NCBI RefSeq assembly: GCF_018332695.1
Contig: NZ_BOQN01000087.1
Location: forward strand, 124,001 to 188,000
DNA length: 64,000 bases
Reading direction: 5' to 3'
From: Paractinoplanes toevensis
GTDB taxonomy: Bacteria > Actinomycetota > Actinomycetes > Mycobacteriales > Micromonosporaceae
Shown: positions 1 to 64,000 of the stretch, one piece after another
Position numbering within the stretch: the first letter of the stretch is position 1
Layout: each line of letters begins with the position of its first letter
Notes under the pieces: model-generated
Told to the model about the DNA's origin: nothing
The model's input: the letters and a program-made list of their open reading frames with translations, nothing else
Database searches by the model: none
Made by a program: the position numbers and the translations under genes

Positions 1-804
1 GCCACCGCCGGAGTCATCACCGTCGGCCGCCTCCACCAGCTCGTCCGCGACCAGCAGGCCAACCCGGCCGACCTGAGCAGCCTGCGCGCCCTGATGGTCT
101 CCGGTTCCCCGCTGGACCCCGGCCGCCTGCGCACCGCCCTCGACGTCCTCGGCCCGGTGATCTTCCACGGTTACGGCCAGACCGAGACCGGCATGATCGC
201 CATGCTCACCCCCGCCGAGATGCTGGCCGACCCGCCCGCCCTGACCACGGTGGGCCGCCCACCCGCCGCGGTCGGGACATCGCTGCGCGACGGCGAACTG
301 TACGTCCGCACCCCCGCCCAGGCCCACGCCTACTGGAACGACCCGGCCGAGACCTCCGGCGTGTTCACCGGCGGCTGGGTCCGCACCCGAGACCTGGCCG
401 AGTTCGACCCACAGGGCCGGCTACGCCTGGTAGGCCGGGCCCGCGACGTCATCTTCGTCCACGCCGAACTGGTCTACGCCGGCGCGGTGGAACGGGCCCT
501 GGCCACCCATCCCGACGTGGCCGAGGCCTACGTGGTGGGCCGCCCCGACGACGAGACCGGCGAGGCGGTCCACGCCTTCGTCGTCCCCACCGCCGGCTCC
601 CACCCCGGCGTCGAGGCCCTGCGCGCCCTGGTCCCCGGCGCCGGAACCCCCACCACGATCACCGTGATCGACCAGGTCCCCCTGACCTCCGCCGGAAAGC
701 CCGACAAGTCAGCGCTGCGCACCCCAGCCGCCAACCCGCCCCCGTACCCGGTGCCCCGAACCGCACCGCAAGTCGAGGCCGATGGGATCGGGCGGCCCGA
801 GTAG
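1..804 (+). CDS. Acyl-CoA synthetase / AMP-dependent ligase, 3' part
   Basis: This is the C-terminal 267 residues of an ANL-superfamily adenylating enzyme; the 5' part lies outside the window and the frame is open from base 1. Visible motifs are the YGQTE adenylate-binding motif around residue 57, a GRARDVIF hinge-type segment near 145, and TSAGKPDK near the C-terminus with the expected catalytic lysine. The family activates a carboxylic acid as acyl-AMP and transfers it to CoA or a carrier thiol. The substrate cannot be read from this part. The last 26 codons are the first unit of a tandem repeat that continues past the stop, so the natural C-terminus may have been altered. Family certain, specificity unknown. 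Confidence 0.9.
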   Translation, partial: ATAGVITVGRLHQLVRDQQANPADLSSLRALMVSGSPLDPGRLRTALDVLGPVIFHGYGQTETGMIAMLTPAEMLADPPALTTVGRPPAAVGTSLRDGELYVRTPAQAHAYWNDPAETSGVFTGGWVRTRDLAEFDPQGRLRLVGRARDVIFVHAELVYAGAVERALATHPDVAEAYVVGRPDDETGEAVHAFVVPTAGSHPGVEALRALVPGAGTPTTITVIDQVPLTSAGKPDKSALRTPAANPPPYPVPRTAPQVEADGIGRPE

Positions 805-945
805 CCGCCAACCCGCTCCTGTAGCAGAGCACCGCGAGTCGAGGCCGATGTGATCGGCGCCCCACAGCGGCCGCCAACCCGCTCCCCTAGCCGATGCGCT
901 GACCAGCGCTGCGAGTCGAGGCCGGCGTGGTCGGGCGGCCCACAG
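727..945. repeat. Three-copy tandem repeat spanning the ligase stop codon
   Basis: There are three degenerate units of 77, 66 and 76 bp, starting at 727, 804 and 870. Each begins GCCGCCAACCCGC and contains (G/A)AGTCGAGGCCG followed by a GATCGG or GGTCGG segment. Unit 1 is coding (end of the ligase), its TAG stop lies at the 1/2 junction, and units 2 and 3 are non-coding. The array therefore looks like duplication of a gene 3' end. Confidence 0.8.
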
Positions 946-1033
946 TCATCAACGCAGACGGCGCGTCGCCGCACCGAACGCTTCGGCGGCCCCGGTCCGG
1001 CCCTGCTGCGTGCGGCGACCGGCGAAGGACTGG

Positions 1034-2635
1034 TCATCGCCGGCCCGGATCGGGCGTCTGCGGCCGGTTACCGGAGCCGGGGTGGGGTGGCTGGGCCGGG
1101 ATCTGCTCGGTGATCTCCTCGTAGCGCCGGACACCGGGACCCCGGCGCGCCTGCTCCCACGGCGTGGCGCCACGCCCGGCCCGCGCCGGGTGTTCCCCGA
1201 TCGGCCCGCGCGCCGGCCCGGCCGCGCCGTTGGCCGCCACCGAACCGCGCGCGACAGATCCACGCGCCCTCGACCCGGGTGCGGCTGAACCGGGCGCCCC
1301 CGACCCGGACGCCCCCGACCCGGGTGCGGCTGAACCATGTGCCGGCGACCGGTGTGCCGGCGAGGCGGCCGGGACGGCCCTGTTCACTGCGGCGGCGCCG
1401 GGCCGGCGTTGCACCGCGTTCACGGTCAGGCCCCCGCCACGGGCGCGGTTGCCGGTGGCCGTATCGCGTTCCGCCCAGCCGGCCGGGATCTCGGCGGCCG
1501 CGCCCACGAGTTCGGCGGTGTCGGCCATCGCGGGTGCCGGCGAGACCGGGACGGCGGGCGCCGCGGGTGAGGTGTCGCGGCGTGGCTCGGCGGCGGCGGT
1601 GGAGGCGGAGGCCGGCCAGGGCAGGAAGCGGGGCTTGCGGCGGGCGGCCAGGTCTTCGACCCAGCCGAACATCAGGACGGCGTTGGCCAGCAGGACCAGG
1701 GCGATGACCGCGTAGCCGACCTCGAAGAACCGGCCGAGCCGCCACACCTCGAACACGTCGCCGACCGCGAAGCAGAACGCGATGGCGATGTTGTTCCACA
1801 GGTAGATGGTCACCGCTCGGGCGTTGATCAGCGACACCCACTTGGTGAGGCCGGGCCGGCGTTCCAGCCATTGCATGCTGGGACTCCAGCGCAGCAGGGC
1901 GAGCACGAAACCGACGTTGTAGAAGGCGTAGGCGACCGGGATGTACTTGAGGCCACCGGCGTCGGGGTGGGTGTGCGACCAGTACAGTCCGCCGGCCACG
2001 CAGGCGACGGCCACCGGGATGACGACCATGGCGGGGATGCGGCGCAGGGTGCCGTCGCGGTGGGCGAACCCGATGATCCAGCAGGCGGCGAAGACCAGCA
2101 GGTCGGTGCCGACCTCCTCGACGGCGGGGGCCGGCCAGATGGGCCACACGGTCAGCGCGGCCATCAGCGCGATCGGCAGCAGAACGGTGGCGAGGCGGGC
2201 CCGCTGGTAGAGCCACAGCAGCACCGGCGACAGCAGCACCAGCCACAGGTAGGTCACCAAATACCACAACACCTCGGCGGCCTGCAGGCCGAAGGTGCTC
2301 GACGGCGGATCGGCGAACGGGATAAGCCAGGTGATCAGGTGCCACAGCGGCGGCTTGTTCTCCCAGCCGACCAGGAACATGGCCGGCACCACCACCGCGG
2401 CGAGCGCCCACAGGGCGGGCAGCAGCCGCCGGACCCGCCCGTAGATCACCCTCAGCGGGTTGGGCTGCTTGGACAGGGAGTTCGCCATCAGCGACCCGGC
2501 CAGGGCGAACATGACTCCCATCGACGGGAACGCGAGTTCCAGCACGACGAACGGGAACATGTGGAACACCGACACGCGCCCGATCGCCAGGACTCGCAGC
2601 AGATCGAAATAGCGATCTCGGGTGGGTTGTGCCAC
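1034..2635 (-). CDS. Acyltransferase-3 family membrane protein with disordered tail
   Basis: 533 residues with about ten hydrophobic segments between roughly residues 10 and 350. The N-terminal RDRYFDLLRVLAI is typical of acyltransferase-3/OafA-type proteins, which O-acylate sugars, lipids or antibiotics at the cytoplasmic membrane. The usual catalytic His of the first helix is probably the H in VSVFHMF. The last 170 or so residues are a low-complexity Ala/Gly/Ser/Pro/Arg tail with GSAAPGSGASG-type repeats, predicted cytoplasmic and disordered. I chose the GTG at 2635 because GGGAGG lies 5 nt upstream; an ATG at 2713 gives a longer but unsupported N-terminus. Substrate unknown. Confidence 0.8.
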   Translation of the reverse strand: MAQPTRDRYFDLLRVLAIGRVSVFHMFPFVVLELAFPSMGVMFALAGSLMANSLSKQPNPLRVIYGRVRRLLPALWALAAVVVPAMFLVGWENKPPLWHLITWLIPFADPPSSTFGLQAAEVLWYLVTYLWLVLLSPVLLWLYQRARLATVLLPIALMAALTVWPIWPAPAVEEVGTDLLVFAACWIIGFAHRDGTLRRIPAMVVIPVAVACVAGGLYWSHTHPDAGGLKYIPVAYAFYNVGFVLALLRWSPSMQWLERRPGLTKWVSLINARAVTIYLWNNIAIAFCFAVGDVFEVWRLGRFFEVGYAVIALVLLANAVLMFGWVEDLAARRKPRFLPWPASASTAAAEPRRDTSPAAPAVPVSPAPAMADTAELVGAAAEIPAGWAERDTATGNRARGGGLTVNAVQRRPGAAAVNRAVPAASPAHRSPAHGSAAPGSGASGSGAPGSAAPGSRARGSVARGSVAANGAAGPARGPIGEHPARAGRGATPWEQARRGPGVRRYEEITEQIPAQPPHPGSGNRPQTPDPGRR

Positions 2636-2767
2636 GACGCCCTCCCGGGCAACGAAGAGTCGGGGCGTCGGTCCAGCACGGCTCCCGGCGGCCGGGAAGA
2701 GCCGCGGCGTCACGCTATGACCGCATTTTTGGCATTCGCTGTGGCATACCTGTCAGCAACCACAGCG

Positions 2768-2773
2768 GATAAT
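2768..2773 (+). promoter_or_regulatory. Probable -10 hexamer (GATAAT) of the Nudix gene
   Basis: GATAAT ends 9 nt before the ATG at 2783, so transcription would start within a few bases of the start codon, suggesting a leaderless mRNA. No convincing -35 is seen at the usual distance and there is no Shine-Dalgarno sequence. Confidence 0.4.
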
Positions 2774-2782
2774 CTTGCGGGC

Positions 2783-3259
2783 ATGCCCGCCTCCCCCTAC
2801 GTGACGGCCATGCGCGCCCACGTCGGTAACGACCTGCTTCTGCTGCCCGGTGCCAGCGCGGTGGTCCGCGACGACGAGGGCCGGATCCTGTTGATGCGCC
2901 GCGGCGACGACGGCCGCTGGGGTCTGCCGGCCGGCATGATCGAGCCGGGTGAGCAGCCGTCGGACGCGGCGTTGCGGGAGGTCTTCGAGGAGACCGGCAT
3001 CATCGCCGAGATCGAACGGGTCGGCGGGGTGGGCATGCACGAGACCGTGTATCCCAACGGCGACCACTGCCAATACCTGACGGTCTGGTTCCAGTGCCGG
3101 GCGGTCGGCGGCGAGGCCCGCCCGGACGGTGACGAGTCCCTCGAAGTGGGCTGGTTCGCGCTGGACGCCCTGCCGCCGCTGGGTGAGCGCACCCTGTTGC
3201 GCATCTCGACCACCGAGGACCCGCTCGCCCCGGCCTGGTTTACGCCACCTTCGGTGTGA
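2783..3259 (+). CDS. Nudix hydrolase (first of an inverted pair)
   Basis: 158 residues. A complete Nudix box is present at about residues 51-73 (G-x5-E-x7-REVFEETGI), so metal binding and nucleoside-diphosphate-X hydrolysis are expected; the substrate is unknown. The ATG at 2783 gives the same N-terminus (PYV...R.HVG) as the paralogue at 3339-3836. The much longer open frame upstream is only antisense to the acyltransferase. The gene is transcribed towards its paralogue and away from the acyltransferase. Confidence 0.9.
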   Translation: MPASPYVTAMRAHVGNDLLLLPGASAVVRDDEGRILLMRRGDDGRWGLPAGMIEPGEQPSDAALREVFEETGIIAEIERVGGVGMHETVYPNGDHCQYLTVWFQCRAVGGEARPDGDESLEVGWFALDALPPLGERTLLRISTTEDPLAPAWFTPPSV

Positions 3260-3272
3260 GTCATGGGTCGAT

Positions 3273-3310
3273 CCTGGCGCGAAGCGACAGCCGGGCGCGA
3301 TAGTGCCAGG
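3273..3310. terminator. Possible bidirectional terminator between the Nudix genes
   Basis: CCTGGC at 3273-3278 pairs with GCCAGG at 3305-3310, with internal CGCG segments. It sits in the 79-bp gap between two convergent stop codons. There is no U-tract, as is common in actinobacteria. Confidence 0.3.
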
Positions 3311-3338
3311 GCTACTCTTCGGGTATCCCAGGCCGTAC

Positions 3339-3836
3339 CTAAAGAGCGTCCGGGCTGGTCAGAGCCGGGTGCGGCGGCGCGCCGGCCGGCTGGAACCAGG
3401 CCGAACCGGTGGTCAGTCGCAGCAGCGACCACGAGTCCAGCTCCGGCAGCGCGGCCGGGTCGAACCAGCCGACCTCCAGGGACTCGTCCCCGTCGGCCCG
3501 CAGCGACCCACCCACCGCCCGGCACCGGAACCACACGTTGAGGTACTCGCAGCGGTCCCCGTTCGGATAAACCACCGGATGCGTCGCCACCCCGCCCACC
3601 GACAGGATCTCCGCGACGATCCCGGTCTCCTCGAAGACCTCCCGCACCGCGGCGTCCGACGGCTGCTCGCCCGGGTCGACCATGCCGGCCGGCAACGACC
3701 ACCGCCCGTTGTCGCCCCGCCGCACCAGAAGCACCCGCCCACCGTCGTCGACGACGACCGCGGAGGCCCCGGGCAACAGAATCAGCCCGTGCCCGACATG
3801 CCTGCGCAACCCCAGAACGTACGGCGGGACACCCAT
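3339..3836 (-). CDS. Nudix hydrolase (second of an inverted pair)
   Basis: 165 residues, clearly paralogous to the Nudix protein at 2783-3259; the shared core runs from PYV through DESLEVGWF. The Nudix box is intact (GMVDPGEQ ... REVFEETGI). The start at 3836 overlaps the TGA of the upstream acetyltransferase as ATGA, and matches the paralogue's N-terminus, so it is preferred to the ATG at 3854. It is the last gene of the run uppP, DUF3626, GNAT, Nudix. The C-terminus ends in a short Pro/Ala-rich extension absent from the paralogue. Confidence 0.9.
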   Translation of the reverse strand: MGVPPYVLGLRRHVGHGLILLPGASAVVVDDGGRVLLVRRGDNGRWSLPAGMVDPGEQPSDAAVREVFEETGIVAEILSVGGVATHPVVYPNGDRCEYLNVWFRCRAVGGSLRADGDESLEVGWFDPAALPELDSWSLLRLTTGSAWFQPAGAPPHPALTSPDAL

Positions 3837-4327
3837 CACGAACTCCAGATCCAATCGGGCCCGTCCTCGCCGAGCGTGTCCAGATGTTCCGCCCGCCGCA
3901 GCCCCGCCCGGGCCGCGACCCGCGCCGACGCGACGTTCGCCGGGCGCACCCGCGCGATCACCGGGTAGGGCAGTGCGGCGGACGTCGCGATCACCGCCGC
4001 CACCGCCTCACCGGCCAGCCCCGATCCCCACGCCGCCGGTTCGAGCCGGTAGAACAGATTCAGCACCGGCGCGTCGTGCAGCCGCACCAGCTTCACCCCG
4101 CAGAACCCGATCACGTGCTCCGAACCGCGGCGCCGCAACACCCAGTACCCGAACCCGTGCCGTTCCCAATGATCGATCCACCCGCGGCACCGCTCGACCG
4201 CCTGCGCCCGCGTCCCGATCAGGTCGCCCGGGTTGTGCTCACAGGCCAGTCGGTCCTGATGGATCCGCAGCACCGCGCCCGCGTCGGCGAGCACCGGCCG
4301 GCGCAACTCCAGCCGCGGCGTCAGCAT
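3836..4327 (-). CDS. GNAT-family N-acetyltransferase
   Basis: 163 residues of the RimJ/RimL-like acetyltransferase type. It starts LTPRLELRRP, has the acetyl-CoA binding region AAWGSGLAGEAV in place of the usual Q/RxxGxG/A motif, and the late NVASARVAARAGL motif typical of this group. It would transfer acetyl from acetyl-CoA to an amine such as a protein N-terminus or a small molecule. The ATG at 4327 overlaps the end of the DUF3626 gene by 7 bp, and its own stop overlaps the Nudix start, so all are probably translationally coupled. Substrate unknown. Confidence 0.85.
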   Translation of the reverse strand: MLTPRLELRRPVLADAGAVLRIHQDRLACEHNPGDLIGTRAQAVERCRGWIDHWERHGFGYWVLRRRGSEHVIGFCGVKLVRLHDAPVLNLFYRLEPAAWGSGLAGEAVAAVIATSAALPYPVIARVRPANVASARVAARAGLRRAEHLDTLGEDGPDWIWSS

Positions 4328-5247
4328 GCCGGCTGCCCGAGCAGCACCAGAACGTGCCACAGATACTTGATCAGCTGCAGGCGTGCCGGATCACCGGCCG
4401 CGTCCCGGGCGGCCCGCCCGATCAGCTCCGCGTCCAGTTCCTCCACCCCGTACCGCGCGGCGATGTCCACCGCCAGCGGCGGAGCCTCCGCGCCACGCAG
4501 CGAAGCCGGGAAAGCGCCGGCCGCCAGGCGGAAACCCGGCGACCAGCGAAGATCAAGACCCCAGGACGACAACAGCGACTCGTACGGCGTACCCCGGAAC
4601 GAAGGGTCGGCAACGACGGCCGCGACATCCGCGCCCAGCCTGAGCCCACCGTGGATCTGCGCCTCGACGTAGTCGTCGAGGGCCCGTCCCGCGGCCGGGC
4701 GCGCCGCACCCAGCGCGGCCACCCACGCGTCCGCGGAGGGCGCCGCCAGGTTCAGCGCCCGCCCGGTCCGTGTCACCTCGTCCAGCAGCGCCGCCCACAC
4801 CGCACCGAACGCATCCGCGGTCCCCAGCACCGCCGGTAACGTCACACTGTCGCCGTGACTGAACGTGGCCCGCCGCGACACCTCCGGCCGCAGCACCAGA
4901 TGACAGCTGCCGAACCGCGGCGACGCCCCGTCCGGATGCCCGGCCAGATTCAGACCGCCGTAGACCGGCCGCCCGACCGCACCCGCGTAGACGCCGGGGA
5001 ACATGCGTTCCTCCCAGGCCGGGCGGTCCCCGCCGAGTCCCCCGTTGGAGATCCCGGTCTCGAACTGCGTCCGGTAGACCCCGTCTGCCGCCAGCCGCGC
5101 CGCCACCGTCGACCCGTCCGCCAGCAGCCGATCCGGGTGGAAATTCACCGTGATCACCACCCGGTCGAACAGGCCCGCCGGCCCCGGCGCCGGGAAACGC
5201 TCCCGCACAAAGGCGAGCGCCCGTTGCTCCGGCGGCAGGGCGGTCAC
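4321..5247 (-). CDS. DUF3626 domain protein
   Basis: 308 residues. Characteristic segments of this uncharacterised family are visible: VVITVNFHPDRL near residue 30, YRTQFETGISNGG near 60, and PRFGSCHLVLRPE near 110. The GTG at 5247 overlaps the uppP TGA as GTGA, which fixes the start; the longer frame to 5892 is antiparallel shadow within uppP. No biochemical function is known to me. The NFHPDR, FETG and GSCHL blocks look like conserved active-site segments, but that is only an impression. Confidence 0.85.
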   Translation of the reverse strand: MTALPPEQRALAFVRERFPAPGPAGLFDRVVITVNFHPDRLLADGSTVAARLAADGVYRTQFETGISNGGLGGDRPAWEERMFPGVYAGAVGRPVYGGLNLAGHPDGASPRFGSCHLVLRPEVSRRATFSHGDSVTLPAVLGTADAFGAVWAALLDEVTRTGRALNLAAPSADAWVAALGAARPAAGRALDDYVEAQIHGGLRLGADVAAVVADPSFRGTPYESLLSSWGLDLRWSPGFRLAAGAFPASLRGAEAPPLAVDIAARYGVEELDAELIGRAARDAAGDPARLQLIKYLWHVLVLLGQPAC

Positions 5248-6077
5248 TTCGGCTCGATCGCGCCCGTCGCCAGCAGCACGATCAACAACGAACCCAGGAC
5301 CACGCGGTACGCGATGAAAATGCTGTAGGAGTGCTTCGAGATGTACTTCAGCAGCCACGACACCGCGAAGTAGCCGACGATGAACGACACCACCGTCGCG
5401 GTGATCGTGTTGACCCAGCCCACCCCGGCCGAGATCTGCGGCGCTTCGTCGTGGATCTGCAGGATCGTCGCCCCGAACAGCGCCGGCACCGACAGGAAGA
5501 ACGACAACTTCGTCACCGTCACCCGGTCGAAATCGCGCAGCAGACCCGCCGACATCGTCGCCCCCGACCGCGACACGCCCGGAATCAGCGCCAGGCACTG
5601 CGCCGTACCGATGATCAGCGTGTCCTTCCAGGTGGTGTCCCCCTCGTGGCGCACCTGGGTGGCCGCATGATCGGCGAACGCCATCACCCCGGACCACAGG
5701 ATCAGCGCCCCCGCCACGAACCACAGGCTGCGCAGCGTCGTCTCGATCGTGTCCTGGAAGGTCAGCCCGACGATCCCGATCGGGATCGTCCCGATGATCA
5801 CCGCCCAGCCGAACCGGTAGTCCTGCTCCCGCGCCGCCTTGCTGAACAGCCCCTTGAACCACGCCGGAACGATCCGGACGATGTCCTTCCACAGGAAGAT
5901 CAGGGTCGCGAACACCGCACCCGACTGGATGATCGCCGTGAACGCGGTGATATCCGGCGAATCGATCTCATACCCGAGAAGCTTCTCCACGATGGTCAGG
6001 TGACCGGTGCTGGAGATAGGGAGGAACTCCGTAAATCCCTCCACCGCACCCAGCAGCACCGCCTCGACAATGTTCAC
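5244..6077 (-). CDS. uppP: Undecaprenyl-diphosphatase UppP (BacA)
   Basis: 277 residues, the normal length of the family. It dephosphorylates undecaprenyl diphosphate at the membrane to recycle the lipid carrier for cell-wall synthesis; extra copies give bacitracin tolerance. Both signature motifs are present: EFLPISSTGHL near residue 18 and PGVSRSGATM near 170, with about seven hydrophobic helices. The start is GTG. The downstream DUF3626 gene overlaps by 4 bp, so uppP heads a four-gene run of coupled genes. Confidence 0.96.
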   Translation of the reverse strand: MNIVEAVLLGAVEGFTEFLPISSTGHLTIVEKLLGYEIDSPDITAFTAIIQSGAVFATLIFLWKDIVRIVPAWFKGLFSKAAREQDYRFGWAVIIGTIPIGIVGLTFQDTIETTLRSLWFVAGALILWSGVMAFADHAATQVRHEGDTTWKDTLIIGTAQCLALIPGVSRSGATMSAGLLRDFDRVTVTKLSFFLSVPALFGATILQIHDEAPQISAGVGWVNTITATVVSFIVGYFAVSWLLKYISKHSYSIFIAYRVVLGSLLIVLLATGAIEPK

Positions 6078-6131
6078 ACCCGACCGCCTTTGTCCCGAAC
6101 CCCTGACCGCCGGAAAGCATAGGGGGACGCG

Positions 6132-7073
6132 TCATCCCCGAGCGCGGCGGGCACGCGCCGCCGCCAGGGTGTAGGCCGGATCACGATCAAGGTTGTGCCG
6201 GTCCCGGTCATAGCGGCGGGTCGTGCGCGGATCGGCGTGACCCATCGCGTCCTGCACGTCCTCCAGCGGCACCCCCTCCGACCGGGCCGCCGTCGCGAAC
6301 GCGTGCCGCAACGAGTGCGGCGACAACCGGTCCGCCGCCGCGATCCCCGCCTCCCGGGCCAGCCGGCGGATCAACCGGAACACCGCATGCCGGTCGATGC
6401 GCCCACCCGTCGACGTCAGGAACAACGGACCGTCCTCGGCACCCCGCAACGCCAGGTAGTCGTCAAGCGCCTCGGCCGCGTCCTCGGTGAGCACCCGCCG
6501 CCGCGGACGGCCACCCTTACCCACGAACCGCACCGTCCGATGCCCACGCTCGGTGCCCACGTCCGCCAGGTCCAGACCCACCAGCTCACCCACCCGCAGA
6601 CCCAGGTCCGCCAGCAGGGTCACCACCGCCCGGTGCCGCGCGCCCGCCGCCCGGGCCACACCCAGCAGCGCATCGACCTCCTCCGGCGACAGCCCGACCG
6701 TCGCCGAGTGATCCCTCGACACGTACGGGCGGTCGGCGCCGGACACCGGATTGAACTCCACCGCCCGCAACTTCACCAGGAAGTCATACCAACTCGACAA
6801 CCCCGACAATTTGCGGGCAACGGTGGCGGCCGCCAACTTCCGCGCCTCCAACCCCCGCGCATACGCGTTCACATCCAGGAACGACGCCCGCAAAGGCTCG
6901 ACACCACGCTCCGCGCACCAGCCCAGCCACCCGGCCACATCACGCCGGTACGCCGCCCGGGTGTGCTCCGACAACCGCCGATTCGCCAACCACGCCTCGG
7001 TGACCTGCTCCGCCGCACCCAACCCGGCGACCGCGCCGCCACCCTGCCTCGGCACCACCTGCATACCGGCCAT
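6132..7073 (-). CDS. XerC/D-type tyrosine recombinase
   Basis: 313 residues with an N-terminal SAM-like core-binding domain (about 20-110) and a C-terminal catalytic domain. The catalytic set is complete: R in LGLRVGEL, K in VGKGGRPR, HSLRH, GHADPRTT and the nucleophile Tyr in RRYD. It would cut and rejoin DNA through a 3'-phosphotyrosine. The ATG at 7073 begins 4 nt after the stop of the ABC-F gene. A role in chromosome dimer resolution is possible, but the location beside an ABC-F gene rather than near usual xerC neighbours leaves it open. No att-like repeats or integrated element were seen next to it. Confidence 0.85.
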   Translation of the reverse strand: MAGMQVVPRQGGGAVAGLGAAEQVTEAWLANRRLSEHTRAAYRRDVAGWLGWCAERGVEPLRASFLDVNAYARGLEARKLAAATVARKLSGLSSWYDFLVKLRAVEFNPVSGADRPYVSRDHSATVGLSPEEVDALLGVARAAGARHRAVVTLLADLGLRVGELVGLDLADVGTERGHRTVRFVGKGGRPRRRVLTEDAAEALDDYLALRGAEDGPLFLTSTGGRIDRHAVFRLIRRLAREAGIAAADRLSPHSLRHAFATAARSEGVPLEDVQDAMGHADPRTTRRYDRDRHNLDRDPAYTLAAARARRARG

Positions 7074-7077
7074 CGTC

Positions 7078-8670
7078 TCAGCTCTCGGACACCGCACCCG
7101 CCGCGACATGCCAGCGCCGCCCGTATCCGACCGCCTCCGCGAAATACCGGTCATGCGTCACCGTGACCACCGTCCCCCGGAACCGCCGCAACGCCTCCTC
7201 CACCACATCCAGCGCGTCGAAATCCAGAAAGTTCGTCGGCTCGTCCAGCACCAGCACCCGCGCCGGCCCGTTCACCAGCACCGCCAGAACCAGACGCCGC
7301 AACTCCCCCGCCGACAGACTCCGGGTCCGCGCCTCCCACTGATCCGGACCGAACTGATGCCCCAGCAACAACCGCTCCGCATCATCCACATACACCGGAA
7401 CCCGCTGCCGGAAGAACTCCATCACCGTCGCATCCGACCGCAGTCCGTCACCGGTCTGCGGCAACACCCCCACCTCGTCGCCACCGGCCTCGGCCAACGC
7501 CCGCACCAGCGTCGTCTTCCCCGCCCCGTTACGACCGGTCACCAGAATCCGATCACCACGCCGCACATCCAGATCCACCCCGTCCAGCAGCACCCGATCC
7601 CCGAACGCCACCCGCAGACCCCGGAGCTTCACCACCACTTCACCGGCCTCGGCCACATCCACCGGGAACGACAACGTCAACGGCGGCCGCGACGCCGGCC
7701 TCGCGATCCACCGCGTCGACTCCATCTGCCGCCGCAACCGCCGCTCCCGGACCTTCGCCTTGCGCGCCACCAACCGCGACACCCGCTTCAGATGCGGAGC
7801 CGCCGCCCCCATCCCCTTCGCCAGCTCGACACCGCGGGAAAACTCCTTCGTCCGCTCGATGTCCGCCTCCCACCGGCGGCGATCCTTCTCCTGCGCCTCG
7901 AAGTCCAGCAGCAGCTTCTCCCACCGCCGCTGCTTCTCCGCCCGGTACGCCGTGTACCCGCCACCCGGATAGTCCTGCGGCTCGTCATGAATCCCGTCCA
8001 GCTCCACGACCCGCGTCACCGTGGCATCCAGGAACGCCCGGTCATGACTGACCACCAGCACCCCACCCGGGAAATCCCGCAACCACCCCTGCAGCCACGC
8101 CGCGCCCTCGGCATCCAGGTGATTGGTCGGCTCGTCCAGCAGCAACAGGTCCGGCTCCGCCAGCAACGCCCGCGCCAGCAGCAGACGCGCCTGCTCGCCC
8201 CCGCTCACCTCGGCCAGCGTCAGCCCATCGGGCAACTCAGCGATATCGAGCCGCTGCCGGATCTCCACCAGCCGCGACTCCGCCGCCCACCCTTCCAGGG
8301 CCGTCCACCGCTCCTGGACCGCCCCGAACTCCTCCAGCACGTCCTCACCGGCCGCCAGCCGCGCCTCGAGCCCGCGCAACGCCGCGGTGACCTCGGCCAG
8401 CTCACCCAGACCGGCAGTCAGGAACGCACCCACCGTGCCCTCGGGATCCGGCATCTGCTGCGGCACATAACCGACCCACGTGCCCGGCCCGCGCGTGACG
8501 GCGCCGGCCAGCGGCTTCAGCTCACCGGCGAGCAACCGCAGCAGGGTGGTCTTCCCGGCACCGTTCGGCCCGACCACACCGATCCGGTCGCCGTCTCCCA
8601 GCACCAGGTCGAAACCCTCGAACAGCAGGTCACCGTCGTGGGAGTAGGAAAGGGAAACAGCCTTGAGCAA
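7078..8670 (-). CDS. ABC-F family ATPase (ribosome-protection type)
   Basis: 530 residues with two fused nucleotide-binding domains and no membrane segments. Domain 1 has GPNGAGKTT (about 36), SGGEQAR and LLLLDEPTNHLD. Domain 2 has GRNGAGKTT, LSAGELRR and VLVLDEPTNFLD. A charged linker (about 235-310) separates them. ABC-F proteins bind the ribosomal E site and act as translation factors or displace antibiotics; the size and linker suit the resistance branch, but specificity cannot be called. The start is TTG, supported by GGAG 6 nt upstream. It heads a likely two-gene unit with the recombinase. Confidence 0.9.
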   Translation of the reverse strand: MLKAVSLSYSHDGDLLFEGFDLVLGDGDRIGVVGPNGAGKTTLLRLLAGELKPLAGAVTRGPGTWVGYVPQQMPDPEGTVGAFLTAGLGELAEVTAALRGLEARLAAGEDVLEEFGAVQERWTALEGWAAESRLVEIRQRLDIAELPDGLTLAEVSGGEQARLLLARALLAEPDLLLLDEPTNHLDAEGAAWLQGWLRDFPGGVLVVSHDRAFLDATVTRVVELDGIHDEPQDYPGGGYTAYRAEKQRRWEKLLLDFEAQEKDRRRWEADIERTKEFSRGVELAKGMGAAAPHLKRVSRLVARKAKVRERRLRRQMESTRWIARPASRPPLTLSFPVDVAEAGEVVVKLRGLRVAFGDRVLLDGVDLDVRRGDRILVTGRNGAGKTTLVRALAEAGGDEVGVLPQTGDGLRSDATVMEFFRQRVPVYVDDAERLLLGHQFGPDQWEARTRSLSAGELRRLVLAVLVNGPARVLVLDEPTNFLDFDALDVVEEALRRFRGTVVTVTHDRYFAEAVGYGRRWHVAAGAVSES

Positions 8671-9245
8671 GAAAATCTCCAGAAGCAGACACCGACAGGG
8701 GTACGCCCACAGCCGTTCACGCAGGCCAGGACGTCACGGAGTGCGGAGTCGCTATCACATGGAGAATGCCGCTCCCGGGCTCGACCGATGTTCCACCGCC
8801 GACATTGCCCGCCCGGCGCCGCACGCGCAACCGGTTTTCGGGCCGTCGCCCTCTTCCGGCACGGTCACCCCTGGGGATGACTCCGTGGTCACGTGCGTCC
8901 CGTCGTCGCGGCCGGCCCGGGTCCGCCCGCCTTTCGAGCGGCTGTGCCGGCCCGCGGTGCGCTCATGCCGTACGAAATGGGCCTGACCTGGGGCTCGGCG
9001 TAGCCGGGTGGATGTCGTTGATTCCTTTTTAGTTCTTGGGGTGCGCCGGTGTCCTGGCGCACCCGCTGTAGAGCGTCCTAGGATGCAGCTTTGGTTACTG
9101 CGTTTTCGCTCACGTGCCGGGGACTGCCGGACGACGCGCTCCAACGCTCAGGCGCACAATGGGCGGCGTGCCGCGTCCTTCGTCCAGCTCACCGCCGATC
9201 CGGCACACAGCCGATCCCGCGCGGACCCGTGAAGACCTCTCCCAC
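8671..9245. other. Long intergenic region upstream of the siderophore-like operon
   Basis: About 575 bp between the divergent ABC-F gene and the first NIS synthetase. I see no convincing gene in it. Its right half holds the structured element at 9017-9085. The 160 bp from 9086 to the ATG would be an unusually long leader if transcription starts after that element. Confidence 0.6.
9017..9085 (+). promoter_or_regulatory. Structured element A: hairpin plus TCCTAGGA box
   Basis: It begins GTTGATTCCTTT. A perfect 9-bp stem follows, GGGTGCGCC (9039-9047) with GGCGCACCC (9056-9064) around an 8-nt loop, then GTAGAGCGTCCTAGGATG ending at 9085. TAGGAT at 9079-9084 fits an actinobacterial -10 hexamer and lies in the palindrome TCCTAGGA. 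A homologous element with a different but equivalent hairpin sits at 15601-15670. Confidence 0.55.
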
Positions 9246-11030
9246 ATGCGGCCTGAGCTGCTCGAACGCTACGATTCCGAGCTGCCGGGAGCCCGCGCCG
9301 CGGTGATGGGCCGGCTGCTCGGAGCGCTTGACCGGGAGGCTCTGCCCGGGCTGGTTCTCCGAGGTGGCGGCCAGGTGTCGTTCCAGGGAGTGACGGTCCG
9401 CTATCCGCCCGAGGCGGCCGCGGCGTTCGCGGTGGCCCAGCCCGGATTGTCGGTGACGGTCCGAGCCGGCAACGGGCTCCGGGCCGGCGGCCCGATCGTC
9501 GACGAGACGCGGAACGGCGCACCCGACGCCCCGCGCGGCGGGGGCCGGCATGCGCACGGTTCCGGCGAGAGCGAGAGCGAGCGGCCAGGAGGTGGCCGGC
9601 ACTCTCGTGGGCGCCGCCCGGCCCCCCGCACCCGGCGCGGCGGCGCGCTCGGTGGCACCCAGCAGGAGGAGGACACCCGCCCGAACGTCGCCGGCGGGCG
9701 CGGCTGGGACAGCGAGCCGGGCCGCCACGGGACGGGCTGGGACGACGACTACGGCTACCTCGAGGACCCGGAACCGCCCGGAGCATTCGTCACCGACCCC
9801 GCCACGCTCATCCGGATCCTGTGGCCGGGCAGCGATCTCGCCACCGAGATCGACAACAGCGTCGCCAACATGGCCCTCGCCCGGGCCGCCAACCCCGTGC
9901 AACGGCTGCCGCAGGCCGGCGATCCGGATGGCCTCGCCCGAGCGGAACAGTCCATCACCGACGGACACCCGCTGCACCCCTGCGCGCGCACCCGCGGCGG
10001 GATGAGCGTCGCCGACGTCCTCGCCTACGCGCCGGAACACTCCCCCGTCATTCGGCTGCGCCGGTTACGGGTTCCCGCCGACCGCTGGTACGGCACCGCC
10101 GAACCCGTCCTGCTCGCCCACCCCTGGCAGGCCGACCGGATCCGCGACCGGTACCCGTGGCTGACCGACGACGGCGAGACCGCACCGGTGCGGCCGCTCA
10201 TGTCGCTGCGCACCGTCGTCCCGGTCGGCGGCGGCCCGCACGCCAAGACCGCCGTCGACGTGCAGATGACCTCCGCCGTCCGGACCGTGTCCCCCGCCGC
10301 CGTGCACAACGGGCCGGTCCTGTCGAAACTGCTGCGCCACGTCACCTCCGGCCTCCCGATCGACGTGCTCGCCGAAACCGCCGCCGGCGCCGTCCTCGTC
10401 GACGGCGTGCCGCAACGCCACCTCGCCTACCTGACCCGCGAGGCACCCCGCCTCGCCGAGGGCGAAACCGTCGTCCCGATCGCCCTCTACGGCGCGTCGC
10501 CGCTGCTCATGTCGACGGTCCCCGACCCGTACGCCTTCCTGACCCTGATCGGCAGCCTGCTGTTCGCGCCCCTGCTCAGCGTGCTCGAGCGCGGCGTCGC
10601 GCTGGAGGCACACGGCCAGAACACCCTCGTGGTGCTGCGCGACCACCGCCCCACCCGCATCCTCTACCGCGACCTCGGCGGAGTGCGCGTCAGCGCCCGC
10701 CGTCTGACCGCCGCCGGCCTCGACACCCCACCGCTGCACGGCGACCTGCCCAGCGACGACCCACAGGTGCTACGCACCAAGCTGTCCGCGGCCGCGCTCG
10801 GCACCGTCGCCGCCGAGCTCATCGCGGCGCTGACCCGCCACCACGGCGCCGACCCCGCCCGGCTGTGGGGCATCGTCGCCACGGCGATCCGGGAGACCGG
10901 CACCGCCGACGCGCCCCACCTGCTGCGCGACCCGCTGCCGGTGAAGGCGACCACGGCCATGCGCCTGGCCGCCGACCCCCTCGACGACATCTGGGCCCTT
11001 CTGGACAACCCCATGGCGGCACACGTATGA
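9246..11030 (+). CDS. IucA/IucC-family (NIS) siderophore synthetase 1
   Basis: 594 residues. NIS synthetases adenylate a carboxylate such as citrate and condense it with an amine or alcohol to build hydroxycarboxylate siderophores. Visible family motifs are HPLHPCARTRGG (241-252), HPWQ (about 294), KTAVDVQMTS, NGPVLSKLL, the EAHGQN metal/ATP site and RDLGG. Residues about 75-175 are a Gly/Arg/Glu-rich low-complexity insertion just before the conserved core, unusual for the family. The ATG at 9246 is preferred to the GTG at 9114 because similarity begins there, though the Shine-Dalgarno is weak (GAAG). It overlaps the next gene as ATGA. Confidence 0.88.
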   Translation: MRPELLERYDSELPGARAAVMGRLLGALDREALPGLVLRGGGQVSFQGVTVRYPPEAAAAFAVAQPGLSVTVRAGNGLRAGGPIVDETRNGAPDAPRGGGRHAHGSGESESERPGGGRHSRGRRPAPRTRRGGALGGTQQEEDTRPNVAGGRGWDSEPGRHGTGWDDDYGYLEDPEPPGAFVTDPATLIRILWPGSDLATEIDNSVANMALARAANPVQRLPQAGDPDGLARAEQSITDGHPLHPCARTRGGMSVADVLAYAPEHSPVIRLRRLRVPADRWYGTAEPVLLAHPWQADRIRDRYPWLTDDGETAPVRPLMSLRTVVPVGGGPHAKTAVDVQMTSAVRTVSPAAVHNGPVLSKLLRHVTSGLPIDVLAETAAGAVLVDGVPQRHLAYLTREAPRLAEGETVVPIALYGASPLLMSTVPDPYAFLTLIGSLLFAPLLSVLERGVALEAHGQNTLVVLRDHRPTRILYRDLGGVRVSARRLTAAGLDTPPLHGDLPSDDPQVLRTKLSAAALGTVAAELIAALTRHHGADPARLWGIVATAIRETGTADAPHLLRDPLPVKATTAMRLAADPLDDIWALLDNPMAAHV

Positions 11031-12517
11031 CGCGCAGTCTCTCCCCGGAACGCCTCGCGCACACCGAGGCCGCCCTGGCCGTCCACGCACCGTCGCTGCT
11101 GGACGGTTTCCTCGCCGCTCTCCCGGTGGCAGCCGACACGGTCGGGCGGCGGCTGCGCGGCGCGCTCGTCCGGGAGCGTATCCGAGACATGGGGCCCGGT
11201 CTGGAACATGCGTTCGATCGGGTCGAATATCCGACCTCCGGCGTCGGTGACCCGGTCGAGCTGCTCGACGGGATCGACGCCCCCGGCTTCGCGGCCGAGC
11301 TGCGCAACGCCGTGATCAACATGGCGATCGCGATGGCCCGGCCGGCCACCCCGACCGGCGACGGCCCGGATTGGCACGCGATCGGACTGGAACGCCTCGC
11401 CGTCACCGGGCACAATTTGCATCCCTGCGGGCGCACCAGACTCGGGTGGGACACCGGCGACGTCCTCGCCTACGACCTGGAGACGCCACTGACCTCGGTC
11501 GGGTTCGTGGCGGTCCGCGACGAGCTGCACCTCGGCGACGAGGTGTGGCCGGCCGTGCAGGCGCCGGCCGGTTACACGGTCCAGCCGGTCCACCTCTGGC
11601 AGCGGGACATGGTCCTGCCCGCCCGCTACGGCGACCTGCTGCACGACCGGTCACTGATCATCCTGGGAGACGAACTACCGGCGGTCCCGACGGCGGCCCT
11701 GCGCACCCTGCTGCTGCCGGACACCGGCGAATACCTGAAGGTGTCCCTCGACATCCAGGTCACCTCGACCCGGCGCAGCATCAGCGTGGCCAGCACCCGC
11801 AACGGCCCGGCCGTGTCACAGCTGCTGCACCGCCTGGTCGCCGACGACCCGGACGGCGACCGGCTGCTGCTCATGGCGGAGACGGCCGGCGCGGCTGTAC
11901 CGGTCGGCTCCGGACGCGACCTGGCCGCGATCCGCCGCGACGGCCTGGCCGGCCGGCTGCAACCCGGCGAACGGGCCATCCCCGGCGGGGCACTGCCGTT
12001 CCTGCTGGACGAGCTCGTCACCGGAGACCCGGCCGACTGGCTCCGGGAGTACGCGCAACTGCTGCTCCCGCCGCTCATGCGGCTGGCCGCCACCGGCGTC
12101 GCACTCGAGGCGCACCTGCAGAACTGCCTGCCCACGTTCGTCGGGGGCCGGCCGCACCGGCTCGCCCTGCGCGACTTCGCCGGCCTGCGCCTGCACCGGC
12201 CACGCCTCGCCGCGGCCGGCCACGACATCAGCCTGTGGCCCGGCTCGGTCGTCGGCACCGACGACATCGACGTCATGCGCGCGAAGATCGGCTACACCCT
12301 GTTCCAGGCCCACCTCGGCGAGATCGTCCTGCACCTGGACCTCGACGAGAACCGGGCCTGGCGGATCATCCGCGAGGTCCTCGACACCTGCTGCTCCGGC
12401 GACGACCACGCGGCCTTCACCGCCCCGCGCGTTCCGCACAAGGCCCTGGTCCGCATGCGCCTGGCCGGCAACGGCGACCTCTACATCCCGGTCCGGAACC
12501 CCCTGCATGCACGCTGA
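11027..12517 (+). CDS. IucA/IucC-family (NIS) siderophore synthetase 2
   Basis: 496 residues, paralogous to the preceding gene but without the low-complexity insertion. Motifs: NLHPCGRTRLGW near residue 130, HLWQRDMVLPAR, LKVSLDIQVTSTRRSIS, NGPAVSQLL, EAHLQNCLP and RDFAGLRLHR. A second condensation step on the same scaffold is the natural inference, as in systems where two or more NIS enzymes act in sequence. The start overlaps the upstream stop (ATGA), and the 3' end overlaps the decarboxylase start by 11 bp, so the three genes are almost certainly one translationally coupled operon. Confidence 0.88.
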   Translation: MTRSLSPERLAHTEAALAVHAPSLLDGFLAALPVAADTVGRRLRGALVRERIRDMGPGLEHAFDRVEYPTSGVGDPVELLDGIDAPGFAAELRNAVINMAIAMARPATPTGDGPDWHAIGLERLAVTGHNLHPCGRTRLGWDTGDVLAYDLETPLTSVGFVAVRDELHLGDEVWPAVQAPAGYTVQPVHLWQRDMVLPARYGDLLHDRSLIILGDELPAVPTAALRTLLLPDTGEYLKVSLDIQVTSTRRSISVASTRNGPAVSQLLHRLVADDPDGDRLLLMAETAGAAVPVGSGRDLAAIRRDGLAGRLQPGERAIPGGALPFLLDELVTGDPADWLREYAQLLLPPLMRLAATGVALEAHLQNCLPTFVGGRPHRLALRDFAGLRLHRPRLAAAGHDISLWPGSVVGTDDIDVMRAKIGYTLFQAHLGEIVLHLDLDENRAWRIIREVLDTCCSGDDHAAFTAPRVPHKALVRMRLAGNGDLYIPVRNPLHAR

Positions 12518-13646
12518 GCTCCTGCGCACCCTCCCGAAGCCGGTGTGCGCCTACCTCTACGACACGGCGGCGCTGCGCGCGCGAGTGAGCGCGGTCCGGG
12601 CGTGGCTGCCCGCCTCCGCCTCCCTGCTGTACGCGGTGAAAGCCAACGGCCACCCCGACGTCGTAGCGACGATGGCCGCGGCCTGCGATGGACTGGAGGT
12701 GGCCTCCGGCGGCGAACTCGACCTCGCCCTGGCCGCCGGCGCGCGGCGCCTGGTGTTCGGCGGCCCCGGCAAGACCGACGCCGAACTCGCCGCGGCAACC
12801 AAGGCCGGCGTCCTGCTCAACGTGGAGAGCCTGCACGAACTACATCGGCTGGCCGCCCTCGGCGACAACCCCGCCGTCTGCCTCCGGGTCAACCGCCCCG
12901 GCGCCGGTCTGCCCGGCAGCCACGCCATGACCGGCACACCGACCCCGTTCGGCATCGACGAGGCCCAACTGGCCGACGCGATGCGCATCCCCGGCGTCCG
13001 GGTCATCGGCTTCCACCTGCACGCCGTCTCCAACAACATGGACGGCACCGCGCACGCCGCCTTCGTCACCGACGCCCTCGACTGGTCGGCCCGCACCGCC
13101 GCCGCCCTCGGCGTCGACCTGCGGACCGTCAACGTCGGCGGCGGCTTCGGCATCGACTACCTGCACGCCACCGACCGGATGGACCTGGCGCCGCTGGCCT
13201 CCGTCACCGTCCCGGACGGCATCGACCTCGTCTTCGAGCCCGGCCGCTACCTCGCCGCCGACGCCGGCTGGTACGCGGCCGAGGTCCTCGACGTCAAAAC
13301 CACCCACGGCCGCACCTTCGCCGTCCTGCGCGGCGGCACCCACCACTTCCGGCTGCCCGCCGCGTGGGGGTACAGCCACCCGTTCACGGTCGTACCGGTC
13401 GACGAATGGCCGCACCCCTACCCGCGCCCGCAGGCCCGCGACACACCGGTCGACGCGGTCGGTGAACTGTGCACCCCCCGCGACGTGCTGACCCGCGGCC
13501 AGCACGTCGACCTCCTGCGGGCCGGCGACATCCTGGTCTTCGGCCGCACCGGCGCCTACGGCTGGGACATCTCCCACCACGAGTTCCTGCGCCACGACCC
13601 GCCGGCCTTCGTGATCGTCCAGGCCCCCTTTCCAAAGGAGACCTAG
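12507..13646 (+). CDS. Type III PLP-dependent decarboxylase (SbnH/LysA-like fold)
   Basis: 379 residues. The PLP lysine is in YAVKAN (K45). Other family motifs are GGPGKT, PFGID, the phosphate-binding NVGGGFGI, EPGRYL, and the dimer-interface pair GELCTPRDVL and GAYGWDISHHEF. Family members decarboxylate diaminopimelate, ornithine, arginine or amino-acid conjugates. Next to two NIS synthetases the closest known arrangement is SbnH of staphyloferrin B biosynthesis, which decarboxylates a citryl-diaminopropionate conjugate, so a similar role is inferred. It meets the reductase gene tail to tail, the two TAG stops sharing the palindrome CTAG. Exact substrate unknown. Confidence 0.85.
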   Translation: MHAELLRTLPKPVCAYLYDTAALRARVSAVRAWLPASASLLYAVKANGHPDVVATMAAACDGLEVASGGELDLALAAGARRLVFGGPGKTDAELAAATKAGVLLNVESLHELHRLAALGDNPAVCLRVNRPGAGLPGSHAMTGTPTPFGIDEAQLADAMRIPGVRVIGFHLHAVSNNMDGTAHAAFVTDALDWSARTAAALGVDLRTVNVGGGFGIDYLHATDRMDLAPLASVTVPDGIDLVFEPGRYLAADAGWYAAEVLDVKTTHGRTFAVLRGGTHHFRLPAAWGYSHPFTVVPVDEWPHPYPRPQARDTPVDAVGELCTPRDVLTRGQHVDLLRAGDILVFGRTGAYGWDISHHEFLRHDPPAFVIVQAPFPKET

Positions 13647-14629
13647 TTGCCGACGCCCAGCGACGACATGAACGCCGACGGGTAACGGTCGCCGCGGGCC
13701 GAACCCTTCGGGACCGCCTTCTCGATCTCGGCCAGGTCCTCGGCGGTCAGCTTCACGTCCAGCGCCGGCAACGCCTCGGCCAGCCGCTCCCGGGTCCGGG
13801 CCCCGACCAGCGGCACGATCTCCTCGCCCTGCCCGGCCACCCAGGCGATCGCCAGCTGCGTCACCGTGCACCCCTTCACCTCGGCCACCCGCCGCAGCGC
13901 CTCCACCAGGGCCCGGTTGTGCTCGCCGTCCGCACCGGCGAACCGGGGGCTGTGGCCGCGGTGGTCACCGGCCCGGCCCGGCGCCCACGTGCCGGACAAC
14001 AGGCCACGGCTCAGAATCCCGTACGCGGTCAGACCGATGCCCAGTTCCCGCAACGTCGGCAGGACATCGTCCTCCACCGCCCGCGACAGCAGCGAGTACT
14101 CGATCTGCAGGTCCGCGACCGGGTGCACGGCATGCGCCCGGCGGATCGTCTCCGAACCAACCTCGGACAGCCCGACATACCGCACGTAACCGGCGTCGAT
14201 CATCTCCTTGATCGCACCGACCGTGTCCTCGATCGGCACCGACGGGTCCAGCCGGGCCGGCCGATAGATGTCGATGTGGTCGACACCGAGCCGGGTCAGC
14301 GAGTACGACAGGAAATTCTTCACCGCATCGGGCCAGCTGTCCTGCCCGGCAAAGCGCATCCCCGGCCCCACCTGCTGCCCGAACTTCACGCTCAGCAGGT
14401 AACTGTCCCGGTCCCGGCCGCGCAGCGCCTCGCCGAGCAGCATCTCGTTGTGCCCCATGCCGTAGAAGTCGCCGGTGTCGATCAGGGTGACACCGGCGTC
14501 CAGCGCGGCGTGCACCGTGGCGATGCTCTCCCCCCGGTCGGCCGGCCCGTAGACGCCGGACATGCTCATCGCGCCCAGCCCGACCGCCGAAACCGTCGGA
14601 CCACTTTTTCCCAGAGTTCGTGTCTGCAT
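13643..14629 (-). CDS. Aldo/keto reductase with substituted catalytic His
   Basis: 328 residues with the (beta/alpha)8 AKR pattern: GLGAMSMSG at the N-terminus, catalytic Asp and Tyr in DTGDFYG, Lys in LLSVKFG, and an NADPH-binding end (PLVGARTRERLAEAL). The strand that normally carries the catalytic His (YxxHR in related AKRs) reads IYRPARLDP, so His is replaced by Ala. The ATG at 14629 (MQTRTLGKSG) fits the family better than 14677. It is divergent from the XRE regulator gene at 14732, which is a natural candidate for its control. Confidence 0.88.
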   Translation of the reverse strand: MQTRTLGKSGPTVSAVGLGAMSMSGVYGPADRGESIATVHAALDAGVTLIDTGDFYGMGHNEMLLGEALRGRDRDSYLLSVKFGQQVGPGMRFAGQDSWPDAVKNFLSYSLTRLGVDHIDIYRPARLDPSVPIEDTVGAIKEMIDAGYVRYVGLSEVGSETIRRAHAVHPVADLQIEYSLLSRAVEDDVLPTLRELGIGLTAYGILSRGLLSGTWAPGRAGDHRGHSPRFAGADGEHNRALVEALRRVAEVKGCTVTQLAIAWVAGQGEEIVPLVGARTRERLAEALPALDVKLTAEDLAEIEKAVPKGSARGDRYPSAFMSSLGVGN

Positions 14630-14731
14630 GGCTTCACCGTGCGCTCGTCGTGGGGCGAGCGGGAGCGGAGCGCTCATCGTGGGAGCGCCGGTCCCTGGCT
14701 ACGGGTCAAGCAGCCGGGGCAGCATGGGTAC

Positions 14732-15589
14732 ATGCAGCGTGAGCAACTCGCCGACTTCCTGCGCCGCCGCCGCAAGGCGATCCGCCCGGCCGAGGTCGGC
14801 ATCGCCGACGGCCCCGGCCGCCGCACCGCCGGCCTGCGCCGGGAAGAGGTGGCCATGCTGGCCGGCATGTCCGTCGACTACGTCGTACGCCTCGAGCAGG
14901 GCCGCAGCAGCCAGCCCTCCGGCCAGCTGCTCGCCGCCCTCGCGCGGGCCCTGCGGCTGTCCGACGACGAGCGCAGCCACCTGTTCCACCTGGCCGGGCA
15001 CCAGCCACCGCCGGCCGACGGGGTGGCCCGGCTGGCCCGCGCCGGCCTGGTGCGCATGCTGGACCTGCTCGGCGACACCCCGGCCATGGTCATCTCCGAC
15101 CTGGGCGAGGTGCTGGCCCAGAACCGGGCCTCGGTGCTGCTGGCCGGCGACCAGAGCGCGTTCACCGGCGACCGGCGCTACCTGTCGTTCCGCTGGTTCA
15201 CCGAACCGGTGGCCCACGAGGTCCACACCCCGCAGGAACGGGAACACCACGCCCGCCAGATGGTGGCCGATCTGCGCGCGGTCGCCGGTCGCCGCCCCGG
15301 CGACCGGGAGGTCAACGGCCTCATCGAGCGCCTGCTGGCGGCCAGCGCCGACTTCCGGCGGCTCTGGGCCGAGCACGAGGTGGCGGTGCGGCGAGCCGAC
15401 CGCAAGACCCTCGTGCACCCGCGGGTGGGCCCGATCCTGATGGACTGCGAAACCCTGGTGACCCCCGACCTCGGCCAGCAGCTGCTGGTCCTCACCCCGG
15501 CCGACGACGACGCCCGGGAGAAACTCGCTCTCCTGCGCGTCCTGGGCACCGAGGAGTTCCCCACCGGGAACCTCACCGGCCGGTTCTGA
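14732..15589 (+). CDS. XRE-family regulator with MmyB-type ligand domain
   Basis: 285 residues. An N-terminal helix-turn-helix (about 1-75, with GLRREEVAMLAGMSVDYVVR) is followed by the MmyB-like C-terminal domain (about 100-280), recognisable from FRWFTEP and the LVHPRVGPILMDCETL region. This architecture is very common in actinobacteria, usually beside an oxidoreductase gene it controls; here an aldo/keto reductase gene diverges from it across 102 bp. The MmyB domain is reported to bind fatty-acid-like ligands; the ligand here is unknown. Confidence 0.9.
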   Translation: MQREQLADFLRRRRKAIRPAEVGIADGPGRRTAGLRREEVAMLAGMSVDYVVRLEQGRSSQPSGQLLAALARALRLSDDERSHLFHLAGHQPPPADGVARLARAGLVRMLDLLGDTPAMVISDLGEVLAQNRASVLLAGDQSAFTGDRRYLSFRWFTEPVAHEVHTPQEREHHARQMVADLRAVAGRRPGDREVNGLIERLLAASADFRRLWAEHEVAVRRADRKTLVHPRVGPILMDCETLVTPDLGQQLLVLTPADDDAREKLALLRVLGTEEFPTGNLTGRF

Positions 15590-15600
15590 GGCGGGATGCC

Positions 15601-15670
15601 GTTGATTCCTTTCTGGTTTTGCGGCCTGGCGGGGTGACGGCGCGCACCTCGCGTAGAGCATCCTAGGATG
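15601..15670 (+). promoter_or_regulatory. Structured element B: hairpin plus TCCTAGGA box
   Basis: A second copy of the element at 9017-9085. It begins GTTGATTCCTTT. The stem is GCGGGGTG (15629-15636) with CACCTCGC (15645-15652), 8 bp including one G-U pair, around an 8-nt loop, and the end is GTAGAGCATCCTAGGATG. TAGGAT at 15664-15669 is a plausible -10, giving a leader of about 40 nt for the ArsR-like gene. Stem sequence differs from copy A while pairing is kept. Confidence 0.55.
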
Positions 15671-15715
15671 AATGCTTCGGTGGGGGCCGAAGCGTCGCTG
15701 CGACATGATCGGGGC

Positions 15716-16468
15716 ATGGACGACGCAATGGGCCTGGCCGCCTGGGCGGGGCTGCTGGCCGACCGCACCCGGGCCTCGTTCTGCCTCGCGCTTCTCGACG
15801 GACGCGCCTGGACCGTCGGTGAGCTGGCCCGGCACGCCGGGGTGGCGGTCTCCACCGCCAGCGAACACGCCGACCGGCTGGTCGCCGGCGGGCTGCTGGC
15901 GCAGCGCCGGCAGGGCCGGCATCGCTATCTGCAACTGGCCGGCCCGTCGGTGGCCGCGCTGATCGAGTCGGTGGCGGCCGCCCAGACGAGTACGGGTACG
16001 GGTACGCCGGTGACCACCCTCGCGGCCGCGCATCGGCGCCGCAACGTGGCGTTCGCCCGCACCTGCTACGACCATCTGGCCGGCTACCTCGGTGTGGCGC
16101 TCGCCGACGCGATGGGCGGGAACGGCTTTGTCACCCGTACCCACGGAATTGCCCTGACCTCGCGCGGCGTCGCCTGGCTCGGGTCGATCGGGGTGTTTCT
16201 GGAGAAACCCGGCCGCCGGCCGGTGTTGCGGGAGTGCCTCGACTGGACCGAGCGGCGGTCGCACCTGGCCGGGACGGCGGGCGCGGCGATCTGCCGGCAC
16301 GCGTTCGACGCCGGGTGGGTCGTGCGGATCGGCAGCGGCCGGGCCGTCAAGGTCACGCCGATGGGTGTGCGGGCCTTCGAGGATCAGCTCGGGCTGGTCA
16401 TCGGCTCTGCGGAGCGGGACGCACCCGGCGCAGCTCCCGCAACGCCTGCCGGCGCACGTCACCGGTGA
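15716..16468 (+). CDS. ArsR-like winged-helix transcriptional regulator
   Basis: 250 residues, longer than a simple ArsR. The N-terminal winged helix (about 5-75: LADRTRASFCLALLDGRAWTVGELARHAGVAVS interrupted by normal HTH turns) is followed by a 170-residue C-terminal region with HRRRNVAFARTCYDHLAGYLGVALAD, seen in a common actinobacterial ArsR subgroup. No cysteine metal-binding box is evident. The ATG at 15716 has GGGG close upstream and is preferred to 15668. Its 3' end overlaps the convergent deformylase gene by 71 bp. Element B upstream suggests autoregulation and possible joint control of the siderophore-like operon. Confidence 0.85.
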   Translation: MDDAMGLAAWAGLLADRTRASFCLALLDGRAWTVGELARHAGVAVSTASEHADRLVAGGLLAQRRQGRHRYLQLAGPSVAALIESVAAAQTSTGTGTPVTTLAAAHRRRNVAFARTCYDHLAGYLGVALADAMGGNGFVTRTHGIALTSRGVAWLGSIGVFLEKPGRRPVLRECLDWTERRSHLAGTAGAAICRHAFDAGWVVRIGSGRAVKVTPMGVRAFEDQLGLVIGSAERDAPGAAPATPAGARHR

Positions 16469-16898
16469 GCGTGTCGATGTAGAGCGTCCCGGCCAGGTGG
16501 TCGGTCTCGTGCTGCAGGGCGCGTGCGAGGAAGCCGGTGCCCTCGATGACCAGCGGTTCGCCGTGCTGGTCGAAGCCGCGGGCGACGACCGACATGGCCC
16601 GTTTAGTGGGGAAGCCGAGGTCGGGCAGGGACAGGCAGGCCTCGTCGTCGTCCTGCTCACCGGCGAAGTTCGACAGGACCGGGTTGACCAGGTGTCCGAC
16701 CTGGCCGGCCACGTTGTAGGAGAAGACGCGCAGGCTGACCCCGATCTGCGGGGCGGCCACGCCGGCCCGGCCGGGGACGCGCACCGTGTCCTCCAGGTCG
16801 GCGACCAGGTCGCGCAGCTCCTGATCGAACGCCGTGACCGGGTCGGCCTCGGTGCGCAGGACGGGATCGCCGAAGATGCGGATCGGCCGGACTGTCAT
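16398..16898 (-). CDS. def: Peptide deformylase
   Basis: 166 residues. It removes the formyl group from N-terminal formyl-Met of nascent proteins with a metal ion held by one Cys and two His. The three motifs are present: GVAAPQIG, EACLSLP (metal Cys; the usual EGCLS has Ala here) and HETDH (metal His and catalytic Glu). It is a stand-alone copy with no fmt nearby, so it may be one of several paralogues. The end overlaps the convergent ArsR-like gene by 71 bp. Confidence 0.95.
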   Translation of the reverse strand: MTVRPIRIFGDPVLRTEADPVTAFDQELRDLVADLEDTVRVPGRAGVAAPQIGVSLRVFSYNVAGQVGHLVNPVLSNFAGEQDDDEACLSLPDLGFPTKRAMSVVARGFDQHGEPLVIEGTGFLARALQHETDHLAGTLYIDTLTGDVRRQALRELRRVRPAPQSR

Positions 16899-16923
16899 GC
16901 CGTCAAGGCTAAACGGTCGTTAC

Positions 16924-17421
16924 TCAGCCGGCGAACAGGGCCAGCTGGTCGGCGGCCAGCAGCTCGCGCAGTTTGGTCAGCGAGCGCCGGGTCTGGCTCT
17001 TCACGATGCTGACCGGCAGCTCCAGGACGTCGGCGACCTGCTCGACGCTGTAGTCCTCGAAATAGCGCAGGATGACGATCGCGCGGTCGCGGGCCGGGAG
17101 CTGGGCGAGCGCGTCGAGCATGGTCAGGCGCAGCTCGTGACTCTCCCGGTAGGCGGGCTCGTGCAGCACGCCCGGCGTCGACTCCGTCGACGACCGGCGA
17201 CGGCGGTGGTCGAGCCAGACCCGCAGCAGGATCTTCTGGGCGTACGCCACGAGGTTGTCCGCCTGCACCGCCCGCCGCCAGCTCAGGAACAGTTTGGTCA
17301 GCGCGGTCTGGGTGAGGTCCTGGGCCAGGTGCCAGTCGTGGCACAGCATGAACGCGGTGTTGCGCAGGCGCTCGGCGTGGGCGTTCGCGAACTCCGCGAA
17401 CTCGTCGTCGTCGGTCATCAT
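16924..17421 (-). CDS. SigE-family ECF RNA polymerase sigma factor
   Basis: 165 residues with sigma region 2 (about 5-75: FANAHAERLRNTAFMLC, DLTQTALTKLFLSW) and region 4 (about 100-160: LPARDRAIVILRYFEDYSVEQ interrupted by the HTH turn). This matches the actinobacterial SigE family of ECF sigma factors. Two adjacent ATGs occur; the first (17421) shares its A with the TGA of the upstream membrane-protein gene, so the pair is translationally coupled. The order is unusual in that the putative partner is upstream of the sigma gene. Confidence 0.92.
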   Translation of the reverse strand: MMTDDDEFAEFANAHAERLRNTAFMLCHDWHLAQDLTQTALTKLFLSWRRAVQADNLVAYAQKILLRVWLDHRRRRSSTESTPGVLHEPAYRESHELRLTMLDALAQLPARDRAIVILRYFEDYSVEQVADVLELPVSIVKSQTRRSLTKLRELLAADQLALFAG

Positions 17422-18182
17422 CAGCCGAGCACCGGTACGGCCGGGAAGCGCTGGGTGCCCTCGGCGACCAGGTCCTCGGCCATGGTGACGCCCCAGCGGG
17501 GGTCGGCGGCGAGCCGGACCGCCTCGTCGGGAGTCAGCGCGGGCCGGCCGGGGCAGGCCGGCAGGTCGACCTCGACCAGGGTGCCGTCCGGCCACTGGGC
17601 GTCGACCGTGGTGCCCAGCCGGCAGTCGGCGGAGTGCTCGCTGATCGTCACGAACGCGGCGCCGGGCGGCTTGTCGCCGACCGGGGCGTTCCGGGCGACC
17701 GCGACCCGGATCATGGCCGGGCCCCGGCCGTCGTCGAGGGACAACTGCACATGGAGATCATCGTCCGCGGCGACGCCGTAGTGACTCGTCCGTCCGGGTG
17801 GCAAAAGCTGAAGCATTAACACCAGCATCGCCCCTGAGGTCGCTTTCGTCCGGTTTCCGTCGGCACGCTCCGTGCCACTGTGGACCGTCAACGTACGCGC
17901 CTTCAGAGCGGCCATGGGGGCGGTGGCCGGGGCGGCTGGCACGTTCTGGGGAGGTAGCGCGGCGGGGGCCTGGGGACGGACCGCGACCGGGCCGTCACGC
18001 AGGACGACGGCACCCACTCCGGCCAGCGCGATCATGGCGGCGAACGTGCCGAAAACACCGAGACGCCGCTTTCGCCGCAAGCGCCGCCCATCGCGGATCG
18101 CGGCACCGACCACGTCACCGAGGGGCGGTGGGCGCTCGGCATACAGGTCGGCCCGCAGCAGCGCCCGCAGATCCTCCGTCAA
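17421..18182 (-). CDS. Single-pass membrane protein upstream of the sigma gene
   Basis: 253 residues. The N-terminal 40 residues are charged and probably cytoplasmic (ending RRLRRKRRLG), followed by one hydrophobic helix (about 42-62) and an extracytoplasmic region beginning with a Pro/Ala-rich linker and containing two Cys (SADCRLG and LPACPG) that could pair. The topology and coupling to a sigma gene suggest a signal sensor or anti-sigma role, but no anti-sigma zinc motif is visible. I do not recognise a named family. Confidence 0.75.
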   Translation of the reverse strand: MTEDLRALLRADLYAERPPPLGDVVGAAIRDGRRLRRKRRLGVFGTFAAMIALAGVGAVVLRDGPVAVRPQAPAALPPQNVPAAPATAPMAALKARTLTVHSGTERADGNRTKATSGAMLVLMLQLLPPGRTSHYGVAADDDLHVQLSLDDGRGPAMIRVAVARNAPVGDKPPGAAFVTISEHSADCRLGTTVDAQWPDGTLVEVDLPACPGRPALTPDEAVRLAADPRWGVTMAEDLVAEGTQRFPAVPVLG

Positions 18183-18277
18183 AAGAGACCCCCTCCATCA
18201 GTACTGACGGGGTGAACGTCGCCTCAGGTGACAGCGGCCCGGAAAAACTTGTCGCACCCCGGTGGCAGGGTGACGGC

Positions 18278-18856
18278 GTGTCGAAGACGCAGTACTACAC
18301 CGCTACGACGATCGACGGTTACATCGCCGATCCGCACAATTCGCTCGACTGGCTGTTCGCGGTCGACGAGGGCCGCGAGGACGAGGCGGGCGCCAACCCG
18401 TTCGCCACGTTCTTCGCCGGCGTGGGCGCGTTCGTGATGGGCGCGACCACCTACGAGTGGATCCTCGACCACGAGTCCCTGCTGACCAGGCCGGAGAAAT
18501 GGCAGGAGTACTACGGTGACGTCCCCTCCTGGGTCTTCACCCACCGCGACCTGCCGCCGATCCCGGGCGCCGACCTGCGGTTCGTCCAGGGTGACGTCCG
18601 CCCGGTCCACGCCGCGATGACGGCGGCGGCCGGCGAGAAGAACATCTGGGTGACCGGCGGCGGTGAGCTGGCCGGCGCGTTCGACGACGCCGGGCTGCTC
18701 GACGAGGTGATCCTGGGCGTCGCCCCGGCGACCCTGGGCGCGGGGGCACCGGTCCTCCCCCGCCGCATCATGCCGTCCCGCCTCACGCTGACCGGCGTCG
18801 AGAAGCGCGGCCAGTTCGCCTACCTGACCTACGCGGTGACGCCGCCGACATCGTGA
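18278..18856 (+). CDS. DHFR / RibD C-terminal-domain family protein
   Basis: 192 residues. It has the dihydrofolate-reductase-like fold pattern: TATTIDGYIAD at the start, FVMGATTYEW, the nucleotide-binding WVTGGGELAG, and an ending strand LRISTTE-like segment replaced by FAYLTYAV. Members are NADPH-dependent reductases of mostly unknown substrate; this is unlikely to be the essential FolA. The GTG at 18278 is preceded by CAGGG at a good distance. It is divergent from the sigma-partner gene across 95 bp. Confidence 0.85.
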   Translation: MSKTQYYTATTIDGYIADPHNSLDWLFAVDEGREDEAGANPFATFFAGVGAFVMGATTYEWILDHESLLTRPEKWQEYYGDVPSWVFTHRDLPPIPGADLRFVQGDVRPVHAAMTAAAGEKNIWVTGGGELAGAFDDAGLLDEVILGVAPATLGAGAPVLPRRIMPSRLTLTGVEKRGQFAYLTYAVTPPTS

Positions 18857-18912
18857 CGCACCGCCGCTTCCGCTGACCCGGCCGGGGCGGCCCTGGCGGC
18901 CCCGGAGAGCTC

Positions 18913-19021
18913 GCCCGGGCGCTGCTTCAGGAGCCGGCCAAGACGGCCCGGAAGGCCGCCCGCGCTGCTTCAAGAGTCGGCCAAGACGGCCCGGGCGCTG
19001 CCTCAGAGGCCGGCCAGGGCT
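18913..19021. repeat. Three-copy tandem repeat including the pabB stop codon
   Basis: Units at 18913-18945 (33 bp), 18946-18988 (43 bp, with a 10-bp insertion) and 18989-19021 (33 bp). On the plus strand each has the pattern GCCCGG...CGCTGC(T/C)TCA followed by GGCC(A)AG. The third is the real pabB 3' end with its TGA; on the minus strand the others read CTC-TTG and CTC-CTG where pabB has CTC-TGA. This is again a duplicated gene tail in non-coding DNA. Confidence 0.8.
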
Positions 19022-20244
19022 GCCCGGATGGGGGCGGCCTTGGCCGCTGCCTCCTCCACCTCGGCGGTCGGGTCGCTGTCCCAGGTGATGCCGCCGCCGG
19101 CCCACGCGTGCAGGTGGGTGCCGTCGGCCGCGACCGTGCGGATGGTCAGGGCCAGGTCGAGGTGGTCGTGGCCGATCCAGCCGATGCCGCCCATGCTCAC
19201 GCCGCGGCCCACCGGCTCGAGGGCGCTGATCTCGGTCAGGGCCGCAAGCTTCGGCGCGCCGGTCACCGAGCCGCCGGGGCAGACCGCGCGCAGCAGGTCG
19301 GCCAGGTCCAGGTCCGACTCGATCGGGGCGGAGATCACCGACTCGGCCTGCCACAGGTCGACCCAGCGGCGGACCGCGAACAGCTCGTCCACCGTCACCG
19401 GGCCCACGCCGGGCACGTGCGCGAGGTCGTTGCGCTCCAGGTCGACGATCATGATGTGCTCGGCGCGCTCCTTGGCGGAGGCGAGCAGTTCGGCGCGGCC
19501 GGGCCGCGTGGCCGGGCGGGTGCCCTTGATCGGCCGAGTGATCACCCGGCCGTCCCGCACCTCGATCAGGGTCTCCGGGGACGCCGTGGCGATCGCCCAG
19601 CCCTCGCCGGCGAGAACACCCCCGTAACGGGCGCCGGGCAGCGCCGCCACCCGGCCCAGGGCCGGCATCGGGTCACCCCGGTAGGGCGCGCTCGCATGGC
19701 CCACCACGTTGACCTGGTAGACGTCGCCCCGGCCGATCGCCGCCCGGACCGCGTCGACGGCGGCGGCGTGCTCTTTCGGGGTCCAGCTGGGCGTCCATTC
19801 ACCCAGCCACCACGGCGGGCGTACAGATCCGGATTGCGCGGGGGTCTCACCATCGGGCCATGGAGCCTGCGAGCCACCGAGCCCGGAGCCGTGGAGGTAG
19901 ACGACGGCGTAGACGTCCGGGATCCCCGGGACCGGCGACGGAGGGCCGGCCGGGCCACCGGCCATTACGGAACCGGCGGCGGCGGACACGTACAGTGCTG
20001 CGCCGCAGACCGTGCCAGCGCCGGTCGGATGAACCTGGGTAGCCGTTCGGCCAGTGTTTCGCACGCTCAGTCCGTTGCCGGCGAGGAAGTCGGCGACAAG
20101 CTTCGCAGGGTCACCACCGTCACAGCAGAACCATTCGAACCGTGTTGACGCACGGTGACGGCCCTGGCAGGACGCCGGAGCACCCGGCGGCGGCACGGAA
20201 GGAGGTGTCGGGAAGTGGTCGGTAGGCACTATTTCGTGGACCAT
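19003..20244 (-). CDS. pabB: Aminodeoxychorismate synthase component I (PabB-like)
   Basis: 413 residues. It is a chorismate-utilising enzyme of the anthranilate synthase I / PabB group, which aminates chorismate to aminodeoxychorismate for folate. Conserved blocks are PIKGTRPAT, ERAEHIMIVDLERNDL, PGGSVTGAPK and the late HAWAGGGITWDSDP. The N-terminal 40 residues look non-conserved and the start is uncertain (ATG 20244 or TTG 20265). No glutaminase (pabA) or aminodeoxychorismate lyase (pabC) gene adjoins. Anthranilate synthase activity is less likely because the block is PIKGTRP and the N-terminal Trp-feedback motif is absent. Confidence 0.85.
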   Translation of the reverse strand: MVHEIVPTDHFPTPPSVPPPGAPASCQGRHRASTRFEWFCCDGGDPAKLVADFLAGNGLSVRNTGRTATQVHPTGAGTVCGAALYVSAAAGSVMAGGPAGPPSPVPGIPDVYAVVYLHGSGLGGSQAPWPDGETPAQSGSVRPPWWLGEWTPSWTPKEHAAAVDAVRAAIGRGDVYQVNVVGHASAPYRGDPMPALGRVAALPGARYGGVLAGEGWAIATASPETLIEVRDGRVITRPIKGTRPATRPGRAELLASAKERAEHIMIVDLERNDLAHVPGVGPVTVDELFAVRRWVDLWQAESVISAPIESDLDLADLLRAVCPGGSVTGAPKLAALTEISALEPVGRGVSMGGIGWIGHDHLDLALTIRTVAADGTHLHAWAGGGITWDSDPTAEVEEAAAKAAPIRAALAGL

Positions 20245-20368
20245 TCGAACCGAGGATTCTTTCAATGGAACGCCGTCACCCGCTCAATCCATCGTCGTTC
20301 GGATTGAGGTAACGTCCGTCACCGTCGTTGTGAATCGTCACACACAGCCCCCTGACCGGAGACCCCCG

Positions 20369-20566
20369 ATGTGCCAGCACCAAACCCCCTGTCCCAGCGC
20401 CGAAGCCAACGATCGGGAAGCGGCCCGCATCCTCGCCGCCTTCCCCGAGCAGGGCTGGAGCCTTCTCTGCAACGGCGTCATCGTCTTCGAGGACACCGGT
20501 GAGATCCTGCCCGACGGCACGATGATCGCACCGCACCGCCCGGACGTGCACGCTCTCGCGGCCTGA
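20369..20566 (+). CDS. DUF5999 small protein
   Basis: 65 residues. It begins MCQHQTPCPSA and contains EQGWSLLCNGVIVFEDTGE, the hallmark of a small conserved actinobacterial protein family of unknown function. Cys residues at positions 2, 8 and near 35 plus His 4 could bind a metal, as inference. The ATG at 20369 has GGAG 7 nt upstream; the GTG at 20330 has none. Confidence 0.85.
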   Translation: MCQHQTPCPSAEANDREAARILAAFPEQGWSLLCNGVIVFEDTGEILPDGTMIAPHRPDVHALAA

Positions 20567-20577
20567 CCGGCCGAGCC

Positions 20578-20619
20578 GGCCGGGAAGACCGTCGCCGACG
20601 GCATCGTCGCCGCCCGGCC
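20578..20619 (+). terminator. Possible terminator after the DUF5999 gene
   Basis: Outer arms GGCCGGG (20578-20584) and CCCGGCC (20613-20619) enclose a second hairpin CCGTC-gcc-GACGG (20589-20601). It lies 12 bp beyond the stop. No U-tract. Confidence 0.35.
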
Positions 20620-20781
20620 CGAGCGATCCGCAGCTACGGAGAGTAGCCGCGTGACACCCTAGCTCACCGCCGAGCCCTTACTTACCGTGACTCCCCGACC
20701 CCGCGAGCAACGACGACACGCGCCGGACGCCGCTATTTTGCGGCCAAAAACGCCCACAACGGCCACAACGGCCAAGGCGCG
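20620..20781. other. Non-coding gap before the MCP gene end
   Basis: No gene is seen. A small hairpin GCCGC-tattt(t)-GCGGC lies at 20729-20744, followed by a repeated CCACAACGG motif near 20755-20772. The hairpin could terminate the minus-strand MCP transcript but is only 5 bp long. Confidence 0.4.
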
Positions 20782-22377
20782 TCAGATCTGGTACGTCGCT
20801 ACCGTCGCCTGCAGCTCAGCGGCGGTGCGGGCCAGGTCCGCGGCGGTCTGCTGAGTCTCGGTGGCGCCGTCGGTGACCTGCCGAGCCGCCTCCGCGACCC
20901 CGGCGATCGTCTCGGCGATGCTGGACGCTCCCTCGGCCGCGTGACCCACACTGCGGGAGATCTCCGCGGTGGTGGCGGTCTGCTCCTCGACCGCGGTGGC
21001 GATCGTGGTCGTGTAGTCGCTGATCGTCGTGATCACGGTGCCGATCTTCTGGATCGCCTCGACCGCGTTGCCGCTCTCCGCCTGAATCGCGGACACCTGG
21101 GCGGTGATCTCCTGGGTGGCGCGGGCGGTCTCCTGCGCCAGATCCTTCACCTCGCTGGCCACCACCGCGAAGCCCTTGCCCGCCTCACCGGCCCGGGCGG
21201 CCTCGATGGTGGCGTTCAGGGCCAGCAGGTTGGTCTGCTCGGCGATCGACGTGATCATGGCGACGACCGTGCCGATCTGGGCCGAGGCGTCGCCGAGCCG
21301 GGCCACGCCGGCGTTGGTGTCGTGCACGGTGCGGGCGGCCTCGCCGGCCACCCCGGCCGCCTCGTTCGCGTTGTTGGCGATCTCGCGGATCGACACGCCC
21401 ATCTCGTCGGCGCCGGCCGACACCGTCCGCACGTTGTGCGAAACCCGGTCGGCGGCCTCGGACACCGTGCCGACCTGCGCCGACGTCTCCTCGGCCGACG
21501 CGGACAGCTCCAGCGACACCGAGGACAGCTGCTCGGAGGCGGACGCCAGCACGGTGGAGCTGTCCTGGATGCGGCCGACCATCCCGGCCACCGCCTCGGC
21601 GGTGTCGTTCAGCGCGGCCGACATCCGGCCCACCTCGTCCCGGCTCTCCACCGCCACCCGGGCGGTCAGATCGCCGCGGCCGATCCGCTCGAGGGCGTCG
21701 ACGCAGCGGGACAGGGGGGTGACGATCAGCCGCGCGGCGACGACGGCGAGACCGACCGCGAGGATCGTGCTGCCGGTCACCAGGACCAGCACCCAGCGCT
21801 TGGTCGCCTGGTACCGGTCCTCGGCGGTGGCCATCTGTGCGGCGCCGGCCTCGACGGTCAGCCCGGCGAGCGTGGTCAGGTTGGAGCGGACCGCCTTCAT
21901 GACGGTCGCCAGGTCACCACCGCGGATCTTGGAGACGGCGGCCGCGTTACCCGCGACGGGCAGCACCCGGCCGGTGACCAGAGTGTCGTACGCCGTCCAG
22001 GCGGTCTGGAAACCGTCGAGCGAGGTCTGCGCGTCGGGGCCGATCGAGTAGGACTCGTACTCCTTCGCGTACGCGATGGCCTGGGTGTCGGCGTCGTCCA
22101 TGGCGGTCTTCGCGGTCGACCGATCAGCGTCGGACGCGGCGAGCAGGTAGTCGTCGAGGCCGAGCCAGCTGCGATTGACCGCGGCCCGCAGGTTGCCGAT
22201 GCTGTTCAGCTCCCGGTTGTGCCCGTAGACGGCCTTCACCTGATCGTTGGTGGCGGCCAGGCTGGACAGGGCGTACCCGCCGTCGACCATGCCGAAGGCC
22301 GCGACCACCCCGACCGCGAACATGATCTTCGTGCCGACCCGCCGGTCGGTCAGCAGGCGTAGGTTCGCCACCGTCAC
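20782..22377 (-). CDS. Methyl-accepting chemotaxis protein
   Basis: 531 residues. A first membrane helix (about 18-40), a periplasmic four-helix-bundle sensor (about 41-190), a second helix (about 192-214), a HAMP domain (ending [11 protein letters not shown] near 260) and the signalling domain. The hairpin tip is seen as [21 protein letters not shown]. It would signal to CheA/CheW at the pole. The GTG at 22377 is preferred for its GGGG upstream and hydrophobic N-terminus; the longer frame to 23586 is antisense to gcvP. No che genes are in the window. Motile spores of Actinoplanes-like organisms would explain its presence. Confidence 0.92.
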
Positions 22378-22461
22378 TACCCCGATCGTTCCGTCGAGTT
22401 GTCCGACACCGACACAATGCTGCCGGTTCGACCGAGGTTCGCGGGGGTGTTTCGCTGAGCA

Positions 22462-22500
22462 GGCCCGTGCCGCCGGCCGGGAAGCCGGCGGCGCCGGGCC
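22462..22500 (-). terminator. Strong hairpin terminator after gcvP
   Basis: GGCCCG (22462-22467) and GCCGCCGGC (22469-22477) pair with GCCGGCGGC (22484-22492) and CGGGCC (22495-22500), giving 15 pairs with one small bulge and a 6-nt loop. It starts 5 bp past the gcvP stop and lies before the MCP gene. Confidence 0.7.
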
Positions 22501-22505
22501 GGAAA

Positions 22506-25310
22506 TCAGTCCTCGAAGGCTTCCGGGGCGGGGCAGGAACAGACCAGGTTCCGGTCGCCGTAGGCACCGTCGATCCGGCGGACCGGCGGCCAGTACTTGG
22601 CGGTCCGGTCGACGCCCTTGGGGAAACCGGCGATCGAGCGCGGGTACGCGTGGTCCCACTCGTCCGCGGTGACCGCCGCGGCGGTGTGCGGGGCGTTGGC
22701 GAGCGGGTTGTCCCCGGCCGGCCAGACCCCGGCGGCGACCTGGTCGATCTCCTCCTTGATCGCGATCATCGCGGCGCAGAACCGGTCGAGCTCGGCCAGG
22801 TCCTCGCTCTCGGTGGGCTCGACCATGAGCGTGCCGGCCACCGGGAACGACATGGTGGGCGCGTGGAAGCCGTAGTCGATCAGCCGCTTCGCGACGTCGT
22901 CCACGGTCACGCCGGTGGCCTTGGTGATCGGCCGCAGGTCGAGGATGCACTCGTGCGCCACGAGACCGTTGGTGCCCGCGTACAGCACCGGGTAGTGGTC
23001 GCGCAGCCTCGACGCCACGTAGTTGGCGGTGAGCACCGCGGCGCCGGTGGCGGCCGCGAGGCCGTCCGGGCCCATCATCCGCACGTAGGCCCAGGAGATC
23101 GGCAGGATGCCGGCCGAGCCGTGCGCGGCGGCCGAGACGGCGTGATGGTCGCCGGGCTCGAGCGGGTTGCCGGGCAGGAAGTCGGCGAGGTGGGCGCGGA
23201 CCGCGACCGGTCCGACGCCGGGGCCACCGCCGCCGTGCGGGATGCAGAACGTCTTGTGCAGGTTCAGGTGCGACACGTCGGCGCCGAACTTGCCGGGCTT
23301 GGCGTAGCCGACCAGGGCGTTGAGGTTGGCCCCGTCGACGTACACCTGCCCACCGGCCTCGTGGACCTGCACGCAGAGCGCGGCGATCGAGGTCTCGTAG
23401 ACGCCGTGCGTGGACGGGTAGGTCACCATGATCGCGGCGAGGTTCTCGGCGTGGCGGGAGATCTTGGCGGAAAGGTCGTCCATGTCGACGTTGCCCAGCG
23501 AGTCGCACGCCACCACGACGACCCGCATACCGGCCATGACGGCGCTGGCGGCGTTGGTGCCGTGCGCGCTCGACGGGATCAGGCACACGTCGCGGTGCAG
23601 GTCACCGCGGGAGCGGTGATAACCCCGGATGGCCAGCAGACCGGCCAGCTCACCCTGGGATCCGGCATTGGGCTGTACGGACACCGCGTCGTACCCGGTG
23701 ATCTCGGCCAGCCACGCCTCCAACTGGGCGACGAGGTGCTCGTAGCCCAGGGTCTGCGAGGCCGGGGCGTACGGGTGGATGTTCGCGAACTCCGGCCAGG
23801 TCACCGATTCCATCTCGGTGGTGGCGTTGAGCTTCATCGTGCAGGAGCCGAGCGGGATCATGCCGCGGTCCAGCGCGTAGTCCTTGTCGGCGAGTTTGCG
23901 CAGGTAGCGCAGCATGCTGGTCTCGGAGTGGTGGGTGTGGAACACCGGGTGGGTGAGGAAGTCGGTGGTCCGGCCGAGCGGCTTGGCGCCGCACTCCGCG
24001 GCGACCGAGACGGGTACGCCGAACGCCGCCAGCACGGTGCCGACGTGCGCCGCCGTGGTCGTCTCGTCGGTCGAGACCGAGACCCGGTCGTCGTCGACCA
24101 GGCGCAGGTCGACGCCGTTCTTCGCCGCTTCGGCGGCGATCGCGGCGGCCCGCCCGGGCACGACCGCGGTGACGGTGTCGAAGAAGGCGTCGCTGGTCAG
24201 CGCGATGCCGGCGGCAGTGAGGCTGCCCGCGATGGTCAGGGCGTGGTCGTGGGTGCGCTTGGCGATCCGGCGCAGCCCGTCCGGCCCGTGGTAGACCGCG
24301 TACATGCTGGCCATCACCGCCAGCAGGACCTGCGCGGTGCAGATGTTGCTGGTCGCCTTCTCCCGGCGGATGTGCTGCTCACGAGTCTGCAGGGCGAGCC
24401 GGTAGGCGGGGGCGCCGTCGGCGTCCTTGGACACGCCGACCAGCCGGCCGGGCAGCGAACGCTCGAGGCCGGCGCGCACGGCGAGGTAGCCGGCGTGCGG
24501 GCCGCCGAAGCCGAGCGGCACCCCGAAGCGCTGGGTGGTGCCGGCCGCGATGTCCGCGCCGATCTCGCCGGGGGCCCGCAGCAGGGTCAGCGCGAGCAGG
24601 TCGGCGGCCACCGTGACCAGGGCGCCCGCCTCGTGGGCGGCGGCGACCAGCGCCGCGTGGTCGCGGACCGCGCCGGACGCGCCCGGATATTGAAGGTGCA
24701 GGCCGAAGTACTCGTCCGGCAGCGGCTCACCGGCGTCCAGGTCGACGATCGCGAGGGTGATGCCCAGCGGTTCGGCCCGGGTGCGTAGCACGGCGAGAGT
24801 CTGCGGGAACGTGTCGCTGTCCACGGCGTACACCGCGGACTTGGATTTTGATGCCCGGCGGGCGAGGGTCATCGCCTCGGCAACCGCCGTCCCCTCGTCG
24901 AGCATCGACGCGTTCGCCGTGGTCAGCCCGGTCAGGTCGGTCACCATGGTCTGGAAGTTGAGCAGCGCCTCGAGCCGCCCCTGGCTGATCTCCGGCTGGT
25001 ACGGCGTGTACGCCGTGTACCAGGACGGGTTCTCCAGGACGTTGCGCTTGATCACCGCCGGGGTGTGCGTGCCGTAGTAGCCGAGCCCGATCATCGGGGT
25101 GGCGACGGTGTTACGCGACGCGATCTCGCGCAGCTCGGCGATCGTCTCCTCCTCGGAGGCGGCGGCCGGCAGGTCGAGAGCATCGGTCCAGCGGATCACC
25201 TCGGGGATCGCCGCGTCCATCAGGGCGTCGAGCGAGGGGAACCCGATGGACTTGAGCATGTGGGTCTGCTCGTCCGGATCGGGCCCTATGTGCCGGGATG
25301 CGAACGTCAT
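22506..25310 (-). CDS. gcvP: Glycine dehydrogenase (decarboxylating), P-protein
   Basis: 934 residues, the length of a single-chain P-protein. It decarboxylates glycine with PLP and passes the aminomethyl group to GcvH-lipoamide in the glycine cleavage system. Features: N-terminal FASRHIGP, the lipoyl/glycine region [12 protein letters not shown] near residue 100, GSCTMKLN near 480, and the PLP lysine in [18 protein letters not shown] near 690. The ATG at 25310 has AGGAG 6 nt upstream, preferred over 25358. It is preceded by a glycine riboswitch. gcvT and gcvH are not adjacent. Confidence 0.97.
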
Positions 25311-25367
25311 GGCGGCTCCTTGGGGCGAGGTCGACGAGGCGGCCTCCCCCTCTGTCATACCCAGATG

Positions 25368-25468
25368 GGCACTTCAGAGTCGCGTAGCCCACACGGTCCG
25401 TTTGCCTGAGAGGTTCCGGGGAGGATTTGCCCCTTCGGCGCCGTCCCGGAGACGAACTCTCCCGCATG
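25368..25468 (-). ncRNA. Glycine riboswitch (single aptamer) upstream of gcvP
   Basis: On the minus strand the diagnostic blocks occur in order: GCGGGAGAG, CGCCGAAGGGGCAAA, CTCTCAGGCAAACGGACCG, then ACTCTGAAG, which resembles the ghost-aptamer remnant of singlet riboswitches. It lies about 60 nt upstream of the gcvP start. Glycine binding is expected to switch gcvP on. The 5' edge is within 60 bp of the divergent aldo/keto reductase start. I see only one full aptamer. Confidence 0.92.
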
Positions 25469-25525
25469 GCTGGCAACCAACCTACCAGTGGATCTGTTAC
25501 AGCCGGGTATCCCTACGCTGGGGTT

Positions 25526-26521
25526 GTGACGTACAACCCCGCGCAGGACCGCTACGACTCCATGACCTACCGGCGTGCCGGGCGCAGCGGCCTGAAACTG
25601 CCCGCGATCTCGCTCGGCCTCTGGCACAACTTCGGCGACACCCGCCCCCTCGACCGGCAGCGCGACATCGTGCGCCGCGCCTTCGACCTGGGCGTCACCC
25701 ACTTCGACCTGGCCAACAACTACGGGCCGCCGCCCGGCAGCGCCGAGTCCAACTTCGGGCGCCTGCTCACGACCGACCTCCGCCCCTACCGGGACGAGAT
25801 CGTGGTGTCGACCAAGGCCGGCTATCACATGTGGAACGGCCCGTACGGCGAGTGGGGTTCGAAGAAGTACCTGGTCAGCAGCCTGGACCAGTCGCTGAAG
25901 CGGCTCGGGCTCGACTACGTGGACATCTTCTACCACCACCGGCCCGACCCGGACACCCCGCTCGAGGAGACCATGGCGGCGCTGGACGCGGTGGTCCGCG
26001 CCGGCAAGGCCCTGTACGTCGGCATCAGCAACTACACCGCCGCGCAGACCGCCGCGGCCGCGAAGATCCTGCGTGAGCTGGGCACGCCGCTGCTGATCCA
26101 CCAGCCGTCGTACTCGATCCTCAACCGCTGGATCGAGCGGGACAACCTGCTCGACACCCTCGCCGACGCCGGGGCCGGCTGCATCGCGTTCAGCCCGCTG
26201 CAGCAGGGTCTGCTCACCGACCGCTACCTGGGTGGCATCCCCGAGGACTCGCGGGTGCGCACCAGCGTCTTCCTCAACGAGAGCAACCTCGACGCGAAGA
26301 CGATGGGCCGCATCCACGCGCTCAACGACATCGCGAAGCGCCGCGGCCAGTCGCTCGCCCAGATGGCCCTGGCCTGGGCCCTGCGCGACGACCGGATGAC
26401 CAGCCTGATCATCGGCGCCAGCAGCGTCGAGCAGTTGGAGAACAACATCGCCGCCCTGGGCAACCTGCCCCTGTCGGCCGAGGAGCTGGACGAGATCGAC
26501 GGCACGGTCCTCGACCTGTAA
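25526..26521 (+). CDS. Aldo/keto reductase, YghZ / L-glyceraldehyde-3-phosphate reductase type
   Basis: 331 residues. The N-terminus YRRAGRSGLKLPAISLGL and the FDLANNYGPPPGSAE segment are typical of the YghZ/AKR14 group. The catalytic tetrad is intact: Asp and Tyr in FDLANNYG, Lys in STKAGYH, and His in FYHHRPDP. It would reduce aldehydes or ketoaldehydes with NADPH. The GTG at 25526 gives the family's usual short lead-in (YNPAQDRYDSM). Divergent from gcvP and its riboswitch. Confidence 0.9.
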   Translation: MTYNPAQDRYDSMTYRRAGRSGLKLPAISLGLWHNFGDTRPLDRQRDIVRRAFDLGVTHFDLANNYGPPPGSAESNFGRLLTTDLRPYRDEIVVSTKAGYHMWNGPYGEWGSKKYLVSSLDQSLKRLGLDYVDIFYHHRPDPDTPLEETMAALDAVVRAGKALYVGISNYTAAQTAAAAKILRELGTPLLIHQPSYSILNRWIERDNLLDTLADAGAGCIAFSPLQQGLLTDRYLGGIPEDSRVRTSVFLNESNLDAKTMGRIHALNDIAKRRGQSLAQMALAWALRDDRMTSLIIGASSVEQLENNIAALGNLPLSAEELDEIDGTVLDL

Positions 26522-26562
26522 TTCGCTCCCCCACACCCAAGCCGGGCGGTACGGTCCCCGGC

Positions 26563-27237
26563 GTGATCGAACTGGTCGAGCGGCACACGATCCTCGGGGT
26601 CGTGGTCGGATCCCGGGCGTACGGCCTCGAGGGCCCCGGGTCCGACCACGACCGCCGTGGCGTGTTCGCGGCGCCGACCCGCAGCTTCTGGGGCGTCGAG
26701 AAGCCGCCCACCCACCTGGACGGGCCGCGGGCGGAAGAGTTCTCCTGGGAGATCGAGCGCTTCTGTGTGCTCGCCCTGCAGGGCAACCCGACCGTCCTGG
26801 AAGTGCTGTGGTCACCGATCGTCGAACGGATCACCGCCGACGGCGAGGCCTTGCGGTCGGTGCGCCCGGCGTTCCTGTCCCGCCGCGTCGGGACCAGCTT
26901 CGGGGCGTACGCGCGGGACCAGCTCAACCGGGTCAACGCCCGCCGCGAACGCACCGGCGAGACCAACCACAAGCAGGCCATGCACATGCTGCGGCTGCTG
27001 CTGGCCGGCGCGCACGTGCTGCGCACCGGCGAGGTCCTGGTCGACGTGCGCCCGTGGCGGGAGCGGCTCCTGGCCGTCAAGCGCGGCGAGACGCCCTGGG
27101 CGGAGGTCACGGCCTGGGCCGGGGAACTGCAGGACGACCTGGCCGCCGCGGCGGCGACCACGCACCTACCGGAAACCCCACGGACCGAAGAGATAGATCA
27201 ACTGCTCTACGCCGTACGGGAAAGGGGTTTGGAATGA
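26563..27237 (+). CDS. Nucleotidyltransferase-fold protein 1 (COG3541/YcgL-like)
   Basis: 224 residues. GSRAYGLEGPGSDHDRRGVF near residue 16 is the polymerase-beta-type nucleotidyltransferase signature (GS...G...SDxDxRG), and SWEIERFCVLALQGNPTVLE follows as in this predicted-NTase group. NTases of this fold move AMP, GMP or UMP onto proteins, RNA or small molecules; the target is unknown. The start codon is a GTG translated as the first residue (MIELVERH). It overlaps the next, paralogous gene as ATGA. Confidence 0.8.
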   Translation: MIELVERHTILGVVVGSRAYGLEGPGSDHDRRGVFAAPTRSFWGVEKPPTHLDGPRAEEFSWEIERFCVLALQGNPTVLEVLWSPIVERITADGEALRSVRPAFLSRRVGTSFGAYARDQLNRVNARRERTGETNHKQAMHMLRLLLAGAHVLRTGEVLVDVRPWRERLLAVKRGETPWAEVTAWAGELQDDLAAAAATTHLPETPRTEEIDQLLYAVRERGLE

Positions 27238-27992
27238 CCGTCGACGTGCCGGAGTGGACCGCCGAGATCGCCCACGCCCTCCCCTATCCGTTGATCTTCG
27301 CAACCGTGAGCGGCGCCCACCTGTACGGCTTCGCCTCGGTCGACTCCGACCTCGACGTGCGGGCCGCCCACCTGCTGCCCGCCACCGAGGTGCTCGGCCT
27401 GCGGGCCGGCCCGGAGACGCTGGAGTCCGGCGGCTTCCGCGACGGCGTCGAACTCGACGTGGTCAGCCACGACCTGGCGAAATTCGCCCGCCTGCTGAAC
27501 AGCCGCAACGGGTACGTCCTGGAACAGCTGCTGTCGCCGCTGGTCGTGGTGACGTCACCGGTGCACGCGGAGTTGCGGGGGATCACGCCGGGGCTGATCA
27601 CGAGCGGGCACGCGCACCACTACCTCGGTTTCGCGGCCGGGCAGGAAGCGCTGTTCCAGCGGACCGGGGAGCTCAAGCCCGCCCTCTACACCCTGCGGGT
27701 GCTGCTGACCGGCACGCACCTGATGCGGACCGGGCAGCTGGAGACCGACCTGGCCGTGCTCGGGGACGGGCTGCCGTACGTACCCGATCTGATCGCCGCC
27801 AAGCGGTCGGCGGAGCACGGACCCCTGCCCGCCGGGGTCGCCGGCCTGCTCGCTCGCGAGGTGCCGCGGCTGCGCGCGGCACTGGAGGAGGCCCGGGACT
27901 CGTCGCCGCTGCCGCCGTCGCCGGCGCCGGACGCGGTCGGGGCCCTGCACGACCTGGTCGTGCGCACCCGGCTGTCGACGGTGTCGGCATGA
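27234..27992 (+). CDS. Nucleotidyltransferase-fold protein 2 (COG3541/YcgL-like)
   Basis: 252 residues, a divergent paralogue of the preceding protein. The signature here is SGAHLYGFASVDSDLDVRA near residue 25, with VELDVVSHDLAKFARLL and NGYVLEQLLSPLVV matching the family. The presumed third acidic residue is the D in VELDVV. Start and end both overlap neighbours by ATGA, so NTase 1, NTase 2 and the acetyltransferase form one coupled operon. Two different NTase paralogues side by side could form a heteromer, as inference. Confidence 0.8.
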   Translation: MTVDVPEWTAEIAHALPYPLIFATVSGAHLYGFASVDSDLDVRAAHLLPATEVLGLRAGPETLESGGFRDGVELDVVSHDLAKFARLLNSRNGYVLEQLLSPLVVVTSPVHAELRGITPGLITSGHAHHYLGFAAGQEALFQRTGELKPALYTLRVLLTGTHLMRTGQLETDLAVLGDGLPYVPDLIAAKRSAEHGPLPAGVAGLLAREVPRLRAALEEARDSSPLPPSPAPDAVGALHDLVVRTRLSTVSA

Positions 27993-28435
27993 CGCTGCGC
28001 ACGGCCGTCCCCGGCGACCTGGCCGCGGTCCTCGAGCTCGCCGTCGACTTCTACGCCGAGGACGGCTTCGCCACGCCCCGGGCCCGCCTCGAGGAGCACC
28101 TGCGGCACCTGCTCGTCAGCGACGCCGCCCACGTCGCGGTGATCACGGTGGACGGGCCAGCCGTCGCGTTCGCGATCAGCACGTCCAGCTACGGGCTGGA
28201 GAACGGGCGGATCGCCGAGCTGGAGGACCTCTACGTGGCGCCCGCGTTCCGGCGGCGCGGGCTCGCCGCCGAGCTGATCGAGGACAGTGCCCGCTGGGCC
28301 GCCGGGATCGGGGCGGCCAAGCTGGAGATCGTGGTGGCGCCGAACGGGATGGACGTGTCCCACCTGTTCCGCTACTACCGCGCCCGGGGCTTCACCGACG
28401 AGGGCCGCCGCCTGCTGGGCCGCCCGCTGCGGTAG
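27989..28435 (+). CDS. GNAT-family N-acetyltransferase
   Basis: 148 residues with the acetyl-CoA site RRRGLAAELIEDSARWA preceded by LEDLYVAPAFR, and the late HLFRYYRARGF. It resembles the small aminoglycoside 6'-type and YhbS-like acetyltransferases in layout, but the substrate cannot be told. It is the third gene of the ATGA-coupled NTase operon and ends 4 bp before the convergent SDR gene's stop. Confidence 0.85.
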   Translation: MTLRTAVPGDLAAVLELAVDFYAEDGFATPRARLEEHLRHLLVSDAAHVAVITVDGPAVAFAISTSSYGLENGRIAELEDLYVAPAFRRRGLAAELIEDSARWAAGIGAAKLEIVVAPNGMDVSHLFRYYRARGFTDEGRRLLGRPLR

Positions 28436-28439
28436 GCAC

Positions 28440-29207
28440 TCACCACATCGGAAGGAGGCCGCCGTCGATGACGAAGTCGCTGCCGTTGACGTTGCCGGCC
28501 GCGTCGCCGGCCAGGAACAGCACCACCGCGGCCACCTCGTCCGGCGTGGAGAACCGGCCGCTCGGGATCTGGCTCTTGGCCTGCGCCACCACGTCCTCCG
28601 GCCGCAGACCGCCACCCGCCGACACGGTCGCGGCCACGCCACCGCCGCCCAGCCACAGGTCGGTCTCGACCGGGCCGGGACTGACCGTGTTGGCCCGCAC
28701 GCCCTTCGGGCCGAACTCCTTGGACAGCGACTTCGAGAACGACACCAGCGCCGCCTTGCCCGCGCTGTAATCGACGACCAGCGGGTCGGACAGCGACGCG
28801 TTGACCGACGCCACCGTGACGATCGACCCGTGACCACGCTCCAGCATCGACGGCAGCGCCGCCCGGGTCATCCGCACCGCCGCGAGCAGGTTGAGATCGA
28901 GCGTCCGCTGCCACTCGGCATCGCTGACCGACAGGAACCCGCCGAGCCGGGCCGGCGCCGTCCCCACGTTGTTGACCAGCACGTCCACCACCCCACCGGC
29001 CGCCTCGACCAGCGCCGCCGGCGCCGCCGGGTCGCCCAGGTCGGCCCCGACCCAGCGCACCCCGCCCGCCTTGACCAGCGTCTCCAGCTCCGGCGTGCTG
29101 CTCCGGGCCGCCGCGATCACCGTGGCGCCCGCTCCCGCGAGGGCCCGCACCACCGCCAGCCCGATCCCCTTGCTGGCCCCGGTCACGATCGCCGTCTTTC
29201 CCTGCAT
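28440..29207 (-). CDS. Short-chain dehydrogenase/reductase (classical SDR)
   Basis: 255 residues. TGASKGIGLA near residue 12 is the NAD(P)-binding glycine motif, LVNNVGT replaces the usual NNAG, and YSAGKAAL holds the catalytic Tyr and Lys with Ser in VASVNAS. It should reduce a carbonyl or oxidise an alcohol with NADP(H); the early basic lysine in GASKG favours NADP. Substrate unknown. Stands alone on the minus strand, divergent from the ArsR operon. Confidence 0.92.
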   Translation of the reverse strand: MQGKTAIVTGASKGIGLAVVRALAGAGATVIAAARSSTPELETLVKAGGVRWVGADLGDPAAPAALVEAAGGVVDVLVNNVGTAPARLGGFLSVSDAEWQRTLDLNLLAAVRMTRAALPSMLERGHGSIVTVASVNASLSDPLVVDYSAGKAALVSFSKSLSKEFGPKGVRANTVSPGPVETDLWLGGGGVAATVSAGGGLRPEDVVAQAKSQIPSGRFSTPDEVAAVVLFLAGDAAGNVNGSDFVIDGGLLPMW

Positions 29208-29287
29208 GGCCCCACCAATCCGTCGTCGTTGCCCGTGACGCTATCGACCGGGCCGTCACCGTCGCTTACGTCATCCGACTTCCCTTT

Positions 29288-29305
29288 CTAAGCGAGTAGG
29301 CTTAG
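29288..29305 (+). promoter_or_regulatory. Inverted repeat, likely ArsR operator
   Basis: CTAAGC (29288-29293) and GCTTAG (29300-29305) are perfect 6-bp arms with a 6-bp spacer, lying 10 bp upstream of the ATG at 29316 in an AT-richer stretch. Position and symmetry suit autoregulation by the ArsR protein encoded second in this operon. Confidence 0.45.
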
Positions 29306-29315
29306 GGTAAGCAAC

Positions 29316-29639
29316 ATGGCTGATAATCAGGTGACGTTCGGGACCTACTACGTGCGGGCCGGGGCGGAGGCCGACTTCGAGACCGTGATCCGGGAAAGCT
29401 GGGCCACCCTGCACCGCCTCGGCTTCATCGCCGACGGCCCACCCGCGCTCTACCGCTCGGTGTCCGGCCCGGTGCGCTATGTGGAGCTGACCCGCTGGGT
29501 GCCCGGCGTGATGGGGCCGGCCCACGAGCACCCCGACGTCATCCCGATCTGGACGAGGCTCGCCGCCCTGGTCGAGCCGCACACCCCCGCGCCGTCCGCC
29601 CGCGGCCTCGAGTTCGACGAGTTCGAGCCCGTTGGCTGA
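29316..29639 (+). CDS. Small ABM/dimeric alpha-beta barrel-like protein
   Basis: 107 residues beginning VTFGTYYVRAGAEADFETVI, which resembles the ferredoxin-like dimeric barrel group (antibiotic monooxygenase, EthD or NIPSNAP-type proteins). No cysteines or clear catalytic residues. It is co-transcribed with the downstream ArsR gene, whose TTG start overlaps its 3' end by 8 bp. Family assignment is tentative; function unknown. Confidence 0.7.
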   Translation: MADNQVTFGTYYVRAGAEADFETVIRESWATLHRLGFIADGPPALYRSVSGPVRYVELTRWVPGVMGPAHEHPDVIPIWTRLAALVEPHTPAPSARGLEFDEFEPVG

Positions 29640-29934
29640 GCAGATCCCCGGCCTGGCCGACCTCGAACGGCTCGACGCCGTCTTCGCCGCCCTGTCACAC
29701 CGCACCCGCCGGGCGATCCTGGTGACCCTGCTGGCCCACGGCGGATCCCAGGTCTCCGGCAAGATCGCGGTGCGGATGGACCACAGCTGGCAGACCACCA
29801 GCCGGCACCTGCGGGTGCTGGAGGAGGCCGGCCTGATCAGCGTCGGCCTGCAGGGCCGCGAACGCGTCTACACCCTCAACGCCGACTTCATGACCGGCCT
29901 CCTCGCCGACTGGACCGCCCGCTTCACGCCGTGA
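29632..29934 (+). CDS. ArsR-family transcriptional regulator
   Basis: 100 residues, a typical small winged helix: ALSHRTRRAILVTLLAHG, then the recognition region MDHSWQTTSRHLRVLEEAGLI. There is no ELCVCDL-type metal box, so it is probably not a metal sensor. The TTG at 29632 overlaps the upstream gene's stop. It overlaps the convergent MerR-PP2C gene by 11 bp. Confidence 0.88.
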   Translation: MAEQIPGLADLERLDAVFAALSHRTRRAILVTLLAHGGSQVSGKIAVRMDHSWQTTSRHLRVLEEAGLISVGLQGRERVYTLNADFMTGLLADWTARFTP

Positions 29935-30940
29935 CCACGTCGGCCACGACGCAGGCGATGTTGTCGGGGGCGCCGGCCTCGAATGCCAGGTCGAGCAGGG
30001 CCTGGGCGGCCGCGTCCGGGTCGGTGTTGCCGGTCAGGGTGGTGTGCAGGGCCGTGCGGCCGACCACCGCGGACAGGCCGTCGGAGCACAGCAGGTAGCG
30101 GTCGCCCGGCAGCGCCGTGCGCAGGGCCAGGTCGGCCTCGACCGGCTGGGGGCCGCCGCCCAGCGCCCGCACCAGCAGCGCCCGCTGCGGGTGCGCGGCC
30201 GCCTCGGTGGCCGCCAGCCGGCCGTGGTCGACCTGCTGTTGCACCCACGTGTGGTCGTGGGTCAGCTGGGACAGTTCGCCGGCGCGCAGCAGGTAGGCCC
30301 GGGTGTCGCCGATGTGGACGAGCGCCAGCTGGGCGCCCTGCCGGACGATGGCGGTCAGCGTGGTGATCGCCTTGCCGCGCCACGCCCGGTCGATCTCGTC
30401 GATGGTCGCGGCGAGCGTGGCCAGTGAGGCGGAGCCGGACAGAGCCCCCACCGCCGCGGCGCTGGCCGCCGCACCGGCCGGGCCTCCGCCGCCGTCGGCC
30501 ACCGCCAGCACGTCGGCGGACGCGAACGTGGCGTCCTGGTTGGTGTCGCGGACCGCGCCGGTCTCGCAGCGGGTCGCGTAACGCATGGTGATCTCGGACA
30601 TGGTGGTGTCTCCCCTGGACAGATCGGACAGGAGGAGGGCGACCTGACGGGCCCGCGTCTCGGTGCGGGCCGTCTCGGCCTGCCAGTACGCCGCGACCGC
30701 CGCCGCCACCTCGGCCGGCGGCAACGACGCCACCGCCTTGATCTCGGTCAGCGGCATGCCGACCCGGCGCAGCCCGGCGATCAGCCGGGCCCGGGCGACC
30801 TGGGCCGGCGCGTAGAACCGGTAGCCGCTGTCGGGATCGACCGCGGCCGGTGCCAGCAGGCCGGTCTCGTCGTAGAGACGCAGCGCCCGCGCGGTCAGCC
30901 GGGCCGCACGGGCGAACGCCCCGATCGTCAGCAGCTCCAC
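29924..30940 (-). CDS. MerR-type HTH fused to a PP2C-like phosphatase
   Basis: 338 residues in two parts. Residues about 1-110 are a MerR DNA-binding domain with coiled-coil (LTIGAFARAARLTARALRLYDE, YRFYAPAQV, MPLTEIKAV). Residues about 115-338 are a PP2C serine/threonine phosphatase: GAVRDTNQDA, VLAVADGGGGPAG (usual ADGMGGH altered), LVHIGDTRAYLL, LLCSDGLS and the metal motif PDNIACVV. Such a fusion would let a ligand or DNA state control protein dephosphorylation, or the reverse. The GTG start has GAGGAGGG 7 nt upstream. Family arrangement known in actinobacteria, function not. Confidence 0.9.
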   Translation of the reverse strand: MELLTIGAFARAARLTARALRLYDETGLLAPAAVDPDSGYRFYAPAQVARARLIAGLRRVGMPLTEIKAVASLPPAEVAAAVAAYWQAETARTETRARQVALLLSDLSRGDTTMSEITMRYATRCETGAVRDTNQDATFASADVLAVADGGGGPAGAAASAAAVGALSGSASLATLAATIDEIDRAWRGKAITTLTAIVRQGAQLALVHIGDTRAYLLRAGELSQLTHDHTWVQQQVDHGRLAATEAAAHPQRALLVRALGGGPQPVEADLALRTALPGDRYLLCSDGLSAVVGRTALHTTLTGNTDPDAAAQALLDLAFEAGAPDNIACVVADVVTA

Positions 30941-31016
30941 CGTCGTGCCCTCCTCGTGCCGGTCGGGTGACCGGCACCGACCACGTTGGGCCTTTCCGCA
31001 GGGTGAAGGTCAAGCG

Positions 31017-33596
31017 TCAATTGTCGGCGAGCGCGTCCCGCAGCGACGCCCGCGACGAGACGCCCAGCTTGGGGAAGACCCGGTACAGGTGGGCGCCGAC
31101 GGTGCGCGGGGACAGGAACAGTTTCGCGCCGATCTCCCGGTTGCTCAGGCCGCCCGCGGCCAGCCGGGCGATCTGGTGTTCCTGGGCGGTCAGCGCGGCC
31201 GCACCACCCGCCACGACGCCGGAGCCGGCCGCCCGCAGCTCGGCCCGGGCCCGGGACGCCCACGGCCCGGTGCCGAGCCGCTCGAACGCCGCGGCCGCCT
31301 CGGCGAGGACCGTGCGCGCCGCGACCCGGTCGCGTTGGCGCCGCAACCACATGCCCTGGGCGAGCAGCACCCGGGCCCGCTCGAACGGGAACCGCACGGC
31401 GTCCGGATGCGACAGCGCGGCATCGAAATCGGTGCCGGACGCCATCGCCAGGACGGCCGCGGTGAGGAACGCCAGCCGGCCCGAGATCGCCGGCAGGTCC
31501 TGCGCGGCGGCCGCCTCCGCATGGGCGAGTGCCTGCGGCACCCGCCCGGTGTGCACGGCCGCTTCGACCAGGTCCAGCAGGGTGCGCACCGACAACTGGG
31601 AGTACGGCGTGAAGGTGCCCGGCGAGGTCAGCCCGCTCGCGTACGCGTACGCCTCCTCGTAGTCCCCGGCCGTCAGAGCCGCCGCCGCGCCGATCGCCTC
31701 GGCCAGATCGGTGAGATAGCCGACGCCGCGCGGCCGCGCCCAGCGGTCGAGCCGGTCGGCGGCCCGCCGGGCCGCCTCGAGGTCCCCGCGCCAGGCCGAG
31801 ATCAGCCCGCTGAACCCGTAGAACTGATGCTCGAACAGCGCGTAGCCGTGCTCGATGGTCATCTCGAGACCGCGCCGCCCGGTGGCGACGGCGTCGTCCC
31901 ACTCCCCCGACGACATCTGGTCGAGCATGACCAGTTGCAGCAGGGTCATCGCGTTGCTGACCGCCCCGCCGTGCTCCTCCCGGTCGGCGACCCGCCGCAC
32001 CAGGGCGCGGTGCTCGCCGAGGCAGTCGGTGTAGTAGGCGGCCACCCCGAGCCGCATGACGTCCCACGGCTGCCCCTCGCCGACCTGACCGAACGCCTCC
32101 CGGACCCGCTCGGCCGCACCCTGCCCGGTCCGCGCGATGTCGCCGAACACGTCCCGATACAGCCGGCTGAGATCGCCGGCCCCCTCGAAAACGCCCTCGG
32201 TGACGTGCCAGCGTTCCGCGTCGCCGGCGAACAGGCTGATCGCGAGCAGCAGGCCGAGCAGCCGCTCCCGGGTCCCCGCGTCGGCGTCGCCGGCCAGGGC
32301 CACGGCCACCCGCCGGTGCGCCATCCGCACGTCCCCGTCGCGGTACAGCGCGGTGTAGGCCGCGGTCAGCACCGCGCCCGGCGACTGTGCCCCGGCGGCC
32401 GTGTGCAACTCCCCGGCCTGGTCGAGCAGGGCCGCCTGGGCCGCCACGAACGCCGCCTCCTCGATCCGCCGGGTCCGTTCCGACGCGCTCGGGCTCAGCT
32501 CGGCGGCCCGGGTCAGCATCGCCACCGCGGACGCGGCACCACCCCGCTCGCTGGCCGAGTTCGCCGCGTGCTCGAGGGCCTCGGCGACCTCCTCGTCGGG
32601 GTCGACGGTGGCCGCGGCCAGGTGCGTCGCGTACCGCTCGGCGTCCAGCTCGTACAGCCGGGACAGGTCGCGGTGGGCGGCCCGCCGCTCGTTGGGGGTG
32701 ACCGTGCCGAGCAGCGCCGACCGCACCAGCGGATGCCGGAACCGCAGGTCGCCGGTGATCAGGCCGCTCGTGACCGCGTCGGCGACACCGTCCAGCCGGT
32801 AGCGGGAACCGCTGTCCAGCGCCGCCCGCAGCAGCGCGGACCGCGAGGACGGGCTCAGCGCGTCGATCCGGGCCCCGAACAGCCGCCGCGCGAACGGCAT
32901 CGCGCCGCCGCCGCGGTTGGCCGCCCGGGGCAGTTCGACCAGGGCGAGCGGATTGCCGTCGGCCTCGCGCAGCACCTCCGCGCGGGCGGCTTCGCCGAGG
33001 CCGGGGGCGACGGTCTCGAGGAGCCGCTTCGCCGCCGGGGCGGCGAGCGGCGGCACCGGCAGCGAGGGCAGGCCGGCGGCGTCCCAGCCGGAGGCGAATT
33101 CGGAGCGTACGGCGGCCAGCAGGCGCACCGGGTGCCCGCCGAGACGCCGGGCGATGAACGTGCCGAGCTCCACCGAGTGCGGATCGAGCCAGTGCGCGTC
33201 GTCCACGACGAGCAGCAGCGGCCGGGTGCCGGCGGCCAGCGCGAGCAGGTCGAGGACGGCGACGCCGAGGGCGAGCACCGACGGGGGTTCCGCGCTCCCC
33301 CGGCCGAAGATCGTGTCGAACGTCGTGCGGGTCGCCGGGTCGAGGCTGCTCGCGTGCGGCAGCAGCGGATAGAGGATCTGGTGCAGGCCGGCGTAGGCGA
33401 GCCCGGACTCGGCCTCGGTGCCGACGGCCCGCAGCACCCGCCGGCCGTTGCCGGTCGCGGCCGCGTCGAGCAGCACGCTCTTGCCGACCCCGGCGTCACC
33501 GCGCACCACCAGGGCGCCGCCGCCGTCGGCCGCCAGGAAAGTGGTCAGCTCGGCGAGCTCGGTGTCGCGACCCAAGATCACGGAGGTACGGTACAC
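31017..33596 (-). CDS. LAL-type LuxR-family regulator (ATPase plus HTH)
   Basis: 859 residues. The N-terminal AAA/STAND ATPase has Walker A GDAGVGKS near residue 35 and Walker B LLLVVDDAHWLD near 130. A long TPR-like helical region fills the middle, and the LuxR helix-turn-helix is at the end (LTAQEHQIARLAAGGLSNRE and FLSPRTVGAHL). LAL regulators switch on specialised-metabolism or sugar-use operons after binding an inducer and ATP. The start is GTG at 33596. ATCCTAGGAT lies 12 bp upstream. The target operon is unclear. Confidence 0.92.
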   Translation of the reverse strand: MYRTSVILGRDTELAELTTFLAADGGGALVVRGDAGVGKSVLLDAAATGNGRRVLRAVGTEAESGLAYAGLHQILYPLLPHASSLDPATRTTFDTIFGRGSAEPPSVLALGVAVLDLLALAAGTRPLLLVVDDAHWLDPHSVELGTFIARRLGGHPVRLLAAVRSEFASGWDAAGLPSLPVPPLAAPAAKRLLETVAPGLGEAARAEVLREADGNPLALVELPRAANRGGGAMPFARRLFGARIDALSPSSRSALLRAALDSGSRYRLDGVADAVTSGLITGDLRFRHPLVRSALLGTVTPNERRAAHRDLSRLYELDAERYATHLAAATVDPDEEVAEALEHAANSASERGGAASAVAMLTRAAELSPSASERTRRIEEAAFVAAQAALLDQAGELHTAAGAQSPGAVLTAAYTALYRDGDVRMAHRRVAVALAGDADAGTRERLLGLLLAISLFAGDAERWHVTEGVFEGAGDLSRLYRDVFGDIARTGQGAAERVREAFGQVGEGQPWDVMRLGVAAYYTDCLGEHRALVRRVADREEHGGAVSNAMTLLQLVMLDQMSSGEWDDAVATGRRGLEMTIEHGYALFEHQFYGFSGLISAWRGDLEAARRAADRLDRWARPRGVGYLTDLAEAIGAAAALTAGDYEEAYAYASGLTSPGTFTPYSQLSVRTLLDLVEAAVHTGRVPQALAHAEAAAAQDLPAISGRLAFLTAAVLAMASGTDFDAALSHPDAVRFPFERARVLLAQGMWLRRQRDRVAARTVLAEAAAAFERLGTGPWASRARAELRAAGSGVVAGGAAALTAQEHQIARLAAGGLSNREIGAKLFLSPRTVGAHLYRVFPKLGVSSRASLRDALADN

Positions 33597-33608
33597 AACC
33601 CGTACAGC

Positions 33609-33618
33609 ATCCTAGGAT
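33609..33618 (-). promoter_or_regulatory. TCCTAGGA box upstream of the LAL regulator
   Basis: The perfect 10-bp palindrome ATCCTAGGAT contains a -10-like TAGGAT on the minus strand. It shares only this core with elements A and B; no hairpin or GTTGATTCC block is present. Transcription from it would give an almost leaderless mRNA. Confidence 0.35.
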
Positions 33619-33663
33619 TCTAGGTTTTATGGTTTGGACGGGTTGTCGGTTTACGCTGATCGC

Positions 33664-34002
33664 ATGCCCGCCACGACGCGAGAGGCCCCGGCCGTCCACC
33701 TGTCCCGGCCGCACCGGCCGGTTCTGGTCGCGGGCACCCTCGGCGAGCTGACCGGCCCCACCAGCGGCCTGGTCGAGCTGCCGCTGCGGCTCTGGTGGAA
33801 CCCGATGCGCGCGTTCGACCTCGCCGAGCCCACGATGCTCGCCTGGATGTACGAGAACGTGCTGCGCGAGGCGATCCGGGTCGACGAACTCCGGACGTAC
33901 CTCAACGGTCCTCTCCTGGTGCGGCTCTGGCCGCAGCTCAATCTCCCCCGCGCCGTGCGGGCCGCCTGGGAAGCGCGGCATCCGCGCCTGCGCCACGCGT
34001 GA
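33664..34002 (+). CDS. Conserved small protein paired with the AbiEii-type gene
   Basis: 112 residues. I do not recognise a named family. Visible features are LWWNPMRAFDLAEPTM, MYENVLREAIRVDELRTYL and LVRLWPQLNLPRAVRAAWE near the C-terminus, suggesting a mostly helical soluble protein. It overlaps the following nucleotidyltransferase gene as GTGA. The size, order and coupling resemble antitoxin-toxin pairs, so an antitoxin role is a hypothesis only. Confidence 0.75.
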   Translation: MPATTREAPAVHLSRPHRPVLVAGTLGELTGPTSGLVELPLRLWWNPMRAFDLAEPTMLAWMYENVLREAIRVDELRTYLNGPLLVRLWPQLNLPRAVRAAWEARHPRLRHA

Positions 34003-34649
34003 GTTTCGAGGACTTCTACCGCGACGTCGCCCGGGTGGCTCTGGCGGTCGCCGACAAGCACGGCTTCGTGCTCGGCGGCGGCGTCGCGTGGCTGGTCAAC
34101 GGCCTGGTCGCCCGGCCGACCGAGGACGTCGACCTGTTCACCGACACGGCCGGCGGGGTCACCGCGGCGGCCGGCGAGGTGACCTCCGCGCTGCGCGAGA
34201 ACGGCTACCGGGTGCTGCGGGAGGAGGGCGACGAACTGTTCGCCGGGATGGACGAGGACATCCAGGAGTTCGTGGTCAGCCGGGACGGGCGCGCGCTGCG
34301 GCTCACGCTGTGCCGCCTGGACCGGCACCGGGCTCCGGTGGTGATGGACCTCGGGCCGGTCATGCACCTCGACGATCTGGTCGCCACCAAGGTCGCGGCT
34401 CTGGTCAACCGGCGCGAGGTGCGCGACTACATCGATGTGGCCGCCGCCCTCGAGCGTTACCCGCTGAGCCGCATCCTGGAACTCGCGCACGCGGTCGACC
34501 CGGCGCTGGATCCGGAGGACATCGCCGACGCCGGCCGCTACTTGGACCGCCTCGACGACACCCGTTTCACCCTGTATGGGATGGACGCGCCGCAGATAGC
34601 CGAATTACGGGCGAGACTCGCTGCGTGGCCGCGTACCGCCCCTGGATAA
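33999..34649 (+). CDS. AbiEii/AbiGii-type nucleotidyltransferase
   Basis: 216 residues. The NTase core is GGGVAWLVNGLVARPTEDVD at about 27-46, and the family block ATKVAALVNRREVRDYIDV lies near residue 130. AbiEii/MenT-type toxins of this superfamily attach nucleotides to tRNA or other targets and arrest growth; other members have housekeeping or unknown roles. The GTG start is fixed by its GTGA overlap with the preceding small gene. A DUF3516 helicase follows after only 12 bp. Confidence 0.82.
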   Translation: MSFEDFYRDVARVALAVADKHGFVLGGGVAWLVNGLVARPTEDVDLFTDTAGGVTAAAGEVTSALRENGYRVLREEGDELFAGMDEDIQEFVVSRDGRALRLTLCRLDRHRAPVVMDLGPVMHLDDLVATKVAALVNRREVRDYIDVAAALERYPLSRILELAHAVDPALDPEDIADAGRYLDRLDDTRFTLYGMDAPQIAELRARLAAWPRTAPG

Positions 34650-34650
34650 G
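34645..34650 (+). promoter_or_regulatory. Possible -10 (GATAAG) for the DUF3516 helicase
   Basis: GATAAG overlaps the stop codon of the NTase gene, 11 nt before the helicase ATG at 34662, in a short AT-rich stretch. It would give a near-leaderless transcript. No clear Shine-Dalgarno sequence is present. Confidence 0.3.
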
Positions 34651-34661
34651 CTTTTGCAATC

Positions 34662-37151
34662 ATGACTCTCACAGATCGCCTTCCGGGCAACGCCGAACCC
34701 GACGCGGTCTTCGACGCCTTCCAGAAATGGGCCACCGAGCAGGGCCTCGCCCTCTACACCCATCAGGAAGAGGCGCTGATCGAGCTGGCCACCGGGGCCA
34801 ACGTCATCCTGAACACCCCGACCGGCTCCGGAAAGAGCCTGGTCGCCACCGGCGCGCACTTCATCGCCCTGGCCGGCGGCCGCACCACCTTCTACACCGC
34901 GCCGATCAAGGCCCTGGTCAGCGAGAAGTTCTTCGCCCTCTGCGCGACCTTCGGCGCGCACAACGTCGGCATGCTGACCGGCGACGCCAGCGTCAACGCG
35001 GACGCGCCGATCATCTGCTGCACCGCCGAGGTGCTCGCCAACCTCGCCCTGCGCGAGGGCGCCGCCGCCGACGTCGGCCAGGTCGTGATGGACGAGTTCC
35101 ACTTCTACGCCGAACCCGACCGCGGCTGGGCCTGGCAGGTGCCGATCATCGAGCTGCCGCAGGCGCAGTTCCTGCTGATGTCGGCAACACTCGGCGACAC
35201 CACCCGCTTCGTCGACGACCTCAGCCGCCGCACCGGCCGGCCCACCGCCGTGGTGGCCAGCGCGGAGCGGCCGGTCCCGCTGGTCTTCCAGTACGTGATG
35301 ACGCCCCTGCACGAGACCATCGAGGAGCTCCTGCAGACCCACCAGGCGCCGGTCTACGTCGTGCACTTCACCCAGGCCGCCGCTCTGGAACGGGCGCAGT
35401 CGCTGATGAGCGTCAACATGGCCACCCGCGCCGAGAAGGACGCCATCGCCGTCGCGATCGGCGGTTTCCGGTTCTCCTCCGGTTTCGGCAAGACCCTGTC
35501 CCGGCTGGTTCGGCACGGCATCGGCGTGCACCACGCCGGCATGCTCCCGAAATATCGGCGCCTGGTGGAGACCCTGGCCCAGGCCGGGCTGCTCAAGGTG
35601 ATCTGCGGGACGGACACGCTCGGCGTCGGCATCAACGTGCCGATCCGCACGGTGCTGTTCACCGGTCTGTCCAAGTACGACGGGGTGAAGACGCGGCTGC
35701 TCAAGGCGCGCGAGTTCCATCAGATCGCCGGGCGCGCCGGGCGGGCCGGGTTCGACACCCTCGGCACCGTCATCGTGCAGGCCCCCGAGCACGTCGTGGA
35801 AAACGAGCGGGCCCTGGCCAAAGCCGGCGACGATCCGAAGAAACGGCGCAAGGTGGTCCGCAAGAAACCGCCCGAGGGCACCGTCGGCTACGCCCAGCCC
35901 ACCTTCGACCGCCTGGTGTCGGCCGAGCCCGAGCCGCTCACGTCATCCTTCCAGGTGTCGCACGCGATGCTGCTCAACGTGCTGGCCCGCGGCGGCGACC
36001 CGTTCGCGGCGATGCGGCACCTGCTCACCGACAACCACGAGGAGCCGGGCGCCCAGCGGCGGCACATCCGCCGGGCCATCGCCATCGCCCGGGCCCTGAT
36101 GGCCGGCGGCGTCATCGAGCGCACCGCGGACGGCGTCTACCGCCTCACCGAGGACCTTCAGCTCGACTTCGCGCTCAACCAGGCCCTGTCCCCCTTCGCC
36201 CTGGCCTGCCTGGAACTGCTCGACCGGGAAGCCCCCGACTACCCGCTCGACGTCGTGTCGGTCATCGAGTCGACCCTCGAGGACCCGCGCCAGGTGCTCT
36301 ACGCGCAGCGCACCAAGGCGCGCGGCGAGGCGGTCAACGCCATGAAGGCCGAGGGCATCGAGTACGAGCAGCGGATGGAACTCCTCGAGGACGTCACCCA
36401 CCCCCGGCCGCTGCTGGAACTGCTGGAGAACGCGTACGAGACCTATCGTCGCGGGCACCCGTGGGTCGCCGACTACGAGCTCAAGCCCAAGAGCGTCGTG
36501 CGGGACATGTACGAGCGGGCGATGACCTTCACCGAGTACGTGTCGTTCTACGGCCTGTCCCGCTCCGAGGGGCTCGTCCTGCGCTACCTGGCCGACGCGT
36601 ACCGGGCGCTGCGGCACACCGTGCCCGAGGACGCCCGCACCGAGGAGCTCGGCGACCTCATCGAATGGCTCGGCGAGCTGGTCCGGCAGGTCGACTCCAG
36701 CCTCCTCGACGAGTGGGAGCGGCTGCGCAACCCCGGGGCCGAGATCGAAGAGGTACGCCTCGACGACAAGCCGCCCGCGGTCACCCGCAACGTGCGGGCC
36801 TTCAAGGTGCTGGTGCGCAACGCCCTGTTCCGCCGGGTCGAGCTGGCCGCCCTGCGCCGCTGGTACGACCTGGGCGAACTCGACGGCGAGAACGGCTGGA
36901 CCGCCGACCGCTGGTCGGCGGCCATGGCCGACTACTTCGAGGAGTACGACGAGGTCGGCACCGGCCCCTCGGCCCGCGGCCCCGCGCTGCTGCACATCGA
37001 GACCACCCCGACCGCGTGGACCGTGCGGCAGGTCTTCGAGGACCCGGACGGCGACCACGACTGGGGCATCGACGCCACCGTCGACCTGGCCGCCTCCGAC
37101 GAGGCCGGCGCCGCCGCGGTCGTGGTCACCGCGGTCGGTCCGCACGACTGA
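34662..37151 (+). CDS. DEAD/DEAH-box (Ski2-like) helicase with DUF3516
   Basis: 829 residues. Helicase motifs: Walker A TPTGSGKS near residue 56, MDEFHFY (DExH box), MSATLGDT, HHAGMLPKYR and HQIAGRAGRAGFD. After about residue 470 comes the DUF3516 region that defines this actinobacterial branch. The family is ATP-dependent and probably acts on RNA; the exact target is not known to me. The stop overlaps the next gene as TGATG. Confidence 0.92.
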   Translation: MTLTDRLPGNAEPDAVFDAFQKWATEQGLALYTHQEEALIELATGANVILNTPTGSGKSLVATGAHFIALAGGRTTFYTAPIKALVSEKFFALCATFGAHNVGMLTGDASVNADAPIICCTAEVLANLALREGAAADVGQVVMDEFHFYAEPDRGWAWQVPIIELPQAQFLLMSATLGDTTRFVDDLSRRTGRPTAVVASAERPVPLVFQYVMTPLHETIEELLQTHQAPVYVVHFTQAAALERAQSLMSVNMATRAEKDAIAVAIGGFRFSSGFGKTLSRLVRHGIGVHHAGMLPKYRRLVETLAQAGLLKVICGTDTLGVGINVPIRTVLFTGLSKYDGVKTRLLKAREFHQIAGRAGRAGFDTLGTVIVQAPEHVVENERALAKAGDDPKKRRKVVRKKPPEGTVGYAQPTFDRLVSAEPEPLTSSFQVSHAMLLNVLARGGDPFAAMRHLLTDNHEEPGAQRRHIRRAIAIARALMAGGVIERTADGVYRLTEDLQLDFALNQALSPFALACLELLDREAPDYPLDVVSVIESTLEDPRQVLYAQRTKARGEAVNAMKAEGIEYEQRMELLEDVTHPRPLLELLENAYETYRRGHPWVADYELKPKSVVRDMYERAMTFTEYVSFYGLSRSEGLVLRYLADAYRALRHTVPEDARTEELGDLIEWLGELVRQVDSSLLDEWERLRNPGAEIEEVRLDDKPPAVTRNVRAFKVLVRNALFRRVELAALRRWYDLGELDGENGWTADRWSAAMADYFEEYDEVGTGPSARGPALLHIETTPTAWTVRQVFEDPDGDHDWGIDATVDLAASDEAGAAAVVVTAVGPHD

Positions 37152-38479
37152 TGAACCCGCCGCTGTCGCGTCAGCGGCGGATCGCCGGATTCGCTCTGGC
37201 CGCCCTCGGGCTGCCGCTGCTCACCACGGTCACCGGGGAGATCTCGCTGTTCCTGGCGGCCGTGGTCGGGGTGGCCCTGGTCGGCGGGCTGTGGCCGGCG
37301 CTGCTGGCCGCGGTCGGCGGGTTCCTGCTGCTCAACTACTTCCACGTGGCGCCGCTGCACAGCCTGGCCATCGCCCGCGGCGACAGCCTGCTCGCGCTGG
37401 CCGCCTTCGTGGTGGTGGCGGTGGCCGTCTCCTGGGTGGTCGACCTCGCCGCCCGGCGCGCCGCCCAGGCCGGCACCCTGGCCGAGGTCGCCGGTGGGGT
37501 GCTGCGCGGCGGCCCCGACCCGCTCGCCGGGCTGCTGCGGCAACTGCGGGACACGTTCGGCCTCGACGCGGTGACCCTGCTCGAACGCGTACCCGGCGGA
37601 TGGCACCCGGCCGCGTCGGTCGGCGCGCCGGCCGCCGCGAGCCCGGCCGACGGGGAAGCCTTCGGCGTCGACGACAGCCTCAGCCTCGTCCTGAGCGGCC
37701 GCCGGCTGGCGAGATCGGACCGGCGGATCGTCGCCGCGTTCGCCGCCCAGGCCGCCGTCGCCCTGCGGCAGCAGCGCCTCACCGTGGCCGCCGAGGGCGA
37801 CAAGGTGCGCACCGCGCTGCTCGCCGCCGTCGGCCACGACCTGCGCACCCCGCTCGCCTCGGCCAAGGCCGCGGTGGCCGGCCTGCGCAGCACCGAGGTC
37901 TCGTTCGACGCCGAGGACCAGGCCGAGTTGCTCGCTACCGCCGACGAATCCCTCGACCGGCTGGCCGGACTCGTCGCGAACCTGCTCGACATGAGCCGCC
38001 TGCAGGCCGGCGCCCTCGGCGTGCGCCCCGCCGACATCGGCCTCGAGGACGTCGTACCCGCCGCCCTCGACGAACTCGGCCCGCCCGGCCGGGAGATCAC
38101 CGTGCGGCTGCCCGACGACCTGCCGGCCGTGCGCGCCGACCCCGGCCTGCTCGACCGGGTCCTGGTCAACGTGGTCGGCAACGCGCTGCGGTTCTCACCG
38201 CCCGGCCGGCCACCGTCGGTGACCGGCGCCGCCCGCGGCGACACCGTGGACCTGCTGGTCATCGACCACGGGCCGGGCATCGCCCCGGACAAGTGGGACC
38301 TGGTCTTCCAGCCGTTCCAGCGGCTCGGCGACCGGGACAACCACACCGGTGTCGGCCTCGGACTGGCTCTGTCCCGCGGTCTCGCCGAGGCCATGGGCGG
38401 CGCTCTGAAGCCCGCCGCGACCCCCGGCGGGGGCCTTACCATGATCCTTACCTTGCCGGCCGCCGGGAGACCGCAGTGA
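37151..38479 (+). CDS. KdpD-like sensor histidine kinase lacking the N-terminal domains
   Basis: 442 residues. Four membrane helices (about 10-100, DUF4118 region with FLLLNYFHVAPLHSL), a GAF-like stretch, then HisKA with the phospho-His in VGHDLRTPLAS and a HATPase domain with VNVVGNALRFS and GVGLGLALSRGLAEAMGG. Full-length KdpD has about 400 more N-terminal residues (KdpD and USP domains), which are missing here. It overlaps the upstream helicase and downstream response-regulator genes (TGATG, GTGA). No kdpFABC genes are in the window, so potassium sensing is uncertain. Confidence 0.88.
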   Translation: MNPPLSRQRRIAGFALAALGLPLLTTVTGEISLFLAAVVGVALVGGLWPALLAAVGGFLLLNYFHVAPLHSLAIARGDSLLALAAFVVVAVAVSWVVDLAARRAAQAGTLAEVAGGVLRGGPDPLAGLLRQLRDTFGLDAVTLLERVPGGWHPAASVGAPAAASPADGEAFGVDDSLSLVLSGRRLARSDRRIVAAFAAQAAVALRQQRLTVAAEGDKVRTALLAAVGHDLRTPLASAKAAVAGLRSTEVSFDAEDQAELLATADESLDRLAGLVANLLDMSRLQAGALGVRPADIGLEDVVPAALDELGPPGREITVRLPDDLPAVRADPGLLDRVLVNVVGNALRFSPPGRPPSVTGAARGDTVDLLVIDHGPGIAPDKWDLVFQPFQRLGDRDNHTGVGLGLALSRGLAEAMGGALKPAATPGGGLTMILTLPAAGRPQ

Positions 38480-39141
38480 CCCGCATCCTCGTCGTCGACG
38501 ACGACCCGCAGATCCTGCGGGCGCTGCGGATCAACCTGCGCGCCCGGGAGTACGACGTGGACGTCGCCGCCGACGGCACCGGCGCCCTGCACGCGGCCGC
38601 CGCCCACCCGCCCGACCTGGTCGTCCTGGACCTGGGCCTGCCCGACATGGACGGCGCCGACGTCATCCGCGGCCTGCGCGGCTGGACCACCGTGCCGATC
38701 ATCGTGCTGTCCGGCCGGGCCGAGGGCACCGACAAGGTGGCCGCCCTCGACGCCGGCGCCGACGACTACGTGACCAAGCCCTTCGGGCTGGACGAACTGC
38801 TGGCCCGGATCCGGGCCGTCACCCGCCGCGCCCAGCCCGCGACCGCCGACGCGGTGATCGCTCTCGGCCGCTACACGATCGACCTCGGCGACCACACCAT
38901 CACCCCCGAGCAGCGGCTCACCCCGACCGAGTGGCAGCTGCTCGAACAACTGCTGCGCAACCCCGGCAAGCTGATCACCCAGCGCCATCTGCTGAAGGAG
39001 GTGTGGGGCCCGCAGTACGGCACCGAGACCAACTATCTGCGGCAGTACATGGCCCGGCTGCGCCGCAAACTCGAGAACGACCCGACGCGCCCGCGCCACC
39101 TGCTCACCGAACCCGGCATGGGTTACCGCTACCAGCCGTAA
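38476..39141 (+). CDS. KdpE-like OmpR-family response regulator
   Basis: 221 residues. The receiver domain has the acidic pair ILVVDDD, phospho-Asp in VVLDLGLPDMDG and Lys in DDYVTKPFG. The C-terminal winged helix contains LTPTEWQLLEQLLRNPGKL and GTETNYLRQYMARLRRKLE, which is typical of KdpE. The GTG start overlaps the kinase stop as GTGA, so the pair is co-expressed. Confidence 0.92.
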   Translation: MTRILVVDDDPQILRALRINLRAREYDVDVAADGTGALHAAAAHPPDLVVLDLGLPDMDGADVIRGLRGWTTVPIIVLSGRAEGTDKVAALDAGADDYVTKPFGLDELLARIRAVTRRAQPATADAVIALGRYTIDLGDHTITPEQRLTPTEWQLLEQLLRNPGKLITQRHLLKEVWGPQYGTETNYLRQYMARLRRKLENDPTRPRHLLTEPGMGYRYQP

Positions 39142-39155
39142 CCGTTCGCGTTACG
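39137..39155 (+). terminator. Possible terminator after the response regulator
   Basis: CGTAAC (39137-39142, containing the stop) pairs with GTTACG (39150-39155), and a T-rich GTTGTTTTCC follows at about 39161. The stem is only 6 bp. Confidence 0.35.
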
Positions 39156-39331
39156 ACAGTGTTGTTTTCCCCTGTCAGGTGTTCATCATTCGCAACACGC
39201 GACCGGCAGCGAAGCTTGATACTGGTGGAGCTGCCCCGGCGTCGCTAGCGTAGGCCCCCGGAACCTGCGTCTCCGTGGCCGCACAGCTGGGCGGCGGCAG
39301 CGCGGCCCGACGGACTCGGGAGTGACCAAGA

Positions 39332-40234
39332 GTGTCCCCAGAGGGATCGACAGACGCGGACGTCGAGACGGCCGACAGACGCACCCTGCGTTACCAGGCG
39401 GTCGGCGCCCCCTCGGGTTACCCGGTGTTCCTCATGCACGGCACCCCCGGCAGCCGCATCGGTCCCCGGCCCCGCGCCGGCGTCCTCTACCGCCTGGGCG
39501 TCCGCCTGATCAGTTACGACCGGCCCGGTTACGGCGGCTCCGACCGCAAGGCCGGCCGCAGCGTCGCCGACTGCGCGGCCGACGTCGAGCGGATCGCCGA
39601 TCACCTCGGGCTCGGCACGTTCGCCGTGGTCGGCCGCTCCGGCGGCGGCCCGCATGCGCTGGCCTGCGCGGCCCGGCTGCCCGACCGGGTCTCCCGCGCC
39701 GCGGTGCTGGTCAGCTTCGCACCCAACAACGCCGGCGACGACCTCGACTGGTACGAGGGGATGAACGACGCCAACGTGCGCGGGTTCGCCACCACCCCGG
39801 CCGAGGAGCAGAAACTCGTGGAGAGCCTGCGCCTGCAGGCCGACCGCACCCGGCGCAGCCCGGTGACCCTGCTCGAATCGCTCCGCGGCCAGATCAGCGG
39901 CCCCGACCGGGTGGTGGTCCAGGACCCGACGATCGAGCGGCTGCTGCTGGAGGCGTACGCGGAGGCGACCCGCCCCGGCCCGTACGGCTGGATCGACGAC
40001 ATCCTCGCCCTGCGCCGCGAGTGGGGTTTCCCGCTCGCCGCGATCCGCCAGCGGGTCCGGCTGTGGCACGGCGCCGAGGACAACGTCGTGCCGGCCAGCC
40101 ACACCCGCTGGCTGGCCGAACGCCTCCCCGACGCCGACCTGCAGGTGCAGAACGACAGCGCCCACTTCGGAGCGATGGGCATCCTCCCGTCCATCCTGTC
40201 CTGGCTGGCCGAGGAACCCTCCCTGGTCATCTAG
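39332..40234 (+). CDS. Alpha/beta-fold hydrolase
   Basis: 300 residues. The oxyanion motif is MHGTPGSRIG near residue 34, the nucleophile elbow is VVGRSGGGPHA near 100, the acid is in HGAEDNVVP and the base is His in DSAHFGAM. Expected to hydrolyse an ester, epoxide or similar bond; substrate unknown. Start is GTG; the 190-bp gap upstream holds nothing else recognised. Its TAG stop shares CTAG with the convergent fxsT-like gene. Confidence 0.9.
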   Translation: MSPEGSTDADVETADRRTLRYQAVGAPSGYPVFLMHGTPGSRIGPRPRAGVLYRLGVRLISYDRPGYGGSDRKAGRSVADCAADVERIADHLGLGTFAVVGRSGGGPHALACAARLPDRVSRAAVLVSFAPNNAGDDLDWYEGMNDANVRGFATTPAEEQKLVESLRLQADRTRRSPVTLLESLRGQISGPDRVVVQDPTIERLLLEAYAEATRPGPYGWIDDILALRREWGFPLAAIRQRVRLWHGAEDNVVPASHTRWLAERLPDADLQVQNDSAHFGAMGILPSILSWLAEEPSLVI

Positions 40235-43200
40235 TACGGGTGCGGGTCCAGGGTGCGGTGCAGGTAGCGGCGTTCGCGCATGGCCTCGGCGGCCGGGTGG
40301 CCGACGCCCAGGGCCCGGATCAGGCGCTGGAGCACCTCGTTCTCCTCGTCGGGGGACGCGCCGTGCAGGTCCCGGCGCATCAGCACCAGGTTGGCGGCGC
40401 AGCGGACCGCGTCCGGGTGTTCCGGGCCGATCACCTGGTCGGCCCGGGCGGAGATCGGCAGGAGCAGTTCGTGCGCCTGCGGCACCGCGCCCCACTCGGC
40501 CATGAAGATCGCCTGGTTCATCCGGGCGGCCAGGGTGTACGGGTGTTCCGGGCCCAGCACGATCTCGAACGAGTCCGCCGCCCGCAGCGCCAGCTCCCGC
40601 GCCGACGTGAGGTCGCCGCGCGCGCGGGCCACCGCCGCCCGGTTGTTCAGGCAGGACACCGTGTACGGGTGTTCCTCGCCGAACCGCTCGGTGTAGCGCC
40701 GCTGCATCTGCAGCAGCTCCGCCTCGGCGCTGGCCGCCTCGCCCACCGCGAGCAGGTTGACCGCCCGGCTCAGCCGGCAGGTCAAGGTCTCCGGCTGGAA
40801 CGGCCCGAGGACCTGGTTCAGCGTCTCGTACGCCGTCTCCAGGTGCTGGGCCGCGTCCTGCGCCCGCCCGGCGCTGCGCTCGGACACGGCCAGGTTGGTC
40901 AGGGCGTTCAGGGTGCGGGGTGCCTCCTCCCCGTAAGCCTGCCGGCACCGGCCGAGGATGTCGCGCAGGAGCGTCACCGACTCCTCGTACTCGCCGGCCT
41001 CGCGCAGGTCCCGGCCGAGGCTGCCGCCGGCCAGCAGGGTGACCGAGTGCTGCGGGCCGAGGATCATGCCGGCCCGGGTGAACACCTGCCGGGACCGGTC
41101 GCGGGCGGCCCGGAAGTCGCCGACGAACCGCAGCGACGCGGCCAGGTTGTTCAGGGCGAGGAGGCTGCGCTGGTGGTCCTCACCGAAGTACTCCACCCAG
41201 GCCGCGGTGGTCTCCTCGTCCAGCTTGCGGGCCTCCGCGTAGCGGCCCAGCGCGCGCAGGTCGCCGCCGAGGCCACCGGCGGTGATCAGGGTGTGCGGGT
41301 GGTGGTCGCCGAGCAGCCGCCGCTGCTCGGTCAGGATCGCCTCGTCCATCTCCCGTGAGGTCTCGAACTCGGCCTGGTCGCGGACGATGTTGGCCAGGTT
41401 GAACCGCAACTGCAGCAACTGCCGGCTGAGCACGGACCGCGCTTCGGGGTCGGTGACGGTCTCCCGGAGCTGTTCCCAGCGGCGCACGTAGTCCTCGCCG
41501 ACCCGGCGGCCGTCGTTGAAGCCGCCGGCGAACCAGATGTACCGCAGCCGGTCGATGATCAGCCGCCGGACCGGTTCCTCGAGGGACTGGTGGACCCGGG
41601 CGACCTCCAGGTGCGGCCAGATCATCTGGAAGCGCCGCCAGTTGCCCGGGTCGTCGACCTCGCCGGACGGGCGGGCCGCGGCCAGCACCAGGTGCACCTC
41701 GCGGCGGGCCTCGTCGCGCTGCTGCGACGTCATCTGCTGGCGCACCACGTGCTGCACGATCCGGTGCACCCGGATCTGGCCGCCGCTGACGTCCACCTTG
41801 AGCAGAGCCAGCCGGTTGATCTGCTGGACCAGCGCGCCGCGGTACATGGTCTCGGTGACCATCGGGTCCAGCGGCCGCAGCAACTCGGCCATCCGGTCGC
41901 TGTAGACCAGGTCGAGCGCGACCTCGGGGGCCAGCACCGAGCACAGCTGCAGCAGCCGGTAGGCGGCCGCCGACCGCTCCTTGAGGCGCTGGAGCGACAG
42001 GTCCCAGATCGGCTGGAGGTCGGACGGGCCGTACTCGTCGAGGTGACCGAGGTATTCGGCGACCGGCTTGCCGGTGTCGGCGAGCCAGGCGCCCGCGGCC
42101 GCCACCGCGATGGGCAGGTCGCCGAGCGCGTCGGCGAGCCGGCCGGCGTCGTCCGGCCGCATCGCCGGCACCCGGCGGCGCAGGTGCGCGATGCTCTCCC
42201 GGCGGTCGAACACGTCGACCTGGATGGATTCGGCGCGCTCCGCCCAGCCGGCGTCCCGGGACGTGATGATCACGTGGCCGCCGGGGCCGCGGGGCAGGAA
42301 CCGGGTGACCGTCTCGACGTCCTCGGCGTTGTCCAGAATGACCAGCCAGCGGCGCAGCGACTCGCCCCGGGCCAGCGCCGACAGCACCGCCCGGGCCTGC
42401 TCGACGATCGAGCCGCCGCCCGGCAGGCCGAGTTCCCGGCCGAGCTCGGACAGCTGGGTGTCGATGAACGTCACCGGGTCCGAGTTGATCCACCAGACGA
42501 AATCGTAAGCGTTGCGGAAGCGGTGGGCGTACTCCATCGCGACCTGGGTCTTGCCGATACCGCCCATGCCCTGCAGCGCCACCGGGGAGGCGCCGGAGAG
42601 CACCACCGGGCTGGAGGTGGTCTCCAGCCGGCTGCGCAGCTCGATCAGGTCGTCCTCGCGGCCGGTGAACTGCACGTTGCGGATGGGCGCGTTGAACAGC
42701 AGCGTCGCCCGGCCCGGGTAGCGCAGGCCGACCCGGCCGCGGTCGAAGTTGTCGACCGGGTGGCCGACCAGCTTCAGCAGCCGGGTGATCGCGATCTCCT
42801 CGGGCTGGCCGACCAGGAAGGCGGAGTCGGCATCGGACTGTCCGCGCAGCGGCCGCACGTCGGCCACGTAGACGACCAGCGGGGCACGCGGGTCGGTGCG
42901 CTCCCGCGGCACCCGCGCCTCCTCCCGCTCGGCGTTGGCCGGCGAGATGACGGTGAGCAGGCGGCCGTCCGGGATCGCCCCGCTGTCCGCGTCGAGCCCG
43001 CTGGTGACCAGGTTGACGGTCACCCCGGCGGTCTCCAGCACCCGGGCGATCCACTCCGCCCACAGCCGGTCGTCGGGGGCGTGCCGCAGCGCCACCGTGG
43101 TCTCCGGCAGCACGGCCGCGCGCACGAACCGGGCCGCGGTGCGTTCCCGCAGCGACTCGTCCATCAGCGGCAGGCCGGTCACCTCGCCGCCGGTGAGGTA

Positions 43201-44100
43201 GTCGGTCAGCGTCTCGTAGGCGGCCAGCATCGAGGTGCGCGAGCCGGGCCGGTCGCCGAACGTCGCGAGGGTCTCCTCGTACGCGTAGAAGGGCTGATAG
43301 GGCACCTCGACGGTGGCCCAGTACGCGTCCCGTTCGGACGGGTTCATGCCGGCCGGCAGGCTGGTGAAGCGCTGCCGGGCGACGAGCCGGCCGGCGTCGG
43401 CGCGTTTCTTCTCGGCCAGGTCGACCCGCATCGGCACCGGCAGGATCCGGATGGGCCGGCGGCCGGTGAGCCGGGTGACGTTGGCGGCGACCGTGGCGGC
43501 GCCGTCGATGCCCTGCTCGCTGAAGGTGAAGCAGTCGATCAGCACGTCCGGCATGTGCACGGTGCAGATGCCGGCCACGTCGCTCCACCCGGTACGGCTG
43601 TCGATCAGCGCGTAGTCGTAGTGCGCCTTCATGTCGTCGCGGAGCGCGTCGAACAGCTGGCCGCCGCCGTAGCGTTCGTAGAACTCGTCCCAGTCCCGCT
43701 CGTAGATGCTGCGCGCGTAGTTCTGGTCCTGGTTGCCGGCCGCCAGGAAGTCGATCACGCCGCCGGCCGGGAAGTGCGGCCAGTCGATGCTGAACGCGTG
43801 CCGGCTGACCCGGGCGAAGTCGCGGTGCCAGTCGCCGGGCCGTTCCACGTTCTGCATGGTGGCCTGCTCGTAGCGGCGGACCAGCTCGACGACGCCGCCG
43901 GAGGAGGCGAGGGCGCCCGGGTCGATGAAGGGCCGGAAGAAGCGGTGCAGGCCGGGTGAGTCGAGGTCCCAGTCGGCGACCAGCACGCGCTTGCCGTTGG
44001 CGGCCAGGATCCAGGCCACGTTGGCCAGGGCCATGGTCCGGCCGGTCCCACCCTTGTACGAGTAGAACGTGACGACCTTGCCGCCCGAGTCCTCAAGCAT
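40231..44100 (-). CDS. fxsT: FxSxx-COOH system protein: ParA-like + NB-ARC + TPR
   Basis: 1289 residues. Residues about 1-310 are a MinD/ParA-type ATPase (deviant Walker A KGGTGRT at 16-22, VADWDLDSPG). Residues about 330-450 look like a degenerate TIR-type or alpha/beta region (LRHAPDDRLWAEWIARVLE). NB-ARC follows from about 475, with Walker A GMGGIGKT (511-518), WLVILDNAED and HVIITSRD. Tetratricopeptide repeats fill about 890-1280 (ALNNLAASLR, ALTNLAVSER, CLNNRAAVARARG). This matches the large TPR protein of the Fxs system. It resembles NLR-type immune sensors: STAND ATPase with repeat sensor. The start overlaps the upstream TIR-like gene by 8 bp. Confidence 0.9.
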   Translation of the reverse strand: MLEDSGGKVVTFYSYKGGTGRTMALANVAWILAANGKRVLVADWDLDSPGLHRFFRPFIDPGALASSGGVVELVRRYEQATMQNVERPGDWHRDFARVSRHAFSIDWPHFPAGGVIDFLAAGNQDQNYARSIYERDWDEFYERYGGGQLFDALRDDMKAHYDYALIDSRTGWSDVAGICTVHMPDVLIDCFTFSEQGIDGAATVAANVTRLTGRRPIRILPVPMRVDLAEKKRADAGRLVARQRFTSLPAGMNPSERDAYWATVEVPYQPFYAYEETLATFGDRPGSRTSMLAAYETLTDYLTGGEVTGLPLMDESLRERTAARFVRAAVLPETTVALRHAPDDRLWAEWIARVLETAGVTVNLVTSGLDADSGAIPDGRLLTVISPANAEREEARVPRERTDPRAPLVVYVADVRPLRGQSDADSAFLVGQPEEIAITRLLKLVGHPVDNFDRGRVGLRYPGRATLLFNAPIRNVQFTGREDDLIELRSRLETTSSPVVLSGASPVALQGMGGIGKTQVAMEYAHRFRNAYDFVWWINSDPVTFIDTQLSELGRELGLPGGGSIVEQARAVLSALARGESLRRWLVILDNAEDVETVTRFLPRGPGGHVIITSRDAGWAERAESIQVDVFDRRESIAHLRRRVPAMRPDDAGRLADALGDLPIAVAAAGAWLADTGKPVAEYLGHLDEYGPSDLQPIWDLSLQRLKERSAAAYRLLQLCSVLAPEVALDLVYSDRMAELLRPLDPMVTETMYRGALVQQINRLALLKVDVSGGQIRVHRIVQHVVRQQMTSQQRDEARREVHLVLAAARPSGEVDDPGNWRRFQMIWPHLEVARVHQSLEEPVRRLIIDRLRYIWFAGGFNDGRRVGEDYVRRWEQLRETVTDPEARSVLSRQLLQLRFNLANIVRDQAEFETSREMDEAILTEQRRLLGDHHPHTLITAGGLGGDLRALGRYAEARKLDEETTAAWVEYFGEDHQRSLLALNNLAASLRFVGDFRAARDRSRQVFTRAGMILGPQHSVTLLAGGSLGRDLREAGEYEESVTLLRDILGRCRQAYGEEAPRTLNALTNLAVSERSAGRAQDAAQHLETAYETLNQVLGPFQPETLTCRLSRAVNLLAVGEAASAEAELLQMQRRYTERFGEEHPYTVSCLNNRAAVARARGDLTSARELALRAADSFEIVLGPEHPYTLAARMNQAIFMAEWGAVPQAHELLLPISARADQVIGPEHPDAVRCAANLVLMRRDLHGASPDEENEVLQRLIRALGVGHPAAEAMRERRYLHRTLDPHPY

Positions 44101-45280
44101 CTGGTGATCCCTCTCCCCCGGAAATCCTGGGCAGGACGGAGTCGGCGCCCTTGGGCAGGAACACCGGGGCGTTCTTCCGGTAGACGGTGCAGGCGTTGTC
44201 GATGATGGACGGGAGCCGGTCGACGAGCCGGCCGATGTCCACGATGAGCGTGATCCGGCTCTGGGCCACCCCGGCGGCAGTCAGCGTAGCGGCGACCGAC
44301 TCGTACAGGCGGGCGCCGCGCGCGACGTACTGCGGATCGGAGTGGTCGGCGACCAGCAGCACCGTCGCCCAGTCGGGCAGCCGGCCGGCCAGCTCACGCA
44401 GCCGCTCCTTGCCGCCGGTGGTGCCGGCCAGCCACGGGTCGATCAGCACGAGGGCGGCGCCCTCGGCCAGCCGCAGCAGATCGGTTGCCCGGTCGGCGAT
44501 CCGGGCCGGCTGGCCGAGACGCTCGGCGACGTTCGCGACGTACTCCGCGATGGGGAACTTCTGCACCCCGCGGTACGGGTTCCAGCTGCGCGGGGACGAC
44601 CCGTAGGGTGCGGCGGCCCGCCCGCCGGGCCGCTCGGCGCGGGACGGCGCGAGCACCCCGACGGTGAACTGGATGTCGGTGGAGTCGGTCGGTTCGACCT
44701 CGACCTCGTCGATGGCGACCGCCTCGCGCCCGGGTCGCGGCGCCGCGGCGGCGGCCGTCACGATCTCGCGGGCCATCCGGGTCACGACGGTGCGGTACTG
44801 CCGGCGGTACATGGCCAGCCGGACCATCGCCTGCAGGCCCTCCTCGGCGTACTCCGGGATGCCGGCGCCGAGCCGCAGCGCCGCCGCCCGTTCCGCCTCG
44901 CGTTCCCAGCGCGGCCAAGGCACCCACAGCACCGGCAGGACGAACCGCTCGGCGTCGGCCTCGCCGTCGAACCGGCCGGTGAACGATGCCCTCTCGCGCA
45001 GCGGCCACGACTTGTTGAAGTAGCCCGGCGAGTAGAGCGCCACGAACACGTCGGTGCTGCTGAGCACCCCGGTCAGCTCGGCCTTCCAGTCGCTCATCGG
45101 GCGGACCAGGTCGTCGTAGTAGCCGACCGGGGTGGACGGTTCCGCCCCGGTCAGCTTCGCCACCTCGGCGGACAGCTCGGTGAACAGCCGGCCGGCCCAG
45201 TGGTCGGTGTCCGGACGGTCGTCGGCGCGCAGCCGCACCGAGTGGCCGTAGGAGAGGTAGAAGTAGTAGCGCGAGGTCAC
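44093..45280 (-). CDS. fxsC: TIR-like protein FxsC
   Basis: 395 residues. The N-terminal TIR-like domain (about 1-160) begins RYYFYLSYGHSVR and has STDVFVALYSPGYFNKSWPL, with a W-x-x-R-E pattern (W92, E96) at the place of the TIR NADase glutamate. The C-terminal half (about 220-380), with QKFPIAEYVANVAERLG, LVLIDPWLAG and RLVDRLPSIIDNACTVY, is the region typical of FxsC. GTGA overlap with the upstream TIR gene and 8-bp overlap with fxsT. Whether it hydrolyses NAD or only scaffolds is unknown. Confidence 0.85.
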   Translation of the reverse strand: MTSRYYFYLSYGHSVRLRADDRPDTDHWAGRLFTELSAEVAKLTGAEPSTPVGYYDDLVRPMSDWKAELTGVLSSTDVFVALYSPGYFNKSWPLRERASFTGRFDGEADAERFVLPVLWVPWPRWEREAERAAALRLGAGIPEYAEEGLQAMVRLAMYRRQYRTVVTRMAREIVTAAAAAPRPGREAVAIDEVEVEPTDSTDIQFTVGVLAPSRAERPGGRAAAPYGSSPRSWNPYRGVQKFPIAEYVANVAERLGQPARIADRATDLLRLAEGAALVLIDPWLAGTTGGKERLRELAGRLPDWATVLLVADHSDPQYVARGARLYESVAATLTAAGVAQSRITLIVDIGRLVDRLPSIIDNACTVYRKNAPVFLPKGADSVLPRISGGEGSPDA

Positions 45281-45945
45281 GGGCCACTCCTCTCGAACGT
45301 GGTGCGCAGGCCGTCCTCGCGCTCGAGGTACAGCGGTTTCACCCAGTAGGTGCGCCGGATCCGTTCCACGTGCTGCGCGATCCGCCAGACGACCGCCTCG
45401 TACACATTGACCTGCCCGGTCTTGAGCAGCCCGAGCATGCCCTCGGCCTCGTAGGCGGCGCGGTCGGCCGACGGCAGCCGGGGTGGCCGGAAGTAGTTGA
45501 CCTCGGCCACCACCGGCGGCAGGTCACCGGTCACCGGGGTCCACAGCACCGGGACGATGGCGCTCTCGGCCGGGTCGGCGTCGGGCGCCCGGGGCACCAC
45601 CTCGCGGCGGGCGAACAGGTCCCACTCGCGGGCGCACCACTCGCTGCGATGCAGGTAGGGCATCGAGAGCAGGCAGACGAACACCTGGCAGGAGCCGGCC
45701 GCATAGAGCACCCGGCGGCGCCACAGGTCGCCGCCGGCGGTGTCCACGTCGATGAAGCCGGCGCCCCGGCCGGGCATCGCGCCGACCAGATCGTTGACGT
45801 CGGCGGTGAGATCGTCGAAGAACCGGGTGACGAACCGCCCGGCCTCGCGGGGCGGGCCGACCGCGCGCAGGGGCGGCTTGGGGCGCGAATAGCTCAGGAA
45901 GAAGACCGGTGCGGCCGGATCCTCGTTCTTGAACTCGCCAGTCAC
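45277..45945 (-). CDS. TIR-domain protein of the Fxs operon
   Basis: 222 residues, essentially one TIR domain: VFFLSYSRPK at about 14-23, FFDDLTADVNDLVG, SCQVFVCLLSMPYLHRSEW, and W-C-A-R-E (W103 to E107) holding the presumed catalytic glutamate. It parallels the N-terminal domain of the next protein, so the operon makes two distinct TIR proteins. The GTG start has GGGGAGG 8 nt upstream; 55 bp separate it from fxsB. NADase activity is inference. Confidence 0.85.
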   Translation of the reverse strand: MTGEFKNEDPAAPVFFLSYSRPKPPLRAVGPPREAGRFVTRFFDDLTADVNDLVGAMPGRGAGFIDVDTAGGDLWRRRVLYAAGSCQVFVCLLSMPYLHRSEWCAREWDLFARREVVPRAPDADPAESAIVPVLWTPVTGDLPPVVAEVNYFRPPRLPSADRAAYEAEGMLGLLKTGQVNVYEAVVWRIAQHVERIRRTYWVKPLYLEREDGLRTTFERSGP

Positions 45946-46000
45946 CCGTCGTGCCTCCCCAGGACCCGGTGATCTCAGTCAACCATGCGCGGGCAACCGG

Positions 46001-48061
46001 TCACGACCACCCGGCCACCGTCTCGGCCATCCGCGCGGTGAACCGGCGGCCGGCCTCGGTGAGCCGCTCCCCCGATCGCAGGGCGGTCAGGGCGGCGGCC
46101 GTCCAATCGCGATACATCACATAGTTCGGCCGGGCCCCGGGAACCCCCCGCTCGGTGCGCCGCCGCCAGATGTCGGCGATGGCCAGATGGGCGTACGTGC
46201 CCTGGATGGCGGCCTCGATCGGGCGCGGGTCGGGCCGCCAGCCGACGGACAGCCGGTCGGCCACCGCGCTGTCCGGGACCAGGTCGATCAGGTCGAGCAC
46301 GGCGCCGAGCTTGGTGTGCTGGAACTCGTGCACCAGCATCACGGCCATGGCGGCCGGATCGTCGGTGTAGGCGATACCGAGCGCGCCGTACGCGTGCCGG
46401 GAGGTGGCGCTGCGCAGGGTGCCGTCCGGGGCGGGCACCAGCGGGGTGATCACCGTGACGCCGCGGCGCAGCCCGTCCGCCTGGTCGGGGGCGTCCCGCT
46501 CGACCCATTCCCACGCCCGGTCCAGCACGGACACCCAGGCCGAGGCGTCGCCGACCGGGCCGGCAGCCGGATATCCGAACCGGTCGCGGTACGGGTCGGC
46601 GTCGTCCAGCCGCACCGGCTTCCCGCCCAGCCGCACGTAGGTGGCGGCGGCGGACTTCTCCACCTCGGCGGCGAGCACCCCGAGGCGCCCGAAGTCGGGT
46701 TCGGAGTTGGACTCGTCGAGGCAGGTCACCGCCCAGGACCGCACGAACGGGCCGGCGATGACCTGGTTGAACGCGACCGGCGACCGGCGCTCCACCTCGG
46801 GCAGCGTCTTCCAGTCCCCGGCAAGCGCCGCCACCTCGCTCACCAGCGCCCGGTTGATCGCCAGTTCGGCGTCGGCCAGCAGCTCGACCGCCTCGGCGTC
46901 GCCGAATCCGTAACCGAGCTGGTCGAACACCGCGGGCGGGAGCGAACCGAGGTCGCCGGGCGGCGCCGGCCGTTCGTTGATGGTGATGATGAGCTCCTTC
47001 AGGTCGTCGCAGTAGACCGACGGATTGTCGAAGCCGTTCGCGGCCCGGTAGCGGTGCGCGGTCATCCCGCCGCCGCACTGCCGCACCACCGGGCAGGCCC
47101 GGCAGGTGGCCGAGAGCACGGCCAGGCCACCCCGGCGGCGGCGCATGGCGGGCTGCTCGGTGACCTCGTCGGCGCCGGCGGTGAAGACGGTGAGACCGGT
47201 CGCGCCGCCGCCGTCCACCGTGGTCTTCATCGAGTCGGGTTCCTCCCAGGCCCCGTCGGTCTCGATCACCACGATGTCGCCGGCGTCGATCCCGATGGCC
47301 TCGGTGGCGCTCGGGCCGCCGGCCGCGAGTGCGGCGATCGAGTCGAACAGCCTGATCGGCACCGGCCGGCCGTCGGCGACCCAGCGCTCGTGCACGGCCA
47401 GCAGCCAGGCCGCGTACGAGCCCGGCGGGGGCGGGTCGGCCCAGGTGGCGTGGGGCAGCAGCAGATCGATGCGGGGCGCCTTCTCGGCGAGCAGCGCCTC
47501 GTAGACGGCGATCGGGTCGTTGGTCAGGTCCACCGTGCACAGCAGGCCGGCGTAGAGCGGCCGGTAGCGGGGCTGCCGCAGCAGGGCGAGGGCGCGCAGC
47601 GTCTGCGGATGGCTGGTGGCGCCGTTGCGGAACCGCCGGTGGAGATCGTTGGCGGCCCGGTCGCCGTCCAGCGACACCCCGACCCGGACCCCGGCCTCGA
47701 GCAGCACCTCGGCCATCGGGGCGTCCAGGCGTACGCCGTTGGTCTGCATCCGCAGGCTCAGTTCGGCGGCCGGGCCGATCGTCTCGCGCAGCTCGCGCAG
47801 GACCTCGCGAAGGCGCGCAGCGCCGAGCAGCAGCGGTTCGCCGCCGTGCAGGATGACGCCGACCCGGGCGATGTCGTGCGCCCGGGCGTGATCGGCGATC
47901 CGCCCGGCGGCCGCCCGCACCGTCGCCATGCTCATCACCGGTGGACGGCCGCGCCACGACTGGTCGCGATGCTCGTAGACGTAGCAGTGGTCACATGCGA
48001 GGTCGCATCGGCTGGCGACCTTCAGCACGAAGTGGCGCAGCGGACGCCACGGAACCTCCAC
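46001..48061 (-). CDS. fxsB: FxsB-type radical SAM/SPASM peptide maturase with HEXXH domain
   Basis: 686 residues. The radical SAM cluster is C19-x3-C23-x2-C26 (RCDLACDHC), with GGEPLLLG near 73 for SAM binding. SPASM-like auxiliary-cluster cysteines are at C320, C323, C329 and C351. The C-terminal part has HEFQH (578-582), the HEXXH domain that marks FxsB. The family forms a three-residue cyclophane on the C-terminal FxS motif of FxsA. The GTG start lies 5 bp after the fxsA stop. HEXXH function (protease or structural) is not established to my knowledge. Confidence 0.95.
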   Translation of the reverse strand: MEVPWRPLRHFVLKVASRCDLACDHCYVYEHRDQSWRGRPPVMSMATVRAAAGRIADHARAHDIARVGVILHGGEPLLLGAARLREVLRELRETIGPAAELSLRMQTNGVRLDAPMAEVLLEAGVRVGVSLDGDRAANDLHRRFRNGATSHPQTLRALALLRQPRYRPLYAGLLCTVDLTNDPIAVYEALLAEKAPRIDLLLPHATWADPPPPGSYAAWLLAVHERWVADGRPVPIRLFDSIAALAAGGPSATEAIGIDAGDIVVIETDGAWEEPDSMKTTVDGGGATGLTVFTAGADEVTEQPAMRRRRGGLAVLSATCRACPVVRQCGGGMTAHRYRAANGFDNPSVYCDDLKELIITINERPAPPGDLGSLPPAVFDQLGYGFGDAEAVELLADAELAINRALVSEVAALAGDWKTLPEVERRSPVAFNQVIAGPFVRSWAVTCLDESNSEPDFGRLGVLAAEVEKSAAATYVRLGGKPVRLDDADPYRDRFGYPAAGPVGDASAWVSVLDRAWEWVERDAPDQADGLRRGVTVITPLVPAPDGTLRSATSRHAYGALGIAYTDDPAAMAVMLVHEFQHTKLGAVLDLIDLVPDSAVADRLSVGWRPDPRPIEAAIQGTYAHLAIADIWRRRTERGVPGARPNYVMYRDWTAAALTALRSGERLTEAGRRFTARMAETVAGWS

Positions 48062-48066
48062 CCGGG

Positions 48067-48225
48067 TCAGATCCCCGAGCCGAAGGAGGCAGTCACCTCG
48101 GACCGGTCACGTCGCACGATTCGATGCACGATCCGCGCCGCCGCGGTGCGATCGATCCGGTCGATCGGGCTGTTGCGCGCCTCGTCAAGCGGCGCAGGCG
48201 TGCCCGTGGTGGTGCTGCGTTCCAC
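48067..48225 (-). CDS. fxsA: FxSxx-COOH precursor peptide FxsA
   Basis: 52 residues ending ASFGSGI, an exact F-x-S-x-x-COOH terminus. The leader is charged and helical (DEARNSPIDRIDRT, ARIVHRIVRRDRSEV). The GTG at 48225 has GGGGGA 6 nt upstream, and the longer frame to 48279 lacks support. It is the substrate of FxsB encoded immediately downstream; Phe48 and Ser50 are the expected crosslinked residues, as inference from the triceptide chemistry of the family. First gene of the operon, behind its own promoter. Confidence 0.93.
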   Translation of the reverse strand: MERSTTTGTPAPLDEARNSPIDRIDRTAAARIVHRIVRRDRSEVTASFGSGI

Positions 48226-48265
48226 GTCGTGTCCCCCAAACGAGCGCTCAGGTGCGGCCGTTGCG

Positions 48266-48294
48266 AGCATAGACAACACCCGACGTCATGTCAC
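48266..48294 (-). promoter_or_regulatory. Promoter of the fxs operon
   Basis: On the minus strand, -35 GTGACA (48294-48289), a 17-nt spacer and -10 TATGCT (48271-48266). Transcription would start near 48259, giving a leader of about 34 nt with the Shine-Dalgarno of fxsA. The -35 lies over the stop codon of the upstream EamA gene, so the operon has its own promoter. Confidence 0.55.
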
Positions 48295-49134
48295 GGCGAC
48301 GGTTGGTGATCCAGTTGGGGTGCGGGCGCCCCGGCGGGTCGCGCCGATTCCGGCGGCGACCACCAGCGTGACGCCGGCGGCGCCGGCCACGCCGGGGATC
48401 TGGTGCAGGCCGACCGCCCCGATCAACAGGGCGAATGCCGGCTCGAGAGCCATCAGCGTGCCGAACGCGGCCGTCGTCAGCCTGCGCAGGGCGAGCATTT
48501 CCATGCCGAACGCGATGAGCAGCACCACGCCGAGCAGGAAGCCGCGCAGCAGCTGATCTCCCGTCAGTTTGCCCAAAGTGGACGGATCGACGGTAAGCGT
48601 GGCGACCAGGGCGGCGACCGGCATCGACACCGCGAGGCCCTTGATCCCGTCGACCCGGTCGCCGACCCGCTGGGTCAGGATGATGTAGGCGCCCCAGCAG
48701 ACCGCCGCACCGAGCGCGTAGACCACGCCCAGCGGATCGGCGCCGCCCTCCCACGGTGTGGTCAGCAGCAGCACGCCGACCGCCGCGCAGGCCGGCCAGA
48801 GCACCGAGCGGCGGTTCTGGGCGGCGGCGACGCCGAGCGGGCCGAGGAACTCGATCGCGCTGGCGGTGCCGAGCGGCAGCCGGCCCACCGCGGCCATGAA
48901 CAGGATCGTGGCTCCGGCGGTGGCCACCCCGAGCAGCGCGGCCGCGCCGAGGTCGCGGGCGGTGAAGTCGCGGGCTCTCGGCCGGATCAGGATGAGCAGC
49001 AGCAGGCCGGCCCAGGACAGGCGCAGCCAGGCGGCACCCTCGGCGCCGAGTTGGTCGATCAGGCCGACGCTCGCCGCGACGCCGGCCTGAACGGTCAGCA
49101 TCGCGGCCACGGCCAGTGCGGTTCCCCTCGTCAT
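48286..49134 (-). CDS. EamA/DMT-family transporter (RhtA-like)
   Basis: 282 residues with about ten membrane helices in two EamA repeats, including [20 protein letters not shown] and [20 protein letters not shown]. RhtA-like members export amino acids such as threonine or homoserine. Substrate unknown. Divergent from the LysR gene across 83 bp, so likely under its control. The 3' end carries the fxs promoter -35. Confidence 0.9.
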
Positions 49135-49177
49135 ACCTTGGTTCTACGGTGCCGGAACTGTTCGTGTCCACGTGCCG

Positions 49178-49200
49178 ATGCTGGACATACCGTTCGGCAT
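49178..49200. promoter_or_regulatory. Imperfect dyad in the EamA-LysR divergent gap
   Basis: ATGCTGGAC (49178-49186) and GTTCGGCAT (49192-49200) form 7 of 9 matching inverted pairs around a 5-bp spacer. Its place, 18 bp before the LysR start, fits autoregulation and control of the transporter. Confidence 0.35.
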
Positions 49201-49217
49201 TTCCGCACAATCATCCG

Positions 49218-50069
49218 ATGGAGACGCGCAGGCTGCGGTTACTCGTCGAACTGGCCCGGCTCGGGTCGATGCGCGAGGTCGCCGAGGAGATGGGGCTCAC
49301 CACCTCGACCGTCTCGCAGCAGCTCGCGATCCTGGCCCGGGACACCGGCGCCGCGCTCGTCGAGCCGGACGGGCGGCGGGTGCGGCTCACCCCGGCCGGG
49401 CGGCGCCTCGCCGCGCACGGCGTGACGATCCTGGCCGCCGTCGAGGCGGCCCGGCTCGATCTGGACCCGTCCGCGTCGCCCGCGGGGGAACTGCGGGTGG
49501 CCGGGTTCGCCACCGCGATCCGGCGCACCCTGCTGCCGGCGCAGGCGCGGCTGGCCCGCGACCATCCCCGGGTGCGGCTGCTGATCCACGAGCACGAGCC
49601 GTTCGAGGCGTTCGCGCTGCTCGACGGCGACGACGTCGACCTGGCCCTGACCTACGACTACAACCTGGCCCCCGTCGCCTTCCCGGACCGTTACGAGACG
49701 CGGGCGCTCTGGACGGTGCCGTGGGGGCTGGCCGTGCCGGCCGGCACCACCCTGGCCGACGCCTGGGAGCGGGACTGGATCGTCAACTCCCGCAACACCG
49801 CCGACGAGGAGGTGGCCCGCACCCTGGCCTCGCTCAACGGGTTCACCCCGCGGATCGTGCACCGCTGCGACAGCCTCGATCTCGTGCAGGACCTCATCGT
49901 GGCCGGGCTCGGGGTGGGCCTGCTGCCGGCGGACGAGACCGTCGTCGCCGGCATCGAGGTGCTGCCGCTCCGGGCCCCGGCGGTCGAGCTCCGCGCGTAC
50001 GCGGTCAATCGCCGCGGCCGGACCGCCTGGCCGCCGCTCGCCCTGGTGGTCGGCCTGCTTCGCTCCTGA
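49218..50069 (+). CDS. LysR-family transcriptional regulator
   Basis: 283 residues. The winged HTH (about 1-60: RLRLLVELARLGSMREVAEE, TTSTVSQQLAILARDTG) and the substrate-binding domain (about 90-280) are normal for the family. Effector unknown; the divergent EamA transporter gene is the likely target. The stop codon lies in the loop of a 15-bp hairpin. Confidence 0.92.
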   Translation: METRRLRLLVELARLGSMREVAEEMGLTTSTVSQQLAILARDTGAALVEPDGRRVRLTPAGRRLAAHGVTILAAVEAARLDLDPSASPAGELRVAGFATAIRRTLLPAQARLARDHPRVRLLIHEHEPFEAFALLDGDDVDLALTYDYNLAPVAFPDRYETRALWTVPWGLAVPAGTTLADAWERDWIVNSRNTADEEVARTLASLNGFTPRIVHRCDSLDLVQDLIVAGLGVGLLPADETVVAGIEVLPLRAPAVELRAYAVNRRGRTAWPPLALVVGLLRS

Positions 50070-50085
50070 AAGCGAAGCAGGCCGA
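50050..50085. terminator. Bidirectional intrinsic hairpin with LysR stop codon in the loop
   Basis: TCGGCCTGCTTCGCT (50050-50064) and AGCGAAGCAGGCCGA (50071-50085) form a perfect 15-bp stem with the 6-nt loop CCTGAA, which contains the LysR TGA (50067-50069). It lies between convergent genes and can serve both. Confidence 0.75.
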
Positions 50086-50096
50086 TCCGGTCGGTG

Positions 50097-50774
50097 TCAG
50101 CTCGCCGGCCGGCTGGCCGCGGCCACCGCGGCCCGCACCGTCTCGGCGCTCGCCGGGGTGCCGATCGGGTCCTCGAAACTGCCGTAGGGCGGGCCGTAGG
50201 CGGGCTGGCCCGGCTCGACCCGCCAGCTCTCGCTCAGCGGGCCGACGTCCACCGCGTCGTAGCCGATCGCGTCGAGGAACGCCGTCGCGGCCTGCTTGGC
50301 CTCGGCGTCGTCACCGGCGATGGTCAGCGAGGTGCGGTCGCCGGCGCCCTGCGGGCGGGCCAGGTTGCCGAGGTGCTTGAAGAAGATGTTGTTGAACACC
50401 TTCACGACCTTGGCCGCCTTGAGGTGCTGCTGCTCCAGCTCGGCGCTGGTCAGTGTGCCCTCGTCGAGCTCGGCGACCTGCCCGTCGCGCTGCGGGTAGT
50501 AGTTGTCGGTGTCCAGCACCACCTTGCCGGCCAGTTCCTCGGCGGGCAGCGTGGTGTGCGCGTGGAACGGCACGCTGACCACCACGATGTCGCCCGTGGT
50601 CGCCGCCTCGGCCGCGGTCGCCGCCCGGGCCTTGGGCCCGATCTCGGCCACCAGGCCGGCGAGGGTCTCCGGCCCGCGCGAGTTGCTCACCACGACGTCG
50701 TAGCCGGCTTTCGCCGCCAGCCGCGCCACGGTCCCGCCGATGTTCCCACTACCGATGAATCCCACAGTCGTCAT
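50097..50774 (-). CDS. NADPH-dependent F420 reductase-family oxidoreductase
   Basis: 225 residues. VGFIGSGNIGGTVARLA at the N-terminus is the Rossmann motif, followed by VVVSNSRGPETL (the NADP phosphate region) and VVKVFNNIFFKHLGN, typical of the F420-dependent NADP reductase group. Many actinobacterial members may not use F420, so the cofactor is uncertain. ATG at 50774 is preferred to 50789. Confidence 0.85.
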   Translation of the reverse strand: MTTVGFIGSGNIGGTVARLAAKAGYDVVVSNSRGPETLAGLVAEIGPKARAATAAEAATTGDIVVVSVPFHAHTTLPAEELAGKVVLDTDNYYPQRDGQVAELDEGTLTSAELEQQHLKAAKVVKVFNNIFFKHLGNLARPQGAGDRTSLTIAGDDAEAKQAATAFLDAIGYDAVDVGPLSESWRVEPGQPAYGPPYGSFEDPIGTPASAETVRAAVAAASRPAS

Positions 50775-50831
50775 GCCCGCTGCCAACAATCATCCGGCCC
50801 TGATCATTTCGTGACGCCGGATACCCCGGGC

Positions 50832-51773
50832 TCAACCGCCGGACAGCAGCGTTCCGCTGCCGAGATCGACGAGGACCGGGGCGAAGTTGTAGCAGCCGAC
50901 CGCCAGCAGGTCGCCGGCCACCGACATGGCGGCCGGCTCCGGGGTGAGTGCACGTTCCCACAGCAGCGTGCCGGTGGTGTCGAAGGCGGTCAGGGTGCGG
51001 GTGGTCCGCTCGGCCACCACGATCGTGGTGTCGTGGTGCCAGGCCAGGATCAGCGGCAGGGTGGTCGGGACCTGGCCGGTCCAGCGGACGTACAGGTCCT
51101 CGTTGTGGACCTCGAAGAAACCGTGCTGGTGGGCCACGGCGAGGGTCCGGCCGCTCGGCGACCAGGCCGCGGCGGTGATCGGCGGGAACTGCTGCGAGCC
51201 GGGCAGGCCCGGCTGCAGCAGCGGGCTGGTGCGGCGCAGGGTGCCGTCGGCGTACGCGCCGTGCAGGATGTCGTCGGCGGCGTGCAGGGCCAGGCAGACC
51301 GACGGGCGGCCGAGGATCTGGGCGTGCCGCACGCTGCTCTCGACGTTCCACACGCTGACCACGCCGTCGGCCGGGGCGCAGGCCAGGTAGCGGCCGTCGG
51401 GCAGCCAGGTCAGCGGGCCCGGGCCGGCCGTGGGTGAGCGCAGCGACAGCAGCGCGACCGGCGGGCGTTCGCCGTCGAGCTCCCAGACCGTCACCCGGCC
51501 GTCCATGGACAGGGTTGCCAGGATGCCGGTGGTGACCGGGTGCCAGGCCGCCGCGACCACGCGGTAGCGGTCACGAAGGCGGGTGAGGAGGCGCGGGCGT
51601 CGCGGGGAGTCGACGGTCCACAGTTTCAGGTCCCCGTTGGGGGCGGTCGTTGCGAGCAGGCGGCCGTCGCCGCTGAAGGACGTGACTGTTGCCAGTGGAT
51701 GGGTGCCGATTTCTGATCCCCAGATTACGAGCCGCCGCCACGGCAAAATGGCCCGAACGAGGTGCAAAGCCAT
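50832..51773 (-). CDS. WD40-repeat protein
   Basis: 313 residues made of about six WD40-like blades: GDLKLWTVDS, GRVTVWELDG, GVVSVWNVES, SPSGRTLAVAHQHG and DTTGTLLWERAL. A beta-propeller binding protein, probably cytoplasmic; no signal peptide or kinase domain. The start is uncertain between ATG 51773 and TTG 51800. Surrounding upstream DNA is AT-richer than average. Function unknown. Confidence 0.82.
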   Translation of the reverse strand: MALHLVRAILPWRRLVIWGSEIGTHPLATVTSFSGDGRLLATTAPNGDLKLWTVDSPRRPRLLTRLRDRYRVVAAAWHPVTTGILATLSMDGRVTVWELDGERPPVALLSLRSPTAGPGPLTWLPDGRYLACAPADGVVSVWNVESSVRHAQILGRPSVCLALHAADDILHGAYADGTLRRTSPLLQPGLPGSQQFPPITAAAWSPSGRTLAVAHQHGFFEVHNEDLYVRWTGQVPTTLPLILAWHHDTTIVVAERTTRTLTAFDTTGTLLWERALTPEPAAMSVAGDLLAVGCYNFAPVLVDLGSGTLLSGG

Positions 51774-51880
51774 ATTCGAGTATGGATACCTCCATAGCAA
51801 GAGCCGGGCCCAACTTTTGTGAGCGAATGCCTACGCTCCGCCCGGGACCATACCGGGCGGAGCGCTCCCAGCCCGTACGG

Positions 51881-52504
51881 CTAAGGGGTCTGGAATTTCT
51901 CGAAGAAGACGACCTCGTCGAGCGGCCGTCGTTTCGGCTGGGACCACCGCCCCTTGGCCGGGTAACCCAGCGGGATCAGGGCCATCGTCAGCGCGTCGGA
52001 CGGCAGGCCCAGCAGTTCGCGGACCTCGGCCTCGTGGCCCATGTAGAGCGTGGTCAGGGTGGAACCGATGCCGTGCGCCCGGGCCGCCAGCATCAGTTGC
52101 TGGACGGCGCCGTAGATGGACGAGCCGAGCCGGGGGTTCTGCGATCTCGCGGCGCCGAGCAGGACCGGGAAGATCCAGACGGGGGCCTCGGCCAGGTGGT
52201 TGGCCAGGTGGTCGGCGGCGTTGAAGCTGGCCGCGCTCATTCCCTCCGGGTCGGCGAGGATCTGCTCGCGGCGGGAACCGTAGGCTTTGTTCCAGCCCTC
52301 CAGGTAGTACTCGGCGATCTTCGCCTTGACCTCCGGGTCGCGGACCACGATCCAGGCCCAGCCCTGGGAGTTGCCGCCGCTGGGGCCGCGCACGGCGGCG
52401 TCCAGCAGCTCTCGGATGATCTCGTCGCTGATCGGCTCGGGCGACAGGTAACGGCGGGCGGGGGTGCTGTGCAGGGCTTCCTGCACGGTGAGCGGTTCCG
52501 GCAT
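51881..52504 (-). CDS. Nitroreductase-family protein
   Basis: 207 residues. The FMN-binding N-terminus TPARRYLSPEPISDEIIREL, AAVRGPSGGNSQGWAWIVV and the late MALIPLGYPAKGRW are typical of the fold. It would reduce nitro-compounds, quinones or flavins with NAD(P)H. The ATG at 52504 leaves only 21 bp to the divergent VOC gene; its promoter must lie inside that gene. Confidence 0.9.
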   Translation of the reverse strand: MPEPLTVQEALHSTPARRYLSPEPISDEIIRELLDAAVRGPSGGNSQGWAWIVVRDPEVKAKIAEYYLEGWNKAYGSRREQILADPEGMSAASFNAADHLANHLAEAPVWIFPVLLGAARSQNPRLGSSIYGAVQQLMLAARAHGIGSTLTTLYMGHEAEVRELLGLPSDALTMALIPLGYPAKGRWSQPKRRPLDEVVFFEKFQTP

Positions 52505-52512
52505 GGTCACAC

Positions 52513-52518
52513 GATAAT
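52513..52518 (+). promoter_or_regulatory. GATAAT -10 hexamer giving a leaderless VOC transcript
   Basis: GATAAT ends 7 nt before the ATG at 52526, so transcription should begin at or next to the A of the start codon. It mirrors the arrangement at 2768. Confidence 0.45.
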
Positions 52519-52525
52519 TGGCGGC

Positions 52526-52864
52526 ATGGGCAGCTACGTGAAATCGGTGACGTTCGACTGTGCCGACGCGCTCGTGGTCGGGCGGTTCTGGGCGGCCGCC
52601 CTCGGCGGTGAGCTCGACGAGAACGCGACGCCGGCCAAGGCGTTCGTGGAGGCGCCCGGCTGGGGCGGTCCGAACCTGTGGTTCCAGCGTGTTCCGGAAA
52701 CGCGAACCGCCAAGCTGCGCATGCACTTCGACCTGCGCGCGCCGGGCGGTGTCCCGGAGGAGGTGAAACGGCTCGAAGGGCTGGGGGCCACGGTGTTCGC
52801 CACCCACGGGGACCTGGTCGTGATGCAGGACCCCGAGGGCAACGAGTTCTGCGTGGAGGCCTGA
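52526..52864 (+). CDS. VOC / glyoxalase-like superfamily protein
   Basis: 112 residues with SVTFDCADALVVGRFWAAAL at the start and VMQDPEGNEFCV at the end, the two halves of a paired beta-alpha-beta barrel. Members include glyoxalases, dioxygenases and antibiotic-binding proteins; function unknown. It ends 1 bp before the stop of the convergent hypothetical gene. Confidence 0.85.
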   Translation: MGSYVKSVTFDCADALVVGRFWAAALGGELDENATPAKAFVEAPGWGGPNLWFQRVPETRTAKLRMHFDLRAPGGVPEEVKRLEGLGATVFATHGDLVVMQDPEGNEFCVEA

Positions 52865-52865
52865 A

Positions 52866-53504
52866 CTACTTCTTCTTCTTGCCCTTGCCGGCCGCGGCCA
52901 GCTCCTTCTTCGGGTACTTCTCGTTGAAGCTCTGGATGATCGGCATGCCGACGTGGACCATGTCCCGGCTGCGGTGCGCCACGTCCTCGGGGGTCAGCGG
53001 GTGCTTGGCCGGAGGCAGCTGCGCGGCGATCGAGCCGGTGAAGGCCAGCAGGTCGTTCACCGAGCCCGGGAAGCTGCGGCACAGCTCGACGGCCGCGCGC
53101 AGCTGCGACTGCGGCACGCCGGCGGTGTACTCGCGCATACCGGCCACCCAGGCGCCCGGGTGCACCAGGTAGCCGGCCGGCAGGCCGCCGGGACCGCCGA
53201 TCGGGTCGAGCGCCTTGCGCCGCTCGACCGGGGCCGGCCTGGTGTTCAGCACCATGAAGAGGGCGCCCGCGCCGAACAGCAGCAGCGGGATCATGATGGC
53301 GGCGCCGGTGCCGACGCCGGCGATCAGCAGCCCGACGAAGAGGATCGCCAGGATCATCGCGCCGGCCATGTACTCGCGGACGCCGTCGCGGGAGGCGCCC
53401 GCCTCGGCGTCCGACGCGCAGCGGCGGATGAGGCCTTCCAGGACCGGGTCGGTGGGCCGCCATTTGTCGGCCCGGATCGGCATTTCACGCTGGGGCTGCG
53501 TCAC
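52866..53504 (-). CDS. Hypothetical membrane protein
   Basis: 212 residues. Two adjacent hydrophobic helices (about 48-88: AMILAILFVGLLIAGVGTG and AAIMIPLLLFGAGALFMVL) follow a charged N-terminus; the rest is soluble and ends in a Lys-rich tail GKGKKKK. I do not recognise a family. Start is GTG at 53504. Confidence 0.75.
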   Translation of the reverse strand: MTQPQREMPIRADKWRPTDPVLEGLIRRCASDAEAGASRDGVREYMAGAMILAILFVGLLIAGVGTGAAIMIPLLLFGAGALFMVLNTRPAPVERRKALDPIGGPGGLPAGYLVHPGAWVAGMREYTAGVPQSQLRAAVELCRSFPGSVNDLLAFTGSIAAQLPPAKHPLTPEDVAHRSRDMVHVGMPIIQSFNEKYPKKELAAAGKGKKKK

Positions 53505-53578
53505 CGTCGCTGGTCCTTTCGCACGCTGCAGAGGAGGTCGCAGCGAGTATCGGTCGCCGGACCGGCCGGGTTGAGGTT

Positions 53579-55345
53579 TCAGGCGGCCAGGGCCGCATAT
53601 CGGCCGCCCGCGCCGACCAGCGCCTCGTGGGTGCCGGCCTCCAGGACCCGGCCGTGGTCGACGACGACGATCTGGTCGGCGTCGCGGATGGTGGACAGCC
53701 GGTGGGCGATCGTCACCGTGGTGCGGCCCCTCGCCAGCTCGTCGAAGGCACGCTGCACGGCCCGCTCGGTCTCGTTGTCGAGGGCGCTGGTGGCCTCGTC
53801 GAGCACCAGGATGCGCGGGTCGCGCAGCAGGGTGCGGGCGATCGCGATGCGCTGCTTCTCGCCGCCGGAGAACCGGTGCCCGCGCGAGCCGACCTGGGTG
53901 TCGTAGCCGTCCGGCAGGGCGGCGATCCGGTCGTGGATCTGCGCGGCCCGGGCGGCCGCCTCGATCTGCTCGTCGGTGGCGTCCGGGCGGGCGTACCGCA
54001 GGTTTTCCCGGACGGTGGTGTGCAGCAGGTAGGTCTCCTGGCTGACCACGCCCACGATCGACGTCAGGTCGGCCAGGGAGAGGTCGCGCAGGTCGACACC
54101 GTCGATGGTGATCCGGCCCGCGGTGGGGTCGTAGAGGCGGGCGATCAGGGCGGCCAGGGTGCTCTTGCCGGAGCCGGTCTCGCCCACCAGGGCCAAGGAG
54201 GTGCCGGCCGGGACGTCGAGGCTCACCCCGGCGACCGCGGCGGCCTCACTGCCGGGGTACGCGAAGGTGACGTCCTCGAAGCGCAGGTGGCCCTTGGCGT
54301 CGATCTTGACGGGCTGGTCCGGCTCCTGGATGTCGACCGTGAGATCGAGGTATTCGAAGATGCGGGCGAACAGCGCCAGCGAGCTGGTCAGCTGGACACC
54401 GACGTTGAGCAGGCCCATCAGCGGGCGGAACAGCCCGCTCTGCAGGGCGGTGAAGGCGACCAGGGTGCCGATGCTCATCGTGCCCCGGGTGAACGGCAGG
54501 CCGGCGGCCAGGTAGATGACGGCCGGGATGGCGGCGAAGACGATCGACATGGACGCCATCCGCCAGCGCCCGGCCAGCTCGGACCGCAGCTCGAGGTCGA
54601 TCAGCCGGGTCGACGAGCCGGTGAACCGCTCGATCAGCGCCGGGGCGGTGCCCATGGTCTTGGCCAGCTGGACGCCGCTGATCGACAGGCCCTCCTCGAT
54701 CGTCACGTTCAGGTCGGCCAGCTCACGCTGCCGCTGCGCGGTGATCTCGCGGCGCATCTGGGCGACCCGCCGGGACAGGAGGATGGCGGGTGGCAGCACG
54801 ACCACCGAGACCAGGGTGAGCTGCCAGGACAGCGCGGCCATCGCGACCACGGTGGCGACCGCGGTGGTCAGGTTCGACGCGATCGACGTGGCGGTCGAGG
54901 TGACCACCGACTCCATGCCGCCGATGTCGTTGGTGATGCGCGACTGCACCTCGCCGGTGCGGGTGCGGGTGAAGAACCCGATCGACTGCCGCTGGAGGTG
55001 GGTGAAGACGTCGACGCGCAGCCGGTGCATGACCTTCTGGCCGACGGCGGTGGAGATCCAGGTCTGGACGACGCCGAGCGCGGCGGTCACGGCGGCGACG
55101 GCGACCATGCCGATCACCAGCCAGACCAGCAGGCGTACGTCGGCGTGCGGCAGCGCGTCGTCGATCACGGCGCGCAGCAGGAACGGGGAGGCCATCGCGA
55201 TGATGGAGGAGAGCACGATGATCAGTACGACGATGCCGAGCGACCATCGGTGCGTGGTGAAGAGGGAGCCGATGCGGCGCAGCGAAACCTCGCGTGCCTG
55301 CGCCTTCTCGGCGGCGGTGGGTTTCTTTCCGGATGGGCGAGCCAA
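53579..55345 (-). CDS. ABC exporter, fused permease and ATPase
   Basis: 588 residues: six membrane helices (about 30-310) fused to one ATPase with Walker [10 protein letters not shown], signature FSGGEKQR and Walker [14 protein letters not shown] type IV (MsbA/LmrA-like) exporter that would work as a homodimer. Substrate unknown; multidrug or lipid export is likely. Divergent from a MarR gene with a palindromic operator region between them, so probably repressed by it. Confidence 0.93.
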
Positions 55346-55362
55346 GTGTGTCTCCTGTTCGT

Positions 55363-55396
55363 CAGTAATTACTGAGGTTACCTCATCTTGAGGTAA
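55363..55396. promoter_or_regulatory. Cluster of overlapping palindromes, likely MarR operator
   Basis: Three overlapping dyads: CAGTAATTACTG (55363-55374, perfect), TGAGGTTACCTCA (55373-55385, 6+1+6) and TTACCTCA-tct-TGAGGTAA (55378-55396, 8-bp arms). It lies between the divergent ABC-exporter and MarR genes. Confidence 0.65.
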
Positions 55397-55426
55397 GAAC
55401 AGGAGTTGCTGCTACCGTATTCCTTC

Positions 55427-55840
55427 GTGGAGATCGAGGACAGCCTCGCGGAGGCGTTCTGGGCGGTGGCCCGGCGGCTGCGGCACCGCACCCGGGTCGC
55501 CCTGGAGCCGTGGGACCTCTCCCCCTCGCTCGCCCGCGCGCTGAGCGTGCTCTCCCGGCACGGTGACGTGCGGCTGAGCACCCTCGCCGATCATCTGCGG
55601 ATCGCGCCGCGGAGCGCCACCGAGGTCGCCGACGATCTGACCCGGCTGGGCCTGGCCGCCCGGCTGCCCGACCCGGACGACCGGCGGGCGACGCTGCTGA
55701 CCCTGACCCCGGCCGGCCGGGAGACCGCCACGGCGATCCAGGCCGCCCGGCTGACCGAGGGCGACCGGTTCTTCGAGGTTCTGGACGAGAAGGAGCGCGC
55801 CGACCTGTCGAGGATTATGCGAAAGCTCTCATCCGGCTGA
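55427..55840 (+). CDS. MarR-family transcriptional regulator
   Basis: 137 residues. Winged helix with LSTLADHLRIAPRSATEVADD and the wing DPDDRRATLLTLTPAGRE typical of MarR. Likely represses the divergent exporter and itself through the operator at 55363-55396. The GTG at 55427 is chosen; the TTG at 55406 abuts the AGGAG with no spacing. The 3' end overlaps the convergent TPR gene by 26 bp. Confidence 0.9.
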   Translation: MEIEDSLAEAFWAVARRLRHRTRVALEPWDLSPSLARALSVLSRHGDVRLSTLADHLRIAPRSATEVADDLTRLGLAARLPDPDDRRATLLTLTPAGRETATAIQAARLTEGDRFFEVLDEKERADLSRIMRKLSSG

Positions 55841-56660
55841 TCGCCGTCGCGCACGCCGCCGAACCGGCCGCGCACAGCAGGGCCAGGGTCAGCGCGGACG
55901 GCACGTTCATCCCGCCCACCCGGTCGAGGATGCCCAGCACCAGCAGCGCCACGATGCAGACCGCGAAGACGACGGTGGCCAGATGGGTCAGCACCCCGCC
56001 GGCCGGGGCCGGGTGCGGGCGGATGCCGCCGGGCGGGATCCGCAGCGACTCGGCGAAATCATCGGTGATCCGCACCAGCGACTCGGCGTCGACGATGCTC
56101 TGCTCGGCCGCGGTGATGCGGCGCAGCTCGGTCTCGGCCCGGGCGTGGCCGGGTTCGAGCGTGAGCGCCCGGCCGTGCGCCTCGCGCGCGCTCAGCGGCC
56201 GCCCGGCGGCGAACAGCGCCACTCCGTGCGCGACCTGAAGATCGGCGTCGTAGTGGGCGAACTCCGCCCCGGCCGCCATCACCCGCTCGGCCTCGGTGAC
56301 CCGCCCGGCCGCGAGCAGCGCCCGGCCGTGCCGCTCGATCAGCCGCGGGTTGCCCGGGTCCTCGCCGCACCCGGCCGACGCGGCGGTGATCGCCAGGTCG
56401 TGCCGGCCGGACGCCGTGTAGGCCGCGCTCACCCAGTACAGCGCCTCGGCACCGCTGGGCTCGAGTTGGAGGGCGTGCCGGGCGGCGTCCAGGGCCTCGG
56501 CCGACTGCCGGAGCTCGAGGTGCGCGCGGGCCAGCAGCAGCCAGGCGTCCACGTTGCCGGGCTGCTTCCCGACGACGGGGGCGAGCAGGGTCGCGGCCTG
56601 GCCGGCGCGGCCGCTGGTCAGCAGGGCGCCGGCCTGGTCGAGGAGGAGTTCGGTATGCAC
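55815..56660 (-). CDS. TPR-repeat protein with two C-terminal membrane helices
   Basis: 281 residues. About five tetratricopeptide repeats (about 1-185; DAWLLLARAHLELRQSAEAL, ALYWVSAAYTASGRHDLAI) and two hydrophobic helices near the end (HLATVVFAVCIVALLVLGIL; SALTLALLCAAGSAACATAI). Probably a cytoplasmic TPR domain anchored in the membrane. The GTG at 56660 is chosen, since the longer frame lacks repeat character. Function unknown. Confidence 0.8.
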   Translation of the reverse strand: MHTELLLDQAGALLTSGRAGQAATLLAPVVGKQPGNVDAWLLLARAHLELRQSAEALDAARHALQLEPSGAEALYWVSAAYTASGRHDLAITAASAGCGEDPGNPRLIERHGRALLAAGRVTEAERVMAAGAEFAHYDADLQVAHGVALFAAGRPLSAREAHGRALTLEPGHARAETELRRITAAEQSIVDAESLVRITDDFAESLRIPPGGIRPHPAPAGGVLTHLATVVFAVCIVALLVLGILDRVGGMNVPSALTLALLCAAGSAACATAISRMRAFA

Positions 56661-56824
56661 GCCCGACACGTTCGGCCCCGGCCGCGCCGACCTGCGAAGG
56701 GTGCCGGGAGCGCTCCGGTTGTCGCTCGTTGCGAAAGTGGTCCAGGTCACCGGGCCGACTCTCAACCGGCGGGTGCGAGCAACCGATGCATGAGGTTGCA
56801 ACACAGGAGCGGAAGGAGACGACG

Positions 56825-57034
56825 ATGACCATTCGAACCGGGGGCATCGAGAACACCCGCTGGGTTTCGCACATCGCCCAGATCCACCTGACCACCGACC
56901 GCCGGCGGCTCGACGCCGATGTGGTGGCCGGCGCCGACCAGCGGGTGATCGCCGCCGACAAGGCCGCGGTCGTCGAGAGCCGGCAGGACTACGCCCAGGT
57001 GCTCGGGCGGACCCGCTTCGACGTGACGGTCTGA
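56825..57034 (+). CDS. Small protein of unknown function
   Basis: 69 residues, no cysteines, charged (TTDRRRLDADVVAGADQRV). AAGGAG lies 7 nt before the ATG, which is the main support. No family recognised. It ends 38 bp before the molybdopterin oxidoreductase gene and may be co-transcribed with it. Confidence 0.65.
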   Translation: MTIRTGGIENTRWVSHIAQIHLTTDRRRLDADVVAGADQRVIAADKAAVVESRQDYAQVLGRTRFDVTV

Positions 57035-57072
57035 TCTACCCCATCTCCCATCGGCCCGATAGAGTCACGGTC

Positions 57073-58278
57073 ATGGATGAGATGGGGTACGACGAGCGGC
57101 GCTTGCGGCAATGGACGGCCGGTGTGGCCCGCGGGTTCTCCCGGCGGGACTTCCTGAAGCTCAGCGCCGCGGTCGGCGGGGTCGCGGTGCTGCCCGACGT
57201 CGCGGCGGCCGGCCCCATCCTCAAGCCGCTGCCGCCCGAGCTGTTCACCGTCTTCGGCACCAATGCCGAGATGCGCTGGTCGGCGATGCGTGACCAGGGC
57301 TTCCACGTGCCGATCGACCGGTTCTTCGTGCGCAACCACACCAGCACGCCGGTCATCGACGCCGCGGCGTGGCGGCTCGAGATCTTCGGCGCCGGGCTGC
57401 GCGGCGGGCCGGTCACTCTCAGCCTCGCCGACCTCAAGCGGTTCCCGGCCGAGACCCACTCGGTCGCGGTCGAGTGCGCCGGCAACGGCCGCAGTTACTA
57501 CACCAAACAGCAGGGCCAGACCGTTTCCGGTACGGCGTGGGGGCTCGGCGCGGTGGGGGTGGCCCGCTGGCGGGGCGTACGCCTCGGGCACGTCCTGCGC
57601 CGGGCCGGTCTGAGCCGGCACGCCGTGGACGTGCAGCCCGAAGGCCTGGACCCGCACTACGTCACCGGCGGCGTCGACCTCGGCCCGGTGCGCCGCCCGA
57701 TGCCGATCGGCAAGGCCCTGGACGACGTGCTGCTGGCCTACGAGATGAACGGCGAGCCGCTGCCGGCCGACCACGGCCACCCGGTGCGCGTGGTGGTGCC
57801 GCACTGGATCGGCATCTCGTCGATCAAGTGGGTGGGCCGCATCGAGGTGTCCGCCGAGCCGCTCTTCTCCCCGTGGAACACCCAGTTCTACCGGCTGTTC
57901 GGCGAGGGCTACCCGGTCGACGGGCAGCCGTTCGACCGGCAGGTCGTCAAGAGCGCGTTCGAGCTGGACCCGGGCGCCACGTTCCCGGCCGGGGTGCGCA
58001 CGACGCTGCGCGGCCGGTCCTGGTCGGCGAACGGCTCGATCCGCCGGGTCGAGGTGAGCACCGACGGCGGCGCGCACTGGCACCGGGCCCGGCCGTTCGG
58101 CCCGGCCGGCGGCGCGTGGCAGCGCTGGGAGCTCGACTGGACGCCGGCGGCCGGCCCGCACGAGCTGCTCGCCCGGGCCACCGACGTGCGCGGGAACACC
58201 CAGCCCGACGTGGCCCGGCACAACGCCCTCGGCTACCTGTTCGACGCGGTGGTGCGGGTCCCGGTCAGCGCGGGCTGA
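57073..58278 (+). CDS. Tat-exported molybdopterin oxidoreductase (sulfite oxidase-like)
   Basis: 401 residues. A twin-arginine signal is visible (SRRDFLKLSAAVGG at about 23-36, then VAVLPDVAAA). The Mo-binding domain has the metal Cys in VECAGNGRS and HPVRVVVPHWIG; a dimerisation domain follows from about 270. It resembles sulfite oxidase-family proteins, but without a heme domain. Substrate unknown. It overlaps the convergent kinase gene by 14 bp. Confidence 0.9.
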   Translation: MDEMGYDERRLRQWTAGVARGFSRRDFLKLSAAVGGVAVLPDVAAAGPILKPLPPELFTVFGTNAEMRWSAMRDQGFHVPIDRFFVRNHTSTPVIDAAAWRLEIFGAGLRGGPVTLSLADLKRFPAETHSVAVECAGNGRSYYTKQQGQTVSGTAWGLGAVGVARWRGVRLGHVLRRAGLSRHAVDVQPEGLDPHYVTGGVDLGPVRRPMPIGKALDDVLLAYEMNGEPLPADHGHPVRVVVPHWIGISSIKWVGRIEVSAEPLFSPWNTQFYRLFGEGYPVDGQPFDRQVVKSAFELDPGATFPAGVRTTLRGRSWSANGSIRRVEVSTDGGAHWHRARPFGPAGGAWQRWELDWTPAAGPHELLARATDVRGNTQPDVARHNALGYLFDAVVRVPVSAG

Positions 58279-61200
58279 CCAGGCCGCCGAGGATCGCGTC
58301 GATCGCGGACAGCATCTCCCGGGTGCGGGGGCGCAGATCGGCGAGCGGCTCGACGGCCGCGTCCAGGTCGCCGGCGCGGGCGGCCTGTTCCAAGCGGTCG
58401 CACACGTCGGCCAGGTCGCGCGCGCCCAGGTTGGCGGCCACCCCCTTGAGCTGGTGGGCCTCCTCGCGCAGCCGGTCCGCGTCGTCCATCGCGACCGCCT
58501 GGACGATCTCCTCGACGTGGCCGGGTGCGTGCGCGCTGAGCTTGCTCAGCAACCCGCCCAGTTCGGCCGGGCCGAGCGCCGCCCCGGCTCCGCGGAGCAG
58601 GTCGAGGCGTTCCTGGATCTGCTCCCGTACGCCCTTGCGGGCCCACCGTTCCAGGGCCTTCGCGACCCCGGCCGGCATCAGCGGCTTGGCGATGTGGTCG
58701 TCCATCCCGGCCGTGAGGCAGCGTTCCCGGTCCTCCGGCAGGGCGCCCGCGGTCATCGCGATGATCGGCACGTGCCGCCCCTCCCCCTCGGCCCGGCGGA
58801 TCGCGACCGTCGCCTCGTAGCCGTCCATCTCCGGCATCAGGCAGTCCATCAGGATGGCCTGGTAGTCCCGCCGGGCCGCCATCTCGACCGCCTCCCGGCC
58901 GTTGCCGGCCACGTCGGCGGTCCAGCCCAGGTTGGCCAGGATACCGAGGGCGACGGTCTGGTTGATGTCGTTGTCCTCGACCAGCAGCACGTGCCCGCCG
59001 CCCGGCGACGGCTGCACCGCGGCGTCCTCGTCCGGGCGGGAGAGCAGTTCGGCGGGGTTCACGGCCGGCCACAGCGGCACGGTGAACCAGAACGTGCTGC
59101 CCTTGCCGGCCTCGCTGGTCAGGCCGATGTCGCCGCCGAGCACGCCGACGAGCTCGCGGCTGATGGCCAGGCCGAGGCCGGTGCCGCCGAAGCGCCGGGT
59201 GGTGCTCGCGTCGGCCTGGATGAACGGCTCGAACAGCCCGGCCTGCTGGTCGGCGTCGATGCCGATGCCGGTGTCGGACACCTCGAACCGCACCGGGACC
59301 CGGCCGGCCGGGAAGTCGCCGGTGGCCGGGGTGGCGGTGAGCGAGACCCGGCCGCGCGCGGTGAACTTCACCGCGTTGCCGGCCAGGTTGAGCAGCACCT
59401 GCCGCAGCTTGCCGGGGTCACCGCTGACCGGGGCGGCCAGGTCCGGGTGGCAGTGCGACGTGACGACCAGGGAGGTGGCGCCGGAGACGTCGGCGACCAG
59501 GCCGACCACCTCGTCGAGCAGCCGCCCGATCTCGAAGTCGGCCCGTTCCAGCACGACCTTGCCGGCCTCCAGCTTGGAGAAGTCGAGCACGTCGTTGATC
59601 ACCGACAGCAGGGCCACCCCGGCGTTGTTGATGCCCTGCGCGTAGCGGCGCTGGGTGTCGCCCAGCTCGGTGTTGAGCAGCAGGCCGGACAGCCCGATCA
59701 CGCCGTTCATCGGGGTGCGGATCTCGTGGCTCATCGACGCCAGGAACTGCGACTTCAGCCGGGCGGTCTCGACAGCCTGGTCGCGGGCCTGGGCGAGGGC
59801 CTGCTCGGTCTGCCGGCGGGCGGTGATGTCGCGGGCGAACGCGTGGAACGTGGAACGGTCGTCGCGGCGGACCCGCCACATGGTCAGCTCGATCGGCAGG
59901 TGGGTGCCGTCGGCGCGGACGGCGGCCATCTCGGTGGGCCGGTCGAGCAGCCAGTCCCAGCGTCCTTCGAGGACCCGGCCGAGGGCGGCGCCGTAACGCC
60001 GGGGCAGGATCGTGTCCACCACGTGCCGGCCCAGCACCTGGGCCCGGGTCCAGCCGAAGACCTGCTCGGACTGCCGGTTCCACTCGGTGATCAGGCCGCG
60101 GTAGTCCATGCTGATGAACGGGTCGCTGGCCGCCGTCATGATCATCTGGAACTGCTCGCGCTCGAACCGCAGGCGCTGCTCGGCCTCCACCTCGGCGGTG
60201 ATGTCGTGCGAGATGGTGGAGGCGCCCACGATCGTCCCGCTCGGGTCGCGGATCGGCGCCATGCTCAGCGACACGTAGATGGTGGTGCCGTCCTGGCGTA
60301 CCCGCCGGGTCTCGTGGTGTTTGATCAGTTCCCCGGATCGCACTCGGGCGAGCAGCCGGCGTTCCTCGTCGGGCCGGTCGGCCGGCAGGATGACCGTGAC
60401 GTCCCGGCCGATCATCTCCTGCGCGGTGTAACCGTAGAGGCGGGCCGCGCCCGGGTTCCAGGTGAGGATGGTGCCGTCCAGGGTCTTGGAGACGATGGCG
60501 TCGCTGGAGGCGGCCACGATGCCGGCCAGCTGCGCGTCCGACTGGGCCTGCGCGATCCGGTCGGTGACGTCCTGCACGGTGGCGAACACGACCGTGCCGC
60601 CCTCGCCGTCCAGCGCGGCCAGGCTGATCTCGACCGGGCATTCGGTGCCGTCGCCGCACAGCGCGGTCAGCCGCAGCCCTTCGCCCATCTTGCGCGGGAC
60701 CGGCGCGGCCAGGTAGTCGCGGCGCATCTGCCGGTGCCGGTCCCGTTGCGTCGCGGGGATCAGCGTCTCGACCGGCATCCCGATCAGCTGCTCCCGGCGG
60801 TAGCGGAAGACCTGCACGGCGCGCGCGTTCGCGAGCATGATGACGCCGTCGGAGTCCACGCAGATCATCGCCTCCGGCGAGGCGTCGAGCAGGGCCTTGA
60901 ACTTACCCTCGGCGATCCGCAACTGGGTGATCTCGGTGGTCACCCCGCAGACGGCGTACGCCTCACCGCGGTCGTCCCGAAGCGCGAAGACGGTGGTCAC
61001 GAACGTGCGGCTGCCGCTCTCGACCTCGAACACCAGCGGTTCCTCGGAGCCCACCACGAGCCGGTCCCGGCGCTCGATCTCGGCCATCTTCTCCTCGGTG
61101 TGGATCTCCCGGTCCAGCCGGCCGGCGGCGGTGCCCGGCGCGATGCCGTACATCTGCTCGAAGGCGGCACTGGCCATCCGGTAGCGGCCGTCGAGGCCCT

Positions 61201-62044
61201 TGATGAAGAACGCGGTCGGGGTGTGCCGCATGATCGTCTCGAGCTGGGCGTGCCGGCCCAGCTCGACCCGGGCGGCGCTGTCGGCCGCCTCCATCCGGGC
61301 CGCGCGGGAACCGGTCACCAGGCTGACGATCACGACCAGGGCCACGTTCACGGCGACCAGGACGGCACCCCGCTCGCCCGCGTCCACCAGCCAGCCGGCC
61401 ACCGGCAGCGCGATCATCGCGGCGGCCAGCATGCGCCGGGTCATCATGGCGCTGACCGTGCGGTCGCCGAGCACCCAGACCAGGCCGGTGCCGGCCGGGG
61501 CGGGCAGCAGCGCGGCCGCCGCCGCGATCACCGCGATCGCGGTGCCGAGCGGCAGGCTGCGGTAGCCGGGCAGGGCGGGCGCCTGCAGCAGCACGCTGTA
61601 GACGGTGAGTACGCCGATCACGCCGGCGCAGATCGCGGCGCCCTGCCCGGTGGCGACCGCGCGCGGCCGGTCACTGCCGAGCAGCTCGACCTGGGCCGCC
61701 GCGAGCAGCAGGAACGCGGCGACCGCGGTGGGCGAGAGGTCCAGTCCGGCCTGCGTTCCCGGTGCTGTCCCGGCCAGCGCCGACCCGATGGCGACCGCGG
61801 CGGCCAGCAGCGGCAGCGCGGTGGCTTTGCGGCGGCGCGGCCCGGTGAACCGGGCGTGGCCGATCGCGCCCGCGCCGAGCAGCAGCAGGCAGAGCGCGGC
61901 GGCACCCGGCCCGCTCTCCTGCTTCAGGGCCGCGAAGATCAGCAGCCCGGCACCGAACACCCCGGTGAGGGCACCCATCGACTGCGAGAAGATCGTTCCG
62001 AGCCGGGAGGCCGGCCGGTCGGCGGCGCCCGGAACGAGAGACAT
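58265..62044 (-). CDS. Multi-PAS hybrid sensor histidine kinase with receiver and HPt
   Basis: 1259 residues. About seven membrane helices (1-250), four PAS domains (about 270-760: TAFFIKGLDG, AMICVDSDG, DAIVSKTLDG, DPFISMDYRG), HisKA with phospho-His in SMSHEIRTPMNG, HATPase with GTGLGLAISRELV, a receiver with ILMDCLMPEMDG and a C-terminal HPt with EEAHQLKGVAA. This is a complete phosphorelay chain in one protein. Output partner unknown. Divergent from another hybrid kinase gene across 75 bp. Confidence 0.93.
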   Translation of the reverse strand: MSLVPGAADRPASRLGTIFSQSMGALTGVFGAGLLIFAALKQESGPGAAALCLLLLGAGAIGHARFTGPRRRKATALPLLAAAVAIGSALAGTAPGTQAGLDLSPTAVAAFLLLAAAQVELLGSDRPRAVATGQGAAICAGVIGVLTVYSVLLQAPALPGYRSLPLGTAIAVIAAAAALLPAPAGTGLVWVLGDRTVSAMMTRRMLAAAMIALPVAGWLVDAGERGAVLVAVNVALVVIVSLVTGSRAARMEAADSAARVELGRHAQLETIMRHTPTAFFIKGLDGRYRMASAAFEQMYGIAPGTAAGRLDREIHTEEKMAEIERRDRLVVGSEEPLVFEVESGSRTFVTTVFALRDDRGEAYAVCGVTTEITQLRIAEGKFKALLDASPEAMICVDSDGVIMLANARAVQVFRYRREQLIGMPVETLIPATQRDRHRQMRRDYLAAPVPRKMGEGLRLTALCGDGTECPVEISLAALDGEGGTVVFATVQDVTDRIAQAQSDAQLAGIVAASSDAIVSKTLDGTILTWNPGAARLYGYTAQEMIGRDVTVILPADRPDEERRLLARVRSGELIKHHETRRVRQDGTTIYVSLSMAPIRDPSGTIVGASTISHDITAEVEAEQRLRFEREQFQMIMTAASDPFISMDYRGLITEWNRQSEQVFGWTRAQVLGRHVVDTILPRRYGAALGRVLEGRWDWLLDRPTEMAAVRADGTHLPIELTMWRVRRDDRSTFHAFARDITARRQTEQALAQARDQAVETARLKSQFLASMSHEIRTPMNGVIGLSGLLLNTELGDTQRRYAQGINNAGVALLSVINDVLDFSKLEAGKVVLERADFEIGRLLDEVVGLVADVSGATSLVVTSHCHPDLAAPVSGDPGKLRQVLLNLAGNAVKFTARGRVSLTATPATGDFPAGRVPVRFEVSDTGIGIDADQQAGLFEPFIQADASTTRRFGGTGLGLAISRELVGVLGGDIGLTSEAGKGSTFWFTVPLWPAVNPAELLSRPDEDAAVQPSPGGGHVLLVEDNDINQTVALGILANLGWTADVAGNGREAVEMAARRDYQAILMDCLMPEMDGYEATVAIRRAEGEGRHVPIIAMTAGALPEDRERCLTAGMDDHIAKPLMPAGVAKALERWARKGVREQIQERLDLLRGAGAALGPAELGGLLSKLSAHAPGHVEEIVQAVAMDDADRLREEAHQLKGVAANLGARDLADVCDRLEQAARAGDLDAAVEPLADLRPRTREMLSAIDAILGGLVSPR

Positions 62045-62119
62045 ATATCCGGAATATCACCTTCGGACGGTGTTTGCGACGGTAACTTCCCAGGAGAGCG
62101 ATCTTCGGGAGGGGATGCG

Positions 62120-64000
62120 GTGGCGACCGTGCTTGTCGTGGACGATGTGGCGGCGAACCGGGAACTGATGGCCATGCTGCTCGGCTACCGCGGCCACGAG
62201 GTCATCGAGGCGTGCGACGGCGCCGACGCCCTCGCCCTCGCCCAGAGCCGGCACCCCGACGTGGTCGTCTCGGACGTGCTGATGCCCGGCATCGACGGCC
62301 TGGAGATGGTGCACCGCCTGCGCAACGCGCCCGACGAGCAGGCCGCGCACGTCCCGGTGATCTTCTACACGGCCAACTACCTCGAACCGGAGACCCGGCC
62401 GATCGCCGAGGCGTGCGGCGTCTCCCAGGTGGTGCTGCGCAGCGCCGACCCGCGCGAGCTGCTCGACGCGGTCGAGGTGGCCCTGCGCAACGGCCCGGTC
62501 GAGATCACCCCACGGCCGGCCGACGAGTTCGCCGCCGTGCACGCGCGCGCCATCAACGCGAAGCTGGTGGAGAAGGTCCGGGCGCTGCGGCACACCGAAC
62601 GCCGCTTCGAGGCGATGGCCGCGTCCTCCCCGGTGGGCATCGTGCTGCTGGACGCCGACGGGGACGCCACCTACGTCAACCCGCGCCTCTCCGCGATCGC
62701 CGGCGACCAGGCCGACCGGCTGCTCGGGCGCGGCTGGCTGAACCTGCTCGACCCGGAGACCCACGACGAGGCCCTGGCCGTGGTGCACGCCGGTGCCGCC
62801 GAGGCGGTCGAGCACCGCTACCGCGCCCGGATCGTCCGCCCCGACGGGGAGGCGCGCTGGCTGCGCGTACACCTGCGGCCCGTCCGGGACGCCGAGGCCG
62901 AGCTGTCCGGTGCCGTGGTGATGGTCGACGACATCACCGACGTGGTCGCGGCCGAGGAGCGGGCCGGCTGGGAGGTGCGCCAGCGGCAGGCCGAGGCGCG
63001 CCGCCGCGACGCCGAACGCCTGGACAGCCTGCGCCGGATGGCCGGCGGCATGGCTCACGACTTCAACAACCTGCTCGGCGCGATGCTCGGCTTCCTGACC
63101 CTGGCCATCGAGCAGATCACCGACGAGATCGAGGCCGGCCGGCTGGCCCGCACCACCGGCGAGGCCCTGCTGGACGACCTGAGCCAGGTCACCAAGGGCG
63201 GCGAGCGGGCCACCAAGCTCACCGAGCAGCTCCTGGCGTTCGGCCGCCGGGAGATCAGCCAGCCGGAACTGGTCGACCTGGACGCGTTTCTGGCCAACGC
63301 GGCCGGCGGCCTGGCCGAGGCGGCCGGCGCCGGCATCAAACTGGACCTGCGCCCGGGCGACGTCCCGCCGGTGCGGATCGATCCGAAACTGCTCGACCGG
63401 CTGCTGAACATCCTGGTGCACAACGCCCGCGACGCCATGCCGGACGGCGGCACCATCACCGTCACCAGCGGCCGCTCGGCCCACGGCCAGGCCACCATCA
63501 CGGTGGCCGACGACGGCCGCGGCATGCCGCCCGACGTGCTGGCCCGCGCGTTCGAGCCGTTCTTCTCCACCAAGGCCGGCAGCCGCACCGCCGGCCTCGG
63601 CCTGGCCACCGCCCACGGCGTGGTCAGCCAGGCCGGCGGCGACCTGACCCTGGACTCCGAGGTGGGCCGCGGCACCACGGTGCTGATCCGGCTCCCGGCC
63701 GCCGAGAACGCGCCGGTCCGCGCGCGGGAGACCGCCGCACCGGTCACCCCGGCGATCCCGCAGCCGGCCAACGGCGACCTGACCGTCCTGCTGGTCGACG
63801 ACGAGAAGGACCTGCGCGAGGTGACCGCCCGGTTCATCGCGAAGGCCGGTTACCGGGTGCTGACCGCCGGGAGCGGCGCCGAAGCCCTGATCGTGGCCGC
63901 GCGGCACCACGACCCGATCCACTGCCTGGTCACCGATGTGGTGATGCCCGGCATGGACGGCCGCCAGCTGGCCCACCGTTTCCTCACCGACCGCCCCGAC
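62120..64000 (+). CDS. Hybrid histidine kinase with two receivers, 5' part
   Basis: At least 627 residues; it runs off the window end in an open frame. Order: receiver 1 (acceptor Asp52 in VVSDVLMPG), a helical linker, a PAS domain (about 165-290), a dimerisation region with phospho-His in GMAHDFNNLLG, HATPase (NARDAMPDGG, FEPFFSTK, GLGLATAHGVV), then receiver 2 (VLLVDDEKDLRE; TDVVMPGMDG). The GTG at 62120 has GGAGGGG 5 nt upstream. Divergent from the 1259-residue kinase; together they may share a signalling module. Confidence 0.92.
   Translation, partial: MATVLVVDDVAANRELMAMLLGYRGHEVIEACDGADALALAQSRHPDVVVSDVLMPGIDGLEMVHRLRNAPDEQAAHVPVIFYTANYLEPETRPIAEACGVSQVVLRSADPRELLDAVEVALRNGPVEITPRPADEFAAVHARAINAKLVEKVRALRHTERRFEAMAASSPVGIVLLDADGDATYVNPRLSAIAGDQADRLLGRGWLNLLDPETHDEALAVVHAGAAEAVEHRYRARIVRPDGEARWLRVHLRPVRDAEAELSGAVVMVDDITDVVAAEERAGWEVRQRQAEARRRDAERLDSLRRMAGGMAHDFNNLLGAMLGFLTLAIEQITDEIEAGRLARTTGEALLDDLSQVTKGGERATKLTEQLLAFGRREISQPELVDLDAFLANAAGGLAEAAGAGIKLDLRPGDVPPVRIDPKLLDRLLNILVHNARDAMPDGGTITVTSGRSAHGQATITVADDGRGMPPDVLARAFEPFFSTKAGSRTAGLGLATAHGVVSQAGGDLTLDSEVGRGTTVLIRLPAAENAPVRARETAAPVTPAIPQPANGDLTVLLVDDEKDLREVTARFIAKAGYRVLTAGSGAEALIVAARHHDPIHCLVTDVVMPGMDGRQLAHRFLTDRPD

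Follow-up and report, generated by a model that had tools for sequence, protein, structure and literature searches.

The Fxs operon of Paractinoplanes toevensis and its linked hydrolase as a candidate intracellular conflict module

Described relatives and layout of the operon

Standalone FxSxx systems that carry an AP-ATPase and a ParA-like domain have been placed among the parts of conflict systems (Kaur et al. 2020 eLife, PMC7159879), where 'a peptide toxin or signal' is proposed for them. The operon analysed here resembles the standalone actinobacterial systems of that account in its FxSxx precursor, its radical SAM/SPASM and HExxH parts, and its AP-ATPase joined to TPR and MinD/ParA-like domains. 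It departs from the account in that the HExxH part is read there as a peptidase and the ParA domain is held to be inactive, whereas here the former matches aKG-HExxH enzymes and the latter keeps a conserved signature; moreover, the section of that paper on FxSxx systems makes no mention of two TIR proteins, a hydrolase, an AAC(3)-like gene or SLATT. Since the kind is already in print, the operon alone does not amount to an undescribed activity, and the preliminary description, which had spoken of one, went too far; what stands is that the literature searched yielded no established role for the Fxs TIR and STAND parts. The maturase belongs to the same enzyme families as the MscB and ChlB triceptide maturases and the ChlH-type aKG-HExxH enzymes (PMC11002830, PMC12636437), and the system is set apart from these by a precursor with one FxS motif, at its C-terminus, and by a hydroxylation that is here predicted. 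On the effector side, the TIR fold, the WCxxE-type Glu, the NB-ARC switch and the repeat domain recall plant TIR-NLRs and bacterial TIR effectors (RPP1, RUN1, SPARTA); unlike in these, the NB-ARC protein and the conserved TIR proteins are distinct polypeptides, the repeats are TPR and not LRR, and a modified-peptide gene lies in the operon. RiPP chemistry, NLR-like switches and TIR enzymes, usually studied apart, are thus united in one operon.

In the window, that is, the whole stretch of 64,000 nucleotides that was analysed, the genes for FxsA, FxsB, FxsC1, FxsC2 and FxsT follow one another on the minus strand, with 5 bp between A and B, 55 bp between B and C1, and overlaps of 4 bp (C1/C2) and 8 bp (C2/T). 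Re-reading of the sequence bore out all that had been reported of the five genes: coordinates, overlaps, single strand and promoter. The promoter, GTGACA-17-TATGCT (48266-48294, minus strand), is the sole promoter-like site in 40000-48800, where shuffles average 0.2. It lies inside a conserved block, GTGACaTgACcTC..GTGTTGTCTATGCT, which by alignment is also present upstream of FxsA in L155, L154, L046, L047 and L049, and with weaker likeness in L044. With up to 3 mismatches allowed, the 287 contigs of its genome contained no second match to the block, and the DNA homology of L046 and L049 to the window starts at 48296.

Judged by its sequence, the five-gene cluster belongs to the known FxSxx-COOH (Fxs) system. 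It is not a product of chance, since FxsB scores 525.6 bits against TIGR04269 (cut-off 370), FxsC1 and FxsC2 137.4 and 132.1 bits against NF040588 (cut-off 130), and FxsT 899.6 bits against NF040586 (FxSxx_TPR; cut-off 300), and since the gene order recurs in other genomes. TIGR04269, TIGR04267, NF040588, TIGR04276 and NF040586 were all passed at their curated NCBIfam cut-offs; the locus differs from the NCBIfam Fxs set in FxsA, which stays under the TIGR04268 cut-off, and in FxsC1, which matches only the N-terminal FxsC model. The family assignment made beforehand holds at the curated cut-offs for FxsB, both FxsC proteins and FxsT, and for FxsA by its C-terminal motif and position. As FxsB falls inside the FxsB family, the homology search that had been named as a possible refutation leaves the Fxs reading in place. 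Whether the operon is 'complete', as it had been called, hinges on the definition: the five genes are there in order, but an AAC(3)-like gene is absent and a convergent alpha/beta-hydrolase had been left outside the boundaries drawn.

The comparison covered 132 loci, of which 13 near-duplicates (FxsT at least 97% identical) were dropped, leaving 119 non-redundant ones. Fifty-two of the loci were hand-picked from search lists, mostly with FxsC near FxsB, and are for this reason enriched for full operons; a further 80 were the best 80 of 576 relatives.

Precursor, maturase and linked genes

FxsA (48067-48225, minus strand; GTG start, 52 residues) is a RiPP-type precursor that ends in ASFGSGI. 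Its C-terminus, F48-G-S-G-I52-COOH, and its place 5 bp from FxsB are those of an Fxs-system precursor. Against TIGR04268 it reached 15.6 bits (E 0.015) where the cut-off is 28 bits, so that we file it by motif and place and not as a member of that family; a TIGR04268 search of the whole genome listed a different place only. The call is backed by position, by the exact C-terminal motif and by the recurrence of this motif ahead of FxsB in relatives. Of the 100 FxsB-bearing loci among the 111 examined, 95 have an F.S.. C-terminus upstream of FxsB, F and S being fixed by the search itself, which required F.S... Conservation in FxsA lies at its end, where the C-terminus is free and the final residue is I, L or V in 85/95.

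FxsB (46001-48061, minus strand; 686 residues) combines a radical SAM/SPASM maturase (residues 8-362, with CxxxCxxC and the SPASM cysteines) and a fused domain of the aKG-HExxH beta-hydroxylase type (513-678) with an intact HEFQH, which scores 146.7 bits against TIGR04267 (cut-off 40). In the alignment of the first 52 loci, CxxxCxxC is kept in 52/52 rows and HExxH in 51/51. Solved relatives are 9gm3 (ChlB radical SAM domain, for FxsB residues 8-359) and 22nu (HExxH part), and MscB presumably shares its InterPro entry with FxsB. By homology, FxsB is predicted to crosslink Phe48 to Ser50 of FxsA by a C-C bond between residues i and i+2, giving a three-residue cyclophane and a change of -2 Da; a Phe(C4)-Ser(Cbeta) three-residue crosslink is reported for the MscB maturase in a review (PMC11002830). 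Because the HEXXH part matches the TIGR04267 beta-hydroxylase domain, a change of +16 Da may accompany that of -2 Da, the fused domain probably adding a beta-hydroxyl.

The gene for an alpha/beta-hydrolase (ABH; 39332-40234, plus strand) is convergent with FxsT, overlaps it by 4 bp, and is proposed as an extra component. The protein scores 73.3 bits against PF00561, and its triad S103-D250-H278 is kept in 108/108, 107/108 and 107/108, respectively. A convergent ABH lies within 2 kb of FxsT in 94/117 loci; among the others it is convergent at 2-7 kb in 6, elsewhere or turned round in 8 and not seen in 9, in 5 of which the downstream sequence examined was shorter than 7 kb. For one of these five, L049, a longer dropped twin (L066) has the hydrolase 5.9 kb away, and L053 (G143), another locus without a nearby ABH, has a homologue 12.4 kb away. 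In the neighbour clustering, the ABH gene cluster is present in 99/119 loci, at a median of 44 bp after FxsT. Conversely, 32 of 36 close ABH homologues (60 genomes) and 3 of 32 homologues of the EamA transporter gene lie within 10 kb of a FxsT among the matches listed, both counts being made by eye from tables and including the window. The four ABH exceptions are G143 (12.4 kb), G216 (L153; no FxsT in the 18 kb examined), and G211 and G186, with no FxsT on the hydrolase contig among the matches listed. Comparison of the genomes thus shows the association of the hydrolase with Fxs loci at the level of sequence. Work on the five-gene operon alone could miss ABH, since it lies outside the boundary drawn around the operon and below the cut-off of all 23 NCBIfam models that it matched. 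In PMC7159879, alpha/beta-hydrolases are tied to caspase-type VMAP and GAP1 systems, and SLATT to GAP1 systems.

Clustering of neighbours without preset families over the 119 loci gave FxsT (119), FxsB (107), the hydrolase (99), FxsC (95), an AAC(3)-like family (35) and SLATT (24) as the top six. An AAC(3)-like acetyltransferase gene was recorded in 64/111 loci and is absent from this operon; a SLATT membrane-effector gene is nearby in 26/119, and follows FxsT directly on its strand in L116, L127, L130, L131 and L139. A GVTGHR protein beside SLATT is SLOG-like in appearance, had no Pfam match and is left unnamed. No vWA or MoxR cluster was recognised by eye among recurring neighbours, the neighbours in the window being partly Pfam-scanned. 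The links to the hydrolase, the acetyltransferase and SLATT provide concrete partners to test.

The neighbours bear on the idea that the end product is a triceptide, secreted or antimicrobial, and that this bioactive cyclophane peptide has FxsT, FxsC and the hydrolase as its regulators or as self-immunity. Related maturases do yield triceptide natural products (PMC11002830), the toxin or signal suggested in PMC7159879 would agree with such a product, an EamA transporter gene (48286-49134, minus strand; PF00892) adjoins the operon upstream, and small clusters of ABC-transporter-like (15/119) and S1-protease-like (14/119) neighbours were named by eye. However, no transporter or peptidase family is common to more than 15/119 loci (names by eye), and the 52 residues of FxsA hold no obvious signal sequence (by eye). 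As a neighbour, EamA is clade-specific, standing beside the operon in the window copy and L064 among the 132 loci and also in L152 and L155; with this rare adjacency and the few homologues near a listed FxsT, we rejected it as exporter of the system and do not count it as a component. We consider a secreted triceptide unlikely.

FxsT and its TIR partners

FxsT (40231-44100, minus strand; 1289 residues) consists of a ParA-like domain, a TIR/receiver-like middle, an NB-ARC/STAND NTPase and TPR, of which NB-ARC and TPR were found by domain search; it also scores 130.9 bits against NF047398 (cut-off 90). Walker A and B are intact (GMGGIGKT, LVILDNAED) and the ParA-like domain has the signature KGGTGRT. 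In a 116-row set, which is the earlier alignment minus four near-identical rows including L154 (second copy of L065), STAND K517 and D590 are kept in 116/116 and ParA K16 in 115/116. Invariant columns number 57 in the ParA domain and 10 in the TPR part, and few parts of the operon are as well conserved as the ParA signature K-G-G-x-G-R. For the middle domain (about 331-450), receiver (Z 10.1) and TIR (Z 10.0) domains are tied, and we do not name it a clear TIR.

By analogy with the Phr and PapR peptides, for which Firmicutes have TPR receptors, the C-terminal pentapeptide of FxsA might be released as a pheromone and then read by the TPR domain of FxsT. The conserved end of FxsA, the TPR protein in the same operon and the few invariant TPR columns, as a ligand-facing domain might show, are consistent with this. 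Yet no export or import genes are widely common to the loci, and the last residues vary little (FNSSI 17/95, FNSAL 10/95), which would make a poor strain-specific code; we find a pheromone very doubtful.

FxsC1 (45277-45945, minus strand; 222 residues) is TIR-like with the motif SEWCAREW, in which the putative catalytic Glu is E107. FxsC2 (44093-45280, minus strand; 395 residues) has a TIR domain (1-180, E96) and a second alpha/beta domain (about 205-370), which gives the TIGR04276 match of 72.6 bits (cut-off 55) that only FxsC2 has. The TIR Glu is kept in 52/52 FxsC1-type domains and 105/107 of FxsC2, together 157/159 FxsC domains. The fold is based for FxsC2 on a predicted structure (pLDDT 87), which resembles the SPARTA TIR (Z 10.7, rmsd 3.3 over 137 residues) and gave no Foldseek match at E<=0.001, and for FxsC1 on a sequence profile only, whose alignment pairs its Glu with that of the plant TIR motif SKWCLMEL. 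Many TIR domains are not NADases. By profile and model, both proteins have the TIR NADase features of fold and conserved catalytic Glu, NAD+ cleavage itself being predicted. In PADLOC-DB 2.0.0 at E<=0.01, neither FxsC1 nor FxsC2 had a match; FxsT matched over residues 4-53 only, to PDC-M28B models, and FxsB matched pVip at 27.7 bits.

We lean, with modest confidence, towards an intracellular conflict module, acting in immunity or a programmed response, in which FxsT is an NLR-like switch, regulated by a cyclophane peptide and in turn gating TIR enzymes. For the modified C-terminal peptide no widely shared exporter was seen; it would act on FxsT as ligand or as brake, the TPR domain of this NLR-like NTPase perhaps facing the ligand. 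This peptide-switch link between the FxsA product and FxsT we infer. FxsT would then gate FxsC1 and FxsC2, and the TIR pair might cleave NAD+ or make a nucleotide signal, while a SLATT membrane effector may provide the output in Streptomyces and certain relatives. The linked alpha/beta-hydrolase could trim, deacylate or destroy the peptide or its product. Should FxsT prove to be under the control of the peptide, immune ligands or brakes inside the cell would gain a new class, that of modified peptides. We counted for the conflict module HMM membership, conserved catalytic residues, the TIR fold, neighbour clustering, hydrolase linkage, SLATT neighbours, the relative in which A-B-T stand without the TIR pair, and the naming of alpha/beta-hydrolases as partners in related conflict systems (PMC7159879). 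Against it we counted the lack of a PADLOC match for the TIR proteins, the lack of a mobility sign, FxsT loci without local FxsA/FxsB, hydrolases that are elsewhere, inverted or not seen in some loci, and the ABC-transporter-like and protease-like neighbours.

Distribution and variants at the same genomic site

The loci are spread over many actinobacterial genera, and FxsC is over its cut-off in 68/200 genomes of the family. Searches of plasmid (E<=1e-100) and phage (E<=1e-30) collections gave no FxsT match, and there is thus no sign of mobility at the limits used. Together with the intact reading frames, this distribution would suit a module with a regulatory or developmental role, and not an immune one, in filamentous actinobacteria; the peptide would be a metabolic reporter whose synthesis should require all of SAM, Fe-S, O2 and 2-oxoglutarate. 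Such a module seems to us quite improbable, given the patchy presence within the family, the gene-exact differences at one site, and TIR and SLATT partners, which point to conflict.

Two relatives carry variants at the same genomic site. The A. subtropicus copy (L065) is without exactly FxsC1-C2, the A, B, T and hydrolase genes being open, and FxsC had no match in its genome at E<=0.001. The TIR pair can therefore be absent as a unit, as this comparison of genome sequences shows, and A-B-T can stand without it. L152 is without FxsA-B-C1-C2, has other FxsC copies elsewhere in its genome, and its FxsT no longer has K16, D45 and N591, residues that are invariant otherwise.

A narrower form of the conflict module, which we think rather unlikely, makes the FxsB-modified C-terminal pentapeptide the endogenous brake of a bacterial NLR. 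Translation and the supply of SAM, Fe-S, O2 and 2-oxoglutarate would keep the stapled peptide present and FxsT off; lost renewal, through infection or stress, or hydrolase attack would free the TIR pair or SLATT and stop the cell. If true, a post-translationally stapled peptide would act as a guard molecule. L152 fits the brake, its FxsT looking as if disarmed, but decay through disuse fits equally, and that genome holds other FxsC copies. A strict brake rule is also opposed by L073, L079 and L091, where K16 is intact and no recognisable FxsA or FxsB lies within 6.5 kb upstream of FxsT. FxsT may thus have no need of a peptide made at its own locus, or may be supplied by another one. In L084, the 6.5 kb upstream of FxsT hold an HExxH match and no radical SAM match.

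We rejected as a rule that FxsT decays once FxsAB is lost, since L073, L079 and L091 retain K16; L152 counts as one isolated case. The FxsT dN/dS values (0.45-0.55 for L152 pairs vs 0.36-0.45 for other pairs) differ too little to be of use. Nor did we accept G216 (L153) as a clean empty site, since alignment in place is confined to the hydrolase side and EamA is inverted there. Private changes at otherwise invariant FxsT sites number 5 in L152 and 5 in L119, a metagenome-assembled record, and 95/116 FxsT, the TIR-less L065 included, carry none.

Organization of the fxs operon in the window and its relatives

The five genes that the preliminary description had assigned to an FxSxx-COOH (Fxs) operon were all recovered on a single strand, the minus strand, and exactly where it had placed them: FxsA (48067-48225), FxsB (46001-48061), FxsC1 (45277-45945), FxsC2 (44093-45280) and FxsT (40231-44100). 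The genes are tightly packed, with 5 bp between FxsA and FxsB, 55 bp between FxsB and FxsC1, and overlaps of 4 bp (FxsC1/FxsC2) and 8 bp (FxsC2/FxsT). The promoter claimed earlier is borne out by one promoter-like site at 48294-48266. The block upstream of FxsA is kept in five aligned relatives and is weaker in a sixth, the DNA homology of two related loci (L046 and L049) to the window starts at this block (48296), and no second match to it was found in the same genome with up to 3 mismatches allowed. On these grounds, the operon appears to have its own promoter.

Relatives were collected in two sets, one of 52 family loci that include the copy in the window, and one of 80 named loci from an FxsT scan (the best 80 of 576 relatives) from Actinoplanes and allies, Micromonospora, Streptomyces, Kitasatospora, Streptosporangiaceae, Catenulispora and others. 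Removal of 13 near-duplicates left 119 loci for the counts. In 111 of them the upstream sequence reached 5.5 kb or more; of these, 100 had FxsB, 95 an FxSxx precursor, 104 at least one FxsC and 47 two. An AAC(3)-like acetyltransferase gene lay upstream of FxsT in 64 of the 111, and in 61 of these it came after FxsB and before the first FxsC or FxsT; the operon of the window has none. The system is of a known kind, and the window's copy is a two-TIR, AAC(3)-less member of it. Across 200 genomes of the family, FxsC exceeded its cut-off in 68 and FxsB in 118. One locus (L029, 11102-18847) carries a tandem pair of FxsT genes behind a single fxs operon.

Predicted peptide chemistry and protein domains

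The homology search places FxsB in its proposed family (TIGR04269, 525.6 bits, cut-off 370; NCBIfam), and its aKG-HExxH peptide beta-hydroxylase domain matches TIGR04267 (146.7 bits, cut-off 40; NCBIfam). Among solved structures, FxsB comes closest to the ChlB radical SAM domain (9gm3), and its HExxH part to 22nu. The HExxH motif, intact in the window, is missing from 26 of 100 FxsB proteins, mostly of Streptomyces, and the whole domain is absent in 2. In the operons of L050, L051, L057 and L058 the radical SAM and HExxH matches fall in separate genes, which shows that not every operon has the FxsB fusion. FxsA scores only 15.6 bits against TIGR04268, below the cut-off of 28 (NCBIfam). Despite this, we take it as the precursor because it ends in FGSGI and adjoins FxsB, and because almost all of the 52 family loci, most of them chosen with FxsC near FxsB, have an F-x-S-x-x end immediately before FxsB. 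According to passages of PMC11002830, MscB links Phe C4 to Ser Cbeta; by analogy, a Phe48-Ser50 cyclophane is predicted in FxsA, perhaps with an additional hydroxyl.

Both TIR proteins exceed the NF040588 cut-off of 130 (FxsC1 137.4 bits, FxsC2 132.1 bits; NCBIfam), and FxsC2 also matches TIGR04276 (72.6 bits, cut-off 55; NCBIfam). In the predicted model of FxsC2 (pLDDT 87), residues 1-180 adopt a TIR fold whose best structural match is the SPARTA TIR (Z 10.7; 137 residues at rmsd 3.3), with Z 10.4 against plant RPP1; about residues 200-372 form a second alpha/beta domain with unspecific matches only. A profile search with FxsC1 led to the flax TIR domains 7vu8 (2.6e-06) and 3ozi (5.7e-06), with whose Glu its conserved Glu aligns. 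This residue is retained in 52 of 52 FxsC1-type and 105 of 107 FxsC2-type domains. Given the fold, the profile match and the retained Glu, enzymatic activity of the FxsC proteins is plausible.

FxsT matches NF040586 (899.6 bits, cut-off 300) and the KGGVGR ATPase family NF047398 (130.9 bits, cut-off 90; both NCBIfam). A passage of PMC7159879 describes the ParA-like domain of such proteins as inactive. Among 116 FxsT, this domain is the most constrained part, with 57 invariant columns against 22 in STAND (K517 and D590 included) and 10 in TPR. The middle domain (about residues 331-450), TIR- or receiver-like in appearance, has 4. It is more likely that the ParA-like part is a nucleotide-binding domain that matters than an inactive one.

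A convergent hydrolase and optional partners

The preliminary description bounded the operon at its five genes; these stand, and a recurrent component falls outside that box. It is an alpha/beta-hydrolase gene (39332-40234, plus strand; PF00561) tail to tail with FxsT, and relatives have it in the same place. In 94 of 117 loci the gene converges with FxsT from within 2 kb, and in another 6 from a distance of 2-7 kb; it is elsewhere or inverted in 8 and was not seen in the available stretch in 9. With at least 7 kb downstream (64 loci), it was convergent within 7 kb in 53. Clustering without preselected families ranked it as the third-commonest neighbour (99/119 loci), and its triad is retained almost throughout (n=108: S103 108, D250 107, H278 107). 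Among the matches listed in 60 genomes of the genus, window included, a manual count found 32 of 36 close hydrolase homologues, and 3 of 32 homologues of the upstream EamA transporter, less than 10 kb from a listed FxsT. The main text of PMC7159879 mentions alpha/beta-hydrolases three times, always with caspase-type VMAP and GAP1 and never with FxSxx. A literature search for hydrolases in FxSxx-type systems, with most subscription journals outside its scope, yielded no other relevant paper. The recurrence of the hydrolase is an addition from the locus comparison. In L021 and L026, the stretch downstream of FxsT contains another copy of the hydrolase and an isolated ParA-like match (324 and 317 bits).

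The comparison also adds the links of two optional partners to Fxs loci. The AAC(3)-like acetyltransferase matches PF02522 (248.2 bits) and stays below the cut-off of NF033082 (167.6 bits, cut-off 270). Of the 119 loci, 26 carry a SLATT gene (SLATT_3 125.5 bits, SLATT_1 111.9 bits), which in five of them directly follows FxsT on the same strand. A 'GVTGHR' protein with no Pfam match occurs in 20 of the 119 (L090, L096, L098, L112 and others), 18 of which also have the SLATT gene.

Natural absences and the role of the system

Modular absences at the same genomic site are a further addition. Paractinoplanes tereljensis (L064, the same locus as L155) has the full gene order of the window. In Actinoplanes subtropicus (L065, identical with L154), exactly FxsC1 and FxsC2 are absent; FxsA, FxsB, FxsT and the hydrolase still have open reading frames, and the genome gave no FxsC match at E<=0.001; the TIR pair is therefore a removable cassette. 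Genome G176 (L152) has no FxsA, FxsB, FxsC1 or FxsC2 in the interval from the EamA gene to the start of FxsT, and retains FxsT and the hydrolase. In both cases loss would be the simplest explanation. The FxsT of L152 is without K16, D45 and N591, all invariant in the other 115, and this single case suggests that FxsT may depend on the peptide. L073, L079 and L091 have no recognisable local FxsA/FxsB, yet retain K16. By eye, the L152 gap (window 44101-48318 against L152 6230-6380) ends at ATGCT, a sequence that the promoter's -10 region shares with the start codon of FxsT, a pattern like that of a short-repeat deletion.

As rival readings, the peptide could be a secreted triceptide, a pheromone, or a developmental or metabolic reporter. 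No transporter-like neighbour cluster, named by eye, occurs in more than 15 of the 119 loci. The lack of a widely shared exporter, together with the composition, the TIR and SLATT partners and the patchiness, inclines us, with moderate confidence, towards an intracellular conflict module in which the stapled peptide would regulate FxsT.

Three other places in the window's own genome resemble parts of the system. The first (L011, C14:31000-48000, about 4359-8800) combines a second FxSxx precursor, ending AGFNSAL, with a stand-alone HExxH protein (TIGR04267, 138.9 bits) and, facing it, a STAND-TPR gene; the 17 kb examined gave no radical SAM match. The second (L010, C131:55000-74000, 8563-10952) has a stand-alone FxsB-type radical SAM gene (396.9 bits), with no FxSxx precursor upstream and a small AP-ATPase-like gene (by eye) adjoining it. 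The third (L165, C65:11000-24000, 5854-7873) encodes another KGGTGRT ParA-like protein; by eye, its C-terminal half resembles a protease, and a weak FxsC-like match (36.6 bits) lies immediately upstream.
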